A stretch of 64,000 bases of DNA from Gordonibacter massiliensis (ex Traore et al. 2017) (GTDB lineage Bacteria > Actinomycetota > Coriobacteriia > Coriobacteriales > Eggerthellaceae), in NCBI GenBank assembly GCA_900170005.1, contig LT827128.1, forward strand, positions 248,001-312,000, in the 5' to 3' direction. Below the pieces are notes generated by a model. It was given only the letters and a program-made list of their open reading frames with translations, did no database searches and was not told where the DNA came from. The position numbers were made by a program, and so were the translations under genes. This document shows positions 1 through 64,000 of the stretch, one piece after another; the stretch's first letter is position 1, and every line of letters begins with the position of its first letter.

Positions 1-693
1 CGGACCAAGGATGTGGCCGGCATGCTCATCGAGGTGTTTCTTCCCATCATGTTGATCTGCATTTTCCTATTCTCGTTCGTGAGCCATGAACTGCAGTTGG
101 CGTGTCTGTTTGTGCTTTTCGCGCTGCTTGCCTGCCAAGATATCGTGGACATAGCGAACGTGTCGAAAAGCTCGCGTCTGTTCGGCGAGAATTACGTGAA
201 AACGTTCGCGGTGGGACGCATCCTGAACGGTTTCGGCTGCACGTTCGGTTGGGTGGTGGGCACGCTGCTCAACTTTCTTCCGGGCGTTGATGCGGCGGGG
301 AGGTTGTTCGTCTGCTTCGCCTTGGTGGTGTTCTTGGTGACCACCACGAGCTTCGCTGTGTTCCATCCCGGCCCGTTGTCGTATTTCCGGGAAGCGAAGC
401 TCGCTGCGGCGCGTGCGGCCGTTGCGGCCGCTGAGGCCGCTCCGCTCCAAGCGAAGACGGAGGCGGTGGCGGCGCGCTATGACCTCACGTCGCGTCAAGC
501 CGAGGTGCTGCTGTGCTTGGCTCAAGGACGAAACGCCGGCTACGTTGCCCAGAAGTTCACCATCTCATCCCATACGGCGAAAAGCCACATTTACAACATC
601 TACAACAAGCTGGGCATTCACTCGCAGCAAGAGCTGCTCGACATCGTGGAGGCCGCTCAAGATGACCTGCTTGAGCCCGATGGCTCGCTATAG
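1..693 (+). CDS. LuxR-family transcriptional regulator with membrane N-terminus (5' end cut by window)
   Basis: The reading frame is open from base 1, so the true start lies outside the window. The visible part has several hydrophobic segments (roughly codons 5-45 and 75-125), an Ala/Glu-rich linker, and a C-terminal LuxR helix-turn-helix whose core reads LTSRQAEVLLCLAQGR then SSHTAKSHIYNIYNKLGIHS. This matches the Eggerthellaceae type of LuxR regulator, in which a multi-pass membrane domain is fused to a GerE/LuxR DNA-binding domain. Such proteins are thought to sense a small molecule and control neighbouring transporter or oxidoreductase genes. The gene ends 158 bp before an MFS carrier on the same strand, a plausible target. 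The ligand is unknown. Confidence 0.9.
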   Translation, partial: RTKDVAGMLIEVFLPIMLICIFLFSFVSHELQLACLFVLFALLACQDIVDIANVSKSSRLFGENYVKTFAVGRILNGFGCTFGWVVGTLLNFLPGVDAAGRLFVCFALVVFLVTTTSFAVFHPGPLSYFREAKLAAARAAVAAAEAAPLQAKTEAVAARYDLTSRQAEVLLCLAQGRNAGYVAQKFTISSHTAKSHIYNIYNKLGIHSQQELLDIVEAAQDDLLEPDGSL

Positions 694-851
694 CTTTCTC
701 ATCTGCGCAGACGGTTGCTTCATACTCTGGGTCTGATCTACGCGCGTCATATTCTGAGCGCCTCGACCGGCAGTCGGCACCTTGTTAGGCTGCTCCCGAA
801 GAGACTGGCAACCGCGTCGCTCTTCGGCGCAGGGGGAAAGAGGGGGACTTC

Positions 852-2066
852 ATGGCTGAACCGAAAACCCATCATCGCTCGAAGCTGGGAACCAAGGCGA
901 CGCTGTTGCTGTGCGCTTGCGACAGCAACGCGCTCGGATCCGAGATGACGCCGATTCTTGCCGTCATCGCGCTGGCGTTTCCGGGGGAGAACGTCAACTT
1001 ACTGGTGGCGCTGCCGCCGTTGTGCATCATCCCCGCGTCGCTGATAGCGGCGAAACTCTCGTATCACATGAGTCGAAAAACCATCTTGACCATAGGGCAG
1101 GCGCTCTTCGTCATCGGCGGCATCGGAGGGGCGTTCGCGCCGAACTTCGACATCCTTTTGGCAACGCGCGTGTTCTTCGGGTTGGGCTGCGGGCTGGTGT
1201 ATCCCATCGTGCCCACGCTCATATCGCAGTTCTATGCCGGGCACGAGCGCGCGAGCATGATGGGCGGCGCCAATGCGGTGGGCAGCATCATAGCCATGGT
1301 GTTCTCCACGTTGTCCGGAACGCTGGCCGTGGTGGGGTGGCACGTGCCGTTCTTCGTGAACATCTTCTTCGTGTTCGTGCTCGTCATGCAGATCGTGTTC
1401 TTGCCCAAGGTGCCTCCCGAGAAGGACATGGCGTTCGCGCAGAGGGCGGCGAGCCTTCCGCCCGAGCAAAAGCGCATCGGCGCCCGGGCATGGATGGGCG
1501 TTCTGCTCATGTTCGTCACCATGACCATCAGCATGGTGTACCTGCTCAAGATGGCCATCTTCATCCAAGAGGCCGACATCGGCGACTCGGTGATGGCCGG
1601 ACTCGCCTCGTCGTCGACGACCTTCGTAGCGCTGGTGGTGTCGCTCGTGTTCGCGCGCCTGTTCAAGCATCTGAAGCGCTACACCGTCCTCGTGTCCATG
1701 GCGGCCGTGGCGTTGGCTTTCACGCTGCTCGCTTTCGCCACCTCGCCGGTGGGCGTGTTCGCCGGAGCCGTGGTGTACGGCGTGTACCTGGGCACCATCA
1801 TCCCGTATCTGCAGACGTCGTTGAGCGGTTTGGTGCACCCGTACCGGCGCACCTACGCGCTGTCGGCGCTCTCCATGGCCATGTTCGCCGGCCAGGCATG
1901 CTCGTCGGTGTACGTGGCGGCGGTCGAAGGCGTGGTCGGCACCGGCACCGCCGCGCTGTTCGAGGTGATGTCGGTCACGTTCATCGCCTTGTTCGTCGTG
2001 GTGCTGGCGTATCTGCTCGCCACGCACAAGAACGCAGGCTATCCCTATGGCGACGTGACGGAGTAG
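852..2066 (+). CDS. MFS transporter
   Basis: A 404-residue polytopic membrane protein with about 12 predicted hydrophobic segments and a charged central loop near residues 190-215, as usual for the major facilitator superfamily. The ATG follows a strong GAGGGGG ribosome site by 5 bases. No substrate-specific motif is recognisable. The gene lies between a membrane LuxR regulator and a small zinc-ribbon/ferredoxin pair on the same strand. The likely role is uptake or export of the substrate or product of a reductase, but the catalytic subunit is absent at this locus. Confidence 0.85.
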   Translation: MAEPKTHHRSKLGTKATLLLCACDSNALGSEMTPILAVIALAFPGENVNLLVALPPLCIIPASLIAAKLSYHMSRKTILTIGQALFVIGGIGGAFAPNFDILLATRVFFGLGCGLVYPIVPTLISQFYAGHERASMMGGANAVGSIIAMVFSTLSGTLAVVGWHVPFFVNIFFVFVLVMQIVFLPKVPPEKDMAFAQRAASLPPEQKRIGARAWMGVLLMFVTMTISMVYLLKMAIFIQEADIGDSVMAGLASSSTTFVALVVSLVFARLFKHLKRYTVLVSMAAVALAFTLLAFATSPVGVFAGAVVYGVYLGTIIPYLQTSLSGLVHPYRRTYALSALSMAMFAGQACSSVYVAAVEGVVGTGTAALFEVMSVTFIALFVVVLAYLLATHKNAGYPYGDVTE

Positions 2067-2070
2067 GGCG

Positions 2071-2238
2071 ATGTGCTGTCCGTGCAACCATTGCGGCAAA
2101 TGCCTTGACCGTCAGGGGCGCTGCATAGCCTGTCGCGAGAAATTGCCGGAAACGTTCGCTCCCCGCTGCCCGGCGTGCGGCGCCAAGCAACCGCCGCCGC
2201 CGGGAAGCAGGCTGCCCTTCGAAGTGCGACGACGATAG
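2071..2238 (+). CDS. Tiny zinc-ribbon protein (55 aa)
   Basis: Starts 4 bases after the MFS stop codon and ends 33 bp before the ferredoxin gene, so it is probably co-transcribed with both. The 55 residues contain nine cysteines, in a dense N-terminal cluster (MCCPCNHCGKC), a C-x2-C pair at residues 18-21 and a CPAC zinc-ribbon knuckle at 33-36, followed by a proline stretch. The length and cysteine pairs suggest a zinc- or metal-binding ribbon with no catalytic domain. Similar small Cys-rich proteins sit beside other modules in this window, which supports it being real. The function is unknown. Confidence 0.6.
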   Translation: MCCPCNHCGKCLDRQGRCIACREKLPETFAPRCPACGAKQPPPPGSRLPFEVRRR

Positions 2239-2271
2239 AACGCAGGGCTCCAACTCTGCAAAGGGGGTTGC

Positions 2272-2628
2272 ATGATGAGCGTGGAGAAGGCCCTTCTCAT
2301 CGATTACGAATACTGTCTTGGCTGCTCGGAGTGCGAGACGGCCTGCATGGCCTCCCACGGGCTCGGGCCCGAAGCGCTGGGGGTCAAGGTGACGAAGCTG
2401 GGTCCGTGGAGAACGCGCGACGGCTCGTGGCAATACGATTTCGTGCCCATACCAACCGATTGGTGCGACCTGTGCGCCGACAGGGTGAGCAAGGGAAACC
2501 GACCTGCCTGCGCCCGGCGTTGCCAGTACGGCGTCATAACCTACGGCACGGTGGACGAATTGGCTGCCATGATGAAGACGAAGTCGAAGATGCTGTTGTT
2601 CACGCCGAAATGCTGCGATAGGGGATAG
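2272..2628 (+). CDS. 4Fe-4S dicluster ferredoxin-like electron-transfer subunit (orphan)
   Basis: A 118-residue protein of the short DmsB/HybA-like type. The first cluster motif is CLGCSECETAC (C-x2-C-x2-C-x3-C). The second is CDLC, then C-x3-C about 11 residues on, giving eight ligands for two [4Fe-4S] clusters. An extra CC pair sits near the C-terminus. It follows a strong AAGGGGG ribosome site; either of two adjacent ATGs could be used. Its paralogues here all sit directly after a molybdopterin catalytic subunit, but this one has no such partner: upstream are a zinc ribbon and an MFS carrier, and downstream is a convergent TetR gene. It may serve an enzyme encoded elsewhere or be left over from a lost module. 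Confidence 0.88.
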   Translation: MMSVEKALLIDYEYCLGCSECETACMASHGLGPEALGVKVTKLGPWRTRDGSWQYDFVPIPTDWCDLCADRVSKGNRPACARRCQYGVITYGTVDELAAMMKTKSKMLLFTPKCCDRG

Positions 2629-2664
2629 CGCCCGCTTTCGCCTTCGGGCCGCGCCCCTGCTCGC

Positions 2665-3339
2665 TTAGGCGTCCATCGAGCCGAACAGGTGTCGGTCGAT
2701 GCTGCCGAGAGGGGCGTTTTTCGCGGGCTCGGCCAACAGCGTGCGGTGCAGCGACTCCCATACGGCGTTTATATGGGTTGCGTAGAACGCCCGCAGGTCC
2801 TTCTCGTCGAACGTCCCCTTCTTTCGGAACCGATAGAGGTCGTTGCAGTGGCGGTACAGACCCATGACGATGGACGCGCACAAGGCCACCGCCTCGTTCG
2901 GCTCGATGCCCCGTCGCAGTTGCTCCTGCTTGAACAGGTTGCAGTAGATGGACTCGCTTGCCAGGATGTTCTCCAGCTCGAAGCGGGCGAACATGCCGCT
3001 CTCGTCGCGAGCCGAGTGCAGGATGTAGCTGACGTCGAACAAGCCGAACATCAGATTGAAATCGTGGACCATCGTTTCGACGACTTGCTCTTTGAGGGGC
3101 ATGTCGGCAGGCAGCTCGCCCGCGAACGCCTTGAGCGACAGGATGTTCTCCCTGCTGAACTTCCTTAAGATGGACTCCTTGGTGGGGAAGTACTTGTACA
3201 GCGTGCGCGTGGACACGCCGGCTTCCGAGGCGATATCGGTCAACGTGGTTTTCTTGTACCCTAGCTCGCAGAACAGATCGATGGCCGCGTCGTAGAGGCG
3301 CTGCTCCATATGCTGCTTGTTCTCTTGGCGGCTTGGCAT
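2665..3339 (-). CDS. TetR/AcrR-family transcriptional regulator
   Basis: Of the possible starts I chose the ATG at 3339, preceded by GGAG; it gives 224 residues beginning MPSRQENKQHMEQ. The N-terminal TetR helix-turn-helix is clear (TLTDIASEAGVSTRTLYKYF, roughly residues 33-52), followed by an all-helical ligand-binding domain of unrecognised specificity. It is transcribed away from the transhydroxylase operon, with a 170-bp gap to the small ORF at 3509 that contains one copy of the shared promoter element. That position makes it a candidate regulator of the transhydroxylase genes and perhaps of the other operons carrying the element. This is inference from position only. Confidence 0.9.
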   Translation of the reverse strand: MPSRQENKQHMEQRLYDAAIDLFCELGYKKTTLTDIASEAGVSTRTLYKYFPTKESILRKFSRENILSLKAFAGELPADMPLKEQVVETMVHDFNLMFGLFDVSYILHSARDESGMFARFELENILASESIYCNLFKQEQLRRGIEPNEAVALCASIVMGLYRHCNDLYRFRKKGTFDEKDLRAFYATHINAVWESLHRTLLAEPAKNAPLGSIDRHLFGSMDA

Positions 3340-3436
3340 GATGGCTCCGTTTCCCCGCACGGTCTCTCTCCTCCATTCTACCGGCACGTTGGGCGCGCGT
3401 CATGGGGAAAGGTGAAACGGGGTTCGTTCGAAGGGG

Positions 3437-3462
3437 AAAACTTACTTTTTTCTTGATAGGCT
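3437..3462 (+). promoter_or_regulatory. Shared promoter element, copy 1 (AAACTTAC-N11-TANNNT)
   Basis: AAAACTTAC at 3437-3445, a T-rich 11-bp gap, then TAGGCT at 3457-3462. The spacing is identical to three other copies in the window (9859, 14112 and, on the minus strand, 14046). It lies between the divergent TetR gene and the small ORF at 3509. TAGGCT is a weak -10 and there is no good -35, so activation by a regulator is plausible. Confidence 0.55.
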
Positions 3463-3508
3463 GCTGCAAGCAGGCATCGATGAGAGCTCGTTCGAGAAAG
3501 GGGTCGGC

Positions 3509-3658
3509 ATGCAGTTCCTTCGCAACGGTGGCGTCCCCGACGCGCTCGAGCTCGGCGATGCCGTTCCCTCCACGTGGAGGTTGGTGGAGCGCGATTTCCA
3601 CAACGACAACCGCCTGTCTTGGTGGCTTTCGCACCTTTCCTCTCCTTTGGATCGCTAG
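3509..3658 (+). CDS. Small hypothetical protein in the transhydroxylase leader (49 aa)
   Basis: An ATG at 3509 follows AAAGGGG by 5 bases and opens a 49-codon frame ending in TAG at 3656-3658. Third codon positions are strongly G/C, like the real genes around it, which argues for coding. The protein starts MQFLRNGGVPDALEL and has a tryptophan-rich C-terminal part (LSWWLSHLSS). No family is recognised. It lies 40-50 bp downstream of promoter element copy 1 and 110 bp upstream of the transhydroxylase large subunit. It could be a leader peptide, a small accessory protein, or a chance ORF in a 300-nt leader. Confidence 0.4.
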   Translation: MQFLRNGGVPDALELGDAVPSTWRLVERDFHNDNRLSWWLSHLSSPLDR

Positions 3659-3768
3659 CGCATTCAGCAAAACGCCGTTGCGCGGCGCTTGCGCTCTGCA
3701 CGCCCTCCTTTTCGTAAGGGCGTGGTCGCGCCCGCGCGCCGATCAGCGAACCCGAGGGGGACGAACGC

Positions 3769-6360
3769 ATGTCGAACACCATCAAAACGAGTATCAAGAC
3801 CATGGGCTTCTGCGGTCCGTGCTCCGCTTCCGAGCCGGCCGAAGTCGATGTGAAGGACGGTCGCATCGTGCGCATCCGGCCGTTCGACTACCAGTCGAGC
3901 GCGGGTGGCGAGCCGCTTGCCCGTTGGAGCATCAAAGCGCGCGGCCATGAGTTCAAGGCCGCCGAGAAATCGGAGATCACGCCGTTCGCGCTGGCCACGA
4001 AGCATCGCGTGTACTCGCCGAACCGCATCCTGTATCCCATGAAGCGCGCCGATTGGGATCCGAAGGGCCGGCGAAACCCGCAAAACCGCGGTAAATCCAA
4101 GTACGTGCGCATCTCGTGGGACGAGGCCACGCAGCTCATAGCCGACGAAGTGCGCCGCGTTCACGAGCGTTACGGCGTGAACTCCATCTTCGTGCAATCG
4201 GACGGCCATCATCAGGTGAAGACGCTGCACGGGCCGCGCGGGTGCGAAGGCGCCCTGCTGGACGCCCTGGGCGGCTACTGCCTGCAGGCCCGCAATCCCG
4301 ACAGCTGGGAGGGTTGGTACTGGGGCGCGAAGCACATCTGGGGCTGCGATCCGGTGGGCGAGGGAGACCAGCAGAACCTGTTCTACGACGTGGCTCAGAA
4401 CACCGACACGGTGCTGTTCTGGGGCTGCGACGTGGTCACGACGCCTTGGGGCTGGGGCGGCCACTTCCCCAGCCGTTACTGCTTCTTCCTGCGCGACATC
4501 GGCGTGCGTCAGATTTACATTTGCCCCGATGTCAACTACGGGGCGGCGGTCCACGCGGACAAGTGGATTCCCGTGCTGCCGAACACCGATGCTGCCCTAC
4601 AGCTGGCCATCGCCCACACTTGGATCAAAGAAGGAACGTACGACAGGAAGTACCTTGACACGCATGCGGTGGGCTTCGACTGGTTCGAGTACCATGCGCG
4701 CGGCGGCGACGACGGCATCGAGAAAACGCCGGAGTGGGCCGAAGGCGTGTGCGGCGTGCCAGCCCGCATCATCAAGGCGCTCGCCCGTTCGTGGGCGAAG
4801 CAGAACGTGTCCATAGCCCACGGCAACGGCGGCTCCTACATCCGCTCCACGTACTCGCACGAGCCGGCGCGCTTCGAGGTGGCGCTGCTGGGCATGCAGG
4901 CCCTGGGCCATCCCGGGCGAAACCAGCTGAAGATGATGGAGTACCAGCTGTTCAGCCTGCCCCAGCAAACGCCCATCCCGCGCTCGCGGTTCATTCCGAA
5001 CCTGTTCTCCGTGCTGCTGCCCTACGCGGCCGACCAGCGCGATTCGCTCGTTCCCGAGACGCTGGTGCCCGAGGCGCTGGCGGGCGATTACACGCACGAG
5101 AAGCCCCTCACGTGGTACGGCTGCACGGTGGCCGGCGTGCCGGTGGAAGACCAGTTCCGCCCGTTGCAGTACCCGGCCGAGGGCTCCGAGCGCATCCATA
5201 TGGTGTGGATCGACTCGCCGAAGTGGACCAGCTCGTGGAACGGCGGCTACTGCTACATCGAAGCGCTCCATTCCGATCTCATCGAGTGCGTGGTGGCCCA
5301 GCACATATGGATGGAGGACGATTGCCTGTTGGCCGACATCATCTTGCCGGTGAATACGAAATTCGAGGAACGCGACATCAACTGCGACATCATGTCGGGA
5401 AACTACAACACGCTCGTGCTCGAAGAGCAGTCGGTGGAGCCGCTCGGCGAATCGAAGAGCGACTGGGAGTGCGCCGTGGCCGTGGCCGAGAAGCTGGGCG
5501 TGGCAGACGAGCTCACCGGCGGCGCAAGCCTCGAGGACAAGATGCGCATCGGCTTCGAGAACTCGGGAGTGCAGGATTACCTGTCGTTCGAGGAGTTCTT
5601 GGAGAAGAAGAGCTACATCGTCCCACCAGCCGAAGGCTGGGAGGACGATCCGGCCGGATTCTACGGGTTTTACATCGACCCGCAGGCGAATCCCCTGACC
5701 ACGCCCTCGGGGCTCATCGAGTACTATTCCAGCCGGCTTGCCGAGGAATTTCCCGACGACGAGGAGCGCAAACCGTACCCGCGCTGGATCGAGAAGGGCG
5801 AGACGCATCCCGACGAGCGTCTGGGCGCCGAGCGCGCGAAGCGCTATCCCTACCTGCTGGTTTCCAACCACCCGCACTGGCGCCTGCACTCGCAGCTGGA
5901 CGACTGCGCCTGGTTCCGCGAGATAAAGACCTGCAAGGTGGCGGGCCCCGACGGGTACGCCTACGAGCCGGTATGGGTCAACCCTGCGGACGCGAAGCAC
6001 TTGGGCTTGGCATCCGGCGATGTGGTGAAGATATACAACGACCGCGGGTGGACCATGGGCGGCGTCTACGTGACCGAGCGCATACGCCCGGGCGCGGTGC
6101 TGCAGGACCATGGCGCGCGCATGGACCCCATCGAGCTGGGCGTGTCCGATCGCGGCGGCACGAACAACCTCATCGCGCCGAAGGCCATCGCGTCGAAGAA
6201 CTGCGCGGGCGAAGTGACGAGCGGTTATCTGGTGGGAGTCGAGAAGGTCGACGTGTTCGAGTTGGCAAGGCAGTATCCGGAGGCCTTCTCGCGTCCGTAC
6301 GATCCCGAGACGGGGCCGCTCCACATCGTGGACGCATGGCTTGACAACGTGCAGGTGTAA
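3769..6360 (+). CDS. Pyrogallol-phloroglucinol transhydroxylase-like large subunit (molybdopterin)
   Basis: An 863-residue DMSO-reductase-family protein. It lacks the N-terminal four-cysteine [4Fe-4S] motif of its neighbours (only CGPC at 15-18), as in the large subunit of Pelobacter acidigallici transhydroxylase, which is about 875 aa. The residues described for that enzyme as His144, Asp174 and the Mo-ligand Ser175 have candidates here at a constant offset of +4: His148 (SDGHHQV), Asp178 and Ser179 (NPDSWEGW). The expected reaction moves a hydroxyl between trihydroxybenzenes. The next gene is a three-cluster small subunit with the CnaB-like tail typical of this enzyme. There is no signal peptide, so it is probably cytoplasmic. 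Substrate preference is inferred, and other gallol-type aromatics are possible. Confidence 0.85.
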   Translation: MSNTIKTSIKTMGFCGPCSASEPAEVDVKDGRIVRIRPFDYQSSAGGEPLARWSIKARGHEFKAAEKSEITPFALATKHRVYSPNRILYPMKRADWDPKGRRNPQNRGKSKYVRISWDEATQLIADEVRRVHERYGVNSIFVQSDGHHQVKTLHGPRGCEGALLDALGGYCLQARNPDSWEGWYWGAKHIWGCDPVGEGDQQNLFYDVAQNTDTVLFWGCDVVTTPWGWGGHFPSRYCFFLRDIGVRQIYICPDVNYGAAVHADKWIPVLPNTDAALQLAIAHTWIKEGTYDRKYLDTHAVGFDWFEYHARGGDDGIEKTPEWAEGVCGVPARIIKALARSWAKQNVSIAHGNGGSYIRSTYSHEPARFEVALLGMQALGHPGRNQLKMMEYQLFSLPQQTPIPRSRFIPNLFSVLLPYAADQRDSLVPETLVPEALAGDYTHEKPLTWYGCTVAGVPVEDQFRPLQYPAEGSERIHMVWIDSPKWTSSWNGGYCYIEALHSDLIECVVAQHIWMEDDCLLADIILPVNTKFEERDINCDIMSGNYNTLVLEEQSVEPLGESKSDWECAVAVAEKLGVADELTGGASLEDKMRIGFENSGVQDYLSFEEFLEKKSYIVPPAEGWEDDPAGFYGFYIDPQANPLTTPSGLIEYYSSRLAEEFPDDEERKPYPRWIEKGETHPDERLGAERAKRYPYLLVSNHPHWRLHSQLDDCAWFREIKTCKVAGPDGYAYEPVWVNPADAKHLGLASGDVVKIYNDRGWTMGGVYVTERIRPGAVLQDHGARMDPIELGVSDRGGTNNLIAPKAIASKNCAGEVTSGYLVGVEKVDVFELARQYPEAFSRPYDPETGPLHIVDAWLDNVQV

Positions 6361-6379
6361 CGAGGGAAGGGGAACCGAG

Positions 6380-7186
6380 ATGAAGGTGTTCATCGTCGAT
6401 ATCGACAAATGCAACGGTTGCTACGGATGCCAGGTGGCGTGCAAGGACGAGCATGTGGGCAACGTCTGGGAGCCGTACTCGCTGCCGCAACCCAACACGG
6501 GGCATTTCTGGATGCGGGTCAAGGAGCGCGAGCACGGACAGGTGCCGAAGGTGCGCGTGGAGTACACGCCGTGGCCTTGCATGCACTGTGACGACCCGAA
6601 GTGCGCGGCCGCAGCCCCCGACGCGGTGTATCGACGCGATGACGGGCTGGTCATCATCGATCCGGTGCGCGCGAAAGGACGACGCGAACTGGTCGACGCC
6701 TGCCCGTACGATGCCGTGTTCTACAACGAGGAGCTCGACGTGGCGCAAAAGTGCACGGGATGCGCGCACTTGGTTGACGAGGGGAAGCTGCCGCACTGCG
6801 TCGATTTGTGCGCCACCGGCGGCCTGCGTTTCGGCGACGAGGAGGAGTTCGCCGAGGAGATTGCCCGGGCGGAGACGTTCGTTCCCGAGCCCGGTTGCAG
6901 GCCGCGCGTTTACTACTTGAACCTGCCGCACCTGTTCTTGGCGGGCGATGTTTGGGACCCTGCGGAAAACGAGATCGTCGAAGGGGCCTCGGTCACGCTC
7001 ACCTTGCCCGACGGCAGCACGCGCCAGACGGCGACGGACGATTTCGGCGATTTTTCTTTCCGCCGTATCGACGAGGGCGTTTACTCCCTCTTTATCGAGG
7101 TCGACGGGTTCGAACCGGTGGAGCGGCGCGATATCGACCTGCGGGAGAGCCTGAACCTGGGAGACTTCCCGCTGACGAGGAACTGA
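6380..7186 (+). CDS. Transhydroxylase-like small subunit: 3x[4Fe-4S] plus CnaB-like domain
   Basis: 268 residues from the ATG at 6380, after AAGGGGAACC. Twelve cysteines (11, 14, 17, 21, 67, 70, 75, 108, 125, 128, 140, 144) can hold three [4Fe-4S] clusters. Residues about 188-268 form a separate beta-rich domain resembling carboxypeptidase-regulatory/CnaB folds, with a core like VTLTLPDGSTRQTATDDFGD. The small subunit of P. acidigallici transhydroxylase (about 274 aa) has the same arrangement of three clusters plus a C-terminal beta-barrel domain. The short two-cluster ferredoxins of the other modules lack this tail. The gene lies 19 bp after the large subunit and 21 bp before module A, so all three are probably co-transcribed. 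Confidence 0.87.
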   Translation: MKVFIVDIDKCNGCYGCQVACKDEHVGNVWEPYSLPQPNTGHFWMRVKEREHGQVPKVRVEYTPWPCMHCDDPKCAAAAPDAVYRRDDGLVIIDPVRAKGRRELVDACPYDAVFYNEELDVAQKCTGCAHLVDEGKLPHCVDLCATGGLRFGDEEEFAEEIARAETFVPEPGCRPRVYYLNLPHLFLAGDVWDPAENEIVEGASVTLTLPDGSTRQTATDDFGDFSFRRIDEGVYSLFIEVDGFEPVERRDIDLRESLNLGDFPLTRN

Positions 7187-7207
7187 AAGAGGAAAGGAGA
7201 GGAAGAC

Positions 7208-9511
7208 ATGCCGACATTGCATTTTAACGAGAGCGCTTCGCCGGCGGTGACGGAATTGGAGGACGGCACCCGCGTGTACCGCACCTGCTCGGCCGGCATC
7301 GGCTGCCACAACCTAGGCTGCGGGCTCAAGGTGCACGTGAAGGACGGCCGCTTGATCAAGGTGGAGGGCGACGAGGAGAACCCCATATCGAAGGGACGTT
7401 TGTGCGTGCGCTGCCTGACGGCGAAAGAATACTACTATCACAAGGATCGCATCCTCTATCCAATGAAGCGCGCCCGTGAAAGCCGAGGGCGCGACGCGTG
7501 GGAGCGCATCTCGTGGGACGAGGCCCTCGACACCATCATCGCCCGTTACCGGGAAACCGTCGAGAACCACGGCATCGGCGCGGTGAGCGTGTGGTGCGGC
7601 ACGGGTCGCGAGGCGAGCCAGGTGCACTTCCAGATGGCGAACGACGTGTTCGGCACCGTGAACGCCGTGCATCCCAACAGCGGGTGGTCGTGCATCGTGC
7701 CGCGTATGGCGGCCATGCTGTGGACCATGGGCAGCTCCTACATCGAGGCAGACAACGCCGTCGGGTTCCCCGACCGTTACGACGATCCGCGGTGGGAGTG
7801 CCCCCGGTGCCTGCTCGTGTGGGGCCGCGACCCTTTGCGTTCGAATCCTGACGGGCTGTTCGGCCACTCGATCATCGAGATGATGCGGCGCGGTATGAAG
7901 CTCGTGGTGGCGGATCCTCGGGTGAATTGGCTCGCGACCCGCGCCGAGGTGCACCTGCAGCTGCGTCCCGGAACCGACGGCGCGTTGGCCCTCGGCTTGC
8001 TCAACGTGGTCATCGAAGAGGATTTGGTGGACCATGACTTCGTGGACGCCTGGTGTTACGGCTTCGAGGAGCTGGCCCGGCGTGCAGCCGAGTACCCGGT
8101 GGACAAGGTGGCCGCGATCACCGAGGTCGATCCCGACGACATCCGCGCCGCCGCTCGCTGTATAGCGCAGAGCCCGTCCGCGCTCTCCATGGGGCTGGCT
8201 GTCGACCAGAATCCGAACACGCTGCAGATCGGGCACGCCTTGCTCTCGCTGTTCGCCATCACGGGCAGCATGGACGTTCCCGGCGGATGCTTCATGGGCA
8301 TGCCGCCCATCTTCGCCGGCATGGCCGAAAACGCCCCGGAAGCGGCCGACGGCGGGGAGCTCGAAGGATTGGCCCTTTACGGCAACATCGGGGTCGAACC
8401 TCTCGGCCACGATCGATATCCTGCGATGAGCGCCATCGTGAACACGACGCACCCCGACGCCACGCTGGACGTGCTCGAAACGGAGGTGCCCTACAAGATA
8501 CGCTTCGCGTACCTGTTCGGGCACAACACGCTGTCGTGCATGGTGCCTCAGCCGAAGCGTTGGTACGAGGCCATGCGCAAGATCGATTTCGTGGCGGTGG
8601 CCGACCTGTTCATGACGCCCACTATCATGGGCGTGGCCGACATCGTGCTGCCTGCGGCCACGTTCTTCGAGAAGAGCGGCTACGTGTCCAACAACAACGC
8701 GTCGCAGCCGGGCCAGATGGGCGCTATCGTCCCCGTGCTGAAGCCCGAGGGCGAATGCCGCGCCGACCTGGAGATCATGTTGGAGCTGCACCGCCGGCTC
8801 TATCCGAACAGCGCAAAGCCAGGTTGGGCTTCTTCGGAGGATTTCATCGACGGCCAGCTTGCCAAGATGCGGGGCGTAGACGCGACGTACGCCGATTTGC
8901 GCGAGCACGTTGTCGGGCAGTACGAGATCGAGTACCGGAAATACGAGAAGGGTCTGCTGCGGGCGGACGGAAAGCCGGGCTTCAACACGCCCACCGGACG
9001 CATAGAGCTGTACTCGACGGTGCTCCAGAACTTGGGTGACGATCCTCTGCCGTACTATCTGGAGCCGAAGTTCAGCGCGGCGTCGCGACCCGACCTGGCC
9101 GAGGAGTACCCCCTGACGCTCACGACCGGCGCGCGCCGCTTCACGTCGTTTCATTCGGAGAACCGCCAGATCGAGACGTTGCGCGAGATACACCCGTGGC
9201 CGACGGTCGAGATCAATCCCGCGACGGCGCAGGCCCACGGCATCGCCGAGGGCTCGTGGGTGCGCATCGAGAACCCGCTCGGCAAGGTGAAGATGCGCGC
9301 GCACCTCACGCCGATCGTGAAGGAGGGCGTGGTGAGCTGCGACCACGGTTGGTGGTTCCCCGAAGCCGACCCCGAAAACCTGTTCGATGTGTTCGAAGCG
9401 AACGTGAACCAGCTCGTTCCGCACGAGGAGAACGGTCCGCTCGGCTTCGGCACCCATTACAAGAGCATGCCCTGCAAGATACGGCGGGCTGAACAAGGAG
9501 GCGCGTCATGA
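7208..9511 (+). CDS. Module A molybdopterin oxidoreductase, catalytic subunit
   Basis: A 767-residue DMSO-reductase-family protein. A four-cysteine N-terminal cluster motif is present (Cys33, Cys38, Cys66, Cys69; GCHNLGC and GRLCVRC). A conserved SGWSC motif puts Cys162 at the place of the likely Mo ligand. Conserved molybdopterin-binding stretches include GTGREASQ, SNPDGLFGH and the C-terminal TTGARR/HGWWFPE region. No Tat signal is visible. It starts 21 bp after the transhydroxylase small subunit and overlaps the next ferredoxin gene by ATGA. The family includes Eggerthellaceae catechol dehydroxylases. Being in one operon with a transhydroxylase suggests it acts on the same class of polyphenol, perhaps removing a hydroxyl before or after transhydroxylation. 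Confidence 0.88.
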   Translation: MPTLHFNESASPAVTELEDGTRVYRTCSAGIGCHNLGCGLKVHVKDGRLIKVEGDEENPISKGRLCVRCLTAKEYYYHKDRILYPMKRARESRGRDAWERISWDEALDTIIARYRETVENHGIGAVSVWCGTGREASQVHFQMANDVFGTVNAVHPNSGWSCIVPRMAAMLWTMGSSYIEADNAVGFPDRYDDPRWECPRCLLVWGRDPLRSNPDGLFGHSIIEMMRRGMKLVVADPRVNWLATRAEVHLQLRPGTDGALALGLLNVVIEEDLVDHDFVDAWCYGFEELARRAAEYPVDKVAAITEVDPDDIRAAARCIAQSPSALSMGLAVDQNPNTLQIGHALLSLFAITGSMDVPGGCFMGMPPIFAGMAENAPEAADGGELEGLALYGNIGVEPLGHDRYPAMSAIVNTTHPDATLDVLETEVPYKIRFAYLFGHNTLSCMVPQPKRWYEAMRKIDFVAVADLFMTPTIMGVADIVLPAATFFEKSGYVSNNNASQPGQMGAIVPVLKPEGECRADLEIMLELHRRLYPNSAKPGWASSEDFIDGQLAKMRGVDATYADLREHVVGQYEIEYRKYEKGLLRADGKPGFNTPTGRIELYSTVLQNLGDDPLPYYLEPKFSAASRPDLAEEYPLTLTTGARRFTSFHSENRQIETLREIHPWPTVEINPATAQAHGIAEGSWVRIENPLGKVKMRAHLTPIVKEGVVSCDHGWWFPEADPENLFDVFEANVNQLVPHEENGPLGFGTHYKSMPCKIRRAEQGGAS

Positions 9512-9843
9512 ACCACGGTCTGCTGATTGACAACGAGTACTGCACGGGATGCCATTCCTGCGAGGTGGCCTGCAAGAACGAGCACGACCTGCCGCTTGGC
9601 CAGTGGGGCATCAAAGTGCTGGAACTGGGGCCTTGGAAGCTTATGGACGGCAAGCACTGGGAGTACCGCTACGTGCCGGTTCCCACGTCGTACTGCGACC
9701 TGTGCGCCGACCGCACGGCCCGCGGCGAGCGGCCCAGCTGCGTGCACCACTGCCTTGCCGACGCCCTCGCGTACGGCACGCTGGAGGAACTCGCGGTGAA
9801 GATGAGGGAGAAGGGCAAGATGGCCTCGCTGTTCGTTCCCTAG
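9508..9843 (+). CDS. Module A two-cluster ferredoxin subunit
   Basis: 111 residues with two [4Fe-4S] motifs: CTGCHSCEVAC at residues 12-22, and Cys63, 66, 78 and 82 (CDLC ... CVHHC). It overlaps the catalytic gene by four bases (ATGA), indicating translational coupling. At this length it keeps only half of the four-cluster DmsB/NarH fold. It should pass electrons to the catalytic subunit from a soluble donor, since no membrane anchor gene is nearby. Confidence 0.92.
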   Translation: MNHGLLIDNEYCTGCHSCEVACKNEHDLPLGQWGIKVLELGPWKLMDGKHWEYRYVPVPTSYCDLCADRTARGERPSCVHHCLADALAYGTLEELAVKMREKGKMASLFVP

Positions 9844-9855
9844 AACCGCCGGACG

Positions 9856-9884
9856 TTCAAAACTTACTTTTTTCTTCCTACACT
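9856..9884 (+). promoter_or_regulatory. Shared promoter element, copy 2, upstream of the MFS gene
   Basis: TTCAAA (9856-9861), a 17-bp spacer containing ACTTAC, and TACACT (9879-9884). AAAACTTAC is at 9859-9867 and the gap to TACACT is exactly 11 bp, as in the other copies. It is 52 bp before the ATG at 9936, so the transporter probably has its own promoter in addition to any read-through from module A. Confidence 0.62.
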
Positions 9885-9935
9885 CGCATCAGGGTTCGAG
9901 TTGCACCTTACCGTCAGTTTGAAAGGGGAAACAAC

Positions 9936-11165
9936 ATGTCTGAAAAACCAAAGATCTCCGGTGGGCAGATCGGCGTGTTCGTCGCGCTGATGTGCATGTA
10001 CTTCATCGCACCCACCCACAGTGCCGTGAACGTCTCGTCCGTGGGCCTCATGGAAACGTACGGGGTGGACGCGAACGCCATCTCCTACATGGTGTCCATC
10101 ACGAACCTGCTCGAGATTCCCGCGGCGTTCGTCATCGGCTTGGTGGCCGGGCGCAAGCTGAGCTACCGCGCCTGCGCCCTGCTGGCCACGGCGCTCGTGT
10201 TCGCGGGCGGTCTGCCGGCGTTCTTGGGCGCGTCGCTGCCGTGGGCCGGCATCTTGGTCACGCGCGCCATCTTGGGGCTGGGCCTCGGGTGCTTCATGCC
10301 CGTGGTGCTGGGCGTTATCACGCTCATGTTCCAGAAGGAATCGGTGCGCGCCACCATGATGAGCGTGGCCTCGGTCGTGTTCAACATCGGCATGATCGTG
10401 ACCACCAACGTAGCCGGCATCCTGGGCGCCATCTCGTGGAACCTGGCCTGGGGAATCTACCTGTTCTCGCTCGTGCCGTTCGTGCTGTGCATATTCCTGC
10501 TGACGCCGAAGAACGTGCCCGCCGTTCCCGCGACCGACGCCAAGGGCGAGAAGGTCAAGATCAAGCTTCCGGTTTCCGGGTGGCTTTTGCTGGTGCTGTT
10601 CCTGGGCGGCATCATCATGAGCCAGTCGCTGTTTAATCTGGGCGGCGCCACCATCGGCGCCGTGGTGGACAACCCGGCCGTCATCGGCACCATCTTCTCG
10701 CTGTTCTCCATCGGGGCCATCGCGTCGGCCGTGCTGTTCGGCCTTGGCTATAAGTTCATGAAGGCCAACGTCATCCCCGTGTTCTGGATCATCGGCATCG
10801 CGGGCTACGTCCTGTGGTACGCGGCCCACGTCACGGGCAACATCCCGCTGTTCTACGTGGCCATCGTGCTGGCCGGTTTCGGCACGAACACCATGACCGT
10901 GGGCGTGCCCATGCTGCTCTCCACGTTCGTCGCCCCGGCCGTCGCCGGCGCGGTCATGGGCTTCAGCTACGTGTTCCAGAACGGCGGCGGTTTCTTGGCC
11001 TCGCCCATCGACCAAGCGGTCTCGGCCATTGCCGGCGCCGATGCCATCATGAGCTCTGTGTGGATCTTCGACATCGTCATCGGCGTGATCGTACTGGTCG
11101 GCCTGATCTACGTGGCAAAGAAGGCCAACGCCATGAAGGCGGCCGAGGAGGCTTCCGAAGCCTGA
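9936..11165 (+). CDS. MFS transporter of module A
   Basis: 409 residues from the ATG at 9936, preceded by AAAGGGGAAAC. About 12 hydrophobic helices are visible, with a short hydrophilic central loop near residues 200-215 (PATDAKGEKVKIK). It is a major facilitator carrier with no signal peptide. It lies 92 bp after the module A ferredoxin and has its own copy of the shared promoter element, so it probably carries the aromatic substrate or product of the transhydroxylase/module A enzymes. A hairpin terminator follows. Direction and substrate cannot be read from sequence. Confidence 0.87.
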   Translation: MSEKPKISGGQIGVFVALMCMYFIAPTHSAVNVSSVGLMETYGVDANAISYMVSITNLLEIPAAFVIGLVAGRKLSYRACALLATALVFAGGLPAFLGASLPWAGILVTRAILGLGLGCFMPVVLGVITLMFQKESVRATMMSVASVVFNIGMIVTTNVAGILGAISWNLAWGIYLFSLVPFVLCIFLLTPKNVPAVPATDAKGEKVKIKLPVSGWLLLVLFLGGIIMSQSLFNLGGATIGAVVDNPAVIGTIFSLFSIGAIASAVLFGLGYKFMKANVIPVFWIIGIAGYVLWYAAHVTGNIPLFYVAIVLAGFGTNTMTVGVPMLLSTFVAPAVAGAVMGFSYVFQNGGGFLASPIDQAVSAIAGADAIMSSVWIFDIVIGVIVLVGLIYVAKKANAMKAAEEASEA

Positions 11166-11193
11166 TTCAATGCCGGTAGATATTGCCGTAATG

Positions 11194-11220
11194 AGCGGGC
11201 CCGCGTGATGCGGGCTCGCT
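11194..11220 (+). terminator. Hairpin terminator after the MFS gene
   Basis: The 11-bp stem AGCGGGCCCGC / GCGGGCTCGCT has one G-T pair and a 5-nt loop, 28 bp after the MFS stop. It is followed by TGCTTGTTAG, only a weak T-tract. Confidence 0.55.
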
Positions 11221-11254
11221 TGCTTGTTAGGATGGAAAAGCTCTAAGTACACGC

Positions 11255-11285
11255 AAAAGAGCCGGCCGGGTGACCCGGCCGGCTC
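11255..11285 (-). terminator. Rho-independent terminator of the module B operon
   Basis: A perfect 12-bp stem, GAGCCGGCCGGG / CCCGGCCGGCTC, with a 3-nt loop. Read on the minus strand it is followed by TTTTGCG. It sits 15 bp beyond the stop of the module B ferredoxin and between convergent operons. Confidence 0.8.
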
Positions 11286-11300
11286 TCGGAAACGCCGGTC

Positions 11301-11636
11301 TCAAGGAAGGAAGATCACGGCTTTCGATCCCTTCGCCTCGAGCTTGCGGGAGAGCTCGTCGACGGGACCCCATTCGATGACGTTCGCCAAACAGTGCAGG
11401 GCGCAGCTGGGGATGCCTCCGGCCTCCACGCGGTCGGCGCACAGGTCGCAGTAGCTGGTGGGGAAGGGCAGGTAGTTCCACTCGAGCTTGCCCGCCTCCA
11501 TCTCGAAGGGTCCGAACTCTACCATCTTGATGCCCCATTTGCCCCTAGGGAAGCCGTGCTCGTTCTTGCAGGCCAGCTCGCAGCTTTGGCAGCCGGTGCA
11601 GTACTCGTAGTCGATCATCAGTCCGTTTTTTCCCAT
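11301..11636 (-). CDS. Module B two-cluster ferredoxin subunit
   Basis: 111 residues. The motifs are CTGCQSCELAC and CDLC ... CALHC, so two [4Fe-4S] clusters are expected. The ATG follows AGAAAGGAGGAACC. It lies 12 bp after the catalytic gene on the minus strand and before a strong terminator, so B is a compact two-gene operon without its own transporter. It should be the electron-transfer partner of the 761-aa catalytic subunit. Confidence 0.92.
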   Translation of the reverse strand: MGKNGLMIDYEYCTGCQSCELACKNEHGFPRGKWGIKMVEFGPFEMEAGKLEWNYLPFPTSYCDLCADRVEAGGIPSCALHCLANVIEWGPVDELSRKLEAKGSKAVIFLP

Positions 11637-11648
11637 GGTTCCTCCTTT

Positions 11649-13934
11649 CTAAAGAACGCATTCCTCGGCCGGAGTGCGATACACTTTCACGGGGAACTGC
11701 TTGTAAGGGGCGCCGAAGCCCATCTTTCCCAGCACGCGATGCGGCACGAGGCTGTTCACGTTCGACTTCCACACCCCGAACAGGTGCGGCTCCTCGCCGT
11801 CCTCTTCGGGATACCACCAGCCGTGCGCAGCGGCCACCACGTCTTTGCGCACCACGGGGGTCACCTTGGCGATCTCATGGGCGGTGCCCCAAGGGTTCTC
11901 GATAGTCACTTCGTCGCCGGTCTTGATGTTCAGCTCGTCTGCGACTTCCGGGTGTATTTCCAGATACGGTTCGGGCGTGAGCTGGCGGAGGCTGGGAATC
12001 TGGCGATGCTCGGAATGGAACGACGCGTAGTAACGCGCGCCCGTCGTGCACATGAGCGGGTACTCCTTCGCCAGGTCGGGGCGCGCCTCGGCGCCCAGCT
12101 TCGGTGGGAAGTAGTAAGGCAAGGGATCGTCCCCGAGCGCTTGGTAGCCGGTCGACCAGAGTTCCACGCGTCCGGTCGCCGTCTGGAAGCCCGGTTGCCC
12201 GTCGGCGCGGATGAGCCCGCGCTCGTGCTTGCGGTAGCCGCCGATATCGTTGGTGGCCACCACTTTCTCGGACAGCTCTTCCCACGTGGTGTCCATCTTG
12301 CCCACGTCTTCGGTCAGGTACTCTTCCACGGTTCGATAGGGGTATTCTTCGTGGTAGGCACCCTCGTAGAAGGCGTTGCCGAAGTGGATGAGCATTTCCA
12401 GATCCGACTTGCATTCGCCCACCTGCAGGCCCTTGTTGATGGCGCCGGCGATGCCCATCTGGCAGCCTTGGTTCGTCATGACGATGCCGTCATGCTCGGC
12501 CCAGGTTGCCAACGGAAGCACCACGTCGGCCAACGCCATGACCGTAGGGGTCATGAACATCTCTTTGGCCACGGTGAACTCCATCTTCATGAGGGCGTCG
12601 TGCCAGCGCTTCGGCTGGGCCGAGCACGTGGGGGACAGCAGGTTCGTGGAGTCGAGCCAGGCCATTTTCAGCTCGTAGGGCCGCCCCGTTTCCAAGGCCT
12701 CCAGCGTGATGTCGGGGTGGGTGGTGTTCAGCAGCACCTTCACGATGGGGTACACGTCCCAGCCGATGCACTTGTTCTTCAGCTCCTCGCTCATGAAGTC
12801 GGTGGCGCCGGTCATCTCGAACTGCATCTGCACGCCCACGACCGTTCCGCCGGGAACGTCCAGGTTGCCCGTGACGGCCGCCATGGCGATAAGGCCTTGG
12901 GTGACTTGGCAGCCGTTGGGGTTCTGGTCCACCGCGACGCCCATGAGCAGGCTCCAGTGATGGACGCCGTCGAAGCCCAGCTTGCGAGCGCAGGTGCAGA
13001 TGTCCTCGGCCTCGATGCCGCAGGTAGCCGCTGCGAACTCGGGCGTGTACTCCTGCACGCGCTCTGCCAGCTCGTCGTATCCGTAGCACCACTTGTCGAT
13101 GAAGTCGTGATCGACGAGGTCTTCGGTGACAAGCACGTTCAAAATGGCCAAGACCAAGGCCGCATCGGTGCCCGGCAGCACCTGCAGCACCTGGTCGGCG
13201 CGGGTTGCCAGCCAGTTCACGCGCGGATCTACCATGATGAGCTTGCTGCCGCGTTTCATGAGCTCGATGAGCGCATGGCCCCACAGCCCGTCGGGGTTCG
13301 ACTTGAGCGGCTCCTTTCCCAGGCAGAACACGTAGTCGGGCACGACGAACGCGGGGTCGTTCCATACGTCGACGTAGCCTCCGCCGTAATCGAGCTCGAT
13401 ATAGGCGCTGCCCAGCATCATGGTCATGGCCGTTTGGCGCGGACCCATGCACGACCAACCGGATTGCGCATAGCAGTTGTTGGGCGTGCGCAGCACCTTC
13501 GACGACAGGGTGAAGCCGTAGCGCACGGCCTCGCGTCCCGTTCCCATGTACACGCAGATGGCCTCCGAGCCGTAGCGGGAGCGGATGTCCTCGGTCTTCT
13601 CCACGATCAGCTTCGTGGCCTCGTCCCATGAGATGCGCTCCCATTTGTCAAGGCCGCGATCCTCGCGCGCCCGCTTCATCGGGTAGAGGATGCGGTCGGG
13701 GTGGTACACCGCCTCCTTCAGCGCGAGGCAGCGGGGGCAGAGGCGTCCTTGGGTCAGCTGGTGGTCGGGGTCGCCTTCCACTTTGATAAGTTCGCCGTCC
13801 TTGACGAACAGGCGTATGCCGCATCCGACGGCATGGCAACCCGGAGGGGACCAAGCGCAGGTGCGGATCACCTCGGTGCCGTCGTCGAGGACGGTTTTCT
13901 TGGGTGCGGGATGCTCCTTGAAATGGAAAGCCAT
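11649..13934 (-). CDS. Module B molybdopterin oxidoreductase, catalytic subunit
   Basis: A 761-residue DMSO-reductase-family protein starting at the ATG after AAAGGAG. Cluster cysteines are 33, 38, 66 and 69 (PGCHAVGC, GRLCPRC), with an additional Cys26. Cys162 in SGWSC is the likely Mo ligand. No export signal is seen. It is divergent from module C, and the shared 234-bp intergenic region carries one promoter element on each strand. By organisation it belongs with the aromatic reductases/dehydroxylases of this lineage. The substrate is unknown. A and B share several local motifs, so they may be close paralogues. Confidence 0.88.
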   Translation of the reverse strand: MAFHFKEHPAPKKTVLDDGTEVIRTCAWSPPGCHAVGCGIRLFVKDGELIKVEGDPDHQLTQGRLCPRCLALKEAVYHPDRILYPMKRAREDRGLDKWERISWDEATKLIVEKTEDIRSRYGSEAICVYMGTGREAVRYGFTLSSKVLRTPNNCYAQSGWSCMGPRQTAMTMMLGSAYIELDYGGGYVDVWNDPAFVVPDYVFCLGKEPLKSNPDGLWGHALIELMKRGSKLIMVDPRVNWLATRADQVLQVLPGTDAALVLAILNVLVTEDLVDHDFIDKWCYGYDELAERVQEYTPEFAAATCGIEAEDICTCARKLGFDGVHHWSLLMGVAVDQNPNGCQVTQGLIAMAAVTGNLDVPGGTVVGVQMQFEMTGATDFMSEELKNKCIGWDVYPIVKVLLNTTHPDITLEALETGRPYELKMAWLDSTNLLSPTCSAQPKRWHDALMKMEFTVAKEMFMTPTVMALADVVLPLATWAEHDGIVMTNQGCQMGIAGAINKGLQVGECKSDLEMLIHFGNAFYEGAYHEEYPYRTVEEYLTEDVGKMDTTWEELSEKVVATNDIGGYRKHERGLIRADGQPGFQTATGRVELWSTGYQALGDDPLPYYFPPKLGAEARPDLAKEYPLMCTTGARYYASFHSEHRQIPSLRQLTPEPYLEIHPEVADELNIKTGDEVTIENPWGTAHEIAKVTPVVRKDVVAAAHGWWYPEEDGEEPHLFGVWKSNVNSLVPHRVLGKMGFGAPYKQFPVKVYRTPAEECVL

Positions 13935-14021
13935 GGCGCACTCCTTTCTACGGGTCGCGCCACGGCGCAGGGCCGACGGTGTCGTGGCGCGTCGGTATCG
14001 GCTGAACGTCGGCCAAGGCCA

Positions 14022-14046
14022 ATGGTACGCAGGGGCAGGTAAGTTT
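14022..14046 (-). promoter_or_regulatory. Shared promoter element, copy 3, for module B
   Basis: On the minus strand AAACTTAC (14046-14039) is followed after exactly 11 bp by TACCAT (14027-14022). It lies about 90-110 bp upstream of the module B start codon. The T-tract of the other copies is replaced by CTGCCCC, but the octamer and the spacing are kept. Confidence 0.55.
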
Positions 14047-14108
14047 CCCAGCGTTCAGGGTGTCCGACCGGAGCGCCCTCCGCGCACGGACCCGCGCTCC
14101 CATCTTCC

Positions 14109-14137
14109 TTCAAAACTTACTTTTTCCTTCGTATCTT
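14109..14137 (+). promoter_or_regulatory. Shared promoter element, copy 4, for module C
   Basis: TTCAAA (14109-14114), a 17-bp spacer and TATCTT (14132-14137). AAAACTTAC lies at 14112-14120 with the conserved 11-bp gap. The module C start is 32 bp downstream. Copies 3 and 4 are back to back, so one factor could control B and C together. Confidence 0.62.
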
Positions 14138-14168
14138 GTGGAGCGTCGGTACAAGAGAGGAGCGAGGT

Positions 14169-16577
14169 ATGGTGAAACGAATAGACATGGAAGTGGAGCA
14201 AGGCGGAGCGAACGAAGTTCGTCCCGACTTCTTCCGAGAGCCGCCGGTCAAGTACACCGGCGGCGATCTGCCTTGGCAGTGGGAAGAAGACGGTCTGGTG
14301 GCAACGCGCACAGGGGCGTGGGCCGCGCCCGGATGCCATGACGGCTGCGGCGTTATCGTGTACACCGACAAGGAAACGGGGAAGTTCGTCAAAGTCGAAG
14401 GCGACGAGGAAAGCCCCTATTACCAAGGCCGTCTGTGCGCCCGCTGCATCGCGCTGAAGGAGGCGGTGTACCATCCCGACCGCGTGCTGTACCCGATGAA
14501 GCGCGATCCGAAAGACCGCGGCAAAGCTGACAAGTGGGAGCGCATCTCCTGGAACGAGGCATACGACCTGGTGAAGACCACGTTCGACGCCGTCAAGGCC
14601 GAGTCGGGCGCGAAGTCCGTCGTGTTCCATCTGGGAACCGGCCGCGGTACGGCGCCGTACATGACGCGCCTGCAGTACGCGTTCGGATCGGTGCAGTACG
14701 CGTACATGCTTTCGGGAAACAGCTGCTACGTTCCGCGTGTGGGGGCGTCCAACGTGCTCATGGGCACCTACACCGTGCCGGACTGCTCGCAGAACCACTA
14801 CGACCGCTACGACCACGAGGGCTGGGTTCCGCCGAAGAACATTTTCATATGGGGAAACAACCCGCTCGTGTCGAACGCCGACGGCAATCTGGGGCATTGG
14901 ATCGTCGACTGCATGAAGCGCGGAAGCAAGCTGGTGGTGGTTGACCCGAAGCTCACGTGGCTCGCCGCCAAGGCGGACCTCTGGCTGCAGATACGCTGCG
15001 GCACCGATGCCGCGCTGGCGCTCGCCATGGGCAAGTACATCGTCGAGCAGGACCTGTACGATCACGAGTTCGTCGAGGGCTGGTGCTACGGCTTCGAGGA
15101 GTATTACGAGGCCACGAGGGAATGGACGCTCGAACGCGCCGCCGAGACGACGTGGCTGCCGCCCGAGAAGATCGCGCGCGCCGCCCGCATGATGGCGGAG
15201 AAGCCCACGGCCGTGCAATGGGGCTTGGCGCTCGATATGACCATGGAATGCCTAGCTGGCTCGGCCGCCGTCATCGACCTGTGGTCCATCACCGGGCAGA
15301 TCGACATACCCGGCGGCATGGTGACGGTGCATCAGCCTTTCAACATCCAGACGTGGAACCCGCCCGATCCGGCCGAGTCGCTGACTCCCGAAGAGCAGGG
15401 GCAGCGCATCGGCGGCGAGGACTTCCCGGCGCTCAAGTACTCCGGCGTGGTGCTCACGCAGGCCGACATGACCATCGACCAAATGCTTTCCAGCCGCCCC
15501 TACAAGATCCGCGCCAACTGGATACAGTCCACGAACCCGTTGTCCTGCACGGCTCAAGAGCCGAACACCCGCATGGAGCAGGCGTACAAGAACGCCGAGT
15601 TCAACGTCATGGTGGACCCGTTCATGACGCCCACGGCGCAAGCGTGCTGCGACGTGTTCCTGCCGGTGTGCATGTATCCCGAGCGCGACGGCATCCGATC
15701 GATCTACTACCACGTGCAAACCACGAACAAGGCCTGCCAAGCGCTGGGCGAGAGCAAGTCGGACATGGAGATATGCTGGGAGCTAGGCCGTCAGTGGAAC
15801 GCCGAGATGTGGCCCGGCGACACGCTCGAGGAGTTCTTCACCTTCACCATGAAGGAGACGGGCATGACGTTCTCGGAGGCCCGCGCCGAGAACTGGATCT
15901 ATCCGGAATACCACTACGAGAAGTTCCGCACCGGCGAGCAGCGTCCCGACGGCAAGCTGGGCTTCAACACGCCCACCGGCCGCATCGAGCTGTATTCCAC
16001 GCTGTTCGGCCAATGGGGCCAGCGGCCGGTGCCGCACTACGCCGAGCCCCCTTACAGCCCCAACCAGGTGCCGGCGCGTTTCGACAAGGACGAGTACCTG
16101 GAGCGCTATCCGCTCATCATGACCACGGGCGCCCGCCAGTGGGCGTCGTTCCATTCGGAGCATCGCCAGATCCCGCACTTGCGAGCCCTGCATCCCAACC
16201 CCGAATTCGAGATCGCGCCGGAAACCGCCGAGCGCTACGGTATCAGGCACGGAGATTGGTGCTGGATCGAGAACCATTTGGGACGGGTGCAGCTGAAAGC
16301 CAACGTGTCGCCCGTGCTCGATCCCTCCACCATCTCGCTCGACCATGCCTGGTGGTTCCCCGAGCGCAATCCGGAAGACGACGGTACCGGTTGCTACGGC
16401 ACGTACCTCTCCAACGCCAACGTCATCGTGGAGGCGGGCTGCGGCGAGAGCGGTTTCGGCAACAACTGCAAGTCGCATATGTGCCGCGTGTATCCATGCG
16501 CGCCCGAAGAGATCGTCGGCGACACCGACATGGACGAGATCGTGAAGCGTTTCGCTCTGAACGAGGAGTTGGTGTAA
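14169..16577 (+). CDS. Module C molybdopterin oxidoreductase, catalytic subunit
   Basis: 802 residues from the ATG at 14169, after GAGAGGAGCGAGGT; a GTG 33 bases upstream lacks such a site. A DMSO-reductase-family protein with cluster cysteines 56, 60, 90 and 93 (PGCHDGC, GRLCARC) and Cys186 in SGNSC as the likely Mo ligand. The N-terminus is about 20 residues longer than in A and B, and the pattern PGCHxGC is shared with module D. No Tat motif is seen. Its stop TAA is followed directly by the ATG of the ferredoxin. An FKBP isomerase follows after a terminator hairpin. Substrate unknown. Confidence 0.88.
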   Translation: MVKRIDMEVEQGGANEVRPDFFREPPVKYTGGDLPWQWEEDGLVATRTGAWAAPGCHDGCGVIVYTDKETGKFVKVEGDEESPYYQGRLCARCIALKEAVYHPDRVLYPMKRDPKDRGKADKWERISWNEAYDLVKTTFDAVKAESGAKSVVFHLGTGRGTAPYMTRLQYAFGSVQYAYMLSGNSCYVPRVGASNVLMGTYTVPDCSQNHYDRYDHEGWVPPKNIFIWGNNPLVSNADGNLGHWIVDCMKRGSKLVVVDPKLTWLAAKADLWLQIRCGTDAALALAMGKYIVEQDLYDHEFVEGWCYGFEEYYEATREWTLERAAETTWLPPEKIARAARMMAEKPTAVQWGLALDMTMECLAGSAAVIDLWSITGQIDIPGGMVTVHQPFNIQTWNPPDPAESLTPEEQGQRIGGEDFPALKYSGVVLTQADMTIDQMLSSRPYKIRANWIQSTNPLSCTAQEPNTRMEQAYKNAEFNVMVDPFMTPTAQACCDVFLPVCMYPERDGIRSIYYHVQTTNKACQALGESKSDMEICWELGRQWNAEMWPGDTLEEFFTFTMKETGMTFSEARAENWIYPEYHYEKFRTGEQRPDGKLGFNTPTGRIELYSTLFGQWGQRPVPHYAEPPYSPNQVPARFDKDEYLERYPLIMTTGARQWASFHSEHRQIPHLRALHPNPEFEIAPETAERYGIRHGDWCWIENHLGRVQLKANVSPVLDPSTISLDHAWWFPERNPEDDGTGCYGTYLSNANVIVEAGCGESGFGNNCKSHMCRVYPCAPEEIVGDTDMDEIVKRFALNEELV

Positions 16578-16937
16578 ATGGCTAACCAGAAGGCGTACGG
16601 CCTGCTGATAAACTACGAATACTGCACGGGGTGCCACTCTTGCGAAGTATCGTGCCAGATGGAGAACGACCTGCCGGTAGATCGCTGGGGCATCAAGATA
16701 CAGAAGATCGGCCCGTGGCATATCGACGGCGACGCGTACCAGTACGACTTCGTGCCCGTACCCACGGACCAGTGCAACCTGTGCGCCGAGCGCACGGCGA
16801 AGGGCAAGAAGCCCCTGTGCGTCAAGCACTGCCAGAGTGCCGTAATGCAGTACGGCCCGGTCGACGAGCTCGTGCAGGGCTTCGACGGCGCTTCCAAGTT
16901 CGCGGTTTTCGTACCGAAGGCCGGGGTTGCCCGGTAG
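16578..16937 (+). CDS. Module C two-cluster ferredoxin subunit
   Basis: 119 residues, with its ATG immediately after the catalytic stop (TAA-ATG). The motifs CTGCHSCEVSC and CNLC ... CVKHC give two [4Fe-4S] clusters. The second motif has Asn in place of the Asp seen in the other modules (CNLC against CDLC). It should transfer electrons to module C. Confidence 0.92.
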   Translation: MANQKAYGLLINYEYCTGCHSCEVSCQMENDLPVDRWGIKIQKIGPWHIDGDAYQYDFVPVPTDQCNLCAERTAKGKKPLCVKHCQSAVMQYGPVDELVQGFDGASKFAVFVPKAGVAR

Positions 16938-16963
16938 CTTTCACCGCGTGCTGGCCGGTGAGG

Positions 16964-16998
16964 CCGGGAGGGCGTTGAGCGATCGCCCTCCCGGTTTT
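16964..16998 (+). terminator. Rho-independent terminator after module C
   Basis: A perfect 11-bp stem, CCGGGAGGGCG / CGCCCTCCCGG, with a 9-nt loop followed by TTTTCGTTT. It lies 26 bp after the ferredoxin stop and 60 bp before the FKBP gene. Confidence 0.85.
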
Positions 16999-17057
16999 CG
17001 TTTCAGCTCGTCGAACTGGGCGGAGCCGGCCAGCTTGCTCTCGAGAAAGGAAAACGC

Positions 17058-17483
17058 ATGACCGCATACGGCAGGACGGCAATCGTCCGCTACCGGGGCA
17101 CGTTGTCCGACGGATCGGTTTTCGACAGCACCGAAGGCGCAGAGCCTTTGGAATTTGCAGTCGGGTCGGGTTCGGTCATCCACGGGTTCGACGAGGCGGT
17201 GGCGGGGATGCGGGTCGGGGAGACCAGACGCGTCGAGCTGTCCCCGAACGAGGCGTTTGGAGAACGACGCGACGAGTTGATCGAGCGCAGCCCCATGTAC
17301 GCTCTACCGAATGCAAAGGACATTGAGGTGGGCAGGCCGTTCTACTTCGTAACCGAAGAGGGCCTGCGCTTTCCTGCCAAGGTTCTCGAAATCGATGCCG
17401 GCATGGCCACCGTCGATTTCAACCATCCTCTGGCTGGGGAAACCTTGACGTTCGACATCGAGCTAGTGGGGGAGAAGGACTAG
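17058..17483 (+). CDS. FKBP-type peptidyl-prolyl cis-trans isomerase (SlyD-like)
   Basis: 141 residues. The FKBP core is clear (VRYRGTLSDGSVFDST, GSVIHGFDEAVAGM, FNHPLAGETLTFDIEL), with a flap insertion in the middle as in SlyD. The metal-binding His/Cys tail of E. coli SlyD is absent. It should catalyse proline isomerisation and chaperone folding. It lies just behind module C, after a terminator that may allow some read-through. A second FKBP gene holds the same position after module F, so a role in folding or cofactor loading of these molybdoenzymes is plausible but inferred. Confidence 0.9.
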   Translation: MTAYGRTAIVRYRGTLSDGSVFDSTEGAEPLEFAVGSGSVIHGFDEAVAGMRVGETRRVELSPNEAFGERRDELIERSPMYALPNAKDIEVGRPFYFVTEEGLRFPAKVLEIDAGMATVDFNHPLAGETLTFDIELVGEKD

Positions 17484-17525
17484 GGCGGCCAACGGTTGAC
17501 GCAAGCCGTTGTTGGCCGGGAATCG

Positions 17526-19109
17526 TCAGGCCCGGTTGTCCAAGCCGTATCGCTCGACGAGTTTCAGGGACAGCAACAGCAGCAGTCTCGCATCGGGGTC
17601 GTCAAGATCCATGCCGAGCAGCTGCTTGGCTTTTTCCAGACGGTACACGAAGCTGTTGCGCTGCAGGTTCAATTGCTTGCTCGCCGCGTTCGAGTTGCAG
17701 TTCGCCTTGAGGTAGGCTTCGAGGATTCGATAAAGATCTTGGCTTTGCCGCGCCATTTCCACAAGGGGCCGAGGGCTGAAACGCTCCGGCCCCATCTCCT
17801 TGACGATGAAGCCCAGGCCAATATCCAAGGCTCGCTCGCCGAAACGCACGAGCCCTGCTCCCTCTTCGGCGAATCCGGCGTGCAGAGCGGCCCTTGCCTG
17901 CCGATAGCTGTCGGGAATGCTGTCGAGGCCAACGTACGGCGCGCTCGATCCGACAATAAGGCGACGGCTTTGCGCAAACGCCTTGATAGCGGCGAGCAGT
18001 TCGTTTTCGCGCTCCTGCGAGCGCGTGAGGTTCACGACGGCGACGATGCTGCCGTTTAGGTCGAAAGCCAGACAGTCGAATTGCTCTTCGAGTTGGTTGC
18101 ACAGCGCCGCGGAAGGGCGCATGACGCGGCAATCGCGCAGGTTCATGGCGGGAGCGAAATCGACGCAGAGGCAAAGGTACTCTTCCGCGTTCCTGCTCCA
18201 TCCCAGCGTTACGGCACATTGGACAGCGTCGGCTTCGGGCGCGCTCTTTCCTTGGACGAGCTCCCTCAGCACGTCATGCGCGCGGGAGCGCGGGTCGTCC
18301 CCTTTCGCCGCGCCGAACGTTGAAACCAGCCTTTTCATAGCTTTCGCCAGCACGAGAGCGAGGGAGCAGTCCTTTTCTCCCACGGGTTGGTAATTTGGAT
18401 GCACGGAGAGAATGAGCGCGTAATCGTCCGATATGTTGACGATCGATCTGAGCACCGTGCATCGAAAGGCGCTCATGGTGGCGAACGTCGGATGGAGCGA
18501 CGTGAAGTCCTCGCCGTTCCGCTCGTCTTCAACGCCGTCGAGCACCATGCTCTTTGGCAGGTAAGCCCCTTCTTGTATAAGGTCGGTCTGCTCGCGCGCG
18601 AACCGTTTGCTCCGATAAACGCGATGGGCCAGAACGCGGCTGAACGGATCGGTGATGCAGAGGTCGTTCTTGAACACGGCAAGGCTTGCGTTGACGAGGT
18701 CCGGCAGGCTGCCACCGCATTCGATGATCTCGTCGAGTTCGCGTTCCCACGCCGACAATCGCTGAAAGGCCCTTTGCGTTGCGTTGAACACCTCGACGAT
18801 GCTCTTGTCCTCGTCGGTCCAGACGATGTCGCAGTTGCGGGCTTCGACGCAGAACGCGGGCGGGGCTCCAAGGCATACGCACGAGAATGTGAGGCTCGGA
18901 TTGCGGCTGAGGTAGCCCTTGATCCGCTCGCGTGCGTCTTCGAGGTTTTGCGAGGCGGCCACGTACAAGTTGTTGTCGTAGTAGCGATGGTCGCCCGCAT
19001 TGAAGAGGACGGGGTATTCGAGTTTGGCGTCGTTGCAACTCGATCGGACGCTTGAGCCGACGACGATGCCGTCCAGTTCGTGCTCGATGGTGTGCAGGTT
19101 TGTTTTCAT
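17526..19109 (-). CDS. PucR-type transcriptional regulator
   Basis: 527 residues from an ATG after GGGGGA. The C-terminal 60-70 residues hold the PucR helix-turn-helix (NSNAASKQLNLQRNSFVYRL), preceded by a GGDEF-like/CdaR-type central region (VGLDSIPDSYRQARAAL). The N-terminal 300 residues are a sensor region with no recognised ligand motif and several cysteines. PucR-type proteins usually control catabolic or transport genes in response to a small molecule. It converges on the FKBP gene and lies downstream of the MFS gene on the same strand. Module C or the 19.3-kb MFS could be a target. Confidence 0.88.
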   Translation of the reverse strand: MKTNLHTIEHELDGIVVGSSVRSSCNDAKLEYPVLFNAGDHRYYDNNLYVAASQNLEDARERIKGYLSRNPSLTFSCVCLGAPPAFCVEARNCDIVWTDEDKSIVEVFNATQRAFQRLSAWERELDEIIECGGSLPDLVNASLAVFKNDLCITDPFSRVLAHRVYRSKRFAREQTDLIQEGAYLPKSMVLDGVEDERNGEDFTSLHPTFATMSAFRCTVLRSIVNISDDYALILSVHPNYQPVGEKDCSLALVLAKAMKRLVSTFGAAKGDDPRSRAHDVLRELVQGKSAPEADAVQCAVTLGWSRNAEEYLCLCVDFAPAMNLRDCRVMRPSAALCNQLEEQFDCLAFDLNGSIVAVVNLTRSQERENELLAAIKAFAQSRRLIVGSSAPYVGLDSIPDSYRQARAALHAGFAEEGAGLVRFGERALDIGLGFIVKEMGPERFSPRPLVEMARQSQDLYRILEAYLKANCNSNAASKQLNLQRNSFVYRLEKAKQLLGMDLDDPDARLLLLLSLKLVERYGLDNRA

Positions 19110-19200
19110 GGTCGTCCCCCGCCTGATGCAAGCGTTTCTGAGTCTTTGTCCAGTATAGCGTGACCGAGGTTTTCGGGCGGTCTTGGTGCCGTGACGACAA

Positions 19201-19233
19201 ACCGCCGCAGGCCTTGCGGCTTGCGGCGGTTTT
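19201..19233. terminator. Hairpin with T-tract upstream of the PucR gene
   Basis: ACCGCCGCA / TGCGGCGGT stem (19201-19209 with 19222-19230) and a 12-nt loop. It is followed by TTTT on the plus strand and by TTTGTC on the minus strand, so it could stop transcription either way. It lies between the end of the MFS gene and the start of the PucR gene, both on the minus strand. Confidence 0.6.
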
Positions 19234-19283
19234 GGTTCCAGCGAGCCCGGCTCTCAGGGGTTGCTCCAGGTCCGCTAGACGTC

Positions 19284-19320
19284 GGGGGGGGGGCTTCGGG
19301 TGCTTGAAGGCCCGAAGCGG
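19284..19320. repeat. G10 homopolymer next to a short hairpin
   Basis: Ten consecutive G at 19284-19293, followed by a CTTCGGG / CCCGAAG hairpin. It lies just after the MFS gene (minus strand). A similar G12 tract followed by CTTCG occurs at 63119-63130 after another MFS gene. Confidence 0.7.
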
Positions 19321-19332
19321 TGCGGTGCGCCG

Positions 19333-20562
19333 CTACTGCTCGCGGGCGGCGCCGGTGGCGTATTTGCCGCAGCGCGCCATGAACACGAGGGAGCACACGA
19401 GGCCGATCACGCCCACGATGCCGAGCGGCACGGCCACCATGGCCCAGCTGCCCGTGGACTCCACGATGGCACCGGCGATGGGGGCGGCGGGGATGCCGCC
19501 GAAGTTCGAGCCGATGGGCAGCGCCGCCATGACCAATGCGACGCCGGCCGGGGTTTTGGCCGCCCATTGCGCGTTCGAGAACAGCGCGGGCGGCACGATG
19601 TTGGTGAACAGGCCCACGAGCACGGCCACCACGATGATCATGGCCTGGCCGGTGAACACGAACTGGATAACGCCGGCCACGGTGCACAGCACCATGGTTC
19701 CCACCAGCACGAGCGGCTGGTTCTTCACCTTCGTCAGCACCACGCCGATGATCAGCGAGCCAACGATGCCGGTGACGGTGGTGATGGACGACACGGAGTT
19801 CGCGGCGGCCATGTCCATGCCCACGAGCGGCGTCTGCAGGTAGGTGGGCGCCATGGCCGACCACACGGAGAAGATGAACGCGAAGCAGGCGAACACGATG
19901 ACCAGCAGCCAGGAGTTCAGGGACGTGAGGCCCGCCCACGGCTTGACGTCGCCGCCCGCCGCGACCATCTCCATCTCCTCGGCATGGTCGACGCGGATGC
20001 AGAATACGGTGAGGAGCAGGCCGACGACCACGATGGCGAGGCAGACCCACCACACGCCCTGCCAGCTGCCGGTAGCGCCCAGGATCAGTGCGTAGGAGTT
20101 CAGCATGATGAGCGATCCTGCGGCGGTCCAGCAAGCCCAGATGGAGTTCGGCAGGCCGCGCTTCGCAGGGTCCTTGAACAGGAGCGCGATGAGCGTGGGG
20201 CCGGCCGTGGCCAAGAAGCCGTTGCCAAGGCCGCCGATGAAGCGGGACGCGATGAACACCTCGACGTTCGGCGCGAGCACGCCCACGAGCGAGTCGAGCG
20301 CCATGCACACGAGCGCCGCCACGAGCATGCCCTTCGGGCCGATCTTCGTTTGAATGGCGCCGGTCGCGAACGCGATGACCGTGCCTGCGACCGAGCATGC
20401 GGACATGAACCAGCCCGCCTCGCCCAAACCGCATTGGAAGTACTCCATGAGACTCCCCATGGCCGGCGGAACCTTGAAGAAGCCGATGGCGAATATGGCT
20501 CCCATGACGAAAACAAGGACGAAGTTCAGCCACGCGTTTCCGGTTTTGCTTTTCTCTGCCAT
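19333..20562 (-). CDS. MFS transporter
   Basis: 409 residues starting after AAAAGGAGGGAAC. It is a typical 12-helix carrier with a central hydrophilic loop (about residues 180-205, HAEEMEMVAAGG). Several proline/glycine-rich helices near the N-terminus (FFKVPPAMGSL) resemble NarK/oxalate-type carriers only loosely. It lies upstream of the PucR gene on the same strand and is separated from module D by a palindromic repeat and a zinc-ribbon gene. It may serve module D or C. Substrate unknown. Confidence 0.86.
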   Translation of the reverse strand: MAEKSKTGNAWLNFVLVFVMGAIFAIGFFKVPPAMGSLMEYFQCGLGEAGWFMSACSVAGTVIAFATGAIQTKIGPKGMLVAALVCMALDSLVGVLAPNVEVFIASRFIGGLGNGFLATAGPTLIALLFKDPAKRGLPNSIWACWTAAGSLIMLNSYALILGATGSWQGVWWVCLAIVVVGLLLTVFCIRVDHAEEMEMVAAGGDVKPWAGLTSLNSWLLVIVFACFAFIFSVWSAMAPTYLQTPLVGMDMAAANSVSSITTVTGIVGSLIIGVVLTKVKNQPLVLVGTMVLCTVAGVIQFVFTGQAMIIVVAVLVGLFTNIVPPALFSNAQWAAKTPAGVALVMAALPIGSNFGGIPAAPIAGAIVESTGSWAMVAVPLGIVGVIGLVCSLVFMARCGKYATGAAREQ

Positions 20563-20619
20563 GTTCCCTCCTTTTGAATAGTGAATCCCCTAGACCGTCG
20601 ACGACGGTCCGTGCCTCCC

Positions 20620-20722
20620 GTAGGGGCGCTCTCCAGAGCGCCCGCTCGCGCGCAGCGCGAGAACGCTGCCCCGGCTGCCTTTCCGGCTTCGCCGGAACGG
20701 GCGCTCTGGAGAGCGCCCCTAC
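20620..20722. repeat. Palindromic repeat copy 1 (103 bp, 25-bp perfect terminal inverted repeats)
   Basis: The left end (20620-20644) and right end (20698-20722) are perfect 25-bp inverted repeats that start GTAGGGGCGC. Two further hairpins lie inside (CTCGCG...CGCGAG, and TTCCGGC-TTC-GCCGGAA). A second copy, similar over its whole length, is at 32315-32418. There is no coding potential. It looks like a miniature inverted-repeat or REP-type element. Confidence 0.85.
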
Positions 20723-20729
20723 AGAGGTG

Positions 20730-20948
20730 TTAGTTCCGTCCCGGAGCTTTGGGTGCCGCCGGGACTCCCGGCGCACCCGGTGCTTTAGGCGCGCCCGGAG
20801 CGCCGGGAGCCCCGGGCGCTCCGGGCGCGCCTGCCGTGGCGGGCAGCTCGGCGCCGCACTGGGGGCAGGCGGTCGCGGCCGGTTCGCAAGAATGCCCGCA
20901 CTGGGGGCATTTCTTGTTGAGCTCAACTGCCGTAGGTCTAAAACACAT
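20730..20948 (-). CDS. Zinc-ribbon protein with collagen-like Gly-Ala-Pro tail (72 aa)
   Basis: Starting at MCFRPTAVE (ATG at 20948), the protein has a double-knuckle zinc ribbon (CPQCGHS ... CPQCGAE) and then a low-complexity tail of about nine G-A-P triplets ending APKAPGRN. The protein at 45867-46118 has the same three parts: an MCYRPPAAE start, a ribbon and a G-A-P tail. The two therefore form a small family. The gene lies between a palindromic repeat and module D and is divergent from D. Function unknown; metal binding or a scaffold role is a guess from composition. Confidence 0.65.
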   Translation of the reverse strand: MCFRPTAVELNKKCPQCGHSCEPAATACPQCGAELPATAGAPGAPGAPGAPGAPKAPGAPGVPAAPKAPGRN

Positions 20949-21050
20949 GGTCAAACCTCTCTTTCTTGAGATCCTGCATTGCTCGGGTAGCGCGGACCGA
21001 TCCACGAGCAGTATAGGAAACGGCGGTTTCGCCAGCCTATAGAGGTTGTT

Positions 21051-21074
21051 CCAAAAAGTCCCCCTCTTTTTTGG
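21051..21074. promoter_or_regulatory. Inverted repeat upstream of module D
   Basis: CCAAAAA ... TTTTTGG arms (7 bp) around a C-rich centre, 117 bp before the module D start and in a region otherwise free of genes. It is AT-rich at the arms and could be an operator. It does not match the AAACTTAC element. Confidence 0.3.
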
Positions 21075-21190
21075 AGGTTCCTCCGTATCGCGGGCGCAAG
21101 CGCCCTCCCTAGAATGGCGCTATTCGACGAACGGTCGCATTCGCTAGGCGTTCGGCGATCCCCACAAGACGAGGGAAGAGAGGACAAGGT

Positions 21191-23590
21191 ATGGAGTACA
21201 ACAACGAGTACAACATGGACCTGTACCCGAAGAAGCTGCACTGGAAGGAGGGCGACTTCACCGCCACGCGCACGACCATGTGGTCGGGCCCGGGCTGCCA
21301 CGAGGGCTGCCAGGTCATCTTCTACACCGACGACGACGGCAAGCTCGTGAAGGTGGAGGGCGATCCGAACAGCCCGTTCAACCAAGGGCGCCTCTGCATG
21401 CGCTGCCTCGAGCTGCCCGAGCTCGTGAACCACGAGGAGCGCCTACGCTACCCCCTGAAGCGCGCGGGCGAGCGCGGCGAGGACAAGTGGAAGCGCGTGA
21501 GCTGGGACGAGGCGTACGACCTCATCGAGCAGAAGGTGCGCGAGTTCCAGGAGAAGGACGGCCCCGAGTCCATCATCTCCATGATCGGCACCGGCCGCAA
21601 CGTCTCGCAGGTCATCGCGCACAACCAGTACGCGAACTTCGGCGGCCCCGACCTCACGCTCTGCTTCCTGTCGGGCGACTCGTGCATGCTGCCCCGCACG
21701 GCGCTCTGCTACGTGGTCATGGGCAACCAGTGGGTGGCCGACATGAGCCAGTTCCGCCCCGACCGCTACGAGAACGATCCCGAGTGGCAGATTCCCGAGT
21801 GCATCGTCATCTGGGGCACGAACCCCGTGGTGTGCAACTCCGATGCCTTTCTCGGCCACTGGATCGTGGAGGCCATGAAGCGCGGCAGCGAGCTCGTGAC
21901 CATCGACCCGCAGCTCACGTGGATCGCCTCGAAGTCGAAGTACTGGCTGCGCCTGCGCCCCGGCACCGACGCCGCGCTGGCGCTCGGCATGATGAACGTC
22001 ATCATCGGCGAGGATTTGGTGGACCACGACTTCATCGACAAGTGGACGTACGGCTACGAGGCGCTGGCCGAGCGCGTGAAGGACTACCCGGTTGAGAAGG
22101 TGGCCGAGATCTGCTGGGTCGAGCCCGAGCTCATCGTGGAGGCCGCGCGTTTCTACGCCAAAGCGCACCCCTCCACCATCCAGTGGGGCCTTGCGGTGGA
22201 CATGTCCAAGATCGGCACCCCCACGGCCCACGCCATCGCGTGTCTGGCCGGCATCACGGGCAACATCGACAACCCGGGCGGCAACATCCTCATCGACCAG
22301 GCCTGCGGCCTCGAGTTCGGCTACAACTCCGGCATCGAGTACCTGAAGGAGGGCATGGTCGAGAAGCGTCTGGGCAACTCCAAGTACAATCTGAAGAAGT
22401 ACGGCTTCACGGCGTCGTCCCAGTCCGACTGCATCCTCGTGGCGTGCGAGACCGGCTTGGACGAGAAGGGCGACCCGCGTCCCGTCAACATGCTGTGGAT
22501 CCAGTCGGCCAACCCCATCACCAACATGGGCCAGGACGCCCCGCGCATCTACCGCGCCATGAAGAACGTGCCGTTCATCTGCGTGGTCGACCTGTTCAAG
22601 ACCCCGTTCGCCGTGGCTTGCGCCGACCTGCTGCTACCCTGCGCCATGTCCAACGAGCGCGACTGCATCCGCGTGTGGTTCGATCCGGTCCGTTCGCTCA
22701 CGAAGTGCTCCAGCTTCTACGAGGCGAAGGAGGACGAGCAGATCATGATCGATCTGGGCCACCGCCTCAATCCCGATGCGTGGCCGGAGTGGGTCAAGGA
22801 GCCCCGCGACTACATGAACTGGCGCCTGCAGGTGGGCAACTGCGACTTCACCATGGAGGAGCTGGAGAACGAGCACGCGGGCATGATCTACAACGACTTC
22901 CGCTACTACAAGTACGAGAAGGGCCTGCTGCGCCCCGACGGCCAGCCCGGCTTCATGACGCCCACGGGCCGCTACGAGTTCTACATCAGCCTGTTCGACA
23001 GCTGGGGCGTGGACGCGCTGCCGTATTACGAGGAGCCGCCCACCAGCCCGGTCGCCACGCCGGAGCTGGCCGAGGAGTACCCGCTCGTGCTCACCACCGG
23101 CAAGCGCTCGTTCGAGTTCTTCCACTCCGAGTGGCGCCAGGCGAACACCACCTCGCGCGAGCTGCATCCGGTGCCGTACTTCGACATCCACCCCGACACG
23201 GCGGCGAAGTACGGGCTGCACGAGGGCGAGTGGGCCTGGATCGAGAACCAGATGGGCAAGTGCCGCCAGGTCGTGCGCCTGAACGCCACGCTCGACCCGC
23301 GCGTGGTGTCCACCGAGCACGGCTGGTGGTTCCCCGAGCAGGAGGCGGCCGAGCCGAGCCTGTTCGGCGTGTTCGACTGCAACCCGAACAACCTCATTCC
23401 CATGTGCGAGAACGGTGACAGCGGCTACGGCGCCCCCATCAAGTGCGGCATGGCGAAGGTGTACCCCTGCACGCCCGAGAACAGCGCACCCGAAGACCAG
23501 CCCACCTACCAGGTGACGGCCACGAACGGCTACACGCACGGCCCGTCGCACAAGAGCGACACGCCGAGCTTCTACGACCAGAACAAGTAA
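21191..23590 (+). CDS. Module D molybdopterin oxidoreductase, catalytic subunit
   Basis: A 799-residue DMSO-reductase-family protein. Cluster cysteines are 36, 40, 69 and 72 (PGCHEGC, GRLCMRC); Cys165 in SGDSC is the likely Mo ligand. There is a C-terminal extension of about 35 residues after the final conserved region (SAPEDQPTYQVTATNG onward). No Tat signal is visible. Codon use is even more C/G-biased at third positions than in most neighbours. It is followed by its ferredoxin after 13 bp and by an MFS gene that is frameshifted. The substrate is unknown; relatives include catechol dehydroxylases. Confidence 0.88.
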   Translation: MEYNNEYNMDLYPKKLHWKEGDFTATRTTMWSGPGCHEGCQVIFYTDDDGKLVKVEGDPNSPFNQGRLCMRCLELPELVNHEERLRYPLKRAGERGEDKWKRVSWDEAYDLIEQKVREFQEKDGPESIISMIGTGRNVSQVIAHNQYANFGGPDLTLCFLSGDSCMLPRTALCYVVMGNQWVADMSQFRPDRYENDPEWQIPECIVIWGTNPVVCNSDAFLGHWIVEAMKRGSELVTIDPQLTWIASKSKYWLRLRPGTDAALALGMMNVIIGEDLVDHDFIDKWTYGYEALAERVKDYPVEKVAEICWVEPELIVEAARFYAKAHPSTIQWGLAVDMSKIGTPTAHAIACLAGITGNIDNPGGNILIDQACGLEFGYNSGIEYLKEGMVEKRLGNSKYNLKKYGFTASSQSDCILVACETGLDEKGDPRPVNMLWIQSANPITNMGQDAPRIYRAMKNVPFICVVDLFKTPFAVACADLLLPCAMSNERDCIRVWFDPVRSLTKCSSFYEAKEDEQIMIDLGHRLNPDAWPEWVKEPRDYMNWRLQVGNCDFTMEELENEHAGMIYNDFRYYKYEKGLLRPDGQPGFMTPTGRYEFYISLFDSWGVDALPYYEEPPTSPVATPELAEEYPLVLTTGKRSFEFFHSEWRQANTTSRELHPVPYFDIHPDTAAKYGLHEGEWAWIENQMGKCRQVVRLNATLDPRVVSTEHGWWFPEQEAAEPSLFGVFDCNPNNLIPMCENGDSGYGAPIKCGMAKVYPCTPENSAPEDQPTYQVTATNGYTHGPSHKSDTPSFYDQNK

Positions 23591-23603
23591 GGAGGAGGTA
23601 CTC

Positions 23604-23951
23604 ATGGCAAACATCGGCGAATACGGCCTTCTGATCGACTACCAGTACTGCTCGGGCTGCCACGCCTGCGAGGTGGCCTGCAAGAAGGAGCACGACCTGC
23701 CCAAGGGCGACTTCGGCATCAAGATCCTCACCGACGGCCCGCGCCAGTGCTCCGACGGCGTGTGGGAGTACGACTACCTGCCCGTGCCCACGCACCTGTG
23801 CGACCTGTGCGCAGCGCGCGTCGAGGCCGGCAAGCTGCCCACCTGCGTGCACCACTGCCAGGCCGGCGTCATGGTCTACGGCCCGCTCGAGGAGCTGGCC
23901 GCCAAGGCGAAGGCGGCTGCAAAGGACAAGATGGCGATCTTCGCGAAGTAG
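23604..23951 (+). CDS. Module D two-cluster ferredoxin subunit
   Basis: 115 residues preceded by AAGGAGGAGGT. Motifs are CSGCHACEVAC and CDLC ... CVHHC, giving two [4Fe-4S] clusters. It begins 13 bp after the catalytic stop codon. It is the electron-transfer partner of module D. Confidence 0.92.
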   Translation: MANIGEYGLLIDYQYCSGCHACEVACKKEHDLPKGDFGIKILTDGPRQCSDGVWEYDYLPVPTHLCDLCAARVEAGKLPTCVHHCQAGVMVYGPLEELAAKAKAAAKDKMAIFAK

Positions 23952-24182
23952 CCTCGCGGCGGGAAGGTGCTGCGGCGGGTGCGGTTTTCCGCTTCCGCCG
24001 CGCTCCCTCTCTCGGCGGACGGTGCCAAGCCGCCCGCCCGCTTCACCATCTGCGCCATGGATCGGCTGGTCGGTAAAACGACCGGCTGGTGGCGTTTCGG
24101 ACGAGGTTGCTCAACGGCCTCGCCGCCCGGCGTGCAAGGGGCGCGCCGGGTGTTACCTTTTCGTTTCGCAAGGGGGTCGAAC

Positions 24183-25452
24183 ATGCAAGAGAAACTCTAT
24201 CCGTGGCGATGGGCCATCCTGATAGGCATGACGGTGCTGCTCGTGAGCCTGCAGTTCTCGTTCATCGTGCCGGGCGGCGCGGCGATTCTGGTGATGCAGC
24301 AGTACCAGTGCGAGCCCATGATGTTCTCCATGATCATGTCCATTCCGTACTTTTCGGGCGTGCTGTTCTGCATGGCCGGCGGCGTGCTGGCCGACCGCCT
24401 GGGCCTCGGCAAGGTGTTCGCGGCGGCGTTCGTCGTGTCGCTTCTGGGCGCGCTTGCGCGCTGCTTCTCGGCCGACTACTGGACGCTCTTCGCCTCGAGC
24501 TTCTTCATGGGCATGGGCGTGGCGGCGCTCAACGCGAACTCCGCGAAGCTTCTGCGCCTGTGGTTCCCCGGCACGGCGAACTCGTTCGCCATGGGCGTGT
24601 ACACGGCCGGCATGTCGGCCGGCGCGGCGCTGGCCATCTGGTTCGGTTCCCGCGTGAGCGCCATCCAGGACGCTTGGTGGTTCAGCTTCGGCCTTATGTG
24701 CGTGGGCGTGGTCGCGTGGTTCGCGGTGTACCGCAAGCACCCCGACGGCGAGCATCGTTCGGTCGAGCCGGTGGGCACGTACCTGCGCGTGGTGGTGAGG
24801 AACTGGCCACGTGTGGGCCGTCGCCATCGTGGCGTTCCTCGTGTTCGGCATGACGAACGTGAACGGCTCCTACATGGTGGCCGCCGTGACCACGCTCATG
24901 GGCGATCCGAGCCTCACGGCCGTGGCGGGCGACCTGTCCACGCTGAACACGGTCATCGCCTGCGTGGCTTCCATGGCGCTGCCGGTGGTGTTCGCGAAGC
25001 TGTTCAAGAACATGCGGGCGCCCTTCGTCATCTGCCTCGTGGGCACCGCCGTGTGCTTCGCGCTCGTGTTCTTCCTGCCGTACGGGCCCGTCACCTGGGC
25101 GCTGTTCTGCATCCAGCCCGTGCTCATGGCCTCGGTCATGCCGTTCACGAAAATGCTGCCCACGCTGCTGCCCAGCGTGAAGCCCGAGCACTACGGCGTG
25201 GTGGGCGGCATCCAGGCCACGCTTCAGAACTTCGGCATGTTCCTCATCGCGTCCTACATCATCTCGCCCCTCGCCATCGCGGCGACGGGGGCCGTGGACG
25301 GCGTGCCGTATTACCAGGGCGTCTACGTGGCCACGGCCGTGCTCTGCGTTGTGGCCGCGGCGTCGCTCTTCCTGTTCCCGAACGTGCGCAGCTCCGTAGC
25401 ACGCAAGATAGCCGACGAGCAGGCGGCTGCTCCCGTCGAGCGGACGGAGTAA
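24183..25452 (+). pseudogene. MFS transporter of module D, interrupted by a +1 frameshift
   Basis: The first part (from the ATG at 24183 after AAGGGGGTCG) gives six to seven helices. The frame then goes wrong at about 24807, where TGGCCACGTG reads W-P-R; removing one C gives W-H-V-W-A-V and joins smoothly to the second half, open to 25452. Together they make a normal carrier of about 422 residues. The shift is one extra C in the CC pair at 24807-24808. It could be a recent inactivation or an error in the assembly; both halves keep good codon bias, which favours a recent event or an error. If real, module D has lost its carrier. Confidence 0.8.
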
Positions 25453-25485
25453 GAGCAACAAGGATTGCTGCAAGACTTGAACGAA

Positions 25486-25516
25486 GAGAACCGGGCGCCG
25501 AGCCGCCCGGTTTCTC
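25486..25516 (+). terminator. Hairpin terminator after the module D carrier
   Basis: GAGAACCGGGCG / CGCCCGGTTTCTC stem with a 6-nt loop and T-rich 3' arm, 34 bp after the carrier's stop and 28 bp before the next small gene. Confidence 0.6.
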
Positions 25517-25543
25517 ACGTGAAGCGAGAGGAGGGGGCTGCGC

Positions 25544-25753
25544 ATGGGCAACTGCCATTACTGCATGAACTGCGGCCGCTGCCGGGGCGAGAAGCCCCCG
25601 GCCATCCTCGTGCGCCGCTGCCCGTCATGCGGCCACGTGAACGAGCCGGGCATGCGAACCTGCGCCGCCTGCGACGGCTCCCTCGAGCTGCAATCCGGCA
25701 CGACGAGCCTCGCGCCGGGCATGCCGCAACGCGATCTGGGCACTACAGGTTGA
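25544..25753 (+). CDS. Small zinc-ribbon protein (69 aa)
   Basis: The ATG follows AGAGGAGGGGGC. It has eight cysteines: CHYCMNCGRC at the N-terminus, then CPSC and CAAC knuckles (residues about 26-49) typical of a double zinc ribbon, and a polar tail. It resembles the 55-aa protein at 2071 in having a CxxC-rich head and a second ribbon. It lies behind the module D carrier after a terminator and converges on a PucR gene. Function unknown. Its repeated occurrence near modules suggests an accessory role. Confidence 0.65.
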   Translation: MGNCHYCMNCGRCRGEKPPAILVRRCPSCGHVNEPGMRTCAACDGSLELQSGTTSLAPGMPQRDLGTTG

Positions 25754-25822
25754 GCGTGGCGGAGAATACTCGTCCTCGATATAGCTATAGCTTCAGGGAA
25801 GCGCGCCTCGCCGACCCCTCCT

Positions 25823-27520
25823 TTAGCTTTCCTGCTCGGAGCTTCGGGCACCGACGATCGCTCGCTCTACGGAATCGCTGCCCTTGGTGAGGAAGAAGGC
25901 CTTGAAGTCCAGGAGCATGCGCTCGCGGGCGCCGGGGAGGGCGAGGTCGAAGTCGAAGCGGCGCTGGATCTTCTCTATATGGTAGAGCACCGTGTTGCGG
26001 TGCAGGTGGAGCCGCGAGGCCACGGCGGTGGCGTTGCGGCCGCTGTTCAGGTAGTGCCAGAACAGGGCCAGGTAGTTCGTGTTGTTGGCGACGTCCTCGG
26101 CATGGATCTTCTCCACCACGGTGTGCGAGAAGCAGAAGCGCATGAAGCGCTCGTCCTTCTCGGCCGGGTCCACGAGGAAGTACATGAGCGCGTCGCCGAA
26201 CAGGTACGCGCCGCGGTCGGCATCCTCGGCTGCGGCGAACTGCAGGCGGATGGTCTGGCGCAGCCCGAGCGCGATCTTCGCCTGCCGGTACGCCATATCG
26301 AGGTTCTCGATGCCCTCGAATATCTCCGACACGCCGCAATCGATGCCCAAAGGGCCGCTCACGTGCTCTTCGAGCTCGTCCAGGGTGCGGCGGTGCGCGA
26401 GGCGGCAGTCGCTCGGCGGCGCGTAGCAGAGCGCCAGCACCTCGGCGCGATAGGCGAAACAATGCACGTCACCCCCGTTCAGGCGCCCGGCCGCCCGCAC
26501 CGCGCGCCCCGCCTTCTCGGGGTCGGCCCCCTCGTCGGCCTCCAGCACCACGAGCTTGTACTGCGCGTCGGCCGCAAGCCCGGCCATCTCCCGCTGCGTG
26601 GCCACGTACTCGCACGACACGGGCTCGTGCTCCAGCAGCTTCTCGAAGAAGAAGTAATGCGGGATGTTCAGCCGCACCTGCGAGCGCCACTGCTGCTCGC
26701 AGAGCGGCATGACATGGCGTATCAAGATGCCGAACAGGTCCTTCAGCCCCTCGGTGAGCGGCGCGACGTGACACGACATGGACAGCGACCCGAAGTAGGT
26801 GTGGCTGAGGTACAGCGGGTGCGAAAGCCGCGCGTAGGGCGTGATCTCGGAAGGCTCCTTCTCGTAGAACGCCTTCTCGGGCAGGTGAAAGCGCTTCTCT
26901 GCGATCATCTGGGGCGAAAGGCAGCCGGTTTCCACCAAGCGCCGGTGCAGGGCGTCGGGCGGCTCGATGGCGGAGGTGCGCGCGATGAGGTTGAACTCGT
27001 TGTCGGTGACGAACATGAAATTGCGCATGACCGGCGCGCTGGCATCGAGCGCCTCGGCCAGCGCGCCATGGCGCAGCGCGATGCGGTCGAGCTCGCCCTC
27101 CCACAGCAAAAGACGCATGAAGTAGGACTGCACGAGGAAGATGAAGTAGGAGAAGCGGTCCTGCTGGCGGATGACGAGCAGGCGGTCGGCCACGTCCGCG
27201 AGGTCGGGTCCGACCGCCTCGCCGTCGTCTGCAAGCGCGAGCGCGAAGGCGCGCGGCCGCTCGCGCAAAAGCGAGCCGGCCATGCGGAGATGGCACACGA
27301 ACAGCAGGCGCGCGTCGTCGAGGTCGCCCGGGGCCGTGCTCGCCACCTGCTCGTGCGACACGGCGGCGAACCAGCGGAACGTGCGGCGCGCGGCGGGCGG
27401 GCGGTGGACGACCTCGCAGTCCGACAGGAAGTCTTCCAGCATGGGCAGCGTCACCGTCGCCAGGCTGCCCCCTTGCGCGGGCGCGAGGAAGACGTCGTCC
27501 TCGAAATCATGCGATGCCAC
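25823..27520 (-). CDS. PucR-type transcriptional regulator
   Basis: I chose the GTG at 27520, which follows GGGGG by about 8 bases and gives 565 residues beginning MASHDFEDDVF. The longer upstream frame has poor coding character. The C-terminus has the PucR helix-turn-helix (NATAVASRLHLHRNTVLYHI). The middle contains the CdaR-like segment IENLDMAYRQAKIALGL. The N-terminal region is a sensor of unknown ligand. It is divergent from the ArsM-like/radical-SAM cluster with 330 bp between them and converges with the module D block. It may therefore control the cluster, module D, or both. Confidence 0.87.
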   Translation of the reverse strand: MASHDFEDDVFLAPAQGGSLATVTLPMLEDFLSDCEVVHRPPAARRTFRWFAAVSHEQVASTAPGDLDDARLLFVCHLRMAGSLLRERPRAFALALADDGEAVGPDLADVADRLLVIRQQDRFSYFIFLVQSYFMRLLLWEGELDRIALRHGALAEALDASAPVMRNFMFVTDNEFNLIARTSAIEPPDALHRRLVETGCLSPQMIAEKRFHLPEKAFYEKEPSEITPYARLSHPLYLSHTYFGSLSMSCHVAPLTEGLKDLFGILIRHVMPLCEQQWRSQVRLNIPHYFFFEKLLEHEPVSCEYVATQREMAGLAADAQYKLVVLEADEGADPEKAGRAVRAAGRLNGGDVHCFAYRAEVLALCYAPPSDCRLAHRRTLDELEEHVSGPLGIDCGVSEIFEGIENLDMAYRQAKIALGLRQTIRLQFAAAEDADRGAYLFGDALMYFLVDPAEKDERFMRFCFSHTVVEKIHAEDVANNTNYLALFWHYLNSGRNATAVASRLHLHRNTVLYHIEKIQRRFDFDLALPGARERMLLDFKAFFLTKGSDSVERAIVGARSSEQES

Positions 27521-27850
27521 TGAGAACCCCCATTCACGTGACGGCCGAAGCGCGGGTGCCGCTTCCGGTATACCCGAACAGTATAGCAGGAGGCGCGGCG
27601 TAACCGCGCGGATCCGGCAGGGGCGCGTCGGATGGGGAAGGAGGACAGGGATCGGTCGATCTTCGAGGGATGGCGATCGTGCAGGGAATCGGCGAAGGGC
27701 GACGTGCGGGCGCGCGTCGATGGCCGTTTGCGGAGGGTGGCCGAGGGCCGAGCTGAATTGACTATGGCGGCGATGCGTCGCAAAGTGATAGACTATATCA
27801 TATATTAATAGGTTGCAAACAACTAAATGGCTACGAGAGAGGCGGAGACG
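27521..27850. other. Intergenic region with an AT-rich promoter-like patch
   Basis: 330 bp between divergent PucR and methyltransferase genes. Most is GC-rich and non-coding. The last 65 bp contain a sharp AT-rich patch (about 27787-27810) with GATAGACTATATC and a second TATAT, which probably holds the promoter and operator of the methyltransferase cluster. No further gene is seen. Confidence 0.45.
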
Positions 27851-28948
27851 ATGGACTACCATGCTTACTACCGCAAGGCCGAGGCCGGAAGCTATCAGGC
27901 GTACTACGACGCGATCGCGGCGGCGCAGGGCGTCGATCCTCAGGCCACGGCGCGCACGCGCAACGCCGAGGACGCTATGCCGGGGGAGGCGAAGGATAAG
28001 CTCTTCAACGTGGCCGCCGAGATCAAGAACACGTTCCACGAGTTCGGGTCTCCGCTGCCGCCGCTCTTGGAAGGGTGCACCGTGGTGGACCTATGCTGCG
28101 GGTCGGGGCGCGACACCTATCTGGCGGCCCAGCTGGTGGGGCCGGGCGGCAAGGTGATCGGCGTCGAGCCCAACGCGGAGCGCCTCGCCATCGCGCAGAA
28201 GTACCGGGACCAGGAGATCAAGCAGTTCGGCTACGACGCCTGCAACGTGGAGCTGGTGCACGGCGTGCCCGAGGACCTTTCCTTCCTCGCCAACGGCACG
28301 GTCGACGTGGTCATCTCCAACTGCACGTTCAACCTTTCGCCCGACAAGGCCGCCTACGTCGCCGAGGTCAAGCGCGTGCTGAAGCCGCAAGGCGAGTGGT
28401 ACTTCACCGACGTGTTCACCGACCGCCGCATCCCGCAGGAGGCTTCGGACAAGATCGAGAACGTCGCCCTGCGCCTGGGAGGCGCCCTGTTTGTGGAGGA
28501 TTTCCGACGTATCGCCCAGGGCCTGGGCTTCCATGACCCGCGCTACGTGGTGACGCGCAAGACGCCGGTGACCGACGCTGAGGCGGCCCTCTTCCCCGGC
28601 ATCGCGTTCGCTACCATCACCTGTCGTCTCCTGAACTCCGAGCTCACGTCGGACCATTGCGAGGACTACGGGGAGGAGGTCGTCTACGACGGGACGCTTC
28701 CCGACTACCCTGACTTCTTCCTGTTCGACAAGGATATCAAGTTCCCGGCCGGCCAGTCGTGCCACGTATGCGACAACGTGTCGGTGCTGGGCCTTGGGGA
28801 CTGCCGCTACGCGAAGGTCATCACCGTGAAGGGCGACCGCTCGGCGCACTACGGTGATATCCACGGCGACCACATCATCAAGACCGCTGCGGATTGGGAG
28901 GGCGTCGTCGACGAGGACGACCAGCCGCCCATGGTAAGCTGCTGTTAA
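27851..28948 (+). CDS. ArsM-like SAM methyltransferase lacking arsenic-binding cysteines
   Basis: 365 residues from the ATG at 27851 after GGCGGAGACG; an ATG 24 bases upstream lacks a ribosome site. The class I SAM motif VVDLCCGSGRD (about 78-88) and the C-terminal ArsM-type domain (YDGTLPDYPDFF, then HYGDIHGDH) resemble arsenite methyltransferases and the second methyltransferase at 30161. Of the cysteines that bind As(III) in ArsM (algal numbering 72, 174, 224), only the middle one is kept (Cys158, SNCTFNL). The others are Phe65 and Arg208. New cysteines appear at the end (CHVCDN and a terminal SCC). It is likely to methylate something other than free arsenite, or to act with its neighbour. 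Confidence 0.78.
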   Translation: MDYHAYYRKAEAGSYQAYYDAIAAAQGVDPQATARTRNAEDAMPGEAKDKLFNVAAEIKNTFHEFGSPLPPLLEGCTVVDLCCGSGRDTYLAAQLVGPGGKVIGVEPNAERLAIAQKYRDQEIKQFGYDACNVELVHGVPEDLSFLANGTVDVVISNCTFNLSPDKAAYVAEVKRVLKPQGEWYFTDVFTDRRIPQEASDKIENVALRLGGALFVEDFRRIAQGLGFHDPRYVVTRKTPVTDAEAALFPGIAFATITCRLLNSELTSDHCEDYGEEVVYDGTLPDYPDFFLFDKDIKFPAGQSCHVCDNVSVLGLGDCRYAKVITVKGDRSAHYGDIHGDHIIKTAADWEGVVDEDDQPPMVSCC

Positions 28949-29018
28949 GGAAACGAGAGCGCCGAAGGCGGGCGGGCTTGGCGACGAGCCGCCTGCCTTC
29001 GCGCGAAAGGTGCGGAAC

Positions 29019-30107
29019 ATGGACAAGATCAGATTCATGGTGGTGAGCGGGTTTCTGGGCGCCGGCAAGACCACGACGATGATAGCCCTGGCCGAGCACA
29101 TGAACAAAACGTACGGCGAGACGGCCATCATCGCCAACGACCTGGGGGCGAACCTGGTGGACACCAACCTCACCCAGACGTCGGGCTGCACGGTGGCCGA
29201 GATCGCCTCGGGCTGCATCTGCTACCAGATGGACAATACCATCGACCAGATACGCCGCCTGCGCGACAAGGACGGCGCCGCGTTCGTGATGTCCGACATC
29301 CCCGGCTGCGGCGTGGGCGCGCTCGATCACGTGTACCATCGCCTGGCCGAGGACTGCGCCGACGAGTTCACGCTGTCGCCGTTCACGGTGGTGGTCGACC
29401 CGGAGCGTTTGCGCATGATCATGCCGGAGCGGGCCGACATCAACCTGCCGGAAGAGCTGGTGTACCTGCTGAAGCTGCAGCTGGAAGAGGCCGACCTCGT
29501 GGTGCTGAACAAGGCCGACCTGCTGGAGCAGGCGGACATCGACCGCTACGTCGACTTCCTGAAAATGGCCTGCCCCGACATTCCCGTCATCGTGATCTCG
29601 GCTTTGAAGAAGACGAACATCGCCGAGCTCGCCGACTTCATCACCTCGCACGAGACGGCGCTCAAGAACTTCTCGGTTCGCCACAACCAGGAGTTCGCCG
29701 ACGCCGAGGCGAAGCTTACGTGGTACAACCGCCGCCTGTACCTCAAGACGAACGACGGCGGCAAGATCGACTGCAACGCGGTGGTGGACGACCTCATCGA
29801 GGGCATCCGCATGGGGCTCATCGAGCGCAAGCGCAACGTGCCGCATCTGAAGACGTTCGCCATCTCGGGCAACGGCGACTTCAACAAGGCGTCGCTCATC
29901 GGCGTGGACTACGACGTGGAGTACGCGCAGAAGCTTTTGCGGCCGCACAAAAACCTGCGCATGATCATCAACGCGCGTGCCGTGTGCGAGGCGCGGCCGC
30001 TCGCGCGCCTGATGGACGACGCGCTGGACGAGGTGTGCGACAAGTACGACTTGGACTGCCAGGTGTTCTTCACGGAATGCTTCGGCATGGCGGACGAAGG
30101 AAGATAG
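29019..30107 (+). CDS. G3E-family (CobW-like) GTPase
   Basis: 362 residues. The P-loop is GFLGAGKTT at 11-19, the guanine-specificity motif is NKAD, and a GCICY motif corresponds to the C-x-C-C metal site of CobW/COG0523 proteins with the last Cys replaced by Tyr. A CobW C-terminal-like region follows. G3E GTPases deliver metals or support metallo- or cobalamin-dependent enzymes. It lies 70 bp after the ArsM-like methyltransferase and 53 bp before the ArsM-ArsS fusion, so it is probably in the same operon. It may load a metal or help reactivate a cofactor of the methyl/radical-SAM enzymes; this is inferred. Confidence 0.85.
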   Translation: MDKIRFMVVSGFLGAGKTTTMIALAEHMNKTYGETAIIANDLGANLVDTNLTQTSGCTVAEIASGCICYQMDNTIDQIRRLRDKDGAAFVMSDIPGCGVGALDHVYHRLAEDCADEFTLSPFTVVVDPERLRMIMPERADINLPEELVYLLKLQLEEADLVVLNKADLLEQADIDRYVDFLKMACPDIPVIVISALKKTNIAELADFITSHETALKNFSVRHNQEFADAEAKLTWYNRRLYLKTNDGGKIDCNAVVDDLIEGIRMGLIERKRNVPHLKTFAISGNGDFNKASLIGVDYDVEYAQKLLRPHKNLRMIINARAVCEARPLARLMDDALDEVCDKYDLDCQVFFTECFGMADEGR

Positions 30108-30160
30108 CAACCTTAACTGCGGGGCGGAGGTGGCAATCACCAAAAATGAGAGGGTTCTAC

Positions 30161-32218
30161 ATGGGATTCGATGAGGGCAGGGACGTTCGCGAGTTGGTGC
30201 GCGAGTATTACGGGAAGACGTTGCAGGGCAGCGACGATTTGAAGACCGACGCTTGCTGCTGCACGTCGCATACGCCGCCGAAGTACGTGATCGACGTCAT
30301 GGGCGAGCTCGACGACGAGATCATGGCGCACTTCTACGGGTGCGGCTCGCCCATTCCGCCGGCGCTCGAAGGCGCGACCGTGCTCGACCTAGGGTGCGGC
30401 ACCGGGCGGGACGTGTACATCTGCTCGAAGCTCGTGGGGCCAGCCGGGCGCGTCATCGGCGTGGACATGACCGAGCAGCAGCTCGCCTTCGCGCGGAGCC
30501 ACGAAGCGGCCCAGATGGAGCGGTTCGGCTTTACGCGCTCGAACGTGGAGTTCCACTGCGGCTTCATCGAGGACCTGGCCGCGCTCGGCATCGAGGACGA
30601 GTCGGTGGACGTGGTCGTGTCCAACTGCGTCATCAACCTCTCGCCCTTCAAAGACCAGGTGTTCAAGGAGATTTGCCGCGTGCTGAAGCCGGGCGGCGAG
30701 CTGTACTTCTCGGACATCTTCTCCGACCGCCGCGTGCCGCCCAAGTTCTACGACGACCCCGTGCTGCGCGGCGAGTGCCTATCGGGCGCGCTCTATATCG
30801 AGGACTTCCGGCGCATCCTGGACGCGCATGGCGTCGCGACGTTCTACGACGTGGAGACCGAGCCCTTGCACGTGGGCGACTTCCAGATTGAGACGAAGCT
30901 CGGCTGCATCGGGTTCGCCTCGCACACGGTGCGCGCCGTGAAGTGCACCGACCTGGAGGATCGCGAGGAGAACTACGGGCAGACGACCACCTACCTGGGT
31001 ACCATGCCCGAGAACAAGCGCTATTTCGACCTTACCGAGGACCTGCGCTTCATCAAGGGGCGGCCGGTCGCCGTGAGCGGCAACATGGCGTCGATGCTGC
31101 GCGCCTCGCGCTACGCCGCGCACTTCGAGGTGACGGGCAACCGCGACCGCCACATGGGCCCCTACGACCGCGAGGCGGCGCAGGAGGCGCTCGAGCTCAA
31201 GCGCGGCAAGCGGCAGGTGGGGCTGGCCGACTTGGAGGAGGCGTGCCGCGAGCTGGGCATCGAGCCGTTCGAGCAGCGCGTGCACGACAAGGAGCTGCTC
31301 AAGAGCGCGCCCGAGCTCGCCACCATGCAGGTGAACGTGGGCTACCGCTGCAACCTGGCGTGCAGCCACTGCTTCTTGGAAAGCGGCCCGCGCCGCACCG
31401 AGGTTATGAGCCGCGACACCATGGAGGCCGTGCTGGCGGCGTTCGCCACGGGCGGGTTCCGCACACTCGACATCACGGGCGGCTCTCCCGAGATGAACCC
31501 CGACCTGGAATGGTTCGTCCGCGCGGCGAGCGAGGTGGCCGACGAGGTCATCGTGCGCAGCAACCTGACCATCCTCGACATACCCGAGTACCGCCACTTC
31601 AAGCAGGTGTACGTCGACTGCAAGGTGCACCTGGTGACGTCGCTGCCGTACTTCAACGAGCAGGGCTGCGACCTGCAGCGCGGACGCAACGTGTTCGACC
31701 GCGTGGTGAAGGTGCTGCGCGAGCTGAACGGGCTCGGGTACGGCGTGGACCCCGCCCTCAAGATCGACGTGGCCTACAACGTGTCCGGCCCCTTCCTGCC
31801 GCCCGACCAGCGCGAGCTGGAGGAGTTCTACGCCTATGAGCTGGAGCGCGAGCAGCACGTGAAGTTCGACAACCTGTTCGCGTTCAACAACTACGCGCTG
31901 GGTCGTTTCGCGAACGAGCTGAAGTTCGATGGGAAGTTCGACTACTATATGAACCTGCTCGCCGAGAACTACAACGCGGCGGTGGTGGCGCGCATGATGT
32001 GCCGCTCGCAGGTGAACGTGGACTTCGACGGCCGCCTGTACGACTGCGAGGTCAACCACGTGCTGGGGCTGCCGCTGGACGGACCGCGAAACGTGCGCGA
32101 CCTCGTGGACGAGCCCCTGGGCGTGCGCACCGTGGCCACGAGCCCGATCTGCTACAGCTGCGCCGCCGGCTGCGGCAGCTCGTGCGGCGGCAGCCTCATG
32201 GACAAGTACGGCGAGTGA
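30161..32218 (+). CDS. ArsM-ArsS fusion: arsenic methyltransferase plus radical SAM protein
   Basis: 685 residues from the ATG at 30161 after GAGAGGG; an ATG at 30146 is also possible. Residues 1-340 are an ArsM-like SAM methyltransferase (LDLGCGTGRD at 75-84) with CCC at 32-34 and Cys61, Cys156, Cys206 in the positions of the As(III)-binding cysteines. Residues about 385-685 are a radical SAM domain with C-x3-C-x2-C (Cys397, 401, 404) and a Cys-rich end (YDCEVNHVL, CYSCAAGCGSSC) like ArsS/DUF3641 proteins of arsenosugar synthesis. Known arsM and arsS are usually separate genes. The fusion suggests direct hand-over of a methylated arsenical to adenosylation or another radical step. Confidence 0.85.
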   Translation: MGFDEGRDVRELVREYYGKTLQGSDDLKTDACCCTSHTPPKYVIDVMGELDDEIMAHFYGCGSPIPPALEGATVLDLGCGTGRDVYICSKLVGPAGRVIGVDMTEQQLAFARSHEAAQMERFGFTRSNVEFHCGFIEDLAALGIEDESVDVVVSNCVINLSPFKDQVFKEICRVLKPGGELYFSDIFSDRRVPPKFYDDPVLRGECLSGALYIEDFRRILDAHGVATFYDVETEPLHVGDFQIETKLGCIGFASHTVRAVKCTDLEDREENYGQTTTYLGTMPENKRYFDLTEDLRFIKGRPVAVSGNMASMLRASRYAAHFEVTGNRDRHMGPYDREAAQEALELKRGKRQVGLADLEEACRELGIEPFEQRVHDKELLKSAPELATMQVNVGYRCNLACSHCFLESGPRRTEVMSRDTMEAVLAAFATGGFRTLDITGGSPEMNPDLEWFVRAASEVADEVIVRSNLTILDIPEYRHFKQVYVDCKVHLVTSLPYFNEQGCDLQRGRNVFDRVVKVLRELNGLGYGVDPALKIDVAYNVSGPFLPPDQRELEEFYAYELEREQHVKFDNLFAFNNYALGRFANELKFDGKFDYYMNLLAENYNAAVVARMMCRSQVNVDFDGRLYDCEVNHVLGLPLDGPRNVRDLVDEPLGVRTVATSPICYSCAAGCGSSCGGSLMDKYGE

Positions 32219-32314
32219 CGGGCGCTGCCGCGGTCTCGCCTCTCCCGCGACGCCGTGGCCAGTCCGTGATGCCGCGTCCCCGGCTCCTCGTGATGTCGCT
32301 GCATCGGTTCTCCC

Positions 32315-32418
32315 GTAGGGGCGCTCTTCAGAGCGCCCGCTCGCGCGAAGCGCGAGAACGCGGGTTCCGACCGCTTTTCCGGCTTCGCCGGAACGGGCAC
32401 TCTGGAGAGCGCCCCTAC
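32315..32418. repeat. Palindromic repeat copy 2 (104 bp)
   Basis: Same element as at 20620-20722: GTAGGGGCGC outer arms (32315-32339 and 32394-32418, two mismatches between arms), inner CTCGCGC/GCGCGAG and TTCCGGC-TTC-GCCGGAA hairpins. It lies in the 242-bp gap between the fusion gene and the DUF5714 gene. Here the arms extend a further 3 bp outward (CCC/GGG). Confidence 0.85.
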
Positions 32419-32460
32419 GGGTTCGTCAAGCAAAGGTGTTCTTTAGAGAAGGGAAGGTCC

Positions 32461-33168
32461 ATGTCCACCGTCAAGGCGTCGTGCTTGGTTTGCGGGGAAC
32501 CGCTGCAGTACTTCGAGGAGGCTCGGGAGGTGACATGCGCCGTCTGCGGCAAGCACGAGGCGGCGCGCGCGGTTTGCCGGGAGGGCCACTACGTATGCGA
32601 CGCCTGCCATCGCAAAGAGGGCGTCGACCTGGTCATGGCCCGCTGCGCCTCCACGGACTCCCGCAACCCTATCGAAATCGCGCAGGACCTCATGGCCGAA
32701 AAAGCCATCTACCCCAACGGCCCCGAGCACCACACGCTCGTGGGCGCGGCGCTGCTCGCCGCGTACCGCAACGCCGGTGGCGAGATCGACCTTGACCGCG
32801 CGCTCGCCGAGCTGCGCGAGCGCAGCCTGAACGTGCCCGGCGGCGCCTGCGGCTTCTGGGGCACGTGCGGCGCGGCCGTGAGCGCCGGCATGTACCTGAG
32901 CATCGTCACGGGCTCCACGCCCCTGACCGCGGAGCCGTGGGCGCAGGTGCAGGGGCTCACGGCTCGCATCTTGGGACGCTTGGCCGAGATCGGCGGCCCG
33001 CGCTGCTGCAAGCGCACCTCGTTCACGGCCATCCAGACGAGCGTGAACTACACCGCCGAGGTGTTGGGCGTGCGCATGGAGCTGCCTGGGCGCATCGTCT
33101 GCACGTTCGCCGCCCGCAACGCCGAATGCATCGGCGCCCGCTGCCCCTACTCGCGCGGCGCTGCCTGA
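32461..33168 (+). CDS. DUF5714-type cysteine-rich protein
   Basis: 235 residues, ATG after AAGGGAAGGTCC. An N-terminal zinc-ribbon region has four CxxC-type pairs (CLVC, CAVC, C ... CDAC), followed by a helical domain with conserved motifs GPEHHTLVGAALL, GGACGFWGTCGAAVSAG and GGPRCCKR, ending CIGARCPYS. This matches my recollection of the DUF5714 family. No catalytic function is known to me. It follows the ArsM-ArsS fusion on the same strand, with a palindromic repeat between, and is the last gene of the cluster. Conserved Cys/His residues make a metal or metalloid ligand role possible. Confidence 0.75.
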   Translation: MSTVKASCLVCGEPLQYFEEAREVTCAVCGKHEAARAVCREGHYVCDACHRKEGVDLVMARCASTDSRNPIEIAQDLMAEKAIYPNGPEHHTLVGAALLAAYRNAGGEIDLDRALAELRERSLNVPGGACGFWGTCGAAVSAGMYLSIVTGSTPLTAEPWAQVQGLTARILGRLAEIGGPRCCKRTSFTAIQTSVNYTAEVLGVRMELPGRIVCTFAARNAECIGARCPYSRGAA

Positions 33169-33256
33169 GAATAGGGGCAGCGCGCAATCCTTCTCCCTGG
33201 TGGTTCGAAGGAGTCGACGGATGCCGCGCCGGTTCGCGCGCCGGCTCGAAGGCGCC

Positions 33257-35206
33257 CTAGCGCGCCTCCTCGCTCGCCGCGATGACGGCGGCGGCCTCGT
33301 CGGGCGACAGCGGGCGCGAGAACAGGTAGCCTTGCATGAGGCTGCAGCCGCACTCGTTCAGAAACGCGCGCTGCTCCTGCGTCTCCACGCCTTCGGACAG
33401 TATCTGCGATCCCATGGCGCCGAACCCCGCCGTCAGCAGCCCGAAGAACTCGGTGAGGTGCTCGTCCTCCGTCGCGGACCACAGAATGCTCTTGTCCAGC
33501 TTCACCACGTCGAACGGCAGCTCCAGCATCATGGATATGTTCGAGTACCCGGTGCCGAAATCGTCCAGGTAGAAGCGCACTCCATGGGCGTGCATGTCCT
33601 CCATGAAGGCGCGCACGGCGTCGGGGTTTGCGATGATGGCGCTCTCCGTCACCTCGACGCGCAGGCACGATGCGGGTATGCCGTGCCGTTCCACGACGGC
33701 CAGCACCGATTCTGCCTGGTCGTCCTGTATGAACTCCACCGCCGAGAAGTTCACCGACACCCCGCGGAACGTCGAGTCGGGGTGCGCGTCGCGATAGGCC
33801 CGGATGAACGCGCAGGCGCGGTTCAGCATGAAGCGCGTGACGTCCGAAATGACGCCGATCTGCTCGGCGACGGGGATGAACTCGTCGGGCGGTATGGAGC
33901 CCAGCTCGTCATCGTCCAAGCGGCACAGCGCCTCGGCCGCCACGAACCGTCGCTCGCTCTCCGACCACACGGGCTGCAGCTTCACGGTGAATCCGCCGCA
34001 TTCCGCCGCCCGGCGCACCACGTCGGCGATGGCGCTGCGCCGGTGGATGGCCTCCATCATATCCGGCGTGCAGACGCACGGCACGTTCGGCCCCCGGCCC
34101 TTCGACTCCACCGTGGCGTATTCCAGCGCCGCCACCACGTCGCCGGGGTTGTGCGCGATGGCGGGGTAGCTCACCGCGCCGATGGCCGCGCCCACGGTGT
34201 AGGAGCGTCCGCCGATGCGCCACGGCTCGCTCAGGCGCTGCCGCAGCGGCGCGAGCAGAGCGGCCGTTTTCCCGTCTTCTCCCCGGGTGCCGAGCACGCC
34301 ATCGCTCATGATGAAGGCGAACTGGTCGCCGCTGTATCGGAAAAGCCGCGCGTCGTCGATAGTCCCCAGGTACGAGGCGAACTCCCGCAAAAACCGGTCG
34401 CCGCTCTCGTGGCCGAACTTGTCGTTGATGAACTTGAAGTTCGACAGCGACACCAGCACGGCGGTGAACGGCTGGGCCTTCTCGTCCAGCAGCGAGACCA
34501 TGGACAGGAACTCCTGGCGGTTGGAGGCGCCGGTGAGCTGGTCAACCGATAGGCGCTTGTTCTGCAGGTACAGGTAGATGATGAGCAGCGAGCACGCCGC
34601 CGCCGATCCCGACAGCAGGTAGGCGGGGAACAGCTGCTGCACGGCTATCACGGCCACGGCGATGAGCGGGAACACGGCCAGGATGCGTTTGATGACGGGG
34701 TCGATGGGCGCGCGGGTGAACACCACCAACGCGAAGCAGGCCACGCAATAGAAGTAGAACACCAGGTACGTGGTGACGATGAGCGGCCCTTGCACGTAGC
34801 TGCCGGCCGCGTCGAAGAAGAACAGGCAGCCGGTGGGCACGTTCGCCACCACCAGCAGGAAGTACGCCGCGCACGGCACGCAGCTCGCCACGGCGAAGCG
34901 CCGTCCGACCGGCCGTGCCTCGCTCACCACGGCCACGGCGTAGTAAAAGTACACGGTGCCCAGCAACGGCGTGAGCGCGAAGTAGCACAGGGTTATGAGA
35001 TAGGTGAGCGGCAGCAGCTCCGGCGGCGCGTAGGCGATCATGAGCGTGGAGGCCAGGTTCGTGCCGATAGCGCCCAGCGTGGTGGCGAGGCACAGTCGGA
35101 ACACGCGGTTCTTCGGCGAGGGCACCGCATGACTCTTGCGCGAGTACACGGAGATGATGAGCACGATGATGAAGGCGATAACTTCAGCCGATACGTTCCA
35201 TTCCAT
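33257..35206 (-). CDS. Membrane GGDEF-EAL protein with degenerate GGDEF (probable c-di-GMP phosphodiesterase)
   Basis: 649 residues. The first 215 contain six to eight hydrophobic helices. The GGDEF domain (about 220-375) is degenerate: the signature reads SGDQF at 292-296, and the first metal Asp is Ser in SLSNFKFIND. The EAL domain (about 385-645) keeps EALCR (425-429), DDFGTGYS and SEGVET, so it should hydrolyse cyclic di-GMP, perhaps with the GGDEF as a GTP-sensing module. The ribosome site is weak. It converges on the DUF5714 gene and is not clearly tied to the metabolic modules. Confidence 0.88.
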   Translation of the reverse strand: MEWNVSAEVIAFIIVLIISVYSRKSHAVPSPKNRVFRLCLATTLGAIGTNLASTLMIAYAPPELLPLTYLITLCYFALTPLLGTVYFYYAVAVVSEARPVGRRFAVASCVPCAAYFLLVVANVPTGCLFFFDAAGSYVQGPLIVTTYLVFYFYCVACFALVVFTRAPIDPVIKRILAVFPLIAVAVIAVQQLFPAYLLSGSAAACSLLIIYLYLQNKRLSVDQLTGASNRQEFLSMVSLLDEKAQPFTAVLVSLSNFKFINDKFGHESGDRFLREFASYLGTIDDARLFRYSGDQFAFIMSDGVLGTRGEDGKTAALLAPLRQRLSEPWRIGGRSYTVGAAIGAVSYPAIAHNPGDVVAALEYATVESKGRGPNVPCVCTPDMMEAIHRRSAIADVVRRAAECGGFTVKLQPVWSESERRFVAAEALCRLDDDELGSIPPDEFIPVAEQIGVISDVTRFMLNRACAFIRAYRDAHPDSTFRGVSVNFSAVEFIQDDQAESVLAVVERHGIPASCLRVEVTESAIIANPDAVRAFMEDMHAHGVRFYLDDFGTGYSNISMMLELPFDVVKLDKSILWSATEDEHLTEFFGLLTAGFGAMGSQILSEGVETQEQRAFLNECGCSLMQGYLFSRPLSPDEAAAVIAASEEAR

Positions 35207-35414
35207 GGTCGATAGCCGTCGAGCCTTCCGCTTGGTTTCCCCTCGTCACCAGTATTGTACCCTTCTCGGTGCCATTCGCCCTGCACAATTCCGTTATAGT
35301 TGAACGTCGGGGAGTGTCGGCGGCCTCGGGGGGAGGCTGTCGGATCGGTGGCATGCGGAGCGACGGCTCCGCCGTGCAGGTGCGGTTTGCATCGAGCCAC
35401 TTCTGCTTGGAAGT

Positions 35415-35442
35415 CCGCCCGCCGGCGTTCGCCGGCGGGCGG
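35415..35442 (-). terminator. Strong hairpin after the SDR gene
   Basis: A perfect 12-bp stem, CCGCCCGCCGGC / GCCGGCGGGCGG, with a GTTC loop, 6 bp beyond the SDR stop codon. No T-tract follows on the minus strand. Confidence 0.5.
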
Positions 35443-35448
35443 TGCTCG

Positions 35449-36327
35449 CTAGCCGTTCACCACGGTGCCACCGTTCACGTGGATCACCTGGCCCGAGATG
35501 TAGCTCGAGTCGTCGCAGGCCAAAAACACGTAGGCGGGCGCTAGCTCGTAGGGCTGGCCGGGGCGTCCCATGGGCACGCTTTCTCCGAAGTGGCGCACCT
35601 TGTCGCTGTCCGGGCCGTAAGAGGCGGGGTTGAGCGGCGTCCAGATGGGGCCGGGCGCCACGGCGTTCACGCGGATGCCGCGACCCGCCAGCTCCTCGTT
35701 CTCGGAAAGCGAGCGGGTGAACGCCGTGATGGCGCCTTTCGTGGACGAGTAGTCCAGCAGGTCGGGCGAGCCCTGGTAGGCGGTCACCGACGTGGTGTTC
35801 ACGATGGCCCCGCCGCGCGGCAGATGCGGCAACGCGGCCTTCACCAGGTAGAACATGCTGAAGATGTTCGTTTGGAACGTGCGCACGAGCTGCTCTTGCG
35901 AAAGGTCGAGGATGCTCTTGCACGGCGTTTGCTCGCCGGCGTTGTTCACGAGCACGTCGAGGCGGTCCCATTCGTCCACGATGCCGGATACCAGATCTCG
36001 GCAGAACCCTTCGTCGCCCACGTCCCCCTTGAACACGAGGGCGCGCCGCCCCAGCGCGCGGATGCGCTCGGCCACGGCCTGCGCGTCGTCGTCCGACGAG
36101 TAGTACGCGATGGCCACGTCGGCGCCCTCCTTGGCGAACGCGATGGCCGCGGCGGCTCCGATGCCGCTGTCGCCTCCGGTGACGAGGGCAGCTTTGCCCT
36201 CGAGCTTGCCCGCTGCGCGGTACGAGTCGCTTTCAAGCTGCGGCTTGGGGTCGACGTTCGCGCGCACGTCGTCCATGGCGTAGCCCGCCTTCGGGGCTTG
36301 GGTTTCGAGCGTTGCGGTTTGCGTCAT
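35449..36327 (-). CDS. Short-chain dehydrogenase/reductase (YghA-like)
   Basis: 292 residues, ATG after GAAGGAGCACCCT. The Rossmann motif is TGGDSGIG (50-57), NNAG is at 128-131, and the catalytic Ser180, Tyr193 and Lys197 (YSSTK) are all present. An N-terminal extension of about 40 residues (starting MTQTATLETQAPK) is typical of the YghA/general-stress group of NAD(P)-dependent oxidoreductases. The substrate is unknown. It stands alone between the c-di-GMP gene and a divergent flavodiiron protein. Confidence 0.9.
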   Translation of the reverse strand: MTQTATLETQAPKAGYAMDDVRANVDPKPQLESDSYRAAGKLEGKAALVTGGDSGIGAAAAIAFAKEGADVAIAYYSSDDDAQAVAERIRALGRRALVFKGDVGDEGFCRDLVSGIVDEWDRLDVLVNNAGEQTPCKSILDLSQEQLVRTFQTNIFSMFYLVKAALPHLPRGGAIVNTTSVTAYQGSPDLLDYSSTKGAITAFTRSLSENEELAGRGIRVNAVAPGPIWTPLNPASYGPDSDKVRHFGESVPMGRPGQPYELAPAYVFLACDDSSYISGQVIHVNGGTVVNG

Positions 36328-36526
36328 AGGGTGCTCCTTCCATTCGGGATACGCTCGCAGCTTACCGTCCGCCCGACACCGTCGCCCGCGTCGGCGTCGG
36401 GCGTTACGCGGCCCTTCGGCAGCGGTAACGTCCGCGAGAACTGCGGTTCTGGTCCTTCGCACTTCCCCTCGCAACCCTCCGCGCGACCCTAATGCTGGTC
36501 TTTCGCTATCATTTGCCCGCGCGACC

Positions 36527-36555
36527 TTCGGACGTTCGCGCGCGTCGGTTATACT
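36527..36555 (+). promoter_or_regulatory. Candidate promoter for the flavodiiron gene
   Basis: TTCGGA (36527-36532), a 17-bp spacer and TATACT (36550-36555), 28 bp before the ATG at 36583. The -10 is good and the -35 weak. Confidence 0.45.
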
Positions 36556-36582
36556 GGGCGAAAAACGAGAGAGGAGCGCGCC

Positions 36583-37770
36583 ATGTTGCATGCGGTCGAG
36601 GTGAAGCCCGACGTGTACTGGGTCGGGGGCGTCGATTGGAACGAGCGGAACTTCCACGGCTACACGACGGACCGGGGGTCCACGTACAACGCCTACCTTA
36701 TCATGGACGAGCATCCCACGCTCATCGACACGTGCAAGCCAACGTTCGCCGACGAGCTCATCGAGCGCGTGCGCGAGGTGGTGGATCCGGCGCGCATCGA
36801 GTACGTCGTCGCGAACCACGTGGAGCAGGACCATTCCGGCGCCATCCCCGCCATCTGCGAACTCGCGCCGAACGCGCGCATCTACGCGAGCGCCCCGCAC
36901 GGCGTGAACGGCCTTGCGGCCCATTACGGCGACCGCGGCTACGTGCCCGTCAAAACCGGCGACACGCTCAGCATCGGCAAGCGCACGCTCACGTTCACGC
37001 AGACCGTCATGGTGCACTGGCCCGACAACATGGTCACGTACTCCGACGCCGACCGCATCCTGTTCTCCAACGACGCCTTCGGCCAGCACTACGCCTCGTC
37101 GAAGCACTTCGACGACGAGGTGGGCCTGCCCGAGGTGCTCGCGCAGGCGAAGAAGTACTACGCGAACATCGTCATGCCCTACTCGCGCCACGTGCAGCGC
37201 GCGCTGGGGGCGCTCGGCGGCCTGGACATCGACATGATCGCGCCGAGCCACGGCGTGATCTGGCGCAGCCACGTGCCCGAGATCCTGGATACGTACGCGC
37301 GCTGGAGCTCGCTCGCGCCCGACGACTACGCCGTGGTCGTGTACGACTCCATGTGGCACGCCACCGAGGCCATGTCCCACGAGATCCTCGAGGCGTTCAT
37401 CGAGTGCGGCGTGCCCGCCCGCCTGTTCGACCTCAAGGCCAACCACATATCCGACATCATGACCGAGGTGCTGTCGGCGAAGTACGTGGCCGTGGGCTCG
37501 CCCACGCTCAACAACGGCATGATGCCCACCGTGGCGGCGTTCCTCTGCTACCTGAAGGGCCTCTCGCCCAAGACCGGCTGGGAGGGCCGCGTGGGCATCC
37601 CGTTCGGCTCGTACGGCTGGGGCGCGAACGGCCCCGACGAGGTGGCCGAGGTCCTGGAGAAGTGCGGCTTCGACCTGGCCCTCGGCACGCTCTCGCATCA
37701 GTGGACCGAGGACGCCGCCAGCCTCGAGGAGCTGCAGCAAGCCGTGGTGGGAGGCGTGGGGAAGCGGTAG
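36583..37770 (+). CDS. FprA-type flavodiiron protein
   Basis: 395 residues. The N-terminal beta-lactamase-like diiron domain keeps the ligands His79, Glu81, Asp83 and His84 (NHVEQDH), plus His145, Asp164 and His223. The C-terminal flavodoxin-like domain starts near residue 250 and binds FMN (YDSMWHATEAM, GSPTLNNGMM, GSYGWGANG). Such enzymes reduce O2 to water or NO to N2O in anaerobes, taking electrons from rubredoxin or NAD(P)H systems. No fused rubredoxin is present. It is probably a stand-alone oxygen/NO defence gene with its own promoter. The ATG follows AGAGGAG. Confidence 0.93.
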   Translation: MLHAVEVKPDVYWVGGVDWNERNFHGYTTDRGSTYNAYLIMDEHPTLIDTCKPTFADELIERVREVVDPARIEYVVANHVEQDHSGAIPAICELAPNARIYASAPHGVNGLAAHYGDRGYVPVKTGDTLSIGKRTLTFTQTVMVHWPDNMVTYSDADRILFSNDAFGQHYASSKHFDDEVGLPEVLAQAKKYYANIVMPYSRHVQRALGALGGLDIDMIAPSHGVIWRSHVPEILDTYARWSSLAPDDYAVVVYDSMWHATEAMSHEILEAFIECGVPARLFDLKANHISDIMTEVLSAKYVAVGSPTLNNGMMPTVAAFLCYLKGLSPKTGWEGRVGIPFGSYGWGANGPDEVAEVLEKCGFDLALGTLSHQWTEDAASLEELQQAVVGGVGKR

Positions 37771-37949
37771 CGCCCCAAGGCGTCGTCGAAGCTTCCCGCC
37801 GCCCGAGCCCGAGCGGCGCGGCGGCGGGCTTTGCTTGGGGCCGTGCCCCTAGTCGCCGCTGCGCCCTGCCCGCTTTATAATGAACGACGACGGCTGTTGC
37901 GCGGAAGGCATCGGCCGGATCGACGGAACCTCGCTCGAAAGGGGCGCCC

Positions 37950-38870
37950 ATGCCGACCTGCCTGGGAAAGACGCTGCTCATAGCCAACCCAACGGCGCAG
38001 AACGGCAACGGCGCCGCTGCGGCGCAGCGCGCGGCGACCCTGCTGCGGGCGGCCTTGGGCGACGGCGCCCTCGACGTGGCGCTCACCGAGGCGCCCGGAC
38101 AGGCGGTCGACCTGGCGGCGGGCGCGGGCGCGCACGACACGGTGCTCGCCCTCGGCGGCGACGGCATCATCCACGAGGCGGCGAACGGGCTCATGCGCCT
38201 GCCGCGGGAAGATCGGCCGGCTTTCGGCATCGTCCCCGTGGGCTCCGGCAACGACTACGCTCGCACGCTGGGCATGTCGGCCCGCTCGGTGGACGAGGCC
38301 GCGGCCCAACTGCTCGCGGCGTCGAGTCGGCCGGCCGACGTAGGGCGGTGCAACGGGGAGTTCTTCGTGGAAACGCTCTCGTTCGGCGTCGACGCGGCTA
38401 TCGCGCTCGACACGGTGGAGCGGCGCAAACGCACGGGCAAGACCGGCACGGCGCTCTACCTGGCCAGCGGCATGGACCAGCTGCTGCACCACCTGGATCG
38501 CCGCCGCTACACGGCCTCGTTCGACGGCGGCGCGCCCATCGGTGGCGAATCGTTCACGTTCGCCGTGCAGGTGGGCCCCACCTACGGCGGCGGCTTCCGC
38601 ATCTGCCCGGACGCGCGCATCGACGACGGCCTGCTCGACGTGTGCATCGCGCACCCGCCTTTCGGCCTCGCGCGGGCCGTGCTCGTGTTCCTGCTGGCGA
38701 AAGGCGGCCGGCACACGGGCTTCAAGCAGATAGAGCTGCGCCGCGTCCGCACGCTCAGCGTGCGGTTCGACGAGCGTCCTCCCGTGCAGATCGACGGCGA
38801 GCCGCTCGTGGCCGACGAGTACGCCGTCGACATCGTGCCGCACGCGCTCGACGTGCTCATGCCCCGCTGA
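37950..38870 (+). CDS. Diacylglycerol kinase-family lipid kinase (YegS/DgkB-like)
   Basis: 306 residues. The nucleotide-binding motif GGDG is at 69-72, and GSGNDYART at 98-106 fits the DAGK catalytic domain; the second half is the beta-sandwich domain (VGPTYGGGFRICPDA). It phosphorylates a lipid such as diacylglycerol at the inner membrane face and helps recycle lipids. The ATG follows GAAAGGGGCG. TATAAT at 37876 could be its -10, though no -35 stands out. It converges with the DUF5996 gene 13 bp away. Confidence 0.88.
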   Translation: MPTCLGKTLLIANPTAQNGNGAAAAQRAATLLRAALGDGALDVALTEAPGQAVDLAAGAGAHDTVLALGGDGIIHEAANGLMRLPREDRPAFGIVPVGSGNDYARTLGMSARSVDEAAAQLLAASSRPADVGRCNGEFFVETLSFGVDAAIALDTVERRKRTGKTGTALYLASGMDQLLHHLDRRRYTASFDGGAPIGGESFTFAVQVGPTYGGGFRICPDARIDDGLLDVCIAHPPFGLARAVLVFLLAKGGRHTGFKQIELRRVRTLSVRFDERPPVQIDGEPLVADEYAVDIVPHALDVLMPR

Positions 38871-38883
38871 CCGGCGCGCCCCT

Positions 38884-39777
38884 CTACGGCACCAGCAGCG
38901 GCCTGGTGAACCAGTCGAAGCGCTCCCAACGCTGGCGCGCGGCGACGTTCACGAACGCCTCGCGGCAGAACCGCACGACCGCGGCGTGCGGGTCGTCGGC
39001 GCGCAGGGCGTCCTCCATCTTCAGGAAGTACTCGGCGCTCGAAGGGTCGTAGTACGCGCCGGGAACGGCCACGTCGGGCATGGGCCCTTCGAGGAAGGGG
39101 TAGGCCAGCACGAAGAACGCGGGGTCGTCGGCCTGCTCGTCGCCCGGCCAGAAGCCGAACTCGACGAACTGCTCGTCGAACGCCACGCGCTCCACGATGC
39201 CGCCGTCGGCGGGAAAGGGGCAGGGCTTGCCCGAGAACAGCACGCAGGTCATGTCGAACGTGCCCCAGAACAGCGACGGCGGCGTCTTCTTCCCGCGAAA
39301 GCCCGACGAGAAGTCCGTCAGGGCGCCTCGCGCGAACAGGCATTGCTCGAAGTAGCGTCGCGCGGCCTGCGCGTCGAAGGCGAGCGGTTCGGTGAGCGCG
39401 TAGAAGGGCTCGTGCGTGAACATCTCCTGCGGCACCGGGTAGATGGGCACCGTGTGCCCTGCGGCCTCGAGCATGAGCGTGAACCGCTCGTAGTAGTCGG
39501 CGACGGAGGCCCCGTCTTCAAGGGGGAAGCACGCTTCCTGGCCGGACGTCGACACGGCCCTCATTCCCGGCTCGTCCAGGCGCAGCTGGATCTCGAACCC
39601 GCCCGCGCCGTGCGGCACGAACCCGGTGGTGAACCCGTCGGGCGTCGCGTCGAGCAGCACGTGGCCCCATTCGGGCTGCGGCTCCATGAGCTCCAGCTTC
39701 ACCTTTCCCATCATCTGGGTCATCATGTGCAGTGCGATGCACGTTTCGCGCCACTGGCTGTACGTTTGCAGGTGCAT
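38884..39777 (-). CDS. DUF5996 family protein
   Basis: 297 residues, ATG after AAGGAGAAGG. The start (WRETCIALHMMTQMMGKVKL) and the segments EWGHVLLDATPDGFTTG and DWFTRPLLV match my recollection of DUF5996. No catalytic motif or membrane segment is recognisable. It converges with the lipid kinase and is divergent from YgiQ. Role unknown; the family is found in many aerobes and anaerobes. Confidence 0.75.
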   Translation of the reverse strand: MHLQTYSQWRETCIALHMMTQMMGKVKLELMEPQPEWGHVLLDATPDGFTTGFVPHGAGGFEIQLRLDEPGMRAVSTSGQEACFPLEDGASVADYYERFTLMLEAAGHTVPIYPVPQEMFTHEPFYALTEPLAFDAQAARRYFEQCLFARGALTDFSSGFRGKKTPPSLFWGTFDMTCVLFSGKPCPFPADGGIVERVAFDEQFVEFGFWPGDEQADDPAFFVLAYPFLEGPMPDVAVPGAYYDPSSAEYFLKMEDALRADDPHAAVVRFCREAFVNVAARQRWERFDWFTRPLLVP

Positions 39778-39985
39778 GGCCTTCTCCTTGCGGTCGGGGG
39801 CGGGCGTTGCGGGATTTCAACCGATACAGTCTAGCGGCGGTCCCGCCGGCTCGCCGCCTGCGCCCCGAAGGCGTCAACAGTGCGTGGGGAAGGGGTTACG
39901 CGGGTGGCGGATACCGCGCGTTTCCGCTAGGATGGGCGGGTAATCGAATCGATCCCGCGCCCCGCGCGCGGCGGCAAGGAGCCCC

Positions 39986-42061
39986 ATGAGCACGCAATTC
40001 CTCCCGGTCAACCGGCAAGACATGGCCGAACGCGGCTGGGACCGGGTCGACTTCGCGTTCGTGTCGGGCGACGCGTACGTCGACCACCCCTCGTTCGGCA
40101 TGGCCATCATCACGCGCCTGCTCGAGGCGCACGGCTACAAGGTGGGCGTCATCGCCCAGCCCGACTGGAACGACCCGGCGTCGGTGGCCGTGCTCGGCGA
40201 GCCAAGGCTGGCTTTCCTCGTGTCGGCCGGCAACATGGACTCCATGGTGAACCACTACACCGTGGCCCGCAAACGGCGCCGCGAGGACGCGTACTCGCCG
40301 GGCGGCGCGGCGAACCTGCGGCCGAACCATGCGGCCGTCGTGTACGCGAACCTCGTGCGCCGCACGTTCAAGAAGACGCCCATCGTGCTGGGCGGCATCG
40401 AGGCCAGCCTGCGGCGGCTCGCGCACTACGACTACTGGTCGGACAAGCTCAAGCGATCCATCCTGCTGGACTCCGGCGCCGACCTCGTGTCCTACGGTAT
40501 GGGGGAGCACTCCATCGTGGAGATCGCCGACGCGCTGGCCGCCGGCCTTTCCATCGACGATATCACGTTCATCGACGGCACGGTCTATCGGGCGAGCTCC
40601 CTCGAGCACGTTTACGACGCGGAGACGCTGCCGTCGTATGCCGAGATGCAGGCCGACAAGCTGGCCTACGCGCGCTCGTTCGCCGTGCAGTACGCCAACA
40701 GCGACCCCTTCACGGGAAAGCGTCTGGTGGAGCCGTACTCCGACCACGAGTTCATCGTGCAGAACCCGCCGTCGGCGCCGCTTTCCCAAGAGGAGATGGA
40801 CGCCGTCTATCGCCTGCCCTTCGCGCGCACGTACCACCCCATGTACGAGCAGGCCGGCGGCGTGCCCGCCATCAAGGAGGTGAGGTTCAGCCTGACCAGC
40901 AACCGCGGCTGCTTCGGCGAATGCTCGTTCTGCGCGCTCACGTTCCACCAGGGGCGCATCGTGCAGACGCGCAGCCACGACTCGCTCGTGGCCGAGGCCG
41001 AGCTCATCGCGGCCGAGCCCGACTTCAAGGGCTACATCCACGACGTGGGCGGCCCCACGGCGAACTTCCGCGCCCCCGCCTGCGCGAAGCAGCTCAAGGC
41101 GGGGGCTTGCCCGCACCAGCGCTGCCTGTTCCCCGACCCGTGCAAGCGCCTCGCGGCCGACCATGCGGACTACCTGAAGCTGCTGCGCCGCCTGCGCAAG
41201 CTGCCCGGTGTGAAGAAGGTGTTCGTGCGCTCGGGCATCCGCTTCGACTACGTGCTGGCCGACAAGAAGCACGGCGACGAGTTCGTCCGCGAGCTCTGCG
41301 AGCACCACGTGAGCGGCCAGCTGAAGGTGGCGCCCGAGCACGTGTCCGACGCCGTGCTCGCCCACATGGGCAAGCCGCGCAACCTGGTGTACCAGCGCTT
41401 CGCGAAGCGATACGAGCAGGTGAACGAGGAGCTGGGCAAGAAGCAGTACCTCGTGCCCTACCTCATGTCGTCGCACCCCGGCTCCACGCTCGACGAGGCG
41501 GTGGAGCTGGCCGAGTACTGCCGCGATCTGGGCTACAACCCCGAGCAGGTGCAGGACTTCTACCCCACGCCGTCCACCATGTCCACGGCCATGTACTACA
41601 CCGGCGTGGACCCGCGCACCATGCAACCCGTCTACGTGCCGAAATCCCCGCACGAGAAGGCGCTCCAGCGCGCCCTCATCCAGTACCGCGACCCGAAGAA
41701 CCGCCCCCTCGTGCTCGAGGCGCTGCGCAAGGCGGGCCGCATGGACCTGGTGGGCTACGGCCCGAAATGCCTCGTGCGCCCCGAGGGGGCTTCCGCCGGC
41801 AAGGGCGTGCGCGGCAAGGCGTCGAGCTCCTCCACGCTGCGCAAGGCCGACGGCAAGACGTCGCGCGGAGCCTCGTCGAGCTCCGTCCCGAAGAAGGGGA
41901 GCGGCAAGGCCGTCGCTCCGAAACCCGCCGGCAAGGGCGGCAGGAAGGGAGCGGACGCGCGGACGGGCTCGAAGGGCCCGAAGGGCGGGGCAGGGCGCTC
42001 GCAGGCGAAAGGCCCGGCCCCGCGCGGTCAGGCCGGCAAGCCGCGCAAGGGCCAGCGATAA
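39986..42061 (+). CDS. YgiQ-family radical SAM protein with long basic tail
   Basis: 691 residues. The radical SAM cluster motif CFGECSFC is near residues 310-317. The body matches YgiQ (UPF0313) proteins, with the N-terminal VDFAFVSGDAYVDHPSFG and the C-terminal YPTPSTMSTAMYYTG stretches. The reaction of the family is not established to my knowledge. The last 95 residues are an unusual low-complexity tail rich in Lys, Gly, Ser, Arg and Pro (repeats such as KGVRGKASSSS and GKGGRKGAD), probably disordered and able to bind nucleic acid or acidic partners. The ATG follows GCAAGGAG. Confidence 0.9.
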   Translation: MSTQFLPVNRQDMAERGWDRVDFAFVSGDAYVDHPSFGMAIITRLLEAHGYKVGVIAQPDWNDPASVAVLGEPRLAFLVSAGNMDSMVNHYTVARKRRREDAYSPGGAANLRPNHAAVVYANLVRRTFKKTPIVLGGIEASLRRLAHYDYWSDKLKRSILLDSGADLVSYGMGEHSIVEIADALAAGLSIDDITFIDGTVYRASSLEHVYDAETLPSYAEMQADKLAYARSFAVQYANSDPFTGKRLVEPYSDHEFIVQNPPSAPLSQEEMDAVYRLPFARTYHPMYEQAGGVPAIKEVRFSLTSNRGCFGECSFCALTFHQGRIVQTRSHDSLVAEAELIAAEPDFKGYIHDVGGPTANFRAPACAKQLKAGACPHQRCLFPDPCKRLAADHADYLKLLRRLRKLPGVKKVFVRSGIRFDYVLADKKHGDEFVRELCEHHVSGQLKVAPEHVSDAVLAHMGKPRNLVYQRFAKRYEQVNEELGKKQYLVPYLMSSHPGSTLDEAVELAEYCRDLGYNPEQVQDFYPTPSTMSTAMYYTGVDPRTMQPVYVPKSPHEKALQRALIQYRDPKNRPLVLEALRKAGRMDLVGYGPKCLVRPEGASAGKGVRGKASSSSTLRKADGKTSRGASSSSVPKKGSGKAVAPKPAGKGGRKGADARTGSKGPKGGAGRSQAKGPAPRGQAGKPRKGQR

Positions 42062-42229
42062 TCTCCGGGGCGCATCCGCAGGGGCGGGCTGCTGCCCGCC
42101 CGGCGCGACGCCGTTGAAGCGCGCGATTCGCGCGGCGAGCGCACCGCGCGAATCGCGAAGGAAGCTCTTCCCCAAGACGGCCGCCCCCTCGATGGCCGCG
42201 CCGGCCGAGCCGCCTTCTATGGCCGAGCG

Positions 42230-43237
42230 CTAAGCAAAGGGATTCAACGTTGGATGCGCGGGGGCATGCTGTTGAACGCCTTGGGCAGGTTCCTCTCGCT
42301 CGAACACGAGGGCATCGGCAACGACGGTATCGAGGGCAAGCTCGCAGCGTGCCATCTCGATAAGCTTCTCGCGCCCTTCTTCGGTGCTGAACTTGGCCTT
42401 TGCCTGCTGATCGCCGCCGAAGTGCTTTTGCAACGTTTCGTCGAGGTCTTTTTGAGTGGGTTGGATGTTCCAGTAATCGGCCATTGCCGCGATTGCTTTG
42501 CCTTGAGCTGCGGCCATGGCACCTGCCTGATGGAAGGCCATATCAAGCTGATCTTCAGGAATGCCCATCTCAGAAGCTTTTTGGGCGCGCTCTTTCCCCT
42601 CTTTGATGCAATCTCTTTCAAACGATGCGCGTACGTTTCTCGCCGCACCTTCCACTTCCTCGGCGGTCGGTTGTTCCTCGAGGCGCTGCGCGAGCAGCAC
42701 CGAGCATCGTTCGCGCAGCAATTCCTCGCGCGCCTTGTCCGTCTCCTCGGCAAGCTTCGCCTCTACGTCGTCGCGAAACTCTTCCACGGTTGAAAAGCGG
42801 GGGATATAGCGCTTGACCCATTCGTCGTTGAGCTCCGAGTCGATGCGTTTGCGTATCGACTCGATAGAGACAATCGCCTCGATGTTCGAGGAAAGATCGT
42901 CTTCGCTTTCGGTGCCGATTCCGGCTAGCTGGTACTCAATCGTCTTTTTCTCGCCGCGCCTCATGCCGATGAGACCTTCGGCAAATGCCAGCGGGAAGAA
43001 CCCGTCGCCCACGGTGATGGTGAGATGGGCTTCTTCGAGACCCTGCATGGGCTTCCCGTTTTCCTTCATCGTAACAATGGCGTTCACCTTGTCGTGCAGC
43101 TCGACTATCGAGTCTTCTTTATCCGCGTACGTGGGGATTTGGGCCATGATCGAGGCGATGCGCTCGTTGAGCTGCTTGTCGGTCACCGTCATCTTCGGCA
43201 TAGGCACGTTCAACGGTTCATAAGAAGTGAGTTTCAT
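42230..43237 (-). CDS. Trigger-factor-like chaperone/isomerase without ribosome-binding domain
   Basis: 335 residues. Residues about 50-130 look like an FKBP isomerase domain (NGKPMQGLEEAHLTITVGDG, EGLIGMRRGEKKTIE). Residues 135-300 match the helical C-terminal chaperone domain of trigger factor (ELNDEWVKRYIPRFSTVEEF). The usual N-terminal ribosome-binding domain of about 110 residues is missing. It is therefore not the housekeeping trigger factor but a shorter relative, probably acting on specific clients. It is the last gene of the minus-strand block behind module E, which makes that enzyme a possible client. Confidence 0.82.
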   Translation of the reverse strand: MKLTSYEPLNVPMPKMTVTDKQLNERIASIMAQIPTYADKEDSIVELHDKVNAIVTMKENGKPMQGLEEAHLTITVGDGFFPLAFAEGLIGMRRGEKKTIEYQLAGIGTESEDDLSSNIEAIVSIESIRKRIDSELNDEWVKRYIPRFSTVEEFRDDVEAKLAEETDKAREELLRERCSVLLAQRLEEQPTAEEVEGAARNVRASFERDCIKEGKERAQKASEMGIPEDQLDMAFHQAGAMAAAQGKAIAAMADYWNIQPTQKDLDETLQKHFGGDQQAKAKFSTEEGREKLIEMARCELALDTVVADALVFEREEPAQGVQQHAPAHPTLNPFA

Positions 43238-43339
43238 GGAGTAGGTTCCTTATCTTCGTTTTTGGTCAATCTTCACGGGTAAAGCAAAGCGGAAGCAGAG
43301 CCGGTCCGGTTTCAACGGCTGCGCGTCGCATCCTTTTTC

Positions 43340-43666
43340 TTACTCCGAAGGGCCGTGTTTCAGGGAGCGGGCAAACGCCAGCGCATCAAGCGGCGGCACT
43401 CTTCTGTCGCACTCCTTGAAAACACCGTCCGATTGCTTTTCGAACACGCGACCGCAAGGGTCGGCGCAGATCAATCCGCTGTATCGACAGCGACGGGTTT
43501 GCGTTGTGCGCATTTTCGGCAAACGTCCGCCGCAAAAGGAGCAAACCTCTCGCGTCACGTTGCCGTCATCGAAGGAATTGGTTTTTCCGCAATCGAGGCA
43601 TTCGACCGCTCTCCTTTTGGTGGGCGGATGGCAGCGGCCGCAATAGGGATTACAAGTCAAACACAT
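43340..43666 (-). CDS. Cysteine-rich zinc-ribbon protein (108 aa)
   Basis: I chose the ATG at 43666 (MCLTCNPYCGRCHPP), preceded by GAGG. Cys pairs occur throughout: CLTC, CGRC, CLDC, CSFC and a C-x3-C, so two or three zinc sites are likely. The C-terminal 40 residues are less Cys-rich. It lies 29 bp after the 12-TM LuxR gene and 102 bp before the trigger-factor-like gene on the same strand. No family is recognised. It belongs with the other small Cys-rich proteins near the modules. Confidence 0.65.
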   Translation of the reverse strand: MCLTCNPYCGRCHPPTKRRAVECLDCGKTNSFDDGNVTREVCSFCGGRLPKMRTTQTRRCRYSGLICADPCGRVFEKQSDGVFKECDRRVPPLDALAFARSLKHGPSE

Positions 43667-43695
43667 AGAGAGCCTCCTCGTTTCATAGACGCCCT

Positions 43696-45144
43696 TTATA
43701 GACGCTGCCTCGGCTCGCAGTTCATTTTGCTGATCTGGATTCGGCGGTCGTCTAAAAGGTCGATAAGATCCTGTTGCGTGGTAACGTCGAATTTGCGGTA
43801 AATGTTCGAGGTGTGCGTCTTCACGGTTGTGACCGCGACGTTCAATTCGCGCGAAATCACCACCGAAGACCGTCCATGGCTGAGCAGAAGGAATACCTGG
43901 CATTCACGCGGCGTGAGATGGGCTTCCTGGGACATCTGATCGCAAGCTTTTTTCCAGTACCCCTTTTCGTTGTCATCCTTCGCCGTTTTTGCCGGCTTCT
44001 TGTCCGGCATGGTGAGTTCGTCTGAGCCGTAAGGGGCGATAGCCATGGCGAAAGAGAACGCGCAAACCAATACGACGACGATGACCATGTACAGCTGTAA
44101 AACGAGAGCCGAGACGGCGAGTCCGAAGAGGAAGCCCAAAGCCAGAGGTAAGGACACTTTCAGGGAAAGATTCAAGGACTGAACGCCGAACTCCGAACCG
44201 AGCACGTAGAGGTTCACGACGCGCGCCAAGTCTCGCAGCAAAAGCAAAAAGACGACGAACCATATAAGCACAAGCCTGACGGTGTCGTCAAAGAACAGCG
44301 AAATCAAAAGAAGGGCAACGAGTTCGGGGAAAGTAACGCGCTCGATGGGTCCTTGGAGAAGAAAACGGCCATAACCCAAGTACACGACAACCGAACCCGT
44401 GATCACGACTGCGAGGGCCGCTGAGCCAAACACAAACATCATATGCGCAGTCGAGGCATGCTTGCATAGAAAAGCGGATAACAATGCGATCGCAAAGCCG
44501 GTGATCGCATACGAAAGAAGCGATCCGCAGTTGAGGTTTACCGACTCGTTGCTTTCGCTCTTGCTAATAAAAATACGCGATTCACCGCTTTGGCGACTGG
44601 TAATGAAGGCAAGGGCCATAAAGCAAATCAAGGTGAAGCAGATGAACACGCGGAAACGAACGCTCTCGCCGGAAAACAGAAGAAGCTCGAAACCGATGGC
44701 GCAGAAAAACAGCAAGGCGATTTCGATCAGCTCCGGTCCGCGTACGCACCATGAATAATCGGTCCAGCCCACGAGCTGCAAGGCAAGCCCGACGCCGAAA
44801 CACGCGTACAGAAAAAAGTCGGTCATGGGAAAGATGAGCGCATCGGAGAAGAAAAAGAGGCATATGAGCGGCACGTACATAAGGCACACCGCAAGCAAAA
44901 CGAAAACCTTGTAGTCGATTCGCGAAACTTTGTCAGAGAAGACGTAAAGAACCGCGTAGGTCAAAACCTGACAAGCCATTCCCATCGCAGGCCCCGCTGT
45001 TTGAAGGACGGCGGGGCCATCATCGGAAGACGTGAAAAGCCCGCCAAAGAAAACTACGTAGTTGAAAACAACCGCGGTGCCGTTGCCGACCGCTCCCAAA
45101 ACAGCATCAGATGAAGGCCAATGATTGAATAAGCTCGTTGCCAT
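43696..45144 (-). CDS. LuxR-family regulator with 12-helix membrane domain
   Basis: 482 residues from the ATG at 45144 (GGGAAG lies 10 bases upstream; a GTG 9 bases earlier is also in frame). The first 400 residues contain about 12 hydrophobic helices, resembling an MFS-like sensor. The end is a LuxR helix-turn-helix (LTPRECQVFLLLSHGR, AVTTVKTHTSNIYRKF). This is the typical Eggerthellaceae membrane LuxR design. It lies downstream of the module E block on the same strand and may sense the substrate of E. Its GC content is lower than that of the window as a whole. Confidence 0.92.
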   Translation of the reverse strand: MATSLFNHWPSSDAVLGAVGNGTAVVFNYVVFFGGLFTSSDDGPAVLQTAGPAMGMACQVLTYAVLYVFSDKVSRIDYKVFVLLAVCLMYVPLICLFFFSDALIFPMTDFFLYACFGVGLALQLVGWTDYSWCVRGPELIEIALLFFCAIGFELLLFSGESVRFRVFICFTLICFMALAFITSRQSGESRIFISKSESNESVNLNCGSLLSYAITGFAIALLSAFLCKHASTAHMMFVFGSAALAVVITGSVVVYLGYGRFLLQGPIERVTFPELVALLLISLFFDDTVRLVLIWFVVFLLLLRDLARVVNLYVLGSEFGVQSLNLSLKVSLPLALGFLFGLAVSALVLQLYMVIVVVLVCAFSFAMAIAPYGSDELTMPDKKPAKTAKDDNEKGYWKKACDQMSQEAHLTPRECQVFLLLSHGRSSVVISRELNVAVTTVKTHTSNIYRKFDVTTQQDLIDLLDDRRIQISKMNCEPRQRL

Positions 45145-45302
45145 GTGATGCACACTTCCCGCCGCTAAAGTACGCCACCATCAAAACAAATCGTATCCAA
45201 CGCCGTTGATAACTACCTATCTACCCCCCGGGTTAGCGTTTAGAACAAAAGAAACAGCCAGTTGCTTCGTTTCCGTTGACTACCGCATCTCTCCCCTGAG
45301 CA

Positions 45303-45530
45303 AGCTTGACTGTTTCTTTTGCATGCTACCCAAATATTTCCAGAATGCGGCGAGAAAGATCAACATCGGGCGTCGGATCAGACAGAGGCGCGTCGAAAGC
45401 AAGCTTTTTGGGCATCGGCGAGCGCTACCGTCTCTCTTGCATGTTGCCTCAGCGTTTCTGGAATACGAATCGTAAGATCAATATCGGGTGTCAGATCGGA
45501 CAGGAGCGCGCTGGAAGCAAATCTCTTCAC
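45303..45530. repeat. Diverged tandem duplication, period 118 bp
   Basis: Bases 45303-45412 and 45421-45530 align without gaps at an offset of 118, about 70% alike by eye (GCATGCTACC against GCATGTTGCC; GATCAACATCGGG against GATCAATATCGGG). The second unit codes for the end of the DUF1508 protein. The first, read in another frame, encodes a related stretch with a stop inside. Confidence 0.7.
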
Positions 45531-45821
45531 GGCCTCGATGCCCATCTCCCGCTCTTCCTCCGTTTCGAATTTCGGACCGGTTCCAAGGATATGGGCGTCG
45601 CGAGCGTGCAGGACGTACGACCATGCTCCCTCGCCGTCAATCCTCTCATAAAAACTATCATCCGGGCCGCACATTCGTATCCAGTCGATTTCGTTTAAGC
45701 ACATAGGTTTGAGCTCCCTGTGCTGACTGGTGAGGATCGCCTCTCCTTGCGCATCCCTCAAGACAACCAGATAACGCTGATTGCCTTCGCGCTGCGTAAT
45801 TTCAAACAGCCCATCTTCCAT
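45378..45821 (-). CDS. DUF1508-type protein with decayed C-terminal repeat
   Basis: 147 residues from the ATG at 45821 after GGGAGG (a start 30 bases upstream is weaker). Two DUF1508/YegP-like units are visible: FEITQREGNQRYLVVLRDAQ and SFYERIDGEGAWSYVLHARD. A tail follows (LSDLTPDIDLTIRIPETLRQ) ending ACFRRASV. Beyond the stop the DNA encodes a second copy of that tail in another frame (LSDPTPDVDLSRRI), so the protein probably lost a repeat by frameshift. The function of DUF1508 proteins is unknown. It lies in the module E block next to a zinc ribbon. Confidence 0.7.
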   Translation of the reverse strand: MEDGLFEITQREGNQRYLVVLRDAQGEAILTSQHRELKPMCLNEIDWIRMCGPDDSFYERIDGEGAWSYVLHARDAHILGTGPKFETEEEREMGIEAVKRFASSALLSDLTPDIDLTIRIPETLRQHARETVALADAQKACFRRASV

Positions 45822-45866
45822 CTTTGCCTCCCGAAGAAATCGATCCCCCATAAGCCATGGCCTCTC

Positions 45867-46118
45867 CTAGTTTTGCGGACCCTTGGGCGGCTGCGGGGCT
45901 CCAGGTGCCTTGGGGGCAGACGGTGCGCCCGGAGCCGCAGGAGCAGTCGGCGCGCCAGGACCTTTGGGGGCAACCTTCATCGGGGGAAACTTATACCCGC
46001 ACTTCGAGCAGGTCTTCGCGGTGAGCATCTCCTCGGAACCGCATTCCGGGCATTCTTTCTTTTTGGGCCCCTGGGCCTCTGCGGCGGCGATTTCCGCAGC
46101 CGGTGGTCTATAGCACAT
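45867..46118 (-). CDS. Zinc-ribbon protein with collagen-like Gly-Ala-Pro tail (83 aa)
   Basis: From the ATG at 46118 (MCYRPPAAEIAAAEAQG), after AGAAAGGAAGG. A double-knuckle ribbon (CPECGSEE ... CSKCGYKF) is followed by a low-complexity tail of Gly, Ala and Pro repeats (KGPGAPTAPAAPGAP) ending KGPQN. It is the clear relative of the 72-aa protein upstream of module D. Here it sits between two DUF1508-type genes in the module E block. Function unknown. Confidence 0.68.
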   Translation of the reverse strand: MCYRPPAAEIAAAEAQGPKKKECPECGSEEMLTAKTCSKCGYKFPPMKVAPKGPGAPTAPAAPGAPSAPKAPGAPQPPKGPQN

Positions 46119-46239
46119 AGCCTTCCTTTCTCTTTTCAGCAAAATGGGAGGACATCCTTTCCTTGCGCAGCCATTTTGAATGCCAAGGACAATCGGAAAC
46201 GGGGGCAAAGAAAGAATGTCCAGCAAAACGCAAAGGCAA

Positions 46240-46611
46240 TTACTCGCCGGTTTGGTCTTCCACGGATGCGCCGTCACACGCCTTCAGAATGACATCCTTG
46301 GTCTTGAGCACCTCGTCGCGAGTTCCCTGAGCCGTGCCAAATCCAAGAGGAATCGCATCGCCTACGCGGCCCTGCTCTCCCTCCCTTGCGGAGTGCTCTT
46401 CGCCGCGGATGACGTACTTATCGTTACGTCCTTCAACGGCCTGGAGGTGATTCGCGAGGTCCGCTCCAAAGCTCTGGATAAGATTGATCTTGCGGATGAC
46501 AGCATCCTTGGTCGAGCCAATGGCGCCCTTGAAAACCACCTCGCCGCTCTCATCGAGAATATCGAAGCGATACTTGGATCGCTCTTTTTTGATAACAAAC
46601 TTGCCGCTCAT
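46240..46611 (-). CDS. DUF1508-like small protein
   Basis: 123 residues from the ATG at 46611 after GGAGGCACC. The start MSGKFVIKKERSKYRFDILD with VVFKGAIGSTKDAVIRKINL resembles one YegP/DUF1508 unit. A second degenerate unit follows (KYVIRGEEHSAREGEQG). The tail EVLKTKDVILKACDG is unrecognised. It lies between the module E ferredoxin and the collagen-tailed zinc ribbon on the same strand, with a hairpin before it, so read-through from module E is possible. Function unknown. Confidence 0.65.
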   Translation of the reverse strand: MSGKFVIKKERSKYRFDILDESGEVVFKGAIGSTKDAVIRKINLIQSFGADLANHLQAVEGRNDKYVIRGEEHSAREGEQGRVGDAIPLGFGTAQGTRDEVLKTKDVILKACDGASVEDQTGE

Positions 46612-46631
46612 TGGGTGCCTCCTTTCGCATA

Positions 46632-46685
46632 GGACCCGGTCGGTCGACACAACCGCCGACTTCGACGCGATCGCCGACCGGGTCC
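46632..46685 (-). terminator. Long-stem hairpin after module E
   Basis: GGACCCGGTCGG (46632-46643) pairs perfectly with CCGACCGGGTCC (46674-46685). The 30-nt loop contains a further small hairpin. It lies 31 bp beyond the module E ferredoxin stop. No clear T-tract, so it could be an attenuator or a processing site. Confidence 0.5.
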
Positions 46686-46715
46686 GAGTGGTCGATTACG
46701 GTCGCTAGAAACTGC

Positions 46716-47090
46716 CTAGAAGAGCGCCTTCTTGCGGGACGCTTCACAGGTTTCGCTGTAAAGAACCAGCTTCTTCTTCGAACCCATCTTCGCGGCGAGT
46801 TCAGCAACCGGACCTACCTCAATAACGAAAGATTGGCAGTGCTGCTGGCACAGAGGAATCTTTCCTGCGGCGATTCGATCCTTGCACATATCGCACGTCT
46901 CGGTGGGCATGGGGATGTAGTCCCATTCGAAATCGGTCTCTCCATGCTGCCATGGCCCGAGTTCGGCAACCTTGATTCCCCAGTCGTCCGAATCAAGGTC
47001 AAAGCGCTGCTTGCAGCTCACTTCGCACGAATGACAGCCGGTGCAGTATTCGTAGTCGATGAGCATTCCCATCTTCTTGTCTTCCGCCAT
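46716..47090 (-). CDS. Module E two-cluster ferredoxin subunit
   Basis: 124 residues from the ATG at 47090 after AAGAAGGTG. Motifs are CTGCHSCEVSC and CDMC ... CQQHC, so both [4Fe-4S] clusters are intact even though the catalytic partner has lost its own cluster cysteines. The C-terminal 20 residues are extended and basic (ETCEASRKKALF). It begins 15 bp after the catalytic stop. It is the presumed electron donor of module E. Confidence 0.9.
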   Translation of the reverse strand: MAEDKKMGMLIDYEYCTGCHSCEVSCKQRFDLDSDDWGIKVAELGPWQHGETDFEWDYIPMPTETCDMCKDRIAAGKIPLCQQHCQSFVIEVGPVAELAAKMGSKKKLVLYSETCEASRKKALF

Positions 47091-47105
47091 ATTGTTCACC
47101 TTCTT

Positions 47106-49421
47106 TCACCGTTGGTTGGTTGCAAACTCGAGATAGTTGTTCGACTTGGGCCAGGCCGCATCGAAGTCAGGACCGCCCTCGGCCTTCTCAACGTTGCAGA
47201 TCATGCACTTGAAAGGCGTGCCGAACCCGAGCTTGCCATAGCAATTGTGAGGAACCAGCTGGTTGATGTTGGCATCCCAGACACCGAACGGGCCTGCGCC
47301 GCCGTCGTCGGGACCCTTCTCGGGGTACCACCAGCCATGCTTCGCCATGACAACGCCGGGCTTGACGATAGGCGTAACCTTCAGCATCTGACGGCACTTG
47401 CCGAACATGTTGGTCAGGTACACCCAGTCGCCGTCCTTCAGGCCGAGGCGCTTGGCGTCTGCCGGGTTCATCTCGGTGGTCGGCCAGGGATCGAGATCGC
47501 GAAGCCGCTCGATATGACGCTGCTCGGAGTGGAAGTACGACCACGAGCGTGCGCCGGTCGTGAGCACGAAGGGGTACTTCTCGGCGAGGTCCGGGGTGCT
47601 GACCGGGCTGTAAGGCGGCTCCTCGTAATACGGAAGCGGATCGTCTCCCCACTCGGCAAAGCGCTGGCAGTAAGCCTCGACCTGTCCGGACGGCGTGCCG
47701 AAACCGGGCTCGCCGTTCCAGGTCTGCAGGCCGTAGGCGTACTTCTCGTACTCGTACGGAGGCGTGACGAAGCCGGTCTCGGAATTGACCAGATCGTCGA
47801 AGGTACCCTCGATGCCGTAGCCGTTGAGCTCCCACGTGAGGAACTCGTGCAGATCCTTCCACGGGAACTTGGAGGGATTGAGGCGCCAACCGAGATCGAG
47901 CATGATCTCGTCGTCGGACTTGCACTCGCCCGTCTGAACGCCCTTGACGCAAGCTGCGACGAACAAGGTCAGAGCGCCGTAATGCGTTCCGACGAGGCCG
48001 TCCTTCTCGCCCGAGGAAGCAACGGGCAGGAACAGGTCGCCGTATGCAGCCGCGGAAGGCGTCATGACAAGATCGGCGAAGACGTTGAAGTCGGGGCGGA
48101 GCATCGCCTTGGACACCATCTGGGGATCCGCAACCGGGCAGGCGATCGGGTTCGAGGACATGGTGAAGGTCATCTTGATCGGGTAGGGCTTGTCGGTCAT
48201 GATGGCGTCCATTGCCATGTCGGGCTGCGTCGTCGAGCAGGCCGTCGAGACGGCGGGGTACTCGGCAGCGCCGATGCGCTTCGCCTGGATCTCCGGATCG
48301 AGCTCGTCCCAGCCCCACCAAGAAGTCGGAGCCTCACGGTCGGAAGCGCCGAGCAGCACGCCGCCGGGCACATCGAGATTGCCGGTGATGGCGCAGAGAA
48401 GAAGGACGAGGGTAGCGGTCTGGATGCCGTTGCACTTTTGGTCGATTGCAAGGCCCCACGTCATCGAACCGGGCTTGTTGGTGGCCCAGTAGCGAGCGGC
48501 CTCGCGGATAAGATCGGCGTTCACGCCGGTGATGGCGGCGGCCACGTCGGGCTTGTACTCGCGGCAGCGATCCGCGAACTCGTTGAATCCGTAGATCCAG
48601 TTGTCGCAGAATTCGTGGTCGTAGAGGTCCTCGTCGATGATGACGTTGCACATGGAGAGGTACAGCGCGGCGTCGGTTCCGGGGCGAAGCTGCAGGAAGT
48701 ACTTCGCGCGGGAGGCGAGCCAGGTCGCGCGAGGATCGACTATGATGAGCTCGGTTCCGCGCTTCATCATGTCAACGAGCGCGTGGCCGAACAACCCGTC
48801 GGGGTTGGAAACGAGAGGGTTCTTGCCGACGACGAGAGCGACCTTCGAAAGCGTGTAGTCGGGATCCTCGTAGCGCTTCTCGGGGAAAGCCGTCGCATAG
48901 TCGAGCTCGGGGTAGCCCGCGCCCAGCACGTACACGCAGATGGAGGAACGAGGACCGTAGCACGACCAACCATTGTGCGGGTAATTGAAGTTGGGCGACT
49001 CGAACGCGGAGAACGTGATCTTGGGAACCGTGTGCCAAAGGTCGCGGCCGGTGCCAATGAAGGTCATGATGGACTCGGGGCCGTATTCCTTCTGGACGCG
49101 ACGAGTCTCTTTTTCGATCATGTCATAAGCTTCGTCCCACGTGATGCGCTCCCACTTGGAGTTGTCGCCACGGTACTGGGGATCGCGCTTCATCGGGTAG
49201 ATGATGCGCTCGGGGCTGTTGTTGTAGGCCGGGAGTTCAAGAAACTTAATCGAAACGCGCCCCTGGGTGAGGGGATTCTTGCGGTCGCCTTCGACATGAT
49301 GAAGCTTCCCGTCTTTAATGTAGAGCAGCACGCTCCATCCAACGGGATGCTCGCCCGGCGGCGACCATGTGCAAGTACGGACAACTTCGTACTCACCTTC
49401 CTGCCATTTCCAATTACTCAT
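47106..49421 (-). CDS. Module E molybdopterin oxidoreductase lacking the N-terminal Fe-S cysteines
   Basis: 771 residues from the ATG at 49421 after GGAGAG. The fold and motifs match the other modules (FIGTGRDLWH, SNPDGLFGH, TTGARSW, HGWWYPEKG), and Cys154 in NGWSC is the likely Mo ligand. However, the four cluster cysteines are replaced: PGEHPVGW has Glu24 and Trp29, and GRVSIKF has Ser57 and Phe60, where others have PGCHxxGC and GRLCxRC. The enzyme therefore probably has no FS0 cluster, like the transhydroxylase large subunit. Electrons would have to jump from the ferredoxin subunit, or the reaction may be redox-neutral. No Tat signal. Third-position GC is lower than in module D. Confidence 0.88.
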   Translation of the reverse strand: MSNWKWQEGEYEVVRTCTWSPPGEHPVGWSVLLYIKDGKLHHVEGDRKNPLTQGRVSIKFLELPAYNNSPERIIYPMKRDPQYRGDNSKWERITWDEAYDMIEKETRRVQKEYGPESIMTFIGTGRDLWHTVPKITFSAFESPNFNYPHNGWSCYGPRSSICVYVLGAGYPELDYATAFPEKRYEDPDYTLSKVALVVGKNPLVSNPDGLFGHALVDMMKRGTELIIVDPRATWLASRAKYFLQLRPGTDAALYLSMCNVIIDEDLYDHEFCDNWIYGFNEFADRCREYKPDVAAAITGVNADLIREAARYWATNKPGSMTWGLAIDQKCNGIQTATLVLLLCAITGNLDVPGGVLLGASDREAPTSWWGWDELDPEIQAKRIGAAEYPAVSTACSTTQPDMAMDAIMTDKPYPIKMTFTMSSNPIACPVADPQMVSKAMLRPDFNVFADLVMTPSAAAYGDLFLPVASSGEKDGLVGTHYGALTLFVAACVKGVQTGECKSDDEIMLDLGWRLNPSKFPWKDLHEFLTWELNGYGIEGTFDDLVNSETGFVTPPYEYEKYAYGLQTWNGEPGFGTPSGQVEAYCQRFAEWGDDPLPYYEEPPYSPVSTPDLAEKYPFVLTTGARSWSYFHSEQRHIERLRDLDPWPTTEMNPADAKRLGLKDGDWVYLTNMFGKCRQMLKVTPIVKPGVVMAKHGWWYPEKGPDDGGAGPFGVWDANINQLVPHNCYGKLGFGTPFKCMICNVEKAEGGPDFDAAWPKSNNYLEFATNQR

Positions 49422-50114
49422 TCTCTCTCCTTTCACGAAGAAATCCTTTCGCAACCCCTCTGATCTCCTTGATCGTTGGCTCCGCGCGTATTAAGCCAAC
49501 CACCCCCTCGAAAGAAGATTGCGATGAGGGGATCGTAGGTGCCAAGCTCAAGCGTAGCTAGAAGCGTTAAGAATGATTTCTTGTTTCATTTTTCCTCAAA
49601 AATGAAGGACAAGACGCATCCTCTAAATCGTATGAACGCGTTGATCTGGGATAACGCCGAGATGCAAGAAAGCATCCTTATCTATTGGAAAACTGCCGGC
49701 ATCGGGAAAGTATCGATTTGGCAATAACGAGCGCCACGAAATTGGTTTCTCCGTTTGCTTGGGCGAGCAAAAGAGTCGGTAAATCGCCAGAACATGCCCC
49801 CATAGCGGTTTTTGATAGGCATATCTCCTGATCAAGGAGCCATCTTGGATCGAAAAGGATGAAAAAACCTTCCGAAATTCGTTCCATTTCATCTGATTCG
49901 GAGGTATTCGGCTCCCTTAACCCTTCCTATTTTTGACTTTACCGGGCAATGCGTTTCGAAGCTGTTACGCGACCAAGGGGCGTATCAGCTCCGACGCGCT
50001 TGAGCGGTAAAGGCGGAGGGCCGAAAAGCAACGATTCGGCTCTAGGGAAAGGGGGATATAAGCACGAGGGCTTCAACGGGTTAGGCGGTTCATAAAAACA
50101 GGGAGGTTTACTTC
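49422..50114. other. Gene-poor, lower-GC intergenic region
   Basis: About 690 bp between divergent module E and the MFS gene. GC is visibly lower than elsewhere, especially 49560-49930. Short open frames exist on both strands (49539-49727 plus, 49623-49892 minus), but they have no ribosome site or codon bias that I would trust. It probably holds both promoters (TATAAG at 50057 is a possible -10 for the MFS) and perhaps the remains of a decayed gene. Confidence 0.5.
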
Positions 50115-51410
50115 ATGAACGAACTAGCAAAAAGCAAGGGGAGCGGATACGGATGGGTGATACTCATCGTCGCGCTGTTGGCTGGTATTACCGCTCCCGC
50201 CAACATGGGAAAGGTGACTGCGCTCGGTCCTGTAGTCATGTCTCAGTTCGGATTCAACGAAGCTGAGCTTGGCTTGGTTATCGCCTTGTTCTACGTCATG
50301 GGATTCGTCATGGCATTTCCCACGACGGGATTGATCAATAAAGTGGGATTCAAAGGCACGGTGACCATCGCGTGTGTGACCGGGGTGATCGGTTGCATCA
50401 TGGGTGCATTGGCCATTGGAAACGTCCCTCTGTTTCTCATCAGTCGCGTTTTCGAGGGCGTAGGCTTCGGGATCATGGGCGTTTGCGGCAGCTCCTGCAT
50501 CGCCCCGTGGTTCAAACCGGAGAAACGCAGCATTCCCCTCGGATTCTGGGCTTCGTGGGTACCTATCACGATGTGCATATGCCCGGTGCTCTACGGTTGG
50601 ATCGTAGCTGCCGACGGGCTCAACGCCCCGTGGGTCTCCGTGTGGTGGGGCACGATGGTTTACGACATTGTCGCTTGGGCGCTGTTCATGATTTTCTACC
50701 GCAAGCCTCCGAAGGAACTTGCACCTGAGGAAACGGCTGACAAGCCCAAAGTTAGCAAAGCGGTGTTCAAGCGTGCCTACAAAAGCAAGATGCTTTGGGG
50801 CTTGGCCATCATCTTCTTCCTCGACGAGGCAGTCTATATGGCCATCAACGGTTTCTTGACCACGTATCTCGACGTCCAATTGGGAACGGGCCTTATTTTT
50901 GCCACCACCATGGCTTCCATCTTCGGTCTGATCGCGGCGATCGCGCCTCCCATTGGCGGCGCAATCGCCCAGCGGCTCAATTGCCATAGATGGCTTCTGC
51001 TTATCGCGCTCATCTGCGGTGTGATACTGACAGCAACGGTGTTTGTTTTGAAGGATCCGAATCTTTATTACATAGAGGCGATAGTCGCCGGTATCGTCGC
51101 AGGTTGGGTTCCGGGAATGCTCTGGCAGTTCGCTCCGAACTCCGTTGAGAACCCCGACGATGTTCCTGCCGCCAATTCGCTTCTGGCCTTTACCCAGAAC
51201 ATCGGCATGTTTATCGGTGCCGTTTTCATGGGTAGCGCGATCACCGCGTTCGGATGGACCTGGGGACCCTATATCGCTATGCTTCCTTTCTATATCGTGG
51301 CCTTGATCATCTTCTTCGCGTTCGGCTTGCACAAGACCATGAAACTGGAATCGCGCGCTCGCGCTCCTCAGCCAGTTGATCTGGACGAAGGGGCCGTATC
51401 GCGCCTGTGA
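50115..51410 (+). CDS. MFS transporter
   Basis: 431 residues, ATG after GGGAGG. Twelve hydrophobic helices with the N-terminal LLAGITAPANMGKVTALGPV segment, very similar to the corresponding part of the MFS protein at 61792 (LAGFCMPANMGKTMWLAPLV), so the two are paralogues. The central loop (PPKELAPEETADKPK) separates the halves. It is divergent from module E and could carry its substrate, or serve the flavoprotein that follows 227 bp downstream after a terminator. Substrate unknown. Confidence 0.88.
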   Translation: MNELAKSKGSGYGWVILIVALLAGITAPANMGKVTALGPVVMSQFGFNEAELGLVIALFYVMGFVMAFPTTGLINKVGFKGTVTIACVTGVIGCIMGALAIGNVPLFLISRVFEGVGFGIMGVCGSSCIAPWFKPEKRSIPLGFWASWVPITMCICPVLYGWIVAADGLNAPWVSVWWGTMVYDIVAWALFMIFYRKPPKELAPEETADKPKVSKAVFKRAYKSKMLWGLAIIFFLDEAVYMAINGFLTTYLDVQLGTGLIFATTMASIFGLIAAIAPPIGGAIAQRLNCHRWLLLIALICGVILTATVFVLKDPNLYYIEAIVAGIVAGWVPGMLWQFAPNSVENPDDVPAANSLLAFTQNIGMFIGAVFMGSAITAFGWTWGPYIAMLPFYIVALIIFFAFGLHKTMKLESRARAPQPVDLDEGAVSRL

Positions 51411-51533
51411 GCTAGATTCCGAAACTTGGACGGACGAACATAAAATCCAAGCAATGTAAGAAGCGATTGGAATCGAAGTAAGCGAAGAAAAGAGTACGCG
51501 CTCGTGCTCTTCAGGTCGGTGGATTGACGAGAG

Positions 51534-51572
51534 CGGGCCGGAATCCACAACGGATTCCGGCCCGTTTGATTT
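51534..51572 (+). terminator. Rho-independent terminator after the MFS gene
   Basis: A perfect 13-bp stem, CGGGCCGGAATCC / GGATTCCGGCCCG, with a 5-nt loop followed by TTTGATTTT. Confidence 0.85.
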
Positions 51573-51636
51573 TGTCGGCGAGAAGGCGGGGAGCCCCTAC
51601 ACCGAAAGGGTGCCTGGCAGAGGGAAAAGGATACGC

Positions 51637-53247
51637 ATGAGTAACGAGAAACTAAGCAAGGACAACATAGGAGGAGCCGGCAGCTCCTCATTCGAGACCG
51701 CGCCCGACCCCATCGCCGAGGGCGACATCAGGGAAACGGTGGACGCCGACGTGGTCGTCATCGGCGCGGGCTTCTCGGGCCTGTGCTGCGCGCTCGCGGC
51801 GGCGGAGGAGGGCGCGAAGGTCGTCATGCTGGAGCGCATGGACCACGTGGTGGGGCGTGGCGGGTCCATCTACGCCATGAACTCGAAGCTCGCGAAGGAG
51901 AAGGGATACGAGTGCTCGGTAGAAGAAGTGGCGCGGCGCTACAAGCGCATGATGGGCTACCACTCCTACCGCGTGGACGGCCGCAAGTGGATGCTGCACT
52001 TCAACCGCTCCGGAGAGGCCATGGATTGGCTCATCGACCGCATGACCGCGGCCAGTTCCGTGGGCGGTTATGATCTCACACCCGTCTTGGAGCATTGGTA
52101 CGAGGACCCCGAGAACATCAACGGCGAGTTTCCTGGAACGCACGAGTTCCTTGGTGGCCCGAACGGCATGCGCAACGTCGACAATCCGCAGCAGGACGTG
52201 TGCGCGAACATGGCGCTCTACTGCGAGAAGGCCGGCGTCGACGTGCGCTACGAGACCGTCGCGCAAGAGCTCGTGAAAGACGGCGACAAGGTCGTGGGCG
52301 TAGTGGCGAAGGACAAAGACGAGGGCGGCTACGTGCGCTTCAACGGCAAGAACGGCGTGGTTATCGCCACGGGTGACTTCGGACGTGACAAGGAGATGCT
52401 CGAGAAGTACATTCCGTGGGTAGCGCACCGAACCGATTTCGGCGGCATCTGGAAAGGCTCGGGCCACAAGATGGCGTACCGCATCGGTGCAGCCATCGAC
52501 AAGAGCGAGACGCCCGCGCCCTTGATCTTCTGTTTCCAGTGGCGCTCTATCACGTGTCAGGTGCGCGCGTTCCAGGGCCTCATGGTGAACGAGGACGGAC
52601 GACGCTACGACAACGAGGACAACGTCATCTCTCACGGCGGGCTGGCGCTCTTGCACCAAAAGGGGCACCATGCGTTCGCCATTTGGGACGACGATTACGC
52701 CAACGAGCCTCAGTGGCAGAACCGCCGCTACGTGGACGGCCCGAAGGTGTTCGACACGCCCGACGACGTGCGCGCCTACTGGCAGACGGTCGTCGACGGC
52801 CCCGGCACCATCAACATGAACGGCTCGGGCAAAATGCCCGTGAAGATGATCAAGGCCGACACGGTGGAAGAACTGGTGGAGAAGCTGGGGCTGCCCAAGG
52901 GGCAAACACTTAAGACCATCAAAACGTACAACGGCTACTGCGAGACGGGCGTGGACGAGGAGTTCGGCAAGCGGAAAGGCCTGCTGTTTCCCATCAAGAA
53001 GGGCCCCTTCTACGGCATCGAGTGCACGCCCTGGTTCCTCTGCACCACCGGCGGCATCCGCTGCAACGAGGATATGCAGGTCATGAACGCCGATGACGAG
53101 GTCATCGAGGGCCTGTACTGCCTGGGCTCCACGGTGGGCGACATGTACAACAACTGCTACTCCACGCACTTCCCCGGCCACAACCTGGGTGCCACCTGTC
53201 TGACGTTCGGCTATGTGACCGGCCGCAAGTTGGCCGGTGCCGAGTAA
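51637..53247 (+). CDS. FAD-dependent fumarate-reductase-like oxidoreductase (cytoplasmic)
   Basis: 536 residues from the ATG at 51637 after GGGAAAAGG. The FAD-binding motif VVIGAGFSGLCCALAAAEEG is near residues 40-59. The family C-terminus is present (TTGGIRCNED, FPGHNLGATCLTFGYVTGR), as in FAD_binding_2 flavoproteins such as fumarate, urocanate and methacrylate reductases. No Tat or Sec signal and no haem or FMN domain are seen, so it should act in the cytoplasm with a separate electron donor. Many Eggerthellaceae homologues are exported, so this is a different subset. It lies between two MFS carriers; its substrate is probably an enoate or related alkene. Confidence 0.87.
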   Translation: MSNEKLSKDNIGGAGSSSFETAPDPIAEGDIRETVDADVVVIGAGFSGLCCALAAAEEGAKVVMLERMDHVVGRGGSIYAMNSKLAKEKGYECSVEEVARRYKRMMGYHSYRVDGRKWMLHFNRSGEAMDWLIDRMTAASSVGGYDLTPVLEHWYEDPENINGEFPGTHEFLGGPNGMRNVDNPQQDVCANMALYCEKAGVDVRYETVAQELVKDGDKVVGVVAKDKDEGGYVRFNGKNGVVIATGDFGRDKEMLEKYIPWVAHRTDFGGIWKGSGHKMAYRIGAAIDKSETPAPLIFCFQWRSITCQVRAFQGLMVNEDGRRYDNEDNVISHGGLALLHQKGHHAFAIWDDDYANEPQWQNRRYVDGPKVFDTPDDVRAYWQTVVDGPGTINMNGSGKMPVKMIKADTVEELVEKLGLPKGQTLKTIKTYNGYCETGVDEEFGKRKGLLFPIKKGPFYGIECTPWFLCTTGGIRCNEDMQVMNADDEVIEGLYCLGSTVGDMYNNCYSTHFPGHNLGATCLTFGYVTGRKLAGAE

Positions 53248-53307
53248 GGCGGCGACGCTGTGCGGTCCCCTTTCGAACGATCTTCAGAACCGAGCAGGAA
53301 GCGAAAG

Positions 53308-54606
53308 ATGATCAAAAGTATGCAGCTCGGGCTCGTCAGCCCGCAGAGTAAGCTTGGGCCTGCGGGACTCATCGTCCTGCTTGTTATCACAGGATTGATC
53401 ACGCCCCTTTCGCTCGATATGTACACGCCCGCCGTGCCCCATATGACCGAGTACTTCGACACCACGGCTAGCGTTGTGAATTTCACGCTCGTGGGCTACT
53501 TCTTGTTCTTCGCCGTGGGGCTGCTCCTGTTCGGTCCGTTGAGCGATCGCTACGGCCGAAGGCCGGTGCTGCTGGCGGGCGTGGCGGGCTATACTGCAGC
53601 GAGCGGGCTCTGCGCCCTTGCACCCACGATTGAGCTGCTCATCGCCTTCCGCGTTCTTCAGGCACTCGGTGCCGGGGCGATGAGCGCCGTGTCTACGGCC
53701 GTGGTGAAAGATGCCTTCAAAGCGGAAAAGCGCGAGGCCGTCCTTTCCGTCATACAGGTTATGTTCGTAGTGGGTCCTGTGCTTGCGCCCGTTCTGGGTG
53801 CTCTTATCTTGCAGGTAGCCGACTGGCGCGTGACGTTTTGGGCCTTGGCTGTGGTGGGCGCGCTCTGCATCGTGCTCGCCGTGCTGTTCGAAGAGACGCT
53901 TCCGCAACGGGAGCGCTACTGCGGCACGGTGCTCGGTAGCATCGGAAAGCTGGGAACCGTGGCCAAGAACAAGGGGTTTTCCGTATTTCTCGTTATTGTG
54001 GGTCTGTGCAATTTGCCGTATATGGCTTATATCGCTGTTGGCTCCTACGTGTACATCTCGTTTTTCGGTCTGAACGAGTTGGGGTACAGCGTGTATTTTG
54101 CCGTGGCAGCGCTGCTGACCGCTGGCGGCCCGTTCATCTGGCTCTGGGCATCCAAGTATACGAGTGCTCGCCGCTTTACCAGCATCCTGCTGATTGTGGC
54201 CGTGCTTGCGGGGGTGGTCATGCTGCTGATAGGCGAGCTGTCTCCTGTGCTATTTTGCATTACGTTCCTCGTGTTCGCCCTCACGGAGTCCTGCATTCGC
54301 CCCTATAGCACGAATATCTTGCTGTCGCAGCAGGAGGGCGACACGGGAGCGGCTTCCTCGCTTATCAACTTCACCCACACTGCCATCGGGAGCGTGGGTA
54401 TGCTGATGGCGGTGTTGCCGTGGCCAAGCTATGTGTTCGGTATTGGCACGCTCATTACGGGAGTCATGTTTCTAGCGGTCATCGGTTGGGCGGTCTTGCT
54501 GAAGTCCCGCATTCCGCTTGTTGGCATCAAAGCCGCCGCTCTATCTGAGCAAGCTCTAGCGCCCGTCCCGGAAGAAGCGGCGTTTTCGGAGTCGGAGCGC
54601 ATTTGA
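53308..54606 (+). CDS. Bcr/CflA-type MFS transporter
   Basis: 432 residues from the ATG at 53308 after AGGAAGCG. The signature LSLDMYTPAVPHM in helix 1 and GPLSDRYGRRPVLLAG after helix 2 are typical of the Bcr/CflA drug-export group with 12 helices. It follows the flavoprotein by 60 bp and is probably co-transcribed. Exporting a product or a toxic aromatic is plausible. The C-terminus is a polar tail with no motif. Confidence 0.88.
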   Translation: MIKSMQLGLVSPQSKLGPAGLIVLLVITGLITPLSLDMYTPAVPHMTEYFDTTASVVNFTLVGYFLFFAVGLLLFGPLSDRYGRRPVLLAGVAGYTAASGLCALAPTIELLIAFRVLQALGAGAMSAVSTAVVKDAFKAEKREAVLSVIQVMFVVGPVLAPVLGALILQVADWRVTFWALAVVGALCIVLAVLFEETLPQRERYCGTVLGSIGKLGTVAKNKGFSVFLVIVGLCNLPYMAYIAVGSYVYISFFGLNELGYSVYFAVAALLTAGGPFIWLWASKYTSARRFTSILLIVAVLAGVVMLLIGELSPVLFCITFLVFALTESCIRPYSTNILLSQQEGDTGAASSLINFTHTAIGSVGMLMAVLPWPSYVFGIGTLITGVMFLAVIGWAVLLKSRIPLVGIKAAALSEQALAPVPEEAAFSESERI

Positions 54607-55135
54607 CGGTCCGCCCTGCCGGATCGTCGCATCCTCCCCTTCGAACGCCCTGAGCGTTAGGGCGGAGTGGTTGCTGCGTCCTTCTTGCTGATCGCCTGAT
54701 ACGGCTCACCTCTGTTAAGCAATGCAAGCTGATGCGAGTTCTGCGGCAGGGCCTATCGAGGCAAGGCATGCCGACGAGCGAATTAAAGGAGAATGCGAGC
54801 AGGCTTTTAGTTCCTTGTTGCCGGCCTTGAATAGAGACGAGGAATCGATAGAGGGCTTCGAACTGCTTTTTATTTATATGAAAGTAGACTAAGGCTATCC
54901 GGTGTGGCTACTCCGAAGAGCGGCTCATGACGGAGTTTTGCGCGGCAAACACCTTGCCTCACCCGTTTTTTTTTCGATCTCACCCCATATTCTCACCCCC
55001 ACAACCCCGCCCGAGGGGGCATGACCCGCTCCCGCGCTCTTCTTAGAATCTTCTCCAGAAGCTTGCGGTTCTCGTCGGCTGCGGCTTCCCCACAGACGAG
55101 ATGTTTCGCTGAAACGAGAAGAAAGGTAGGGGTCA
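54607..55135. other. Intergenic region upstream of module F
   Basis: 529 bp without a confident gene. It contains a possible 56-codon ORF (54722-54892), an AT-rich patch near 54865-54890, and a T9 run at 54966-54974 followed by CGATCTCACCCC. The module F promoter should lie in the second half. The AAACTTAC element is not present here. Confidence 0.5.
54722..54892 (+). CDS. Possible small protein (56 aa), low support
   Basis: ATG to TAA, 57 codons. It encodes MQADASSAAGPIEARHADER ... ending LLFIYMKVD. No good ribosome site precedes the ATG and third positions are not GC-biased as in nearby genes, so it may be a remnant of a gene end or chance. The protein has an even spread of charged and hydrophobic residues, suggesting a helical fragment. 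Confidence 0.2.
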   Translation: MQADASSAAGPIEARHADERIKGECEQAFSSLLPALNRDEESIEGFELLFIYMKVD

Positions 55136-57499
55136 ATGGATGAGATGAAAGCCGCGCCTGCGGTGAAGCTCGATACGTTGTCCGACGTGAACGACCTCGG
55201 CAAGCCGTGGCGATACGAGGAGGATGGGCTCACCGTCACCCGCCTGTCCCCGTGGTCCGCTCCGGGTTGCCACCCCACGGGGTGCGGCCTGAAGGTGTAC
55301 ACCGACGAAAATCAGAAGGTCGTGCGCGTCGAAGGCGACGAGAACCACCCCGTTACGCAGGGCCGCCTGTGCGTGCGCTGCATCACGCTCATGGACTACC
55401 TGTACAACCCCTCGCGCATCATCCACCCGATGAAGCGCGACCCGAAAGACCGCGGCAACGCCGAGAAGTGGGAACGCTGCACCTGGGAAGAGGCGCTGGA
55501 CATCATTCAGGAGAACTACGACCGCATTACCAAGGAGTTCGGCCGCGAAAGCTGCGTGTGCTTCACGGGAACCGGGCGCGAGGGCGGCACGTTCAACCCG
55601 TACGGCAGCGTCATGCTGGGCACCCCGAACTACTGCTACACACAGTCGGGCTACGCCTGCTACATCCCGCGCCTGGCTGCCTCCAGCTACATCATCGGCG
55701 CCGCGTACCCGGAGATCGACTACGCCTGCGCATTGCCGGAGCGCTTCGACGACCCGGCGTACGAGCTGCCCGAGTGCCTGATCATGTGGGGTAAGATGCC
55801 GCTTTCCTCGAACGGCGACGGTCTGTTCGGACACGCCGTCGTGGACATGATGCGCCGCGGCACCCGCTTGATCATGGTCGATCCGCGCATGAACTGGCTC
55901 GCCAGCCGCGCCGACATTCACCTGCGCCTGCGCGCCGGCACCGACGCGGCGCTGGCCATGGCCATGCTCAACGTCATCATCAACGAGGGCCTGTACGACC
56001 AGCAGTACGTCGATTGCTGGTGCTACGGCTTCGACGAGCTGAAGGCGCGCGTCAACGATCCGGAGAAGGGTATGACGCCCGCCAAGGCGGCCGAGGTGTG
56101 CGGCATCCCCGAAGAGAAGATCGTCGCCGCGGCTCGCATGTACGCCCAGGCCAAACCCGCCAGCATCTCCTGGGGCCTGGCCATCGACCAGAAGGCCAAC
56201 GGCATGCAGGCCGGCCAGTGCATCCTGGACCTCATGGCCATCACGGGCAACATCGACGTGCCGGGCGGCAACCTCCTGGGCGATGCGACCACGGGCCTGA
56301 ACGAAGTCGGATTCGGCTTCGAGAAAGGCGTCGGCGACCTGGCGAGCAAGATGGTGGGCCTTACCGAATACCCGGCTTACTGCAACCTCATCATGAACGC
56401 GCATGCCGATATGATGCTGAAGGCGATGGAGACGGGCGAACCGTACCCCATCAAGTTCGGAATGTACTGCGGAAACAACCTCATGTCGTGCACGTCGGCG
56501 GAACCGAAGCGCTGGCATGACGCCATCCTCAAGTCGCTTGAGTTCTGCTTCACCATCGACACGTTCATGACCCCTTCGGCTCAGGCGTCGTGCGATGTGT
56601 TTCTTCCGCTAGCCGCCTCTGCCGAGCGCGACGGCACCACGTTCACGCATTACGGCGCGTCCATGGGCATCAAGGGTTTCTCGCAGGCGGCAACCCGCAC
56701 GGGCGAGGCGCTCACCGACGCCGAGGCGTGCTTCAAGATCGGCAAGCGCCTGAACCCCCACTGGTGGGAGGACTACGAGACGGTGGACGACTTCATCAAC
56801 CACTTGCGCCTGAGCAAGAAGTTCGACTTCCGCGACGTGGCGAAGAGCGTGTACGTGCAGGACGAGGTGCTCTACCGCAAGAACGAATGCGGACGCTTGC
56901 GCGGCGACGGCAAGGTGGGCTTCAACACCCCGACGGGCCGCATCGAGCTGTACTCGACCATCTTCCAGCAGTTCGACGACGATCCGCTGCCGTATTACGA
57001 GGAGCCCCAGTACAGTCCGGCCGCCACGCCCGAGCTGCTGGGCGAGTACCCGTTCGTGTTGACGACCGGTGCCCGGCCCTACGCGTTCTTCCATTCCGAG
57101 AACCGTCAGATCCCGTTCTGCCGCGAGTTGAACCCCGACCCCATCGTGGAGATCAATCCGAAAACGGCCAAGAAGCTGGGTATCGCCAACGGCCAATGGG
57201 TCGAGCTGTGGAACCAGTTCGGCAGCTGCAAACAGAAGGCGAAGCTGACCGAAACGGTGGACGAGCAGACCATCCACGCGCAGCACGCCTGGTGGTTCCC
57301 CGAGGAAGAGGGAAGCGAGCCGAATCTCTACGGCAACTTCAGGTCGAACGTGAACAACCTGGTACCGAACTTCCACTTCGGCAAGTTGGGCTTCGGTGCG
57401 CCGTTCAAGTGCCTGCTGTGCAACGTGAAGCCAATCGACGAGTGCCTGGACACCGATATGGACCTCGTTTGGAACAAGTTCAAGAGGGAGGACCAGTAA
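55136..57499 (+). CDS. Module F molybdopterin oxidoreductase, catalytic subunit
   Basis: 787 residues, ATG after GAAAGGTAGGGG. Cluster cysteines are 45, 50, 79 and 82 (PGCHPTGC, GRLCVRC); Cys175 in SGYAC is the likely Mo ligand. Other family motifs are FTGTGREGG, SNGDGLFGH, NMMSC-like NNLMSCTS, and HAWWFPEEEG. No Tat signal. Its stop overlaps the ferredoxin start (TAATG). An FKBP isomerase and a zinc ribbon follow. It is a member of the same aromatic reductase-type group; substrate unknown. Confidence 0.88.
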   Translation: MDEMKAAPAVKLDTLSDVNDLGKPWRYEEDGLTVTRLSPWSAPGCHPTGCGLKVYTDENQKVVRVEGDENHPVTQGRLCVRCITLMDYLYNPSRIIHPMKRDPKDRGNAEKWERCTWEEALDIIQENYDRITKEFGRESCVCFTGTGREGGTFNPYGSVMLGTPNYCYTQSGYACYIPRLAASSYIIGAAYPEIDYACALPERFDDPAYELPECLIMWGKMPLSSNGDGLFGHAVVDMMRRGTRLIMVDPRMNWLASRADIHLRLRAGTDAALAMAMLNVIINEGLYDQQYVDCWCYGFDELKARVNDPEKGMTPAKAAEVCGIPEEKIVAAARMYAQAKPASISWGLAIDQKANGMQAGQCILDLMAITGNIDVPGGNLLGDATTGLNEVGFGFEKGVGDLASKMVGLTEYPAYCNLIMNAHADMMLKAMETGEPYPIKFGMYCGNNLMSCTSAEPKRWHDAILKSLEFCFTIDTFMTPSAQASCDVFLPLAASAERDGTTFTHYGASMGIKGFSQAATRTGEALTDAEACFKIGKRLNPHWWEDYETVDDFINHLRLSKKFDFRDVAKSVYVQDEVLYRKNECGRLRGDGKVGFNTPTGRIELYSTIFQQFDDDPLPYYEEPQYSPAATPELLGEYPFVLTTGARPYAFFHSENRQIPFCRELNPDPIVEINPKTAKKLGIANGQWVELWNQFGSCKQKAKLTETVDEQTIHAQHAWWFPEEEGSEPNLYGNFRSNVNNLVPNFHFGKLGFGAPFKCLLCNVKPIDECLDTDMDLVWNKFKREDQ

Positions 57500-57999
57500 T
57501 GGAAGCTCAAGTAGGATTGCTGATCGACTACGAATACTGCACGGGCTGCCAGTCGTGCGAGGTGACCTGCAAGGAAGAGCACGGCTATCCCGTGGGGAAA
57601 TGGGGCATCCACGTGCTCGAGGAGGGTCCTTGGGAGATCGAAGACGGCACGGGCGTGTTCAACTACAACTACGTGCCGGTGCCCACCGACCTGTGCGACT
57701 TGTGCGCCGACCGCACGGGCAAGGGACGCGAGCCCATGTGCGTGCACCATTGCCTGGCGAACGTCATCACGTACGGACGGATCGAGGACTTGGCGAAGAA
57801 GGCGTCGACGAAGGGCAAGCAAGTGCTCTGGGTGCCGCAGTACAAGCCGCTCGAAGCGAAGGGCGAGTTCGTAGCCACGAAGAAGAACAGGCCCGCAGAG
57901 GTGGCGGCGCCGGTTGAGATCGAGTCCAACGACGCATGGTCGACGGCTGCGCATCGCCGCTCTGACGACGACCATTTCGAGTTGGGCTTGGTCGATTAA
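57499..57999 (+). CDS. Module F ferredoxin subunit with C-terminal extension
   Basis: 166 residues, its ATG overlapping the catalytic stop by one base. The first 120 residues match the other modules (CTGCQSCEVTC, CDLC ... CVHHC: two [4Fe-4S] clusters). The last 45-50 residues are an extra acidic/polar tail (KKNRPAEVAAPVEIE, DDDHFELGLVD) not seen in the other seven. The tail could hold a partner or stabilise the pair. It is the electron donor of module F. Confidence 0.9.
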   Translation: MEAQVGLLIDYEYCTGCQSCEVTCKEEHGYPVGKWGIHVLEEGPWEIEDGTGVFNYNYVPVPTDLCDLCADRTGKGREPMCVHHCLANVITYGRIEDLAKKASTKGKQVLWVPQYKPLEAKGEFVATKKNRPAEVAAPVEIESNDAWSTAAHRRSDDDHFELGLVD

Positions 58000-58080
58000 C
58001 TGCGAGACCTATCATTGGCCGGCATGGCTTCGACCGCTTTCGTCGGTCATGCCGGTCGCCCTCGAGGCAAGGAGCATCCG

Positions 58081-58518
58081 ATGAGGAACAACCAGCGATT
58101 CGGCGCGTGCGCGTACGTCCGCTATCGCGGCGGCGTGGCGGGCGAGCCGACAACCGATGATCGCTCGCAGGGCGATCCGGTGAAGATCGTCCTCGGTGCG
58201 GGGAGCGTGGTCCCCGGCATCGAGGACGCGTTGAGCGAAATGGCTCCGGGCGAGGAACGCGTGGTGCGCGTCCCTCCCGAAGAGGCGTACGGCGCCTACG
58301 ATCCCGACGGCGTGCAGACCTACCCGCGCACGATGTTCTCGTTCGGTGCCGAGCTCGAGGAGGGCGACGTGTTCCAATGGAAGAACCCTGCTTCCGGCCT
58401 GCCCATTCCCGTGCGCGTCGTCGAGGCCCACGAGCATGCCGTGCGCGTCGACTTCAACCATCCTTTCGCCGGCAAGACGCTGGAATACTGGTTGAAGGTC
58501 GAAAAGATCGTCGATTAG
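58081..58518 (+). CDS. FKBP-type peptidyl-prolyl isomerase
   Basis: 145 residues, ATG after CAAGGAG. FKBP/SlyD features: VLGAGSVVPGIEDALSEMAPG, an inserted flap, and VDFNHPFAGKTLEYWLKVEK at the end (compare VDFNHPLAGETLTFDIEL in the copy after module C). No metal-binding tail. It lies 81 bp behind the module F ferredoxin and 9 bp before a zinc-ribbon gene, so it is likely to be in that operon. Probably a folding helper for the molybdoenzyme or its ferredoxin. Confidence 0.9.
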   Translation: MRNNQRFGACAYVRYRGGVAGEPTTDDRSQGDPVKIVLGAGSVVPGIEDALSEMAPGEERVVRVPPEEAYGAYDPDGVQTYPRTMFSFGAELEEGDVFQWKNPASGLPIPVRVVEAHEHAVRVDFNHPFAGKTLEYWLKVEKIVD

Positions 58519-58527
58519 GGCGCGGCG

Positions 58528-58770
58528 GTGAACTGCTTTCCCTGCCGTGGCCCCGCATGCAACAGCTGCGGGAAGTTCGATCGCACGAACAATCTGGTTG
58601 CCTGCAACAACTCAGCCCGCTGCGCTTCGTGCGGCGGGCGGGTGGACTTGTTTTCGGGAGCGTGCCTGGAATGCGGGCGGGCTGTGCTGGCTCCTCCCGG
58701 CCAGTCGATAGCGACAAGCGAGCTGCCCGGAGTGTTTCAGGTCGACTGCAAACATGACCGGGGCGCTTGA
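58528..58770 (+). CDS. Small zinc-ribbon protein (80 aa)
   Basis: Starts with GTG at 58528, 9 bp after the FKBP stop. Ten cysteines: CFPCRGPACNSC, then C at about 26, CASC and CLEC knuckles, and a lone Cys near the end. The head resembles those of the proteins at 2071 and 25544 (C-x2-C ... CxxC near the start). It is most likely a zinc ribbon or metal-binding protein co-transcribed with module F. Function unknown. Confidence 0.6.
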   Translation: MNCFPCRGPACNSCGKFDRTNNLVACNNSARCASCGGRVDLFSGACLECGRAVLAPPGQSIATSELPGVFQVDCKHDRGA

Positions 58771-58800
58771 TTGAACGGATGCGACAAGGCCCCGTATAAT
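58771..58800 (+). promoter_or_regulatory. Consensus-type promoter for the MalT-like LuxR gene
   Basis: TTGAAC (58771-58776), an 18-bp spacer and a perfect TATAAT (58795-58800). Transcription should start near 58807, giving a leader of about 30 nt before the ATG at 58838. The -35 overlaps the end of the zinc-ribbon gene boundary. Confidence 0.7.
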
Positions 58801-58837
58801 AGACGGCATGTCCGAAGGACGGAACGGGGGATGTGCA

Positions 58838-61534
58838 ATGCGGTTTGAATCGGTTCCGAACGTGTCTGATCGCAAGACGCCGGAGGGTTTCTTGAAGCGG
58901 AAATTCCAAGCACCCTCCGCCCCTCTGCCGTACGTAGATGAAACGTCGATCACCAAGCGCGTGAAAGACGTGTCGGCATGGCGTGCGTGCCTGCTTTCCG
59001 CCCCGGCCGGTTACGGGAAGACCGCGCTGCTGGCGCAATGGTTTCGCATGTTTCAAGAATGCGATTCGACGGTGCCGCTTTGGGTCACGCTCGACGCTCA
59101 CGACGCCTGTGCCGATCGGTTTCTCCAAACGCTCGCCTATTGCTTCGCCGACGTCGACGCCCGATTCGCGCGCCTCGCGGAAGCAGAGGCTCTCGAGTCG
59201 GGCGTCGAGGCGCTGGCCGTGGAGTTCGTCAATCTTGCCGATGAGGCATGCCGAGCCGAAATCGAATACGTGGTGTTTCTGGATGCCTACGACACCGCCT
59301 CGTCGGTCGATTTCGACGAGACTCTGGTGTTCCTGAACCGCAACATGGGCTCCAACATGCGTTTCGTGGTGGCGGGCAGGTATCTGTCCTCCCGGACCGA
59401 CGACCTGCTGCTCGACTCTCCGGTCATCGAGTTCGGCGCCTGCGATCTGCTGTTCGACGACGATCGTTTTCGCGCGTTGGCGTCGGCGCATCTGCCAGGG
59501 CTGGGAGAGGCCGATTATCGATCTATGGTGGAGGAGGGCGGCCGCTGGCCGCTGCTGCTCGTGTTCGCCGGGTTGGCGCGTAAACGCGCCCGGACCCCGC
59601 AGGATATGCGGCGTCGGGTGCAAGGGTACTGCAGGCGTTTCTTCGAAAGGGAGGTAATGGCGCGCTTGGATGGCGCGACCTGCGAGTTCGTCATCGAAAC
59701 CTCGCTTCTCGAGGATCTTGATCCCGAGTTGTGCGACCGCGTGACCGGTCGCAACGACGCCGTCGTGATGCTCGAGCAGCTGGAGGCCAAGAACCTGTTC
59801 GTGAATTACCGCGTCGAAGAGCGCGTGTGGCGTTATACGCCGCTGTTTCGCGATTACCTTCAAAGCAAGCTCCTCTGCTTGCATCGAAGCCAGATAGAGA
59901 AGTTGGCCGGGAGGGCCGGGGAGTGGTTCGCCGAGCGCGGGCGGACATGCGAGCATGCCAGGTGCTTGGCCATCACCTGCGATCCGTACTACATGGAGGG
60001 GACCATCGCCAGCTCCGTTGGGCTCGTCCGCGACGACGAGCAGGAAAGCCTCGTTGAGCACCTGCTCGCTCGCCCCGCGGCGGAGTTCGAAACCGATCCC
60101 TACCTCGCTTGGGTTGCGGCGTGGGGCTGTTTTTCAGCCGGACTGGTGGGCGAATCCAGGGGTTGGGTCGCCATCGCCCGCAACCTGGGGGAAAACGAAG
60201 GGGCGGAAACGGCGTCTCGGTTTATCGGGGCGCTATGTCTGGCGCTCGAGGGAGACAGCGCAGGTTCGCTCGCCATCATCCGCGAGCTGCTAGGGGAGGA
60301 TTCGGCTTCCGTTCCACGTCAGTTCCAATGCCTGCTCATGCATATGGAGGGAGAGAATCGCGAGCGTTTGGGCCAGATGAAGCAGGCGCGCGACCTGTAC
60401 CTGAAGGCGTATTCTTTGGCCGAGCGGGCCGACAGCTCGTTCTACAAGCTGTTCGACCTGTACCTGCTGGCGCAGCATTACCTTAGCTTGGGCGACTTCG
60501 AGGGGGCCGAGGCCACCGCCTGCAAGGCGCTGGCCTCGGTGCGCCAGAGCGCTCCCTTGCACGGAGCGTTTCTGGCCGTGCGGGCTTCCATCCGCGTCGA
60601 GCGACACGAGCTGGAAGAGGCGGCCGAGCTGATGCAGCGCGCTCTGCAGAGCGTGTCGCGCAGCGCCAACGTCGACATGTACGTCGACGTCTGTCTGGTG
60701 CGTGCGCGCATGGAGCGCGTGCGCGGCAGCGGCATCGAAGCGCTGGGCGTTATGACCGATCTGGTCGATTTCATCGAAGGGAAGTGCGTCCCCCGCAACA
60801 TGGGCATGCGGGCGCATGCCTTGAAGGCGGCGCTGGCCGTGGAGTTCGGCGAGATGTCGGCCGCCCGTTCGAGCGAGCGTGAGATAGACGGGTTCCTCGA
60901 CGATCCCGATCTGTTCCGCTCCCTTCCGTGCGTGTTCGCGAAAGCGCGCGTGCTATGGGGCTTTGACAGGCGGAAAGAGTGCCTCGCGCTGCTCGATGCG
61001 AACCAGGAGCGCGTGACGGGAAGCGGCAGCGCGTACCTGCTCGCTCAGTTCTTCATCTTGCGCAGCTCGTATCGCGCCGAGGAGGGCGATGAGACGCGGG
61101 CCATGGTCGACCTCAACCAAGCGCTCGAGCTGGCCATGCAGAACGATTATATGAGCGTCTTCTTGGAGGGGAAAACCTGCGTGCGCGAGCTGCTGCTGAA
61201 ACTGGTTGTCGGACGCAAGATATCTTTCGCGGTGCGAGCTTACGCCAAGGAGGCTTTGCTCTTGTTCGGAGGCGAGGTCGAGCTCGACGAGAGCATCGCC
61301 CTGAAGAGCGGTAGCGTGCAGGGCTATTATGCGCTGACCGAGCGCGAGCGCGAGATCCTGCACAAGCTCAACTCCGGCATGTCGCGTGGCGAGATAGCCG
61401 TGTCGTTTGGGATATCCTAGAACACGGTGAAGTCGCATTTGAAGAATATCTATTCCAAGCTGGGCGTACGCACGCGTTCCGAAGCGTACAAGGCCAGCGA
61501 GTGCGAGTACGGCGGCGTGGGAGGCACCGGGTAG
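58838..61534 (+). pseudogene. MalT-like LuxR regulator broken by TAG inside its HTH
   Basis: From the ATG at 58838 (GGGGG 7 bases upstream), the frame runs 860 codons to TAG at 61418-61420. The protein has a P-loop NTPase start (APAGYGKTALLAQW), a long helical TPR-like middle, and the start of a LuxR HTH (LTEREREILHKLNSGMSRGE). After the TAG the same frame continues exactly as a LuxR recognition helix should (NTVKSHLKNIYSKLGVRTRS) to a second TAG at 61532. A single C-to-T change of CAG would explain it. The DNA-binding domain is therefore cut in half and the regulator probably inactive unless the stop is suppressed. It lies between module F and an MFS gene. Confidence 0.85.
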
Positions 61535-61574
61535 GCCTATTCGGGTTCGGCCATCACCCTTTATATCACCCGTT

Positions 61575-61602
61575 CCCACCCCGTAAAATCCTACGGGGTG
61601 GG
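61575..61602 (+). terminator. Hairpin after the LuxR gene
   Basis: A perfect 11-bp stem, CCCACCCCGTA / TACGGGGTGGG, with a 6-nt loop, followed by TCTGCTTCT. It is 41 bp beyond the second stop of the LuxR gene and 190 bp before the next start. Confidence 0.65.
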
Positions 61603-61791
61603 TCTGCTTCTAGGGAGCGGTACTTTCTATCATGGTGCCAGCGCTTGGGGAAAGCGCGTGCGGATCGGGGAATTTCCAGAGGCGTTTCCTGGGGCAGGCG
61701 GGTTCGCCCGCCACGACGAGTGCGTTCAGGCGAATGCCGCAAAGGGAAGCCCCGTCGCAATCAACCAAATGAAACAAGGGGTGATAGCGTC

Positions 61792-63021
61792 ATGCCTGAA
61801 GCAATTCAAGGATCTTCCAAGAAAGGGAACATGACATCGGGTCGTGCCTGGGCGGTCGTCGCGGTCGTGTTCCTCGCGGGTTTCTGCATGCCGGCGAACA
61901 TGGGCAAGACCATGTGGTTGGCGCCTCTGGTCATGGAGTCTTATGGATTTGGACCGGATATCCTCGGTTGGGTCAACGGGGTGTTCTACATCCTGGGAGC
62001 GCTCATCGCGTTCCCTGCGGCATCGTTCGTGCGTCGGATCGGCGTTAGAAGCTCCGTCGTCATCGCCATGGCCTGCGCCGTCGTCGGCAACCTGATCGGC
62101 TTGCTTTCGGGCACTTCGGTCATGGTGCTCATGGCGTCTCGAATCGTGGAGGGCGCGGGCTTCGGCCTCATGGGAGTCATCGGCGTCACCGCCATCACGC
62201 CGTGGTTCCCCAAGGGGCGGCGAGGCCTGCCCCTGGGCGTGTGGGGCATGTGGGTCGCTGCGGCCAACGCCATAACCCCGATGCTCGACGCGGCCATCGC
62301 CGAGGCCACGGGGAGCTATCTGAGCGTCTGGCAGTTCCTCCTCGTCTTCGACGTTATCGTGCTCGTGTTGTTCCTGGTGGTCTACCGCGATCCGTCGGAG
62401 CCCTACATCGATGCGGCCGAGAAGGCCGGCGAAGTGAAGTTCTCTTACAAGGAGCTGTTCAGCAACAAGGTCGTGTGGGTGCTCGCCTTCGTGTTCTTCG
62501 TCGAGGAAGGGGCGTTCATCGCGAGCCAGGGCTTTCTTTCGTCCTACGTGACCACCAGCATCGACGCGCCGCTGATGGTGGGCACCGCCCTGGTCAGCGC
62601 GGGCGCCATCTGGGGCGCGTGCTTCAGCCCCATCGCCGGCAAGATATCCGATGCCATAGGGTCGCGGCGCAAGGTGCTGATATTCTGCATGGCCAGCGCC
62701 GTGCTGTTCGGCTTACTCGTGTTCTGGGTCACCGACCTGCGCTTGTACGTTCTCGTCATCGTTCTCAACGGTTTCACGGGCGGCGGCGTGGCGGCCATGC
62801 TATGGGCGTCCAGCTCCGAGGTCGTGCCCTCCCATCTCATCTCCGGAGCCACGGCGGCGCTCGCCTGCAGCCAGAGCACGGGCATGTTCCTCGGCTCGAT
62901 GTTCATGGGTAACGTCATCAACGCCGTGGGATACACGATGGCCGGCTGGTGCGTGCTGGTGCCGTGCTTCGCCATCGGTCTTCTGGCCGTGATCTTCGGC
63001 CTGCGGGGAAAGCTGAGGTAG
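61792..63021 (+). CDS. MFS transporter
   Basis: 409 residues from the ATG at 61792 (AAGGGGTG 10 bases upstream). Twelve helices, with N-terminal GFCMPANMGKTMWLAPLVME closely matching the carrier at 50115; the two are paralogues. The central loop (DPSEPYIDAAEKAGEVK) separates the halves. It follows the broken LuxR regulator and module F and probably moves the module F substrate. A hairpin and a G12 run follow. Confidence 0.88.
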   Translation: MPEAIQGSSKKGNMTSGRAWAVVAVVFLAGFCMPANMGKTMWLAPLVMESYGFGPDILGWVNGVFYILGALIAFPAASFVRRIGVRSSVVIAMACAVVGNLIGLLSGTSVMVLMASRIVEGAGFGLMGVIGVTAITPWFPKGRRGLPLGVWGMWVAAANAITPMLDAAIAEATGSYLSVWQFLLVFDVIVLVLFLVVYRDPSEPYIDAAEKAGEVKFSYKELFSNKVVWVLAFVFFVEEGAFIASQGFLSSYVTTSIDAPLMVGTALVSAGAIWGACFSPIAGKISDAIGSRRKVLIFCMASAVLFGLLVFWVTDLRLYVLVIVLNGFTGGGVAAMLWASSSEVVPSHLISGATAALACSQSTGMFLGSMFMGNVINAVGYTMAGWCVLVPCFAIGLLAVIFGLRGKLR

Positions 63022-63041
63022 CGAGCGCGAAGAGGCCCCGT

Positions 63042-63114
63042 GCTGCGGCGAAGGGCTTTGGTGGGCGGTCGGTCTTGCGAAGGCCTCCCGCTCGTCGGGG
63101 CTCTTCGCCGCAGC
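63042..63114 (+). terminator. Long-stem hairpin after the MFS gene
   Basis: GCTGCGGCGAAG (63042-63053) pairs perfectly with CTTCGCCGCAGC (63103-63114) around a 49-nt GC-rich loop, followed by GTTTGG and a G run rather than a T-tract. It is 20 bp beyond the MFS stop. Confidence 0.45.
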
Positions 63115-63118
63115 GTTT

Positions 63119-63130
63119 GGGGGGGGGGGG
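63119..63130. repeat. G12 homopolymer
   Basis: Twelve consecutive G followed by CTTCG. The rest of 63022-63331 holds no gene that I can support. Confidence 0.75.
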
Positions 63131-63331
63131 CTTCGTGGCTGCGACCCAAACGCATCATGGCCAACGTTGCTGAAGCGGGTCGGGCGCGGAAAGGCTGTCG
63201 CGGATCGCTTGATTGATACGGGCTTTTGCGCCATGAATATCCGGGATAGCGGGGGCGTGGCGCAATCTGAAGAGGTCGGCGCGATCGTCGTGTTTTCGGT
63301 TGCGCTGCGCTCCGAAGCCGATTCGATCGGC

Positions 63332-63742
63332 TTATTTGTTCAGTCGCTCTTCCACGATCCCTATGAGTTCGTCGCGAGAGTGAATTCCCAGTTTTTGATA
63401 AATGTTGAAGGAATGGGTTTTGACGGTGGCATTTCCTATGTGGAGTTCCTTCGCTATGGCCACGTTGCTCTTTCCTCGCGCGAAATACGACAACACCTCT
63501 TCCTCCCGCTTTGAAAGGGCAAACGAATGCGCGATGTCGTGGCACGCATCCTTGAGGAGCGTGAGTGATTCGGATTCCTCCGCAAGGGCTTCCGGGCAAG
63601 CTCCTTCGTCTGATTCGGCGTGGATTGCGGAGGCGATATCATCAATGCTGCGCCGTATCGCTTCGAGCGTTCTTGTTGCCTTGAAGCAGAGCAGGGCTAT
63701 CGCAATGCAGGAAACGAGCAGCATCAATTCCAAAACGAACAC
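63332..63742 (-). CDS. Small single-helix LuxR-type regulator
   Basis: I chose the GTG at 63742 because AAGGAGG sits 7 bases upstream; the open frame extends 51 codons further but has no such site. This gives 136 residues: one hydrophobic N-terminal segment (LELMLLVSCIAIALLCF), a linker, and a C-terminal LuxR helix-turn-helix (LSKREEEVLSYFARGK, IGNATVKTHSFNIYQKLGIH). It could be a membrane-tethered regulator or a shortened relative of the 12-TM type. It converges on the MFS gene at 61792 and may regulate it, especially as the upstream LuxR gene is broken. Confidence 0.85.
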   Translation of the reverse strand: MFVLELMLLVSCIAIALLCFKATRTLEAIRRSIDDIASAIHAESDEGACPEALAEESESLTLLKDACHDIAHSFALSKREEEVLSYFARGKSNVAIAKELHIGNATVKTHSFNIYQKLGIHSRDELIGIVEERLNK

Positions 63743-64000
63743 GGAAAGCCTCCTTGTAGATAGCGAATTGCTGATGCCGAAAGCGTAGAAGATCCGAGCG
63801 CCCGATGCAAAACGATGAGATTTACCTGCGGCAGCGCGTGGACAAAGAATAGCTAAGACCTTGGAAATTTTATCAAAAAGCAGGGCTTCCCACAATGAGA
63901 CGCTGATGGCTTCGGCGGATATTTGAGCGCCGGTTCCAAGGCAAGGCGACGTAGTCGATCGGTTTACGGCAAGCCGTCGAAAATACTCCTGCCGTCCTGT

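Follow-up and report, generated by a model that had tools for sequence, protein, structure and literature searches.

The window, which is the whole 64 kb stretch of Gordonibacter massiliensis (ex Traore et al. 2017) DNA that was analysed and in whose numbering all positions are given, contains four intact open reading frames, all running in the same direction. The first (27851-28948, + strand) encodes an ArsM-like class I methyltransferase, hereafter MT1 (Methyltransf_31, 3.7e-22); it is followed by a G3E/CobW-type GTPase (29019-30107, +, with an alternative GTG at 29010; cobW PF02492, 8.1e-22), by an ArsM-ArsS fusion (30161-32218, +; TIGR04167 ArsS, 341.9 bits; DUF3641, 1.7e-39) and by a DUF5714 protein (32461-33168, +; PF18978, 6.4e-65). 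A PucR-type regulator (25823 to about 27520, - strand; HTH_30, 1.8e-12) is divergent from them, and the intergenic region in between (27521-27850) is the left edge of a presence/absence cassette. A sequence-only reading of this DNA had described four such genes in a row, divergent from a PucR regulator, and each of them proved to be an intact frame with a family match. Gaps of 70 and 53 bases separate MT1, the G3E and the fusion, and a gap of 242 bases follows the fusion; inside the latter lies a 110-base palindromic repeat (32312-32425), multicopy in the host genome, where it was scored at 40 places (of 148 candidates). Scans for promoters and terminators gave a yield no higher than that of shuffled sequence.

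The fusion protein comprises a methyltransferase (residues about 1-340) and an ArsS part made of radical SAM and DUF3641 domains (about 366-685), the latter scoring over the curated cut-off of 300 bits of TIGR04167. Residues 8-338 align with the solved arsenite methyltransferase 5evj (1.9e-87), and arsenite methyltransferases are the nearest solved relatives of this half; yet, because it misses the cut-off of the arsenite methyltransferase model NF008823 (182.9 against 263 bits), it is filed as ArsM-like, its homology to solved ArsM notwithstanding. Thirty-nine fusions were aligned, namely the window copy and those from the 38 of the 41 fusion loci whose frames were sufficiently whole. The ArsM-type cysteines C34, C61, C156 and C206, corresponding to the As(III)-binding set of CmArsM, are kept in 39, 37, 39 and 37 of them, and the radical SAM CxxxCxxC cysteines (397/401/404) and the C-terminal cluster cysteines of ArsS (C614, C629, C664, C667 and C675) are invariant (39/39). 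In two loci, L116 and L122, the methyltransferase half is degenerate and its SAM motif lost, with ArsS and the G3E retained; hence not every fusion protein can carry out methylation.

The four ArsM cysteines, along with the ArsS match, favour an organoarsenical as the likely product. ArsM alone is a detoxification enzyme, and the retention of its cysteines would suit plain detoxification of arsenite through methylation, to which ArsS, the G3E and MT1 would contribute little; such a reading is nonetheless most improbable, for the ArsS cluster cysteines never vary, the two degenerate loci gave up the methyltransferase motif and not ArsS or the G3E, and MT1 is itself conserved with a cysteine set different from that of ArsM. 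Of the four ArsM cysteine positions, the third is occupied in 24/24 MT1 sequences and the remaining three in 0 or 1 of 24; the protein ends in Ser-Cys-Cys and scores 116 bits with the arsenite methyltransferase model, below its cut-off of 263. From these residues, MT1 is best read as a diverged ArsM paralogue, probably with a thiol set of its own.

The G3E protein matches PF02492 with 78.1 bits (cut-off 20.7), and its alignment contains the GxxGxGKT and NKxD motifs of the CobW/HypB/UreG nucleotide-binding domain. The metal motif of G3E/COG0523 proteins is CxCC; here, CxCY takes its place and the C-terminal domain is of its own type. CICY occurs in 44/44 G3E sequences, from loci which were partly found by that same pattern. 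The closest folds to the predicted model are UreG, HypB and MeaB (Z 17.4-18.7), all being maturation or reactivation GTPases. The GTPase had been taken as a hint of a metal- or cobalamin-linked step: the metal half of this idea is kept as a possibility, and the cobalamin half has found no support, since an Rfam scan of positions 20000-40000 gave no match at E <= 0.1 and the folds of UreG, HypB and MeaB are all equally near. Riboswitch control was likewise rejected upon that scan, seven related loci having given two tRNAs only.

Conservation was assessed in 80 named loci, chosen as the best of 115 obtained with the G3E as bait, among which co-occurrence is conditioned on the G3E; a TIGR04167 scan and a scan of Bacillota with the fusion as query are the bait-free checks. 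The conserved unit is composed of three genes, MT1, the G3E and the ArsM-ArsS fusion. The fusion is present in 41/80 loci and a TrsS-type radical SAM enzyme in 25/80, the two never being found together. The one-strand order MT1-G3E-fusion is seen in 19 of the 41 fusion loci and, with DUF5714 present as well, in L071, making 20; the fusion is still nearby in the rearranged loci L076, L086 and L128, and in L063 the G3E is beside it. Among 138 Eggerthellaceae genomes, 43 encode the G3E, 36 of them with an ArsS match at most 4.5 kb away, and in 398 Bacillota genomes the only full-length fusion adjoins a G3E. The MT1-G3E-fusion neighbourhood is far above chance, and the anticipated co-occurrence of an ArsM-like protein, a G3E and an ArsM-ArsS fusion across Eggerthellaceae holds.

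The ArsS domains of the fusions form a single clade and their G3Es fall into two clades among the TrsS-linked G3Es; therefore, partners changed at least twice. The two-clade split of the G3Es is backed by an AU test (p 0.0105). This test and the two-label count left out 11/80 rows (edge or none), grouped with TrsS three loci having other Trs genes and no TrsS, and refer to quick trees in which some rows are identical or near-identical. The number of label changes stays at 2 upon adding a Bacillota G3E (L208), whose position in the tree is not firm. The 25 TrsS-type loci were recognised through phmmer matches to a single protein (E 1e-20); when 12 of them were scanned with NCBIfam, TrsS was the best family in 12/12, scoring above its cut-off of 490 in 5 and mostly 401-487 in the others (212 in L136, cut by a contig end). 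In Bacillota the G3E is mostly paired with TrsS-type enzymes rather than with ArsS, and some of these loci also hold a methyltransferase, an AMP ligase and a molybdopterin aldehyde oxidoreductase. No TrsS homologue was found in the window at 1e-6, the best match in the host genome (288 of 490 bits) lying elsewhere. Gene set, conservation, partner switching and residue patterns are directly supported. Like the TrsS operons (NF045646; DVU_1553/DVU_1556 families), the locus places a GTPase of this G3E subfamily beside a radical SAM enzyme, and some of those operons have a methyltransferase too, but TrsS is a different radical SAM family.

Such partners, as well as the likeness to UreG, HypB and MeaB, would agree with cofactor or metalloenzyme maturation, whereby the G3E loads metal into a client while a cofactor is made or altered by the methyltransferase and radical SAM enzyme, a role that TrsS operons may likewise have; this is quite unlikely, however, given that no recurrent client metalloenzyme is seen by the ArsM-ArsS loci, where the largest neighbour family has 4 of 96 proteins (25 of 67 families listed). 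Possible, if on balance doubtful, is that GTPases of this G3E subfamily act as general partners, exchangeable between radical SAM enzymes which form carbon-metalloid or similar bonds, and that the pairing in gut Eggerthellaceae makes an adenosylated organo-metalloid not seen before, which might serve as a cofactor or signal instead of being a product of detoxification. If true, metallochaperone GTPases would gain a new class of clients; the role of the GTPase is directly testable, owing to one subfamily being repeatedly paired with two radical SAM families.

DUF5714 is a looser, facultative partner of the three-gene unit. Its position downstream of the fusion, as in the window, is found in 0/41 named fusion loci; ten of them have it on the upstream side, and in eight it precedes the G3E in the same direction. 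In L050 and L061 its neighbour is an MT1-like gene. Of the 138 family genomes, 41 have DUF5714 (G126, one of them, scores under the family cut-off), 43 the G3E and 27 both. The G3E is thereby found in 27/41 genomes with DUF5714 and in 16/97 without (Fisher 3e-8, descent ignored) or, by genus, in 12/18 against 6/30 (p 0.002, descent ignored), and given this co-occurrence a looser role for DUF5714 is possible. The same association, together with the upstream and MT1-adjoining positions, is what can be said for a single four-gene pathway with DUF5714 as a necessary step, which had been the original proposal. That proposal is not supported, and such a pathway is very unlikely: DUF5714 is missing within 6.5 kb of 31/41 fusion loci and from 16 of the 21 genomes outside Eggerthellaceae that carry this G3E (present in 5), two congeners (G003 and G004) have it beside PucR with the cassette missing, DUF5714 is missing from G001, which carries the cassette, G002 has DUF5714 split over two frames, and the genome repeat intervenes between it and the fusion. 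Of the suggested co-occurrence of all four families, the three-gene part is confirmed and the DUF5714 part is seen near a minority of the fusion loci, although its link with the G3E exists at genome level.

The DUF5714 protein (235 residues) is predicted to have a Cys-rich N-terminal part with two strands and a helical Cys/His-rich domain (mean pLDDT 88.3). The model had no PDB match at E <= 0.001 (best VIA, Z 4.7) and the profile gave weak PDB matches alone (best E 0.034); a new fold was not retained, absence of PDB matches being insufficient to show one. Its domain region aligns to residues 36-267 of the MbdU model (NF045648, a metal-binding double selenoprotein), but it scores 167.3 of 600 bits and has no in-frame stop that could be a selenocysteine codon. 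MbdU is credited to Haft and Tolstoy 2025 (mSystems) in a 2026 review (PMC13188914), which also cites Haft and Gwadz 2023. Selenocysteine in the fusion or in DUF5714 was dropped as a candidate, internal stops being TAG (L040, L042, L063) or TAA (L038), never TGA.

Two further ArsS types are encoded in the host genome: one is an AhpD-ArsS whose frame contains a TGA, the other an ArsS fusion of a different kind. Arsenosugar-type chemistry may belong to these two, which counts against such a role for the module. In-frame TGA cases listed in the TIGR04167 scan are all ArsS matches in frames <480 residues, the size of standalone ArsS. The AhpD-ArsS pair (TIGR04167, often a selenoprotein) shares with the fusion the ArsS radical SAM and DUF3641 domains and the GSS-C/U-GG end; the fusion differs in being a separate clade, ArsM-fused, in Cys form and without an AhpD partner. 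Also against that role, neither ArsR nor Acr3 was conspicuous beside the module and Acr3 has no match in the host genome; ArsB-family matches lie elsewhere in it (78.6 and 48.8 bits, above the 22.2 cut-off).

With two ArsS types already at hand, the third may serve a different substrate, and the module might use the ArsM/ArsS scaffold on a different soft element, such as selenium, tellurium, antimony or mercury, or on an organo-element compound taken up from outside. This would fit the sulfonate/SaoA-like ABC importer genes near several loci (substrate-binding protein 8/80, ATPase 15/80). Moreover, the G3E is common to TrsS-type loci devoid of MT1 and fusion, and no arsenic regulator or exporter is conspicuous among the 96 proteins beside fusion loci (25 of 67 families listed). 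Still, four ArsM-type cysteines kept in nearly all fusions and arsenite methyltransferases as nearest solved relatives make this reading unlikely.

ArsS adenosylates arsenic (PMC12159101) and acts together with ArsM in Synechocystis (PMC8552651). The first steps of arsenosugar synthesis there likewise employ an arsenite methyltransferase and the radical SAM enzyme ArsS, which are fused into one protein here; the present module differs in having MT1, the diverged paralogue of ArsM, and a G3E GTPase in addition, and no downstream arsenosugar gene was recognised among the 96 neighbours (25 of 67 families listed). The Gordonibacter host, unlike Synechocystis, is a gut anaerobe. The arsinothricin cluster arsQML also places radical SAM C-As bond formation next to ArsM, but its ArsL transfers 3-amino-3-carboxypropyl (PMC8552651) and its ArsM model NF040538 falls far under cut-off here (145 of 500 bits).

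On the best reading, which has about an even chance, the locus encodes a modified form of the opening stage of arsenosugar synthesis, a three-protein module forming an organoarsenical, for which I infer arsenic as the substrate, the reaction order and the roles of the G3E, MT1 and DUF5714. In the fusion, the ArsM cysteines would hold trivalent arsenic for SAM-dependent methylation, after which the ArsS domain would attach the 5'-deoxyadenosyl of a further SAM, yielding a (di)methylarsinyl-adenosine-type compound. The G3E might use GTP to handle a metal or metalloid, a service that radical SAM enzymes of the ArsS and TrsS types would both need; MT1 might be an extra methyltransferase or carrier, and DUF5714 a facultative thiol-rich accessory. 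The papers within reach yielded no biochemistry for the MT1-G3E-fusion set and, as the sequence-only reading had supposed, no described pathway joining these families, though earlier mention of the G3E beside TrsS or DUF5714, in Haft and Tolstoy 2025 or Haft and Gwadz 2023, is possible; no earlier description of an ArsM-ArsS enzyme paired with a metal-handling GTPase was found in them, and the pairing may be new. Gut microbes may thus make an unknown organic arsenic compound. If this is right, common gut bacteria have a dedicated route to complex organoarsenicals, with a bearing on the transformation of dietary arsenic in the body, and an orphan GTPase subfamily, common to unexplained TrsS operons, would for the first time have a client open to testing, namely a radical SAM enzyme that forms carbon-arsenic bonds.

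An SAH/MTA-type deaminase (TM0936 is a deaminase by function) is found near 9/80 loci, and all 9 are fusion loci, which favours the organoarsenical reading; against that reading, the deaminase has no homologue in the 64 kb window.

Four plus-strand genes stand in a row in the window, divergent from a PucR-type regulator gene, as the sequence-only reading had them: an ArsM-like methyltransferase (MT1, 27851-28948), a G3E GTPase (29019-30107), an ArsM-ArsS fusion (30161-32218) and a DUF5714 protein (32461-33168). The fusion exceeds the curated ArsS cut-off (341.9 bits vs 300), and its first half (residues 8-338) aligns to the solved arsenite methyltransferase 5evj. The same reading expected the four families to co-occur in other genomes, an expectation borne out for the fusion and MT1 and less so for DUF5714. 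Searching named genomes with the G3E alignment yielded 115 loci, of which the best 80 were taken; within 6.5 kb of G3E, the fusion lies at 41 of these best 80, MT1 at 24 (every one a fusion locus) and DUF5714 at 14 (10 fusion and two TrsS-type loci). The commonest order, found on one strand at 20 of the 41 fusion loci (L071 included), has MT1 upstream and the fusion downstream of G3E; among the same best 80 of 115, the median gap between the MT1 stop codon and the start of the G3E match is 124 bases (23 fusion loci), and that between the G3E stop codon and the start of the fusion match is 86 bases (38 fusion loci). Within the Eggerthellaceae, 43 of 138 genomes encode G3E, and in 36 of the 43 an ArsS match lies no more than 4.5 kb away. 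As to the other seven, five have G3E less than 400 bases from a contig end, the contig of one (G065, locus L088) stops inside the fusion gene, and G054 carries G3E and ArsS on two separate long contigs. MT1, G3E and the fusion form a conserved three-gene module, or cassette.

DUF5714 is not part of this cassette, contrary to its placement in a four-gene unit, because of its arrangement in related genomes and of what separates it from the fusion. Genome G001 has the cassette and lacks DUF5714; two congeners (G003 and G004) match the window collinearly on both flanks but lack about 4.8 kb that includes the cassette, which leaves PucR next to DUF5714; in G002, of the same genus, DUF5714 lies between PucR and MT1, broken over two frames. 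In the window, a palindromic repeat of 110 bases (32312-32425) separates DUF5714 from the fusion; a second copy lies at about 20617-20722, and 40 places, scored of 148 candidates in the genome, are 85-100% identical. DUF5714 occurs in 41 of the 138 family genomes, 27 of which also encode G3E (Fisher 3e-8; by genus 12 of 18, p 0.002; the test treats genomes as unrelated), and in 5 of 21 G3E genomes outside the family; its role is likely facultative. At two loci with no G3E near, an MT1-like gene ending in Ser-Ser-Cys-Cys is directly upstream of DUF5714 (L050:8219-10016 and L061:8789-10566).

Another radical SAM family, TrsS, also neighbours this G3E subfamily. Among the best 80 of 115 loci, a TrsS-type enzyme lies within 6.5 kb of G3E at 25, and at none together with the fusion; TrsS was the top family for all 12 TrsS-type loci scanned. 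Three further loci of these 80 have other Trs-type genes, and 8 of the 11 with neither fusion nor Trs-type genes are close to a contig end. In the ArsS tree (68 rows, 64 different), a fully supported branch splits the 42 ArsM-fused rows from the 26 others; the Bacillota fusion described below, when added, falls on the ArsM-fused side. The fusion-linked G3Es split into two clades, one of 28 rows (24 with MT1, window counted) and one of 14 (nine with DUF5714, one with MT1), and each has a TrsS-type clade as its sister; this placement is fully supported for the smaller and weakly (80) for the larger. A single clade of fusion-linked G3Es was rejected (p-AU 0.0105; 42 vs 28 rows, quick tree). One ArsS clade together with two G3E clades among TrsS-type ones means that members of a single GTPase subfamily have taken partners from two radical SAM families, and that partners changed at least twice.

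Two scans were made without G3E as bait. An ArsS-based scan of family genomes provided 31 regions, two of which have the G3E operon. Another kind of ArsS fusion, beside which a conserved protein of about 510 residues is encoded, occupies 16 of the remaining 29, and an AhpD-ArsS pair 10 (one region has both); one has neither AhpD-ArsS nor any ArsS fusion. Since only three of the 29 (two cut by contig ends) have ArsM-ArsS, such fusions are rare away from G3E. The second scan, with the fusion as query (E <= 1e-60), matched 11 of 398 genomes of the Bacillota, the phylum of Clostridium ragsdalei; the one full-length fusion (L208, 57% identity) directly follows a G3E of 57.6% identity. On the strand of this pair, L208 also carries ArsS, three BioB-like radical SAM genes and an SsuA-like ABC importer, together with a SufS-type desulfurase whose N-terminal part is weakly nucleotidyltransferase-like. 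At four of the best 80 of 115 loci (L082:1006-2085, L093:13323-14330, L106:8905-9945 and L110:8910-9953), the G3E or fusion operon has beside it a radical SAM protein of a single BioB/HydE-like family.

Of the possible readings, a variant of the first arsenosugar stage has the most support. That stage employs ArsM and ArsS, whereas the window has both in one fused protein, plus a GTPase. Arsenic would be the substrate and an adenosyl compound the product, and the GTPase would presumably have a role in the module. Fusion residues C34, C61, C156 and C206 correspond to the ArsM cysteines of 5evj (kept in 39, 37, 39 and 37 of 39 fusions), and all 39 keep the radical SAM cysteines and C614, C629, C664, C667 and C675. 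The fusions of L116 and L122, from the same genomes as L042 and L040, are exceptions, their methyltransferase half lacking the SAM motif and two ArsM-type cysteines. At both loci ArsS and G3E are intact, with genes for an ABC importer and for a deaminase-like protein next to them; this version perhaps starts from an imported methylated compound. MT1 has the third ArsM cysteine in 24 of 24 rows and the remaining three in none or one; its own cysteines are C270 and C307 (24/24), C304 (21/24) and a C-terminal Cys-Cys (23/24; the remaining row has a gap at this place). G3E carries CICY at the usual CxCC place (44/44), as well as C326 and C357, each in 21 of 21 fusion-linked rows and in 13 and 12 of 17 Trs-linked ones. 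The GTPase domain of its predicted model (mean pLDDT 92.0) resembles UreG, HypB and MeaB (Z 17.4-18.7, rmsd 2.8-3.0 over 181-188 residues). An SAH/MTA-type deaminase is near 9 of the best 80 of 115 loci, all nine fusion loci; none is encoded in the 64 kb window. Such an enzyme would suit a step that recycles the by-products of SAM or one that processes an adenosyl product. No description of the G3E and ArsM-ArsS pairing was found in the literature searched, whose reach did not take in the most relevant paper.

The host genome, in which Acr3 was not found, has two further ArsS genes over the cut-off. One, standalone and directly after an AhpD-like gene (G000:C1:3429300-3430208; L153:9261-10175), contains an in-frame TGA that likely encodes selenocysteine; a tRNA-Sec match exceeds its cut-off in this genome. 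The other (G000:C1:3698343-3699236; L154) is fused to a different N-terminal domain, phosphoesterase-like by eye, and the conserved neighbour, again about 510 residues long, has the appearance of a membrane transporter; neither gave a Pfam match (at 1e-5 for the domain). A TrsS-like radical SAM gene also lies at G000:C1:3462976-3464247 and scores 288 bits, under the cut-off of 490.
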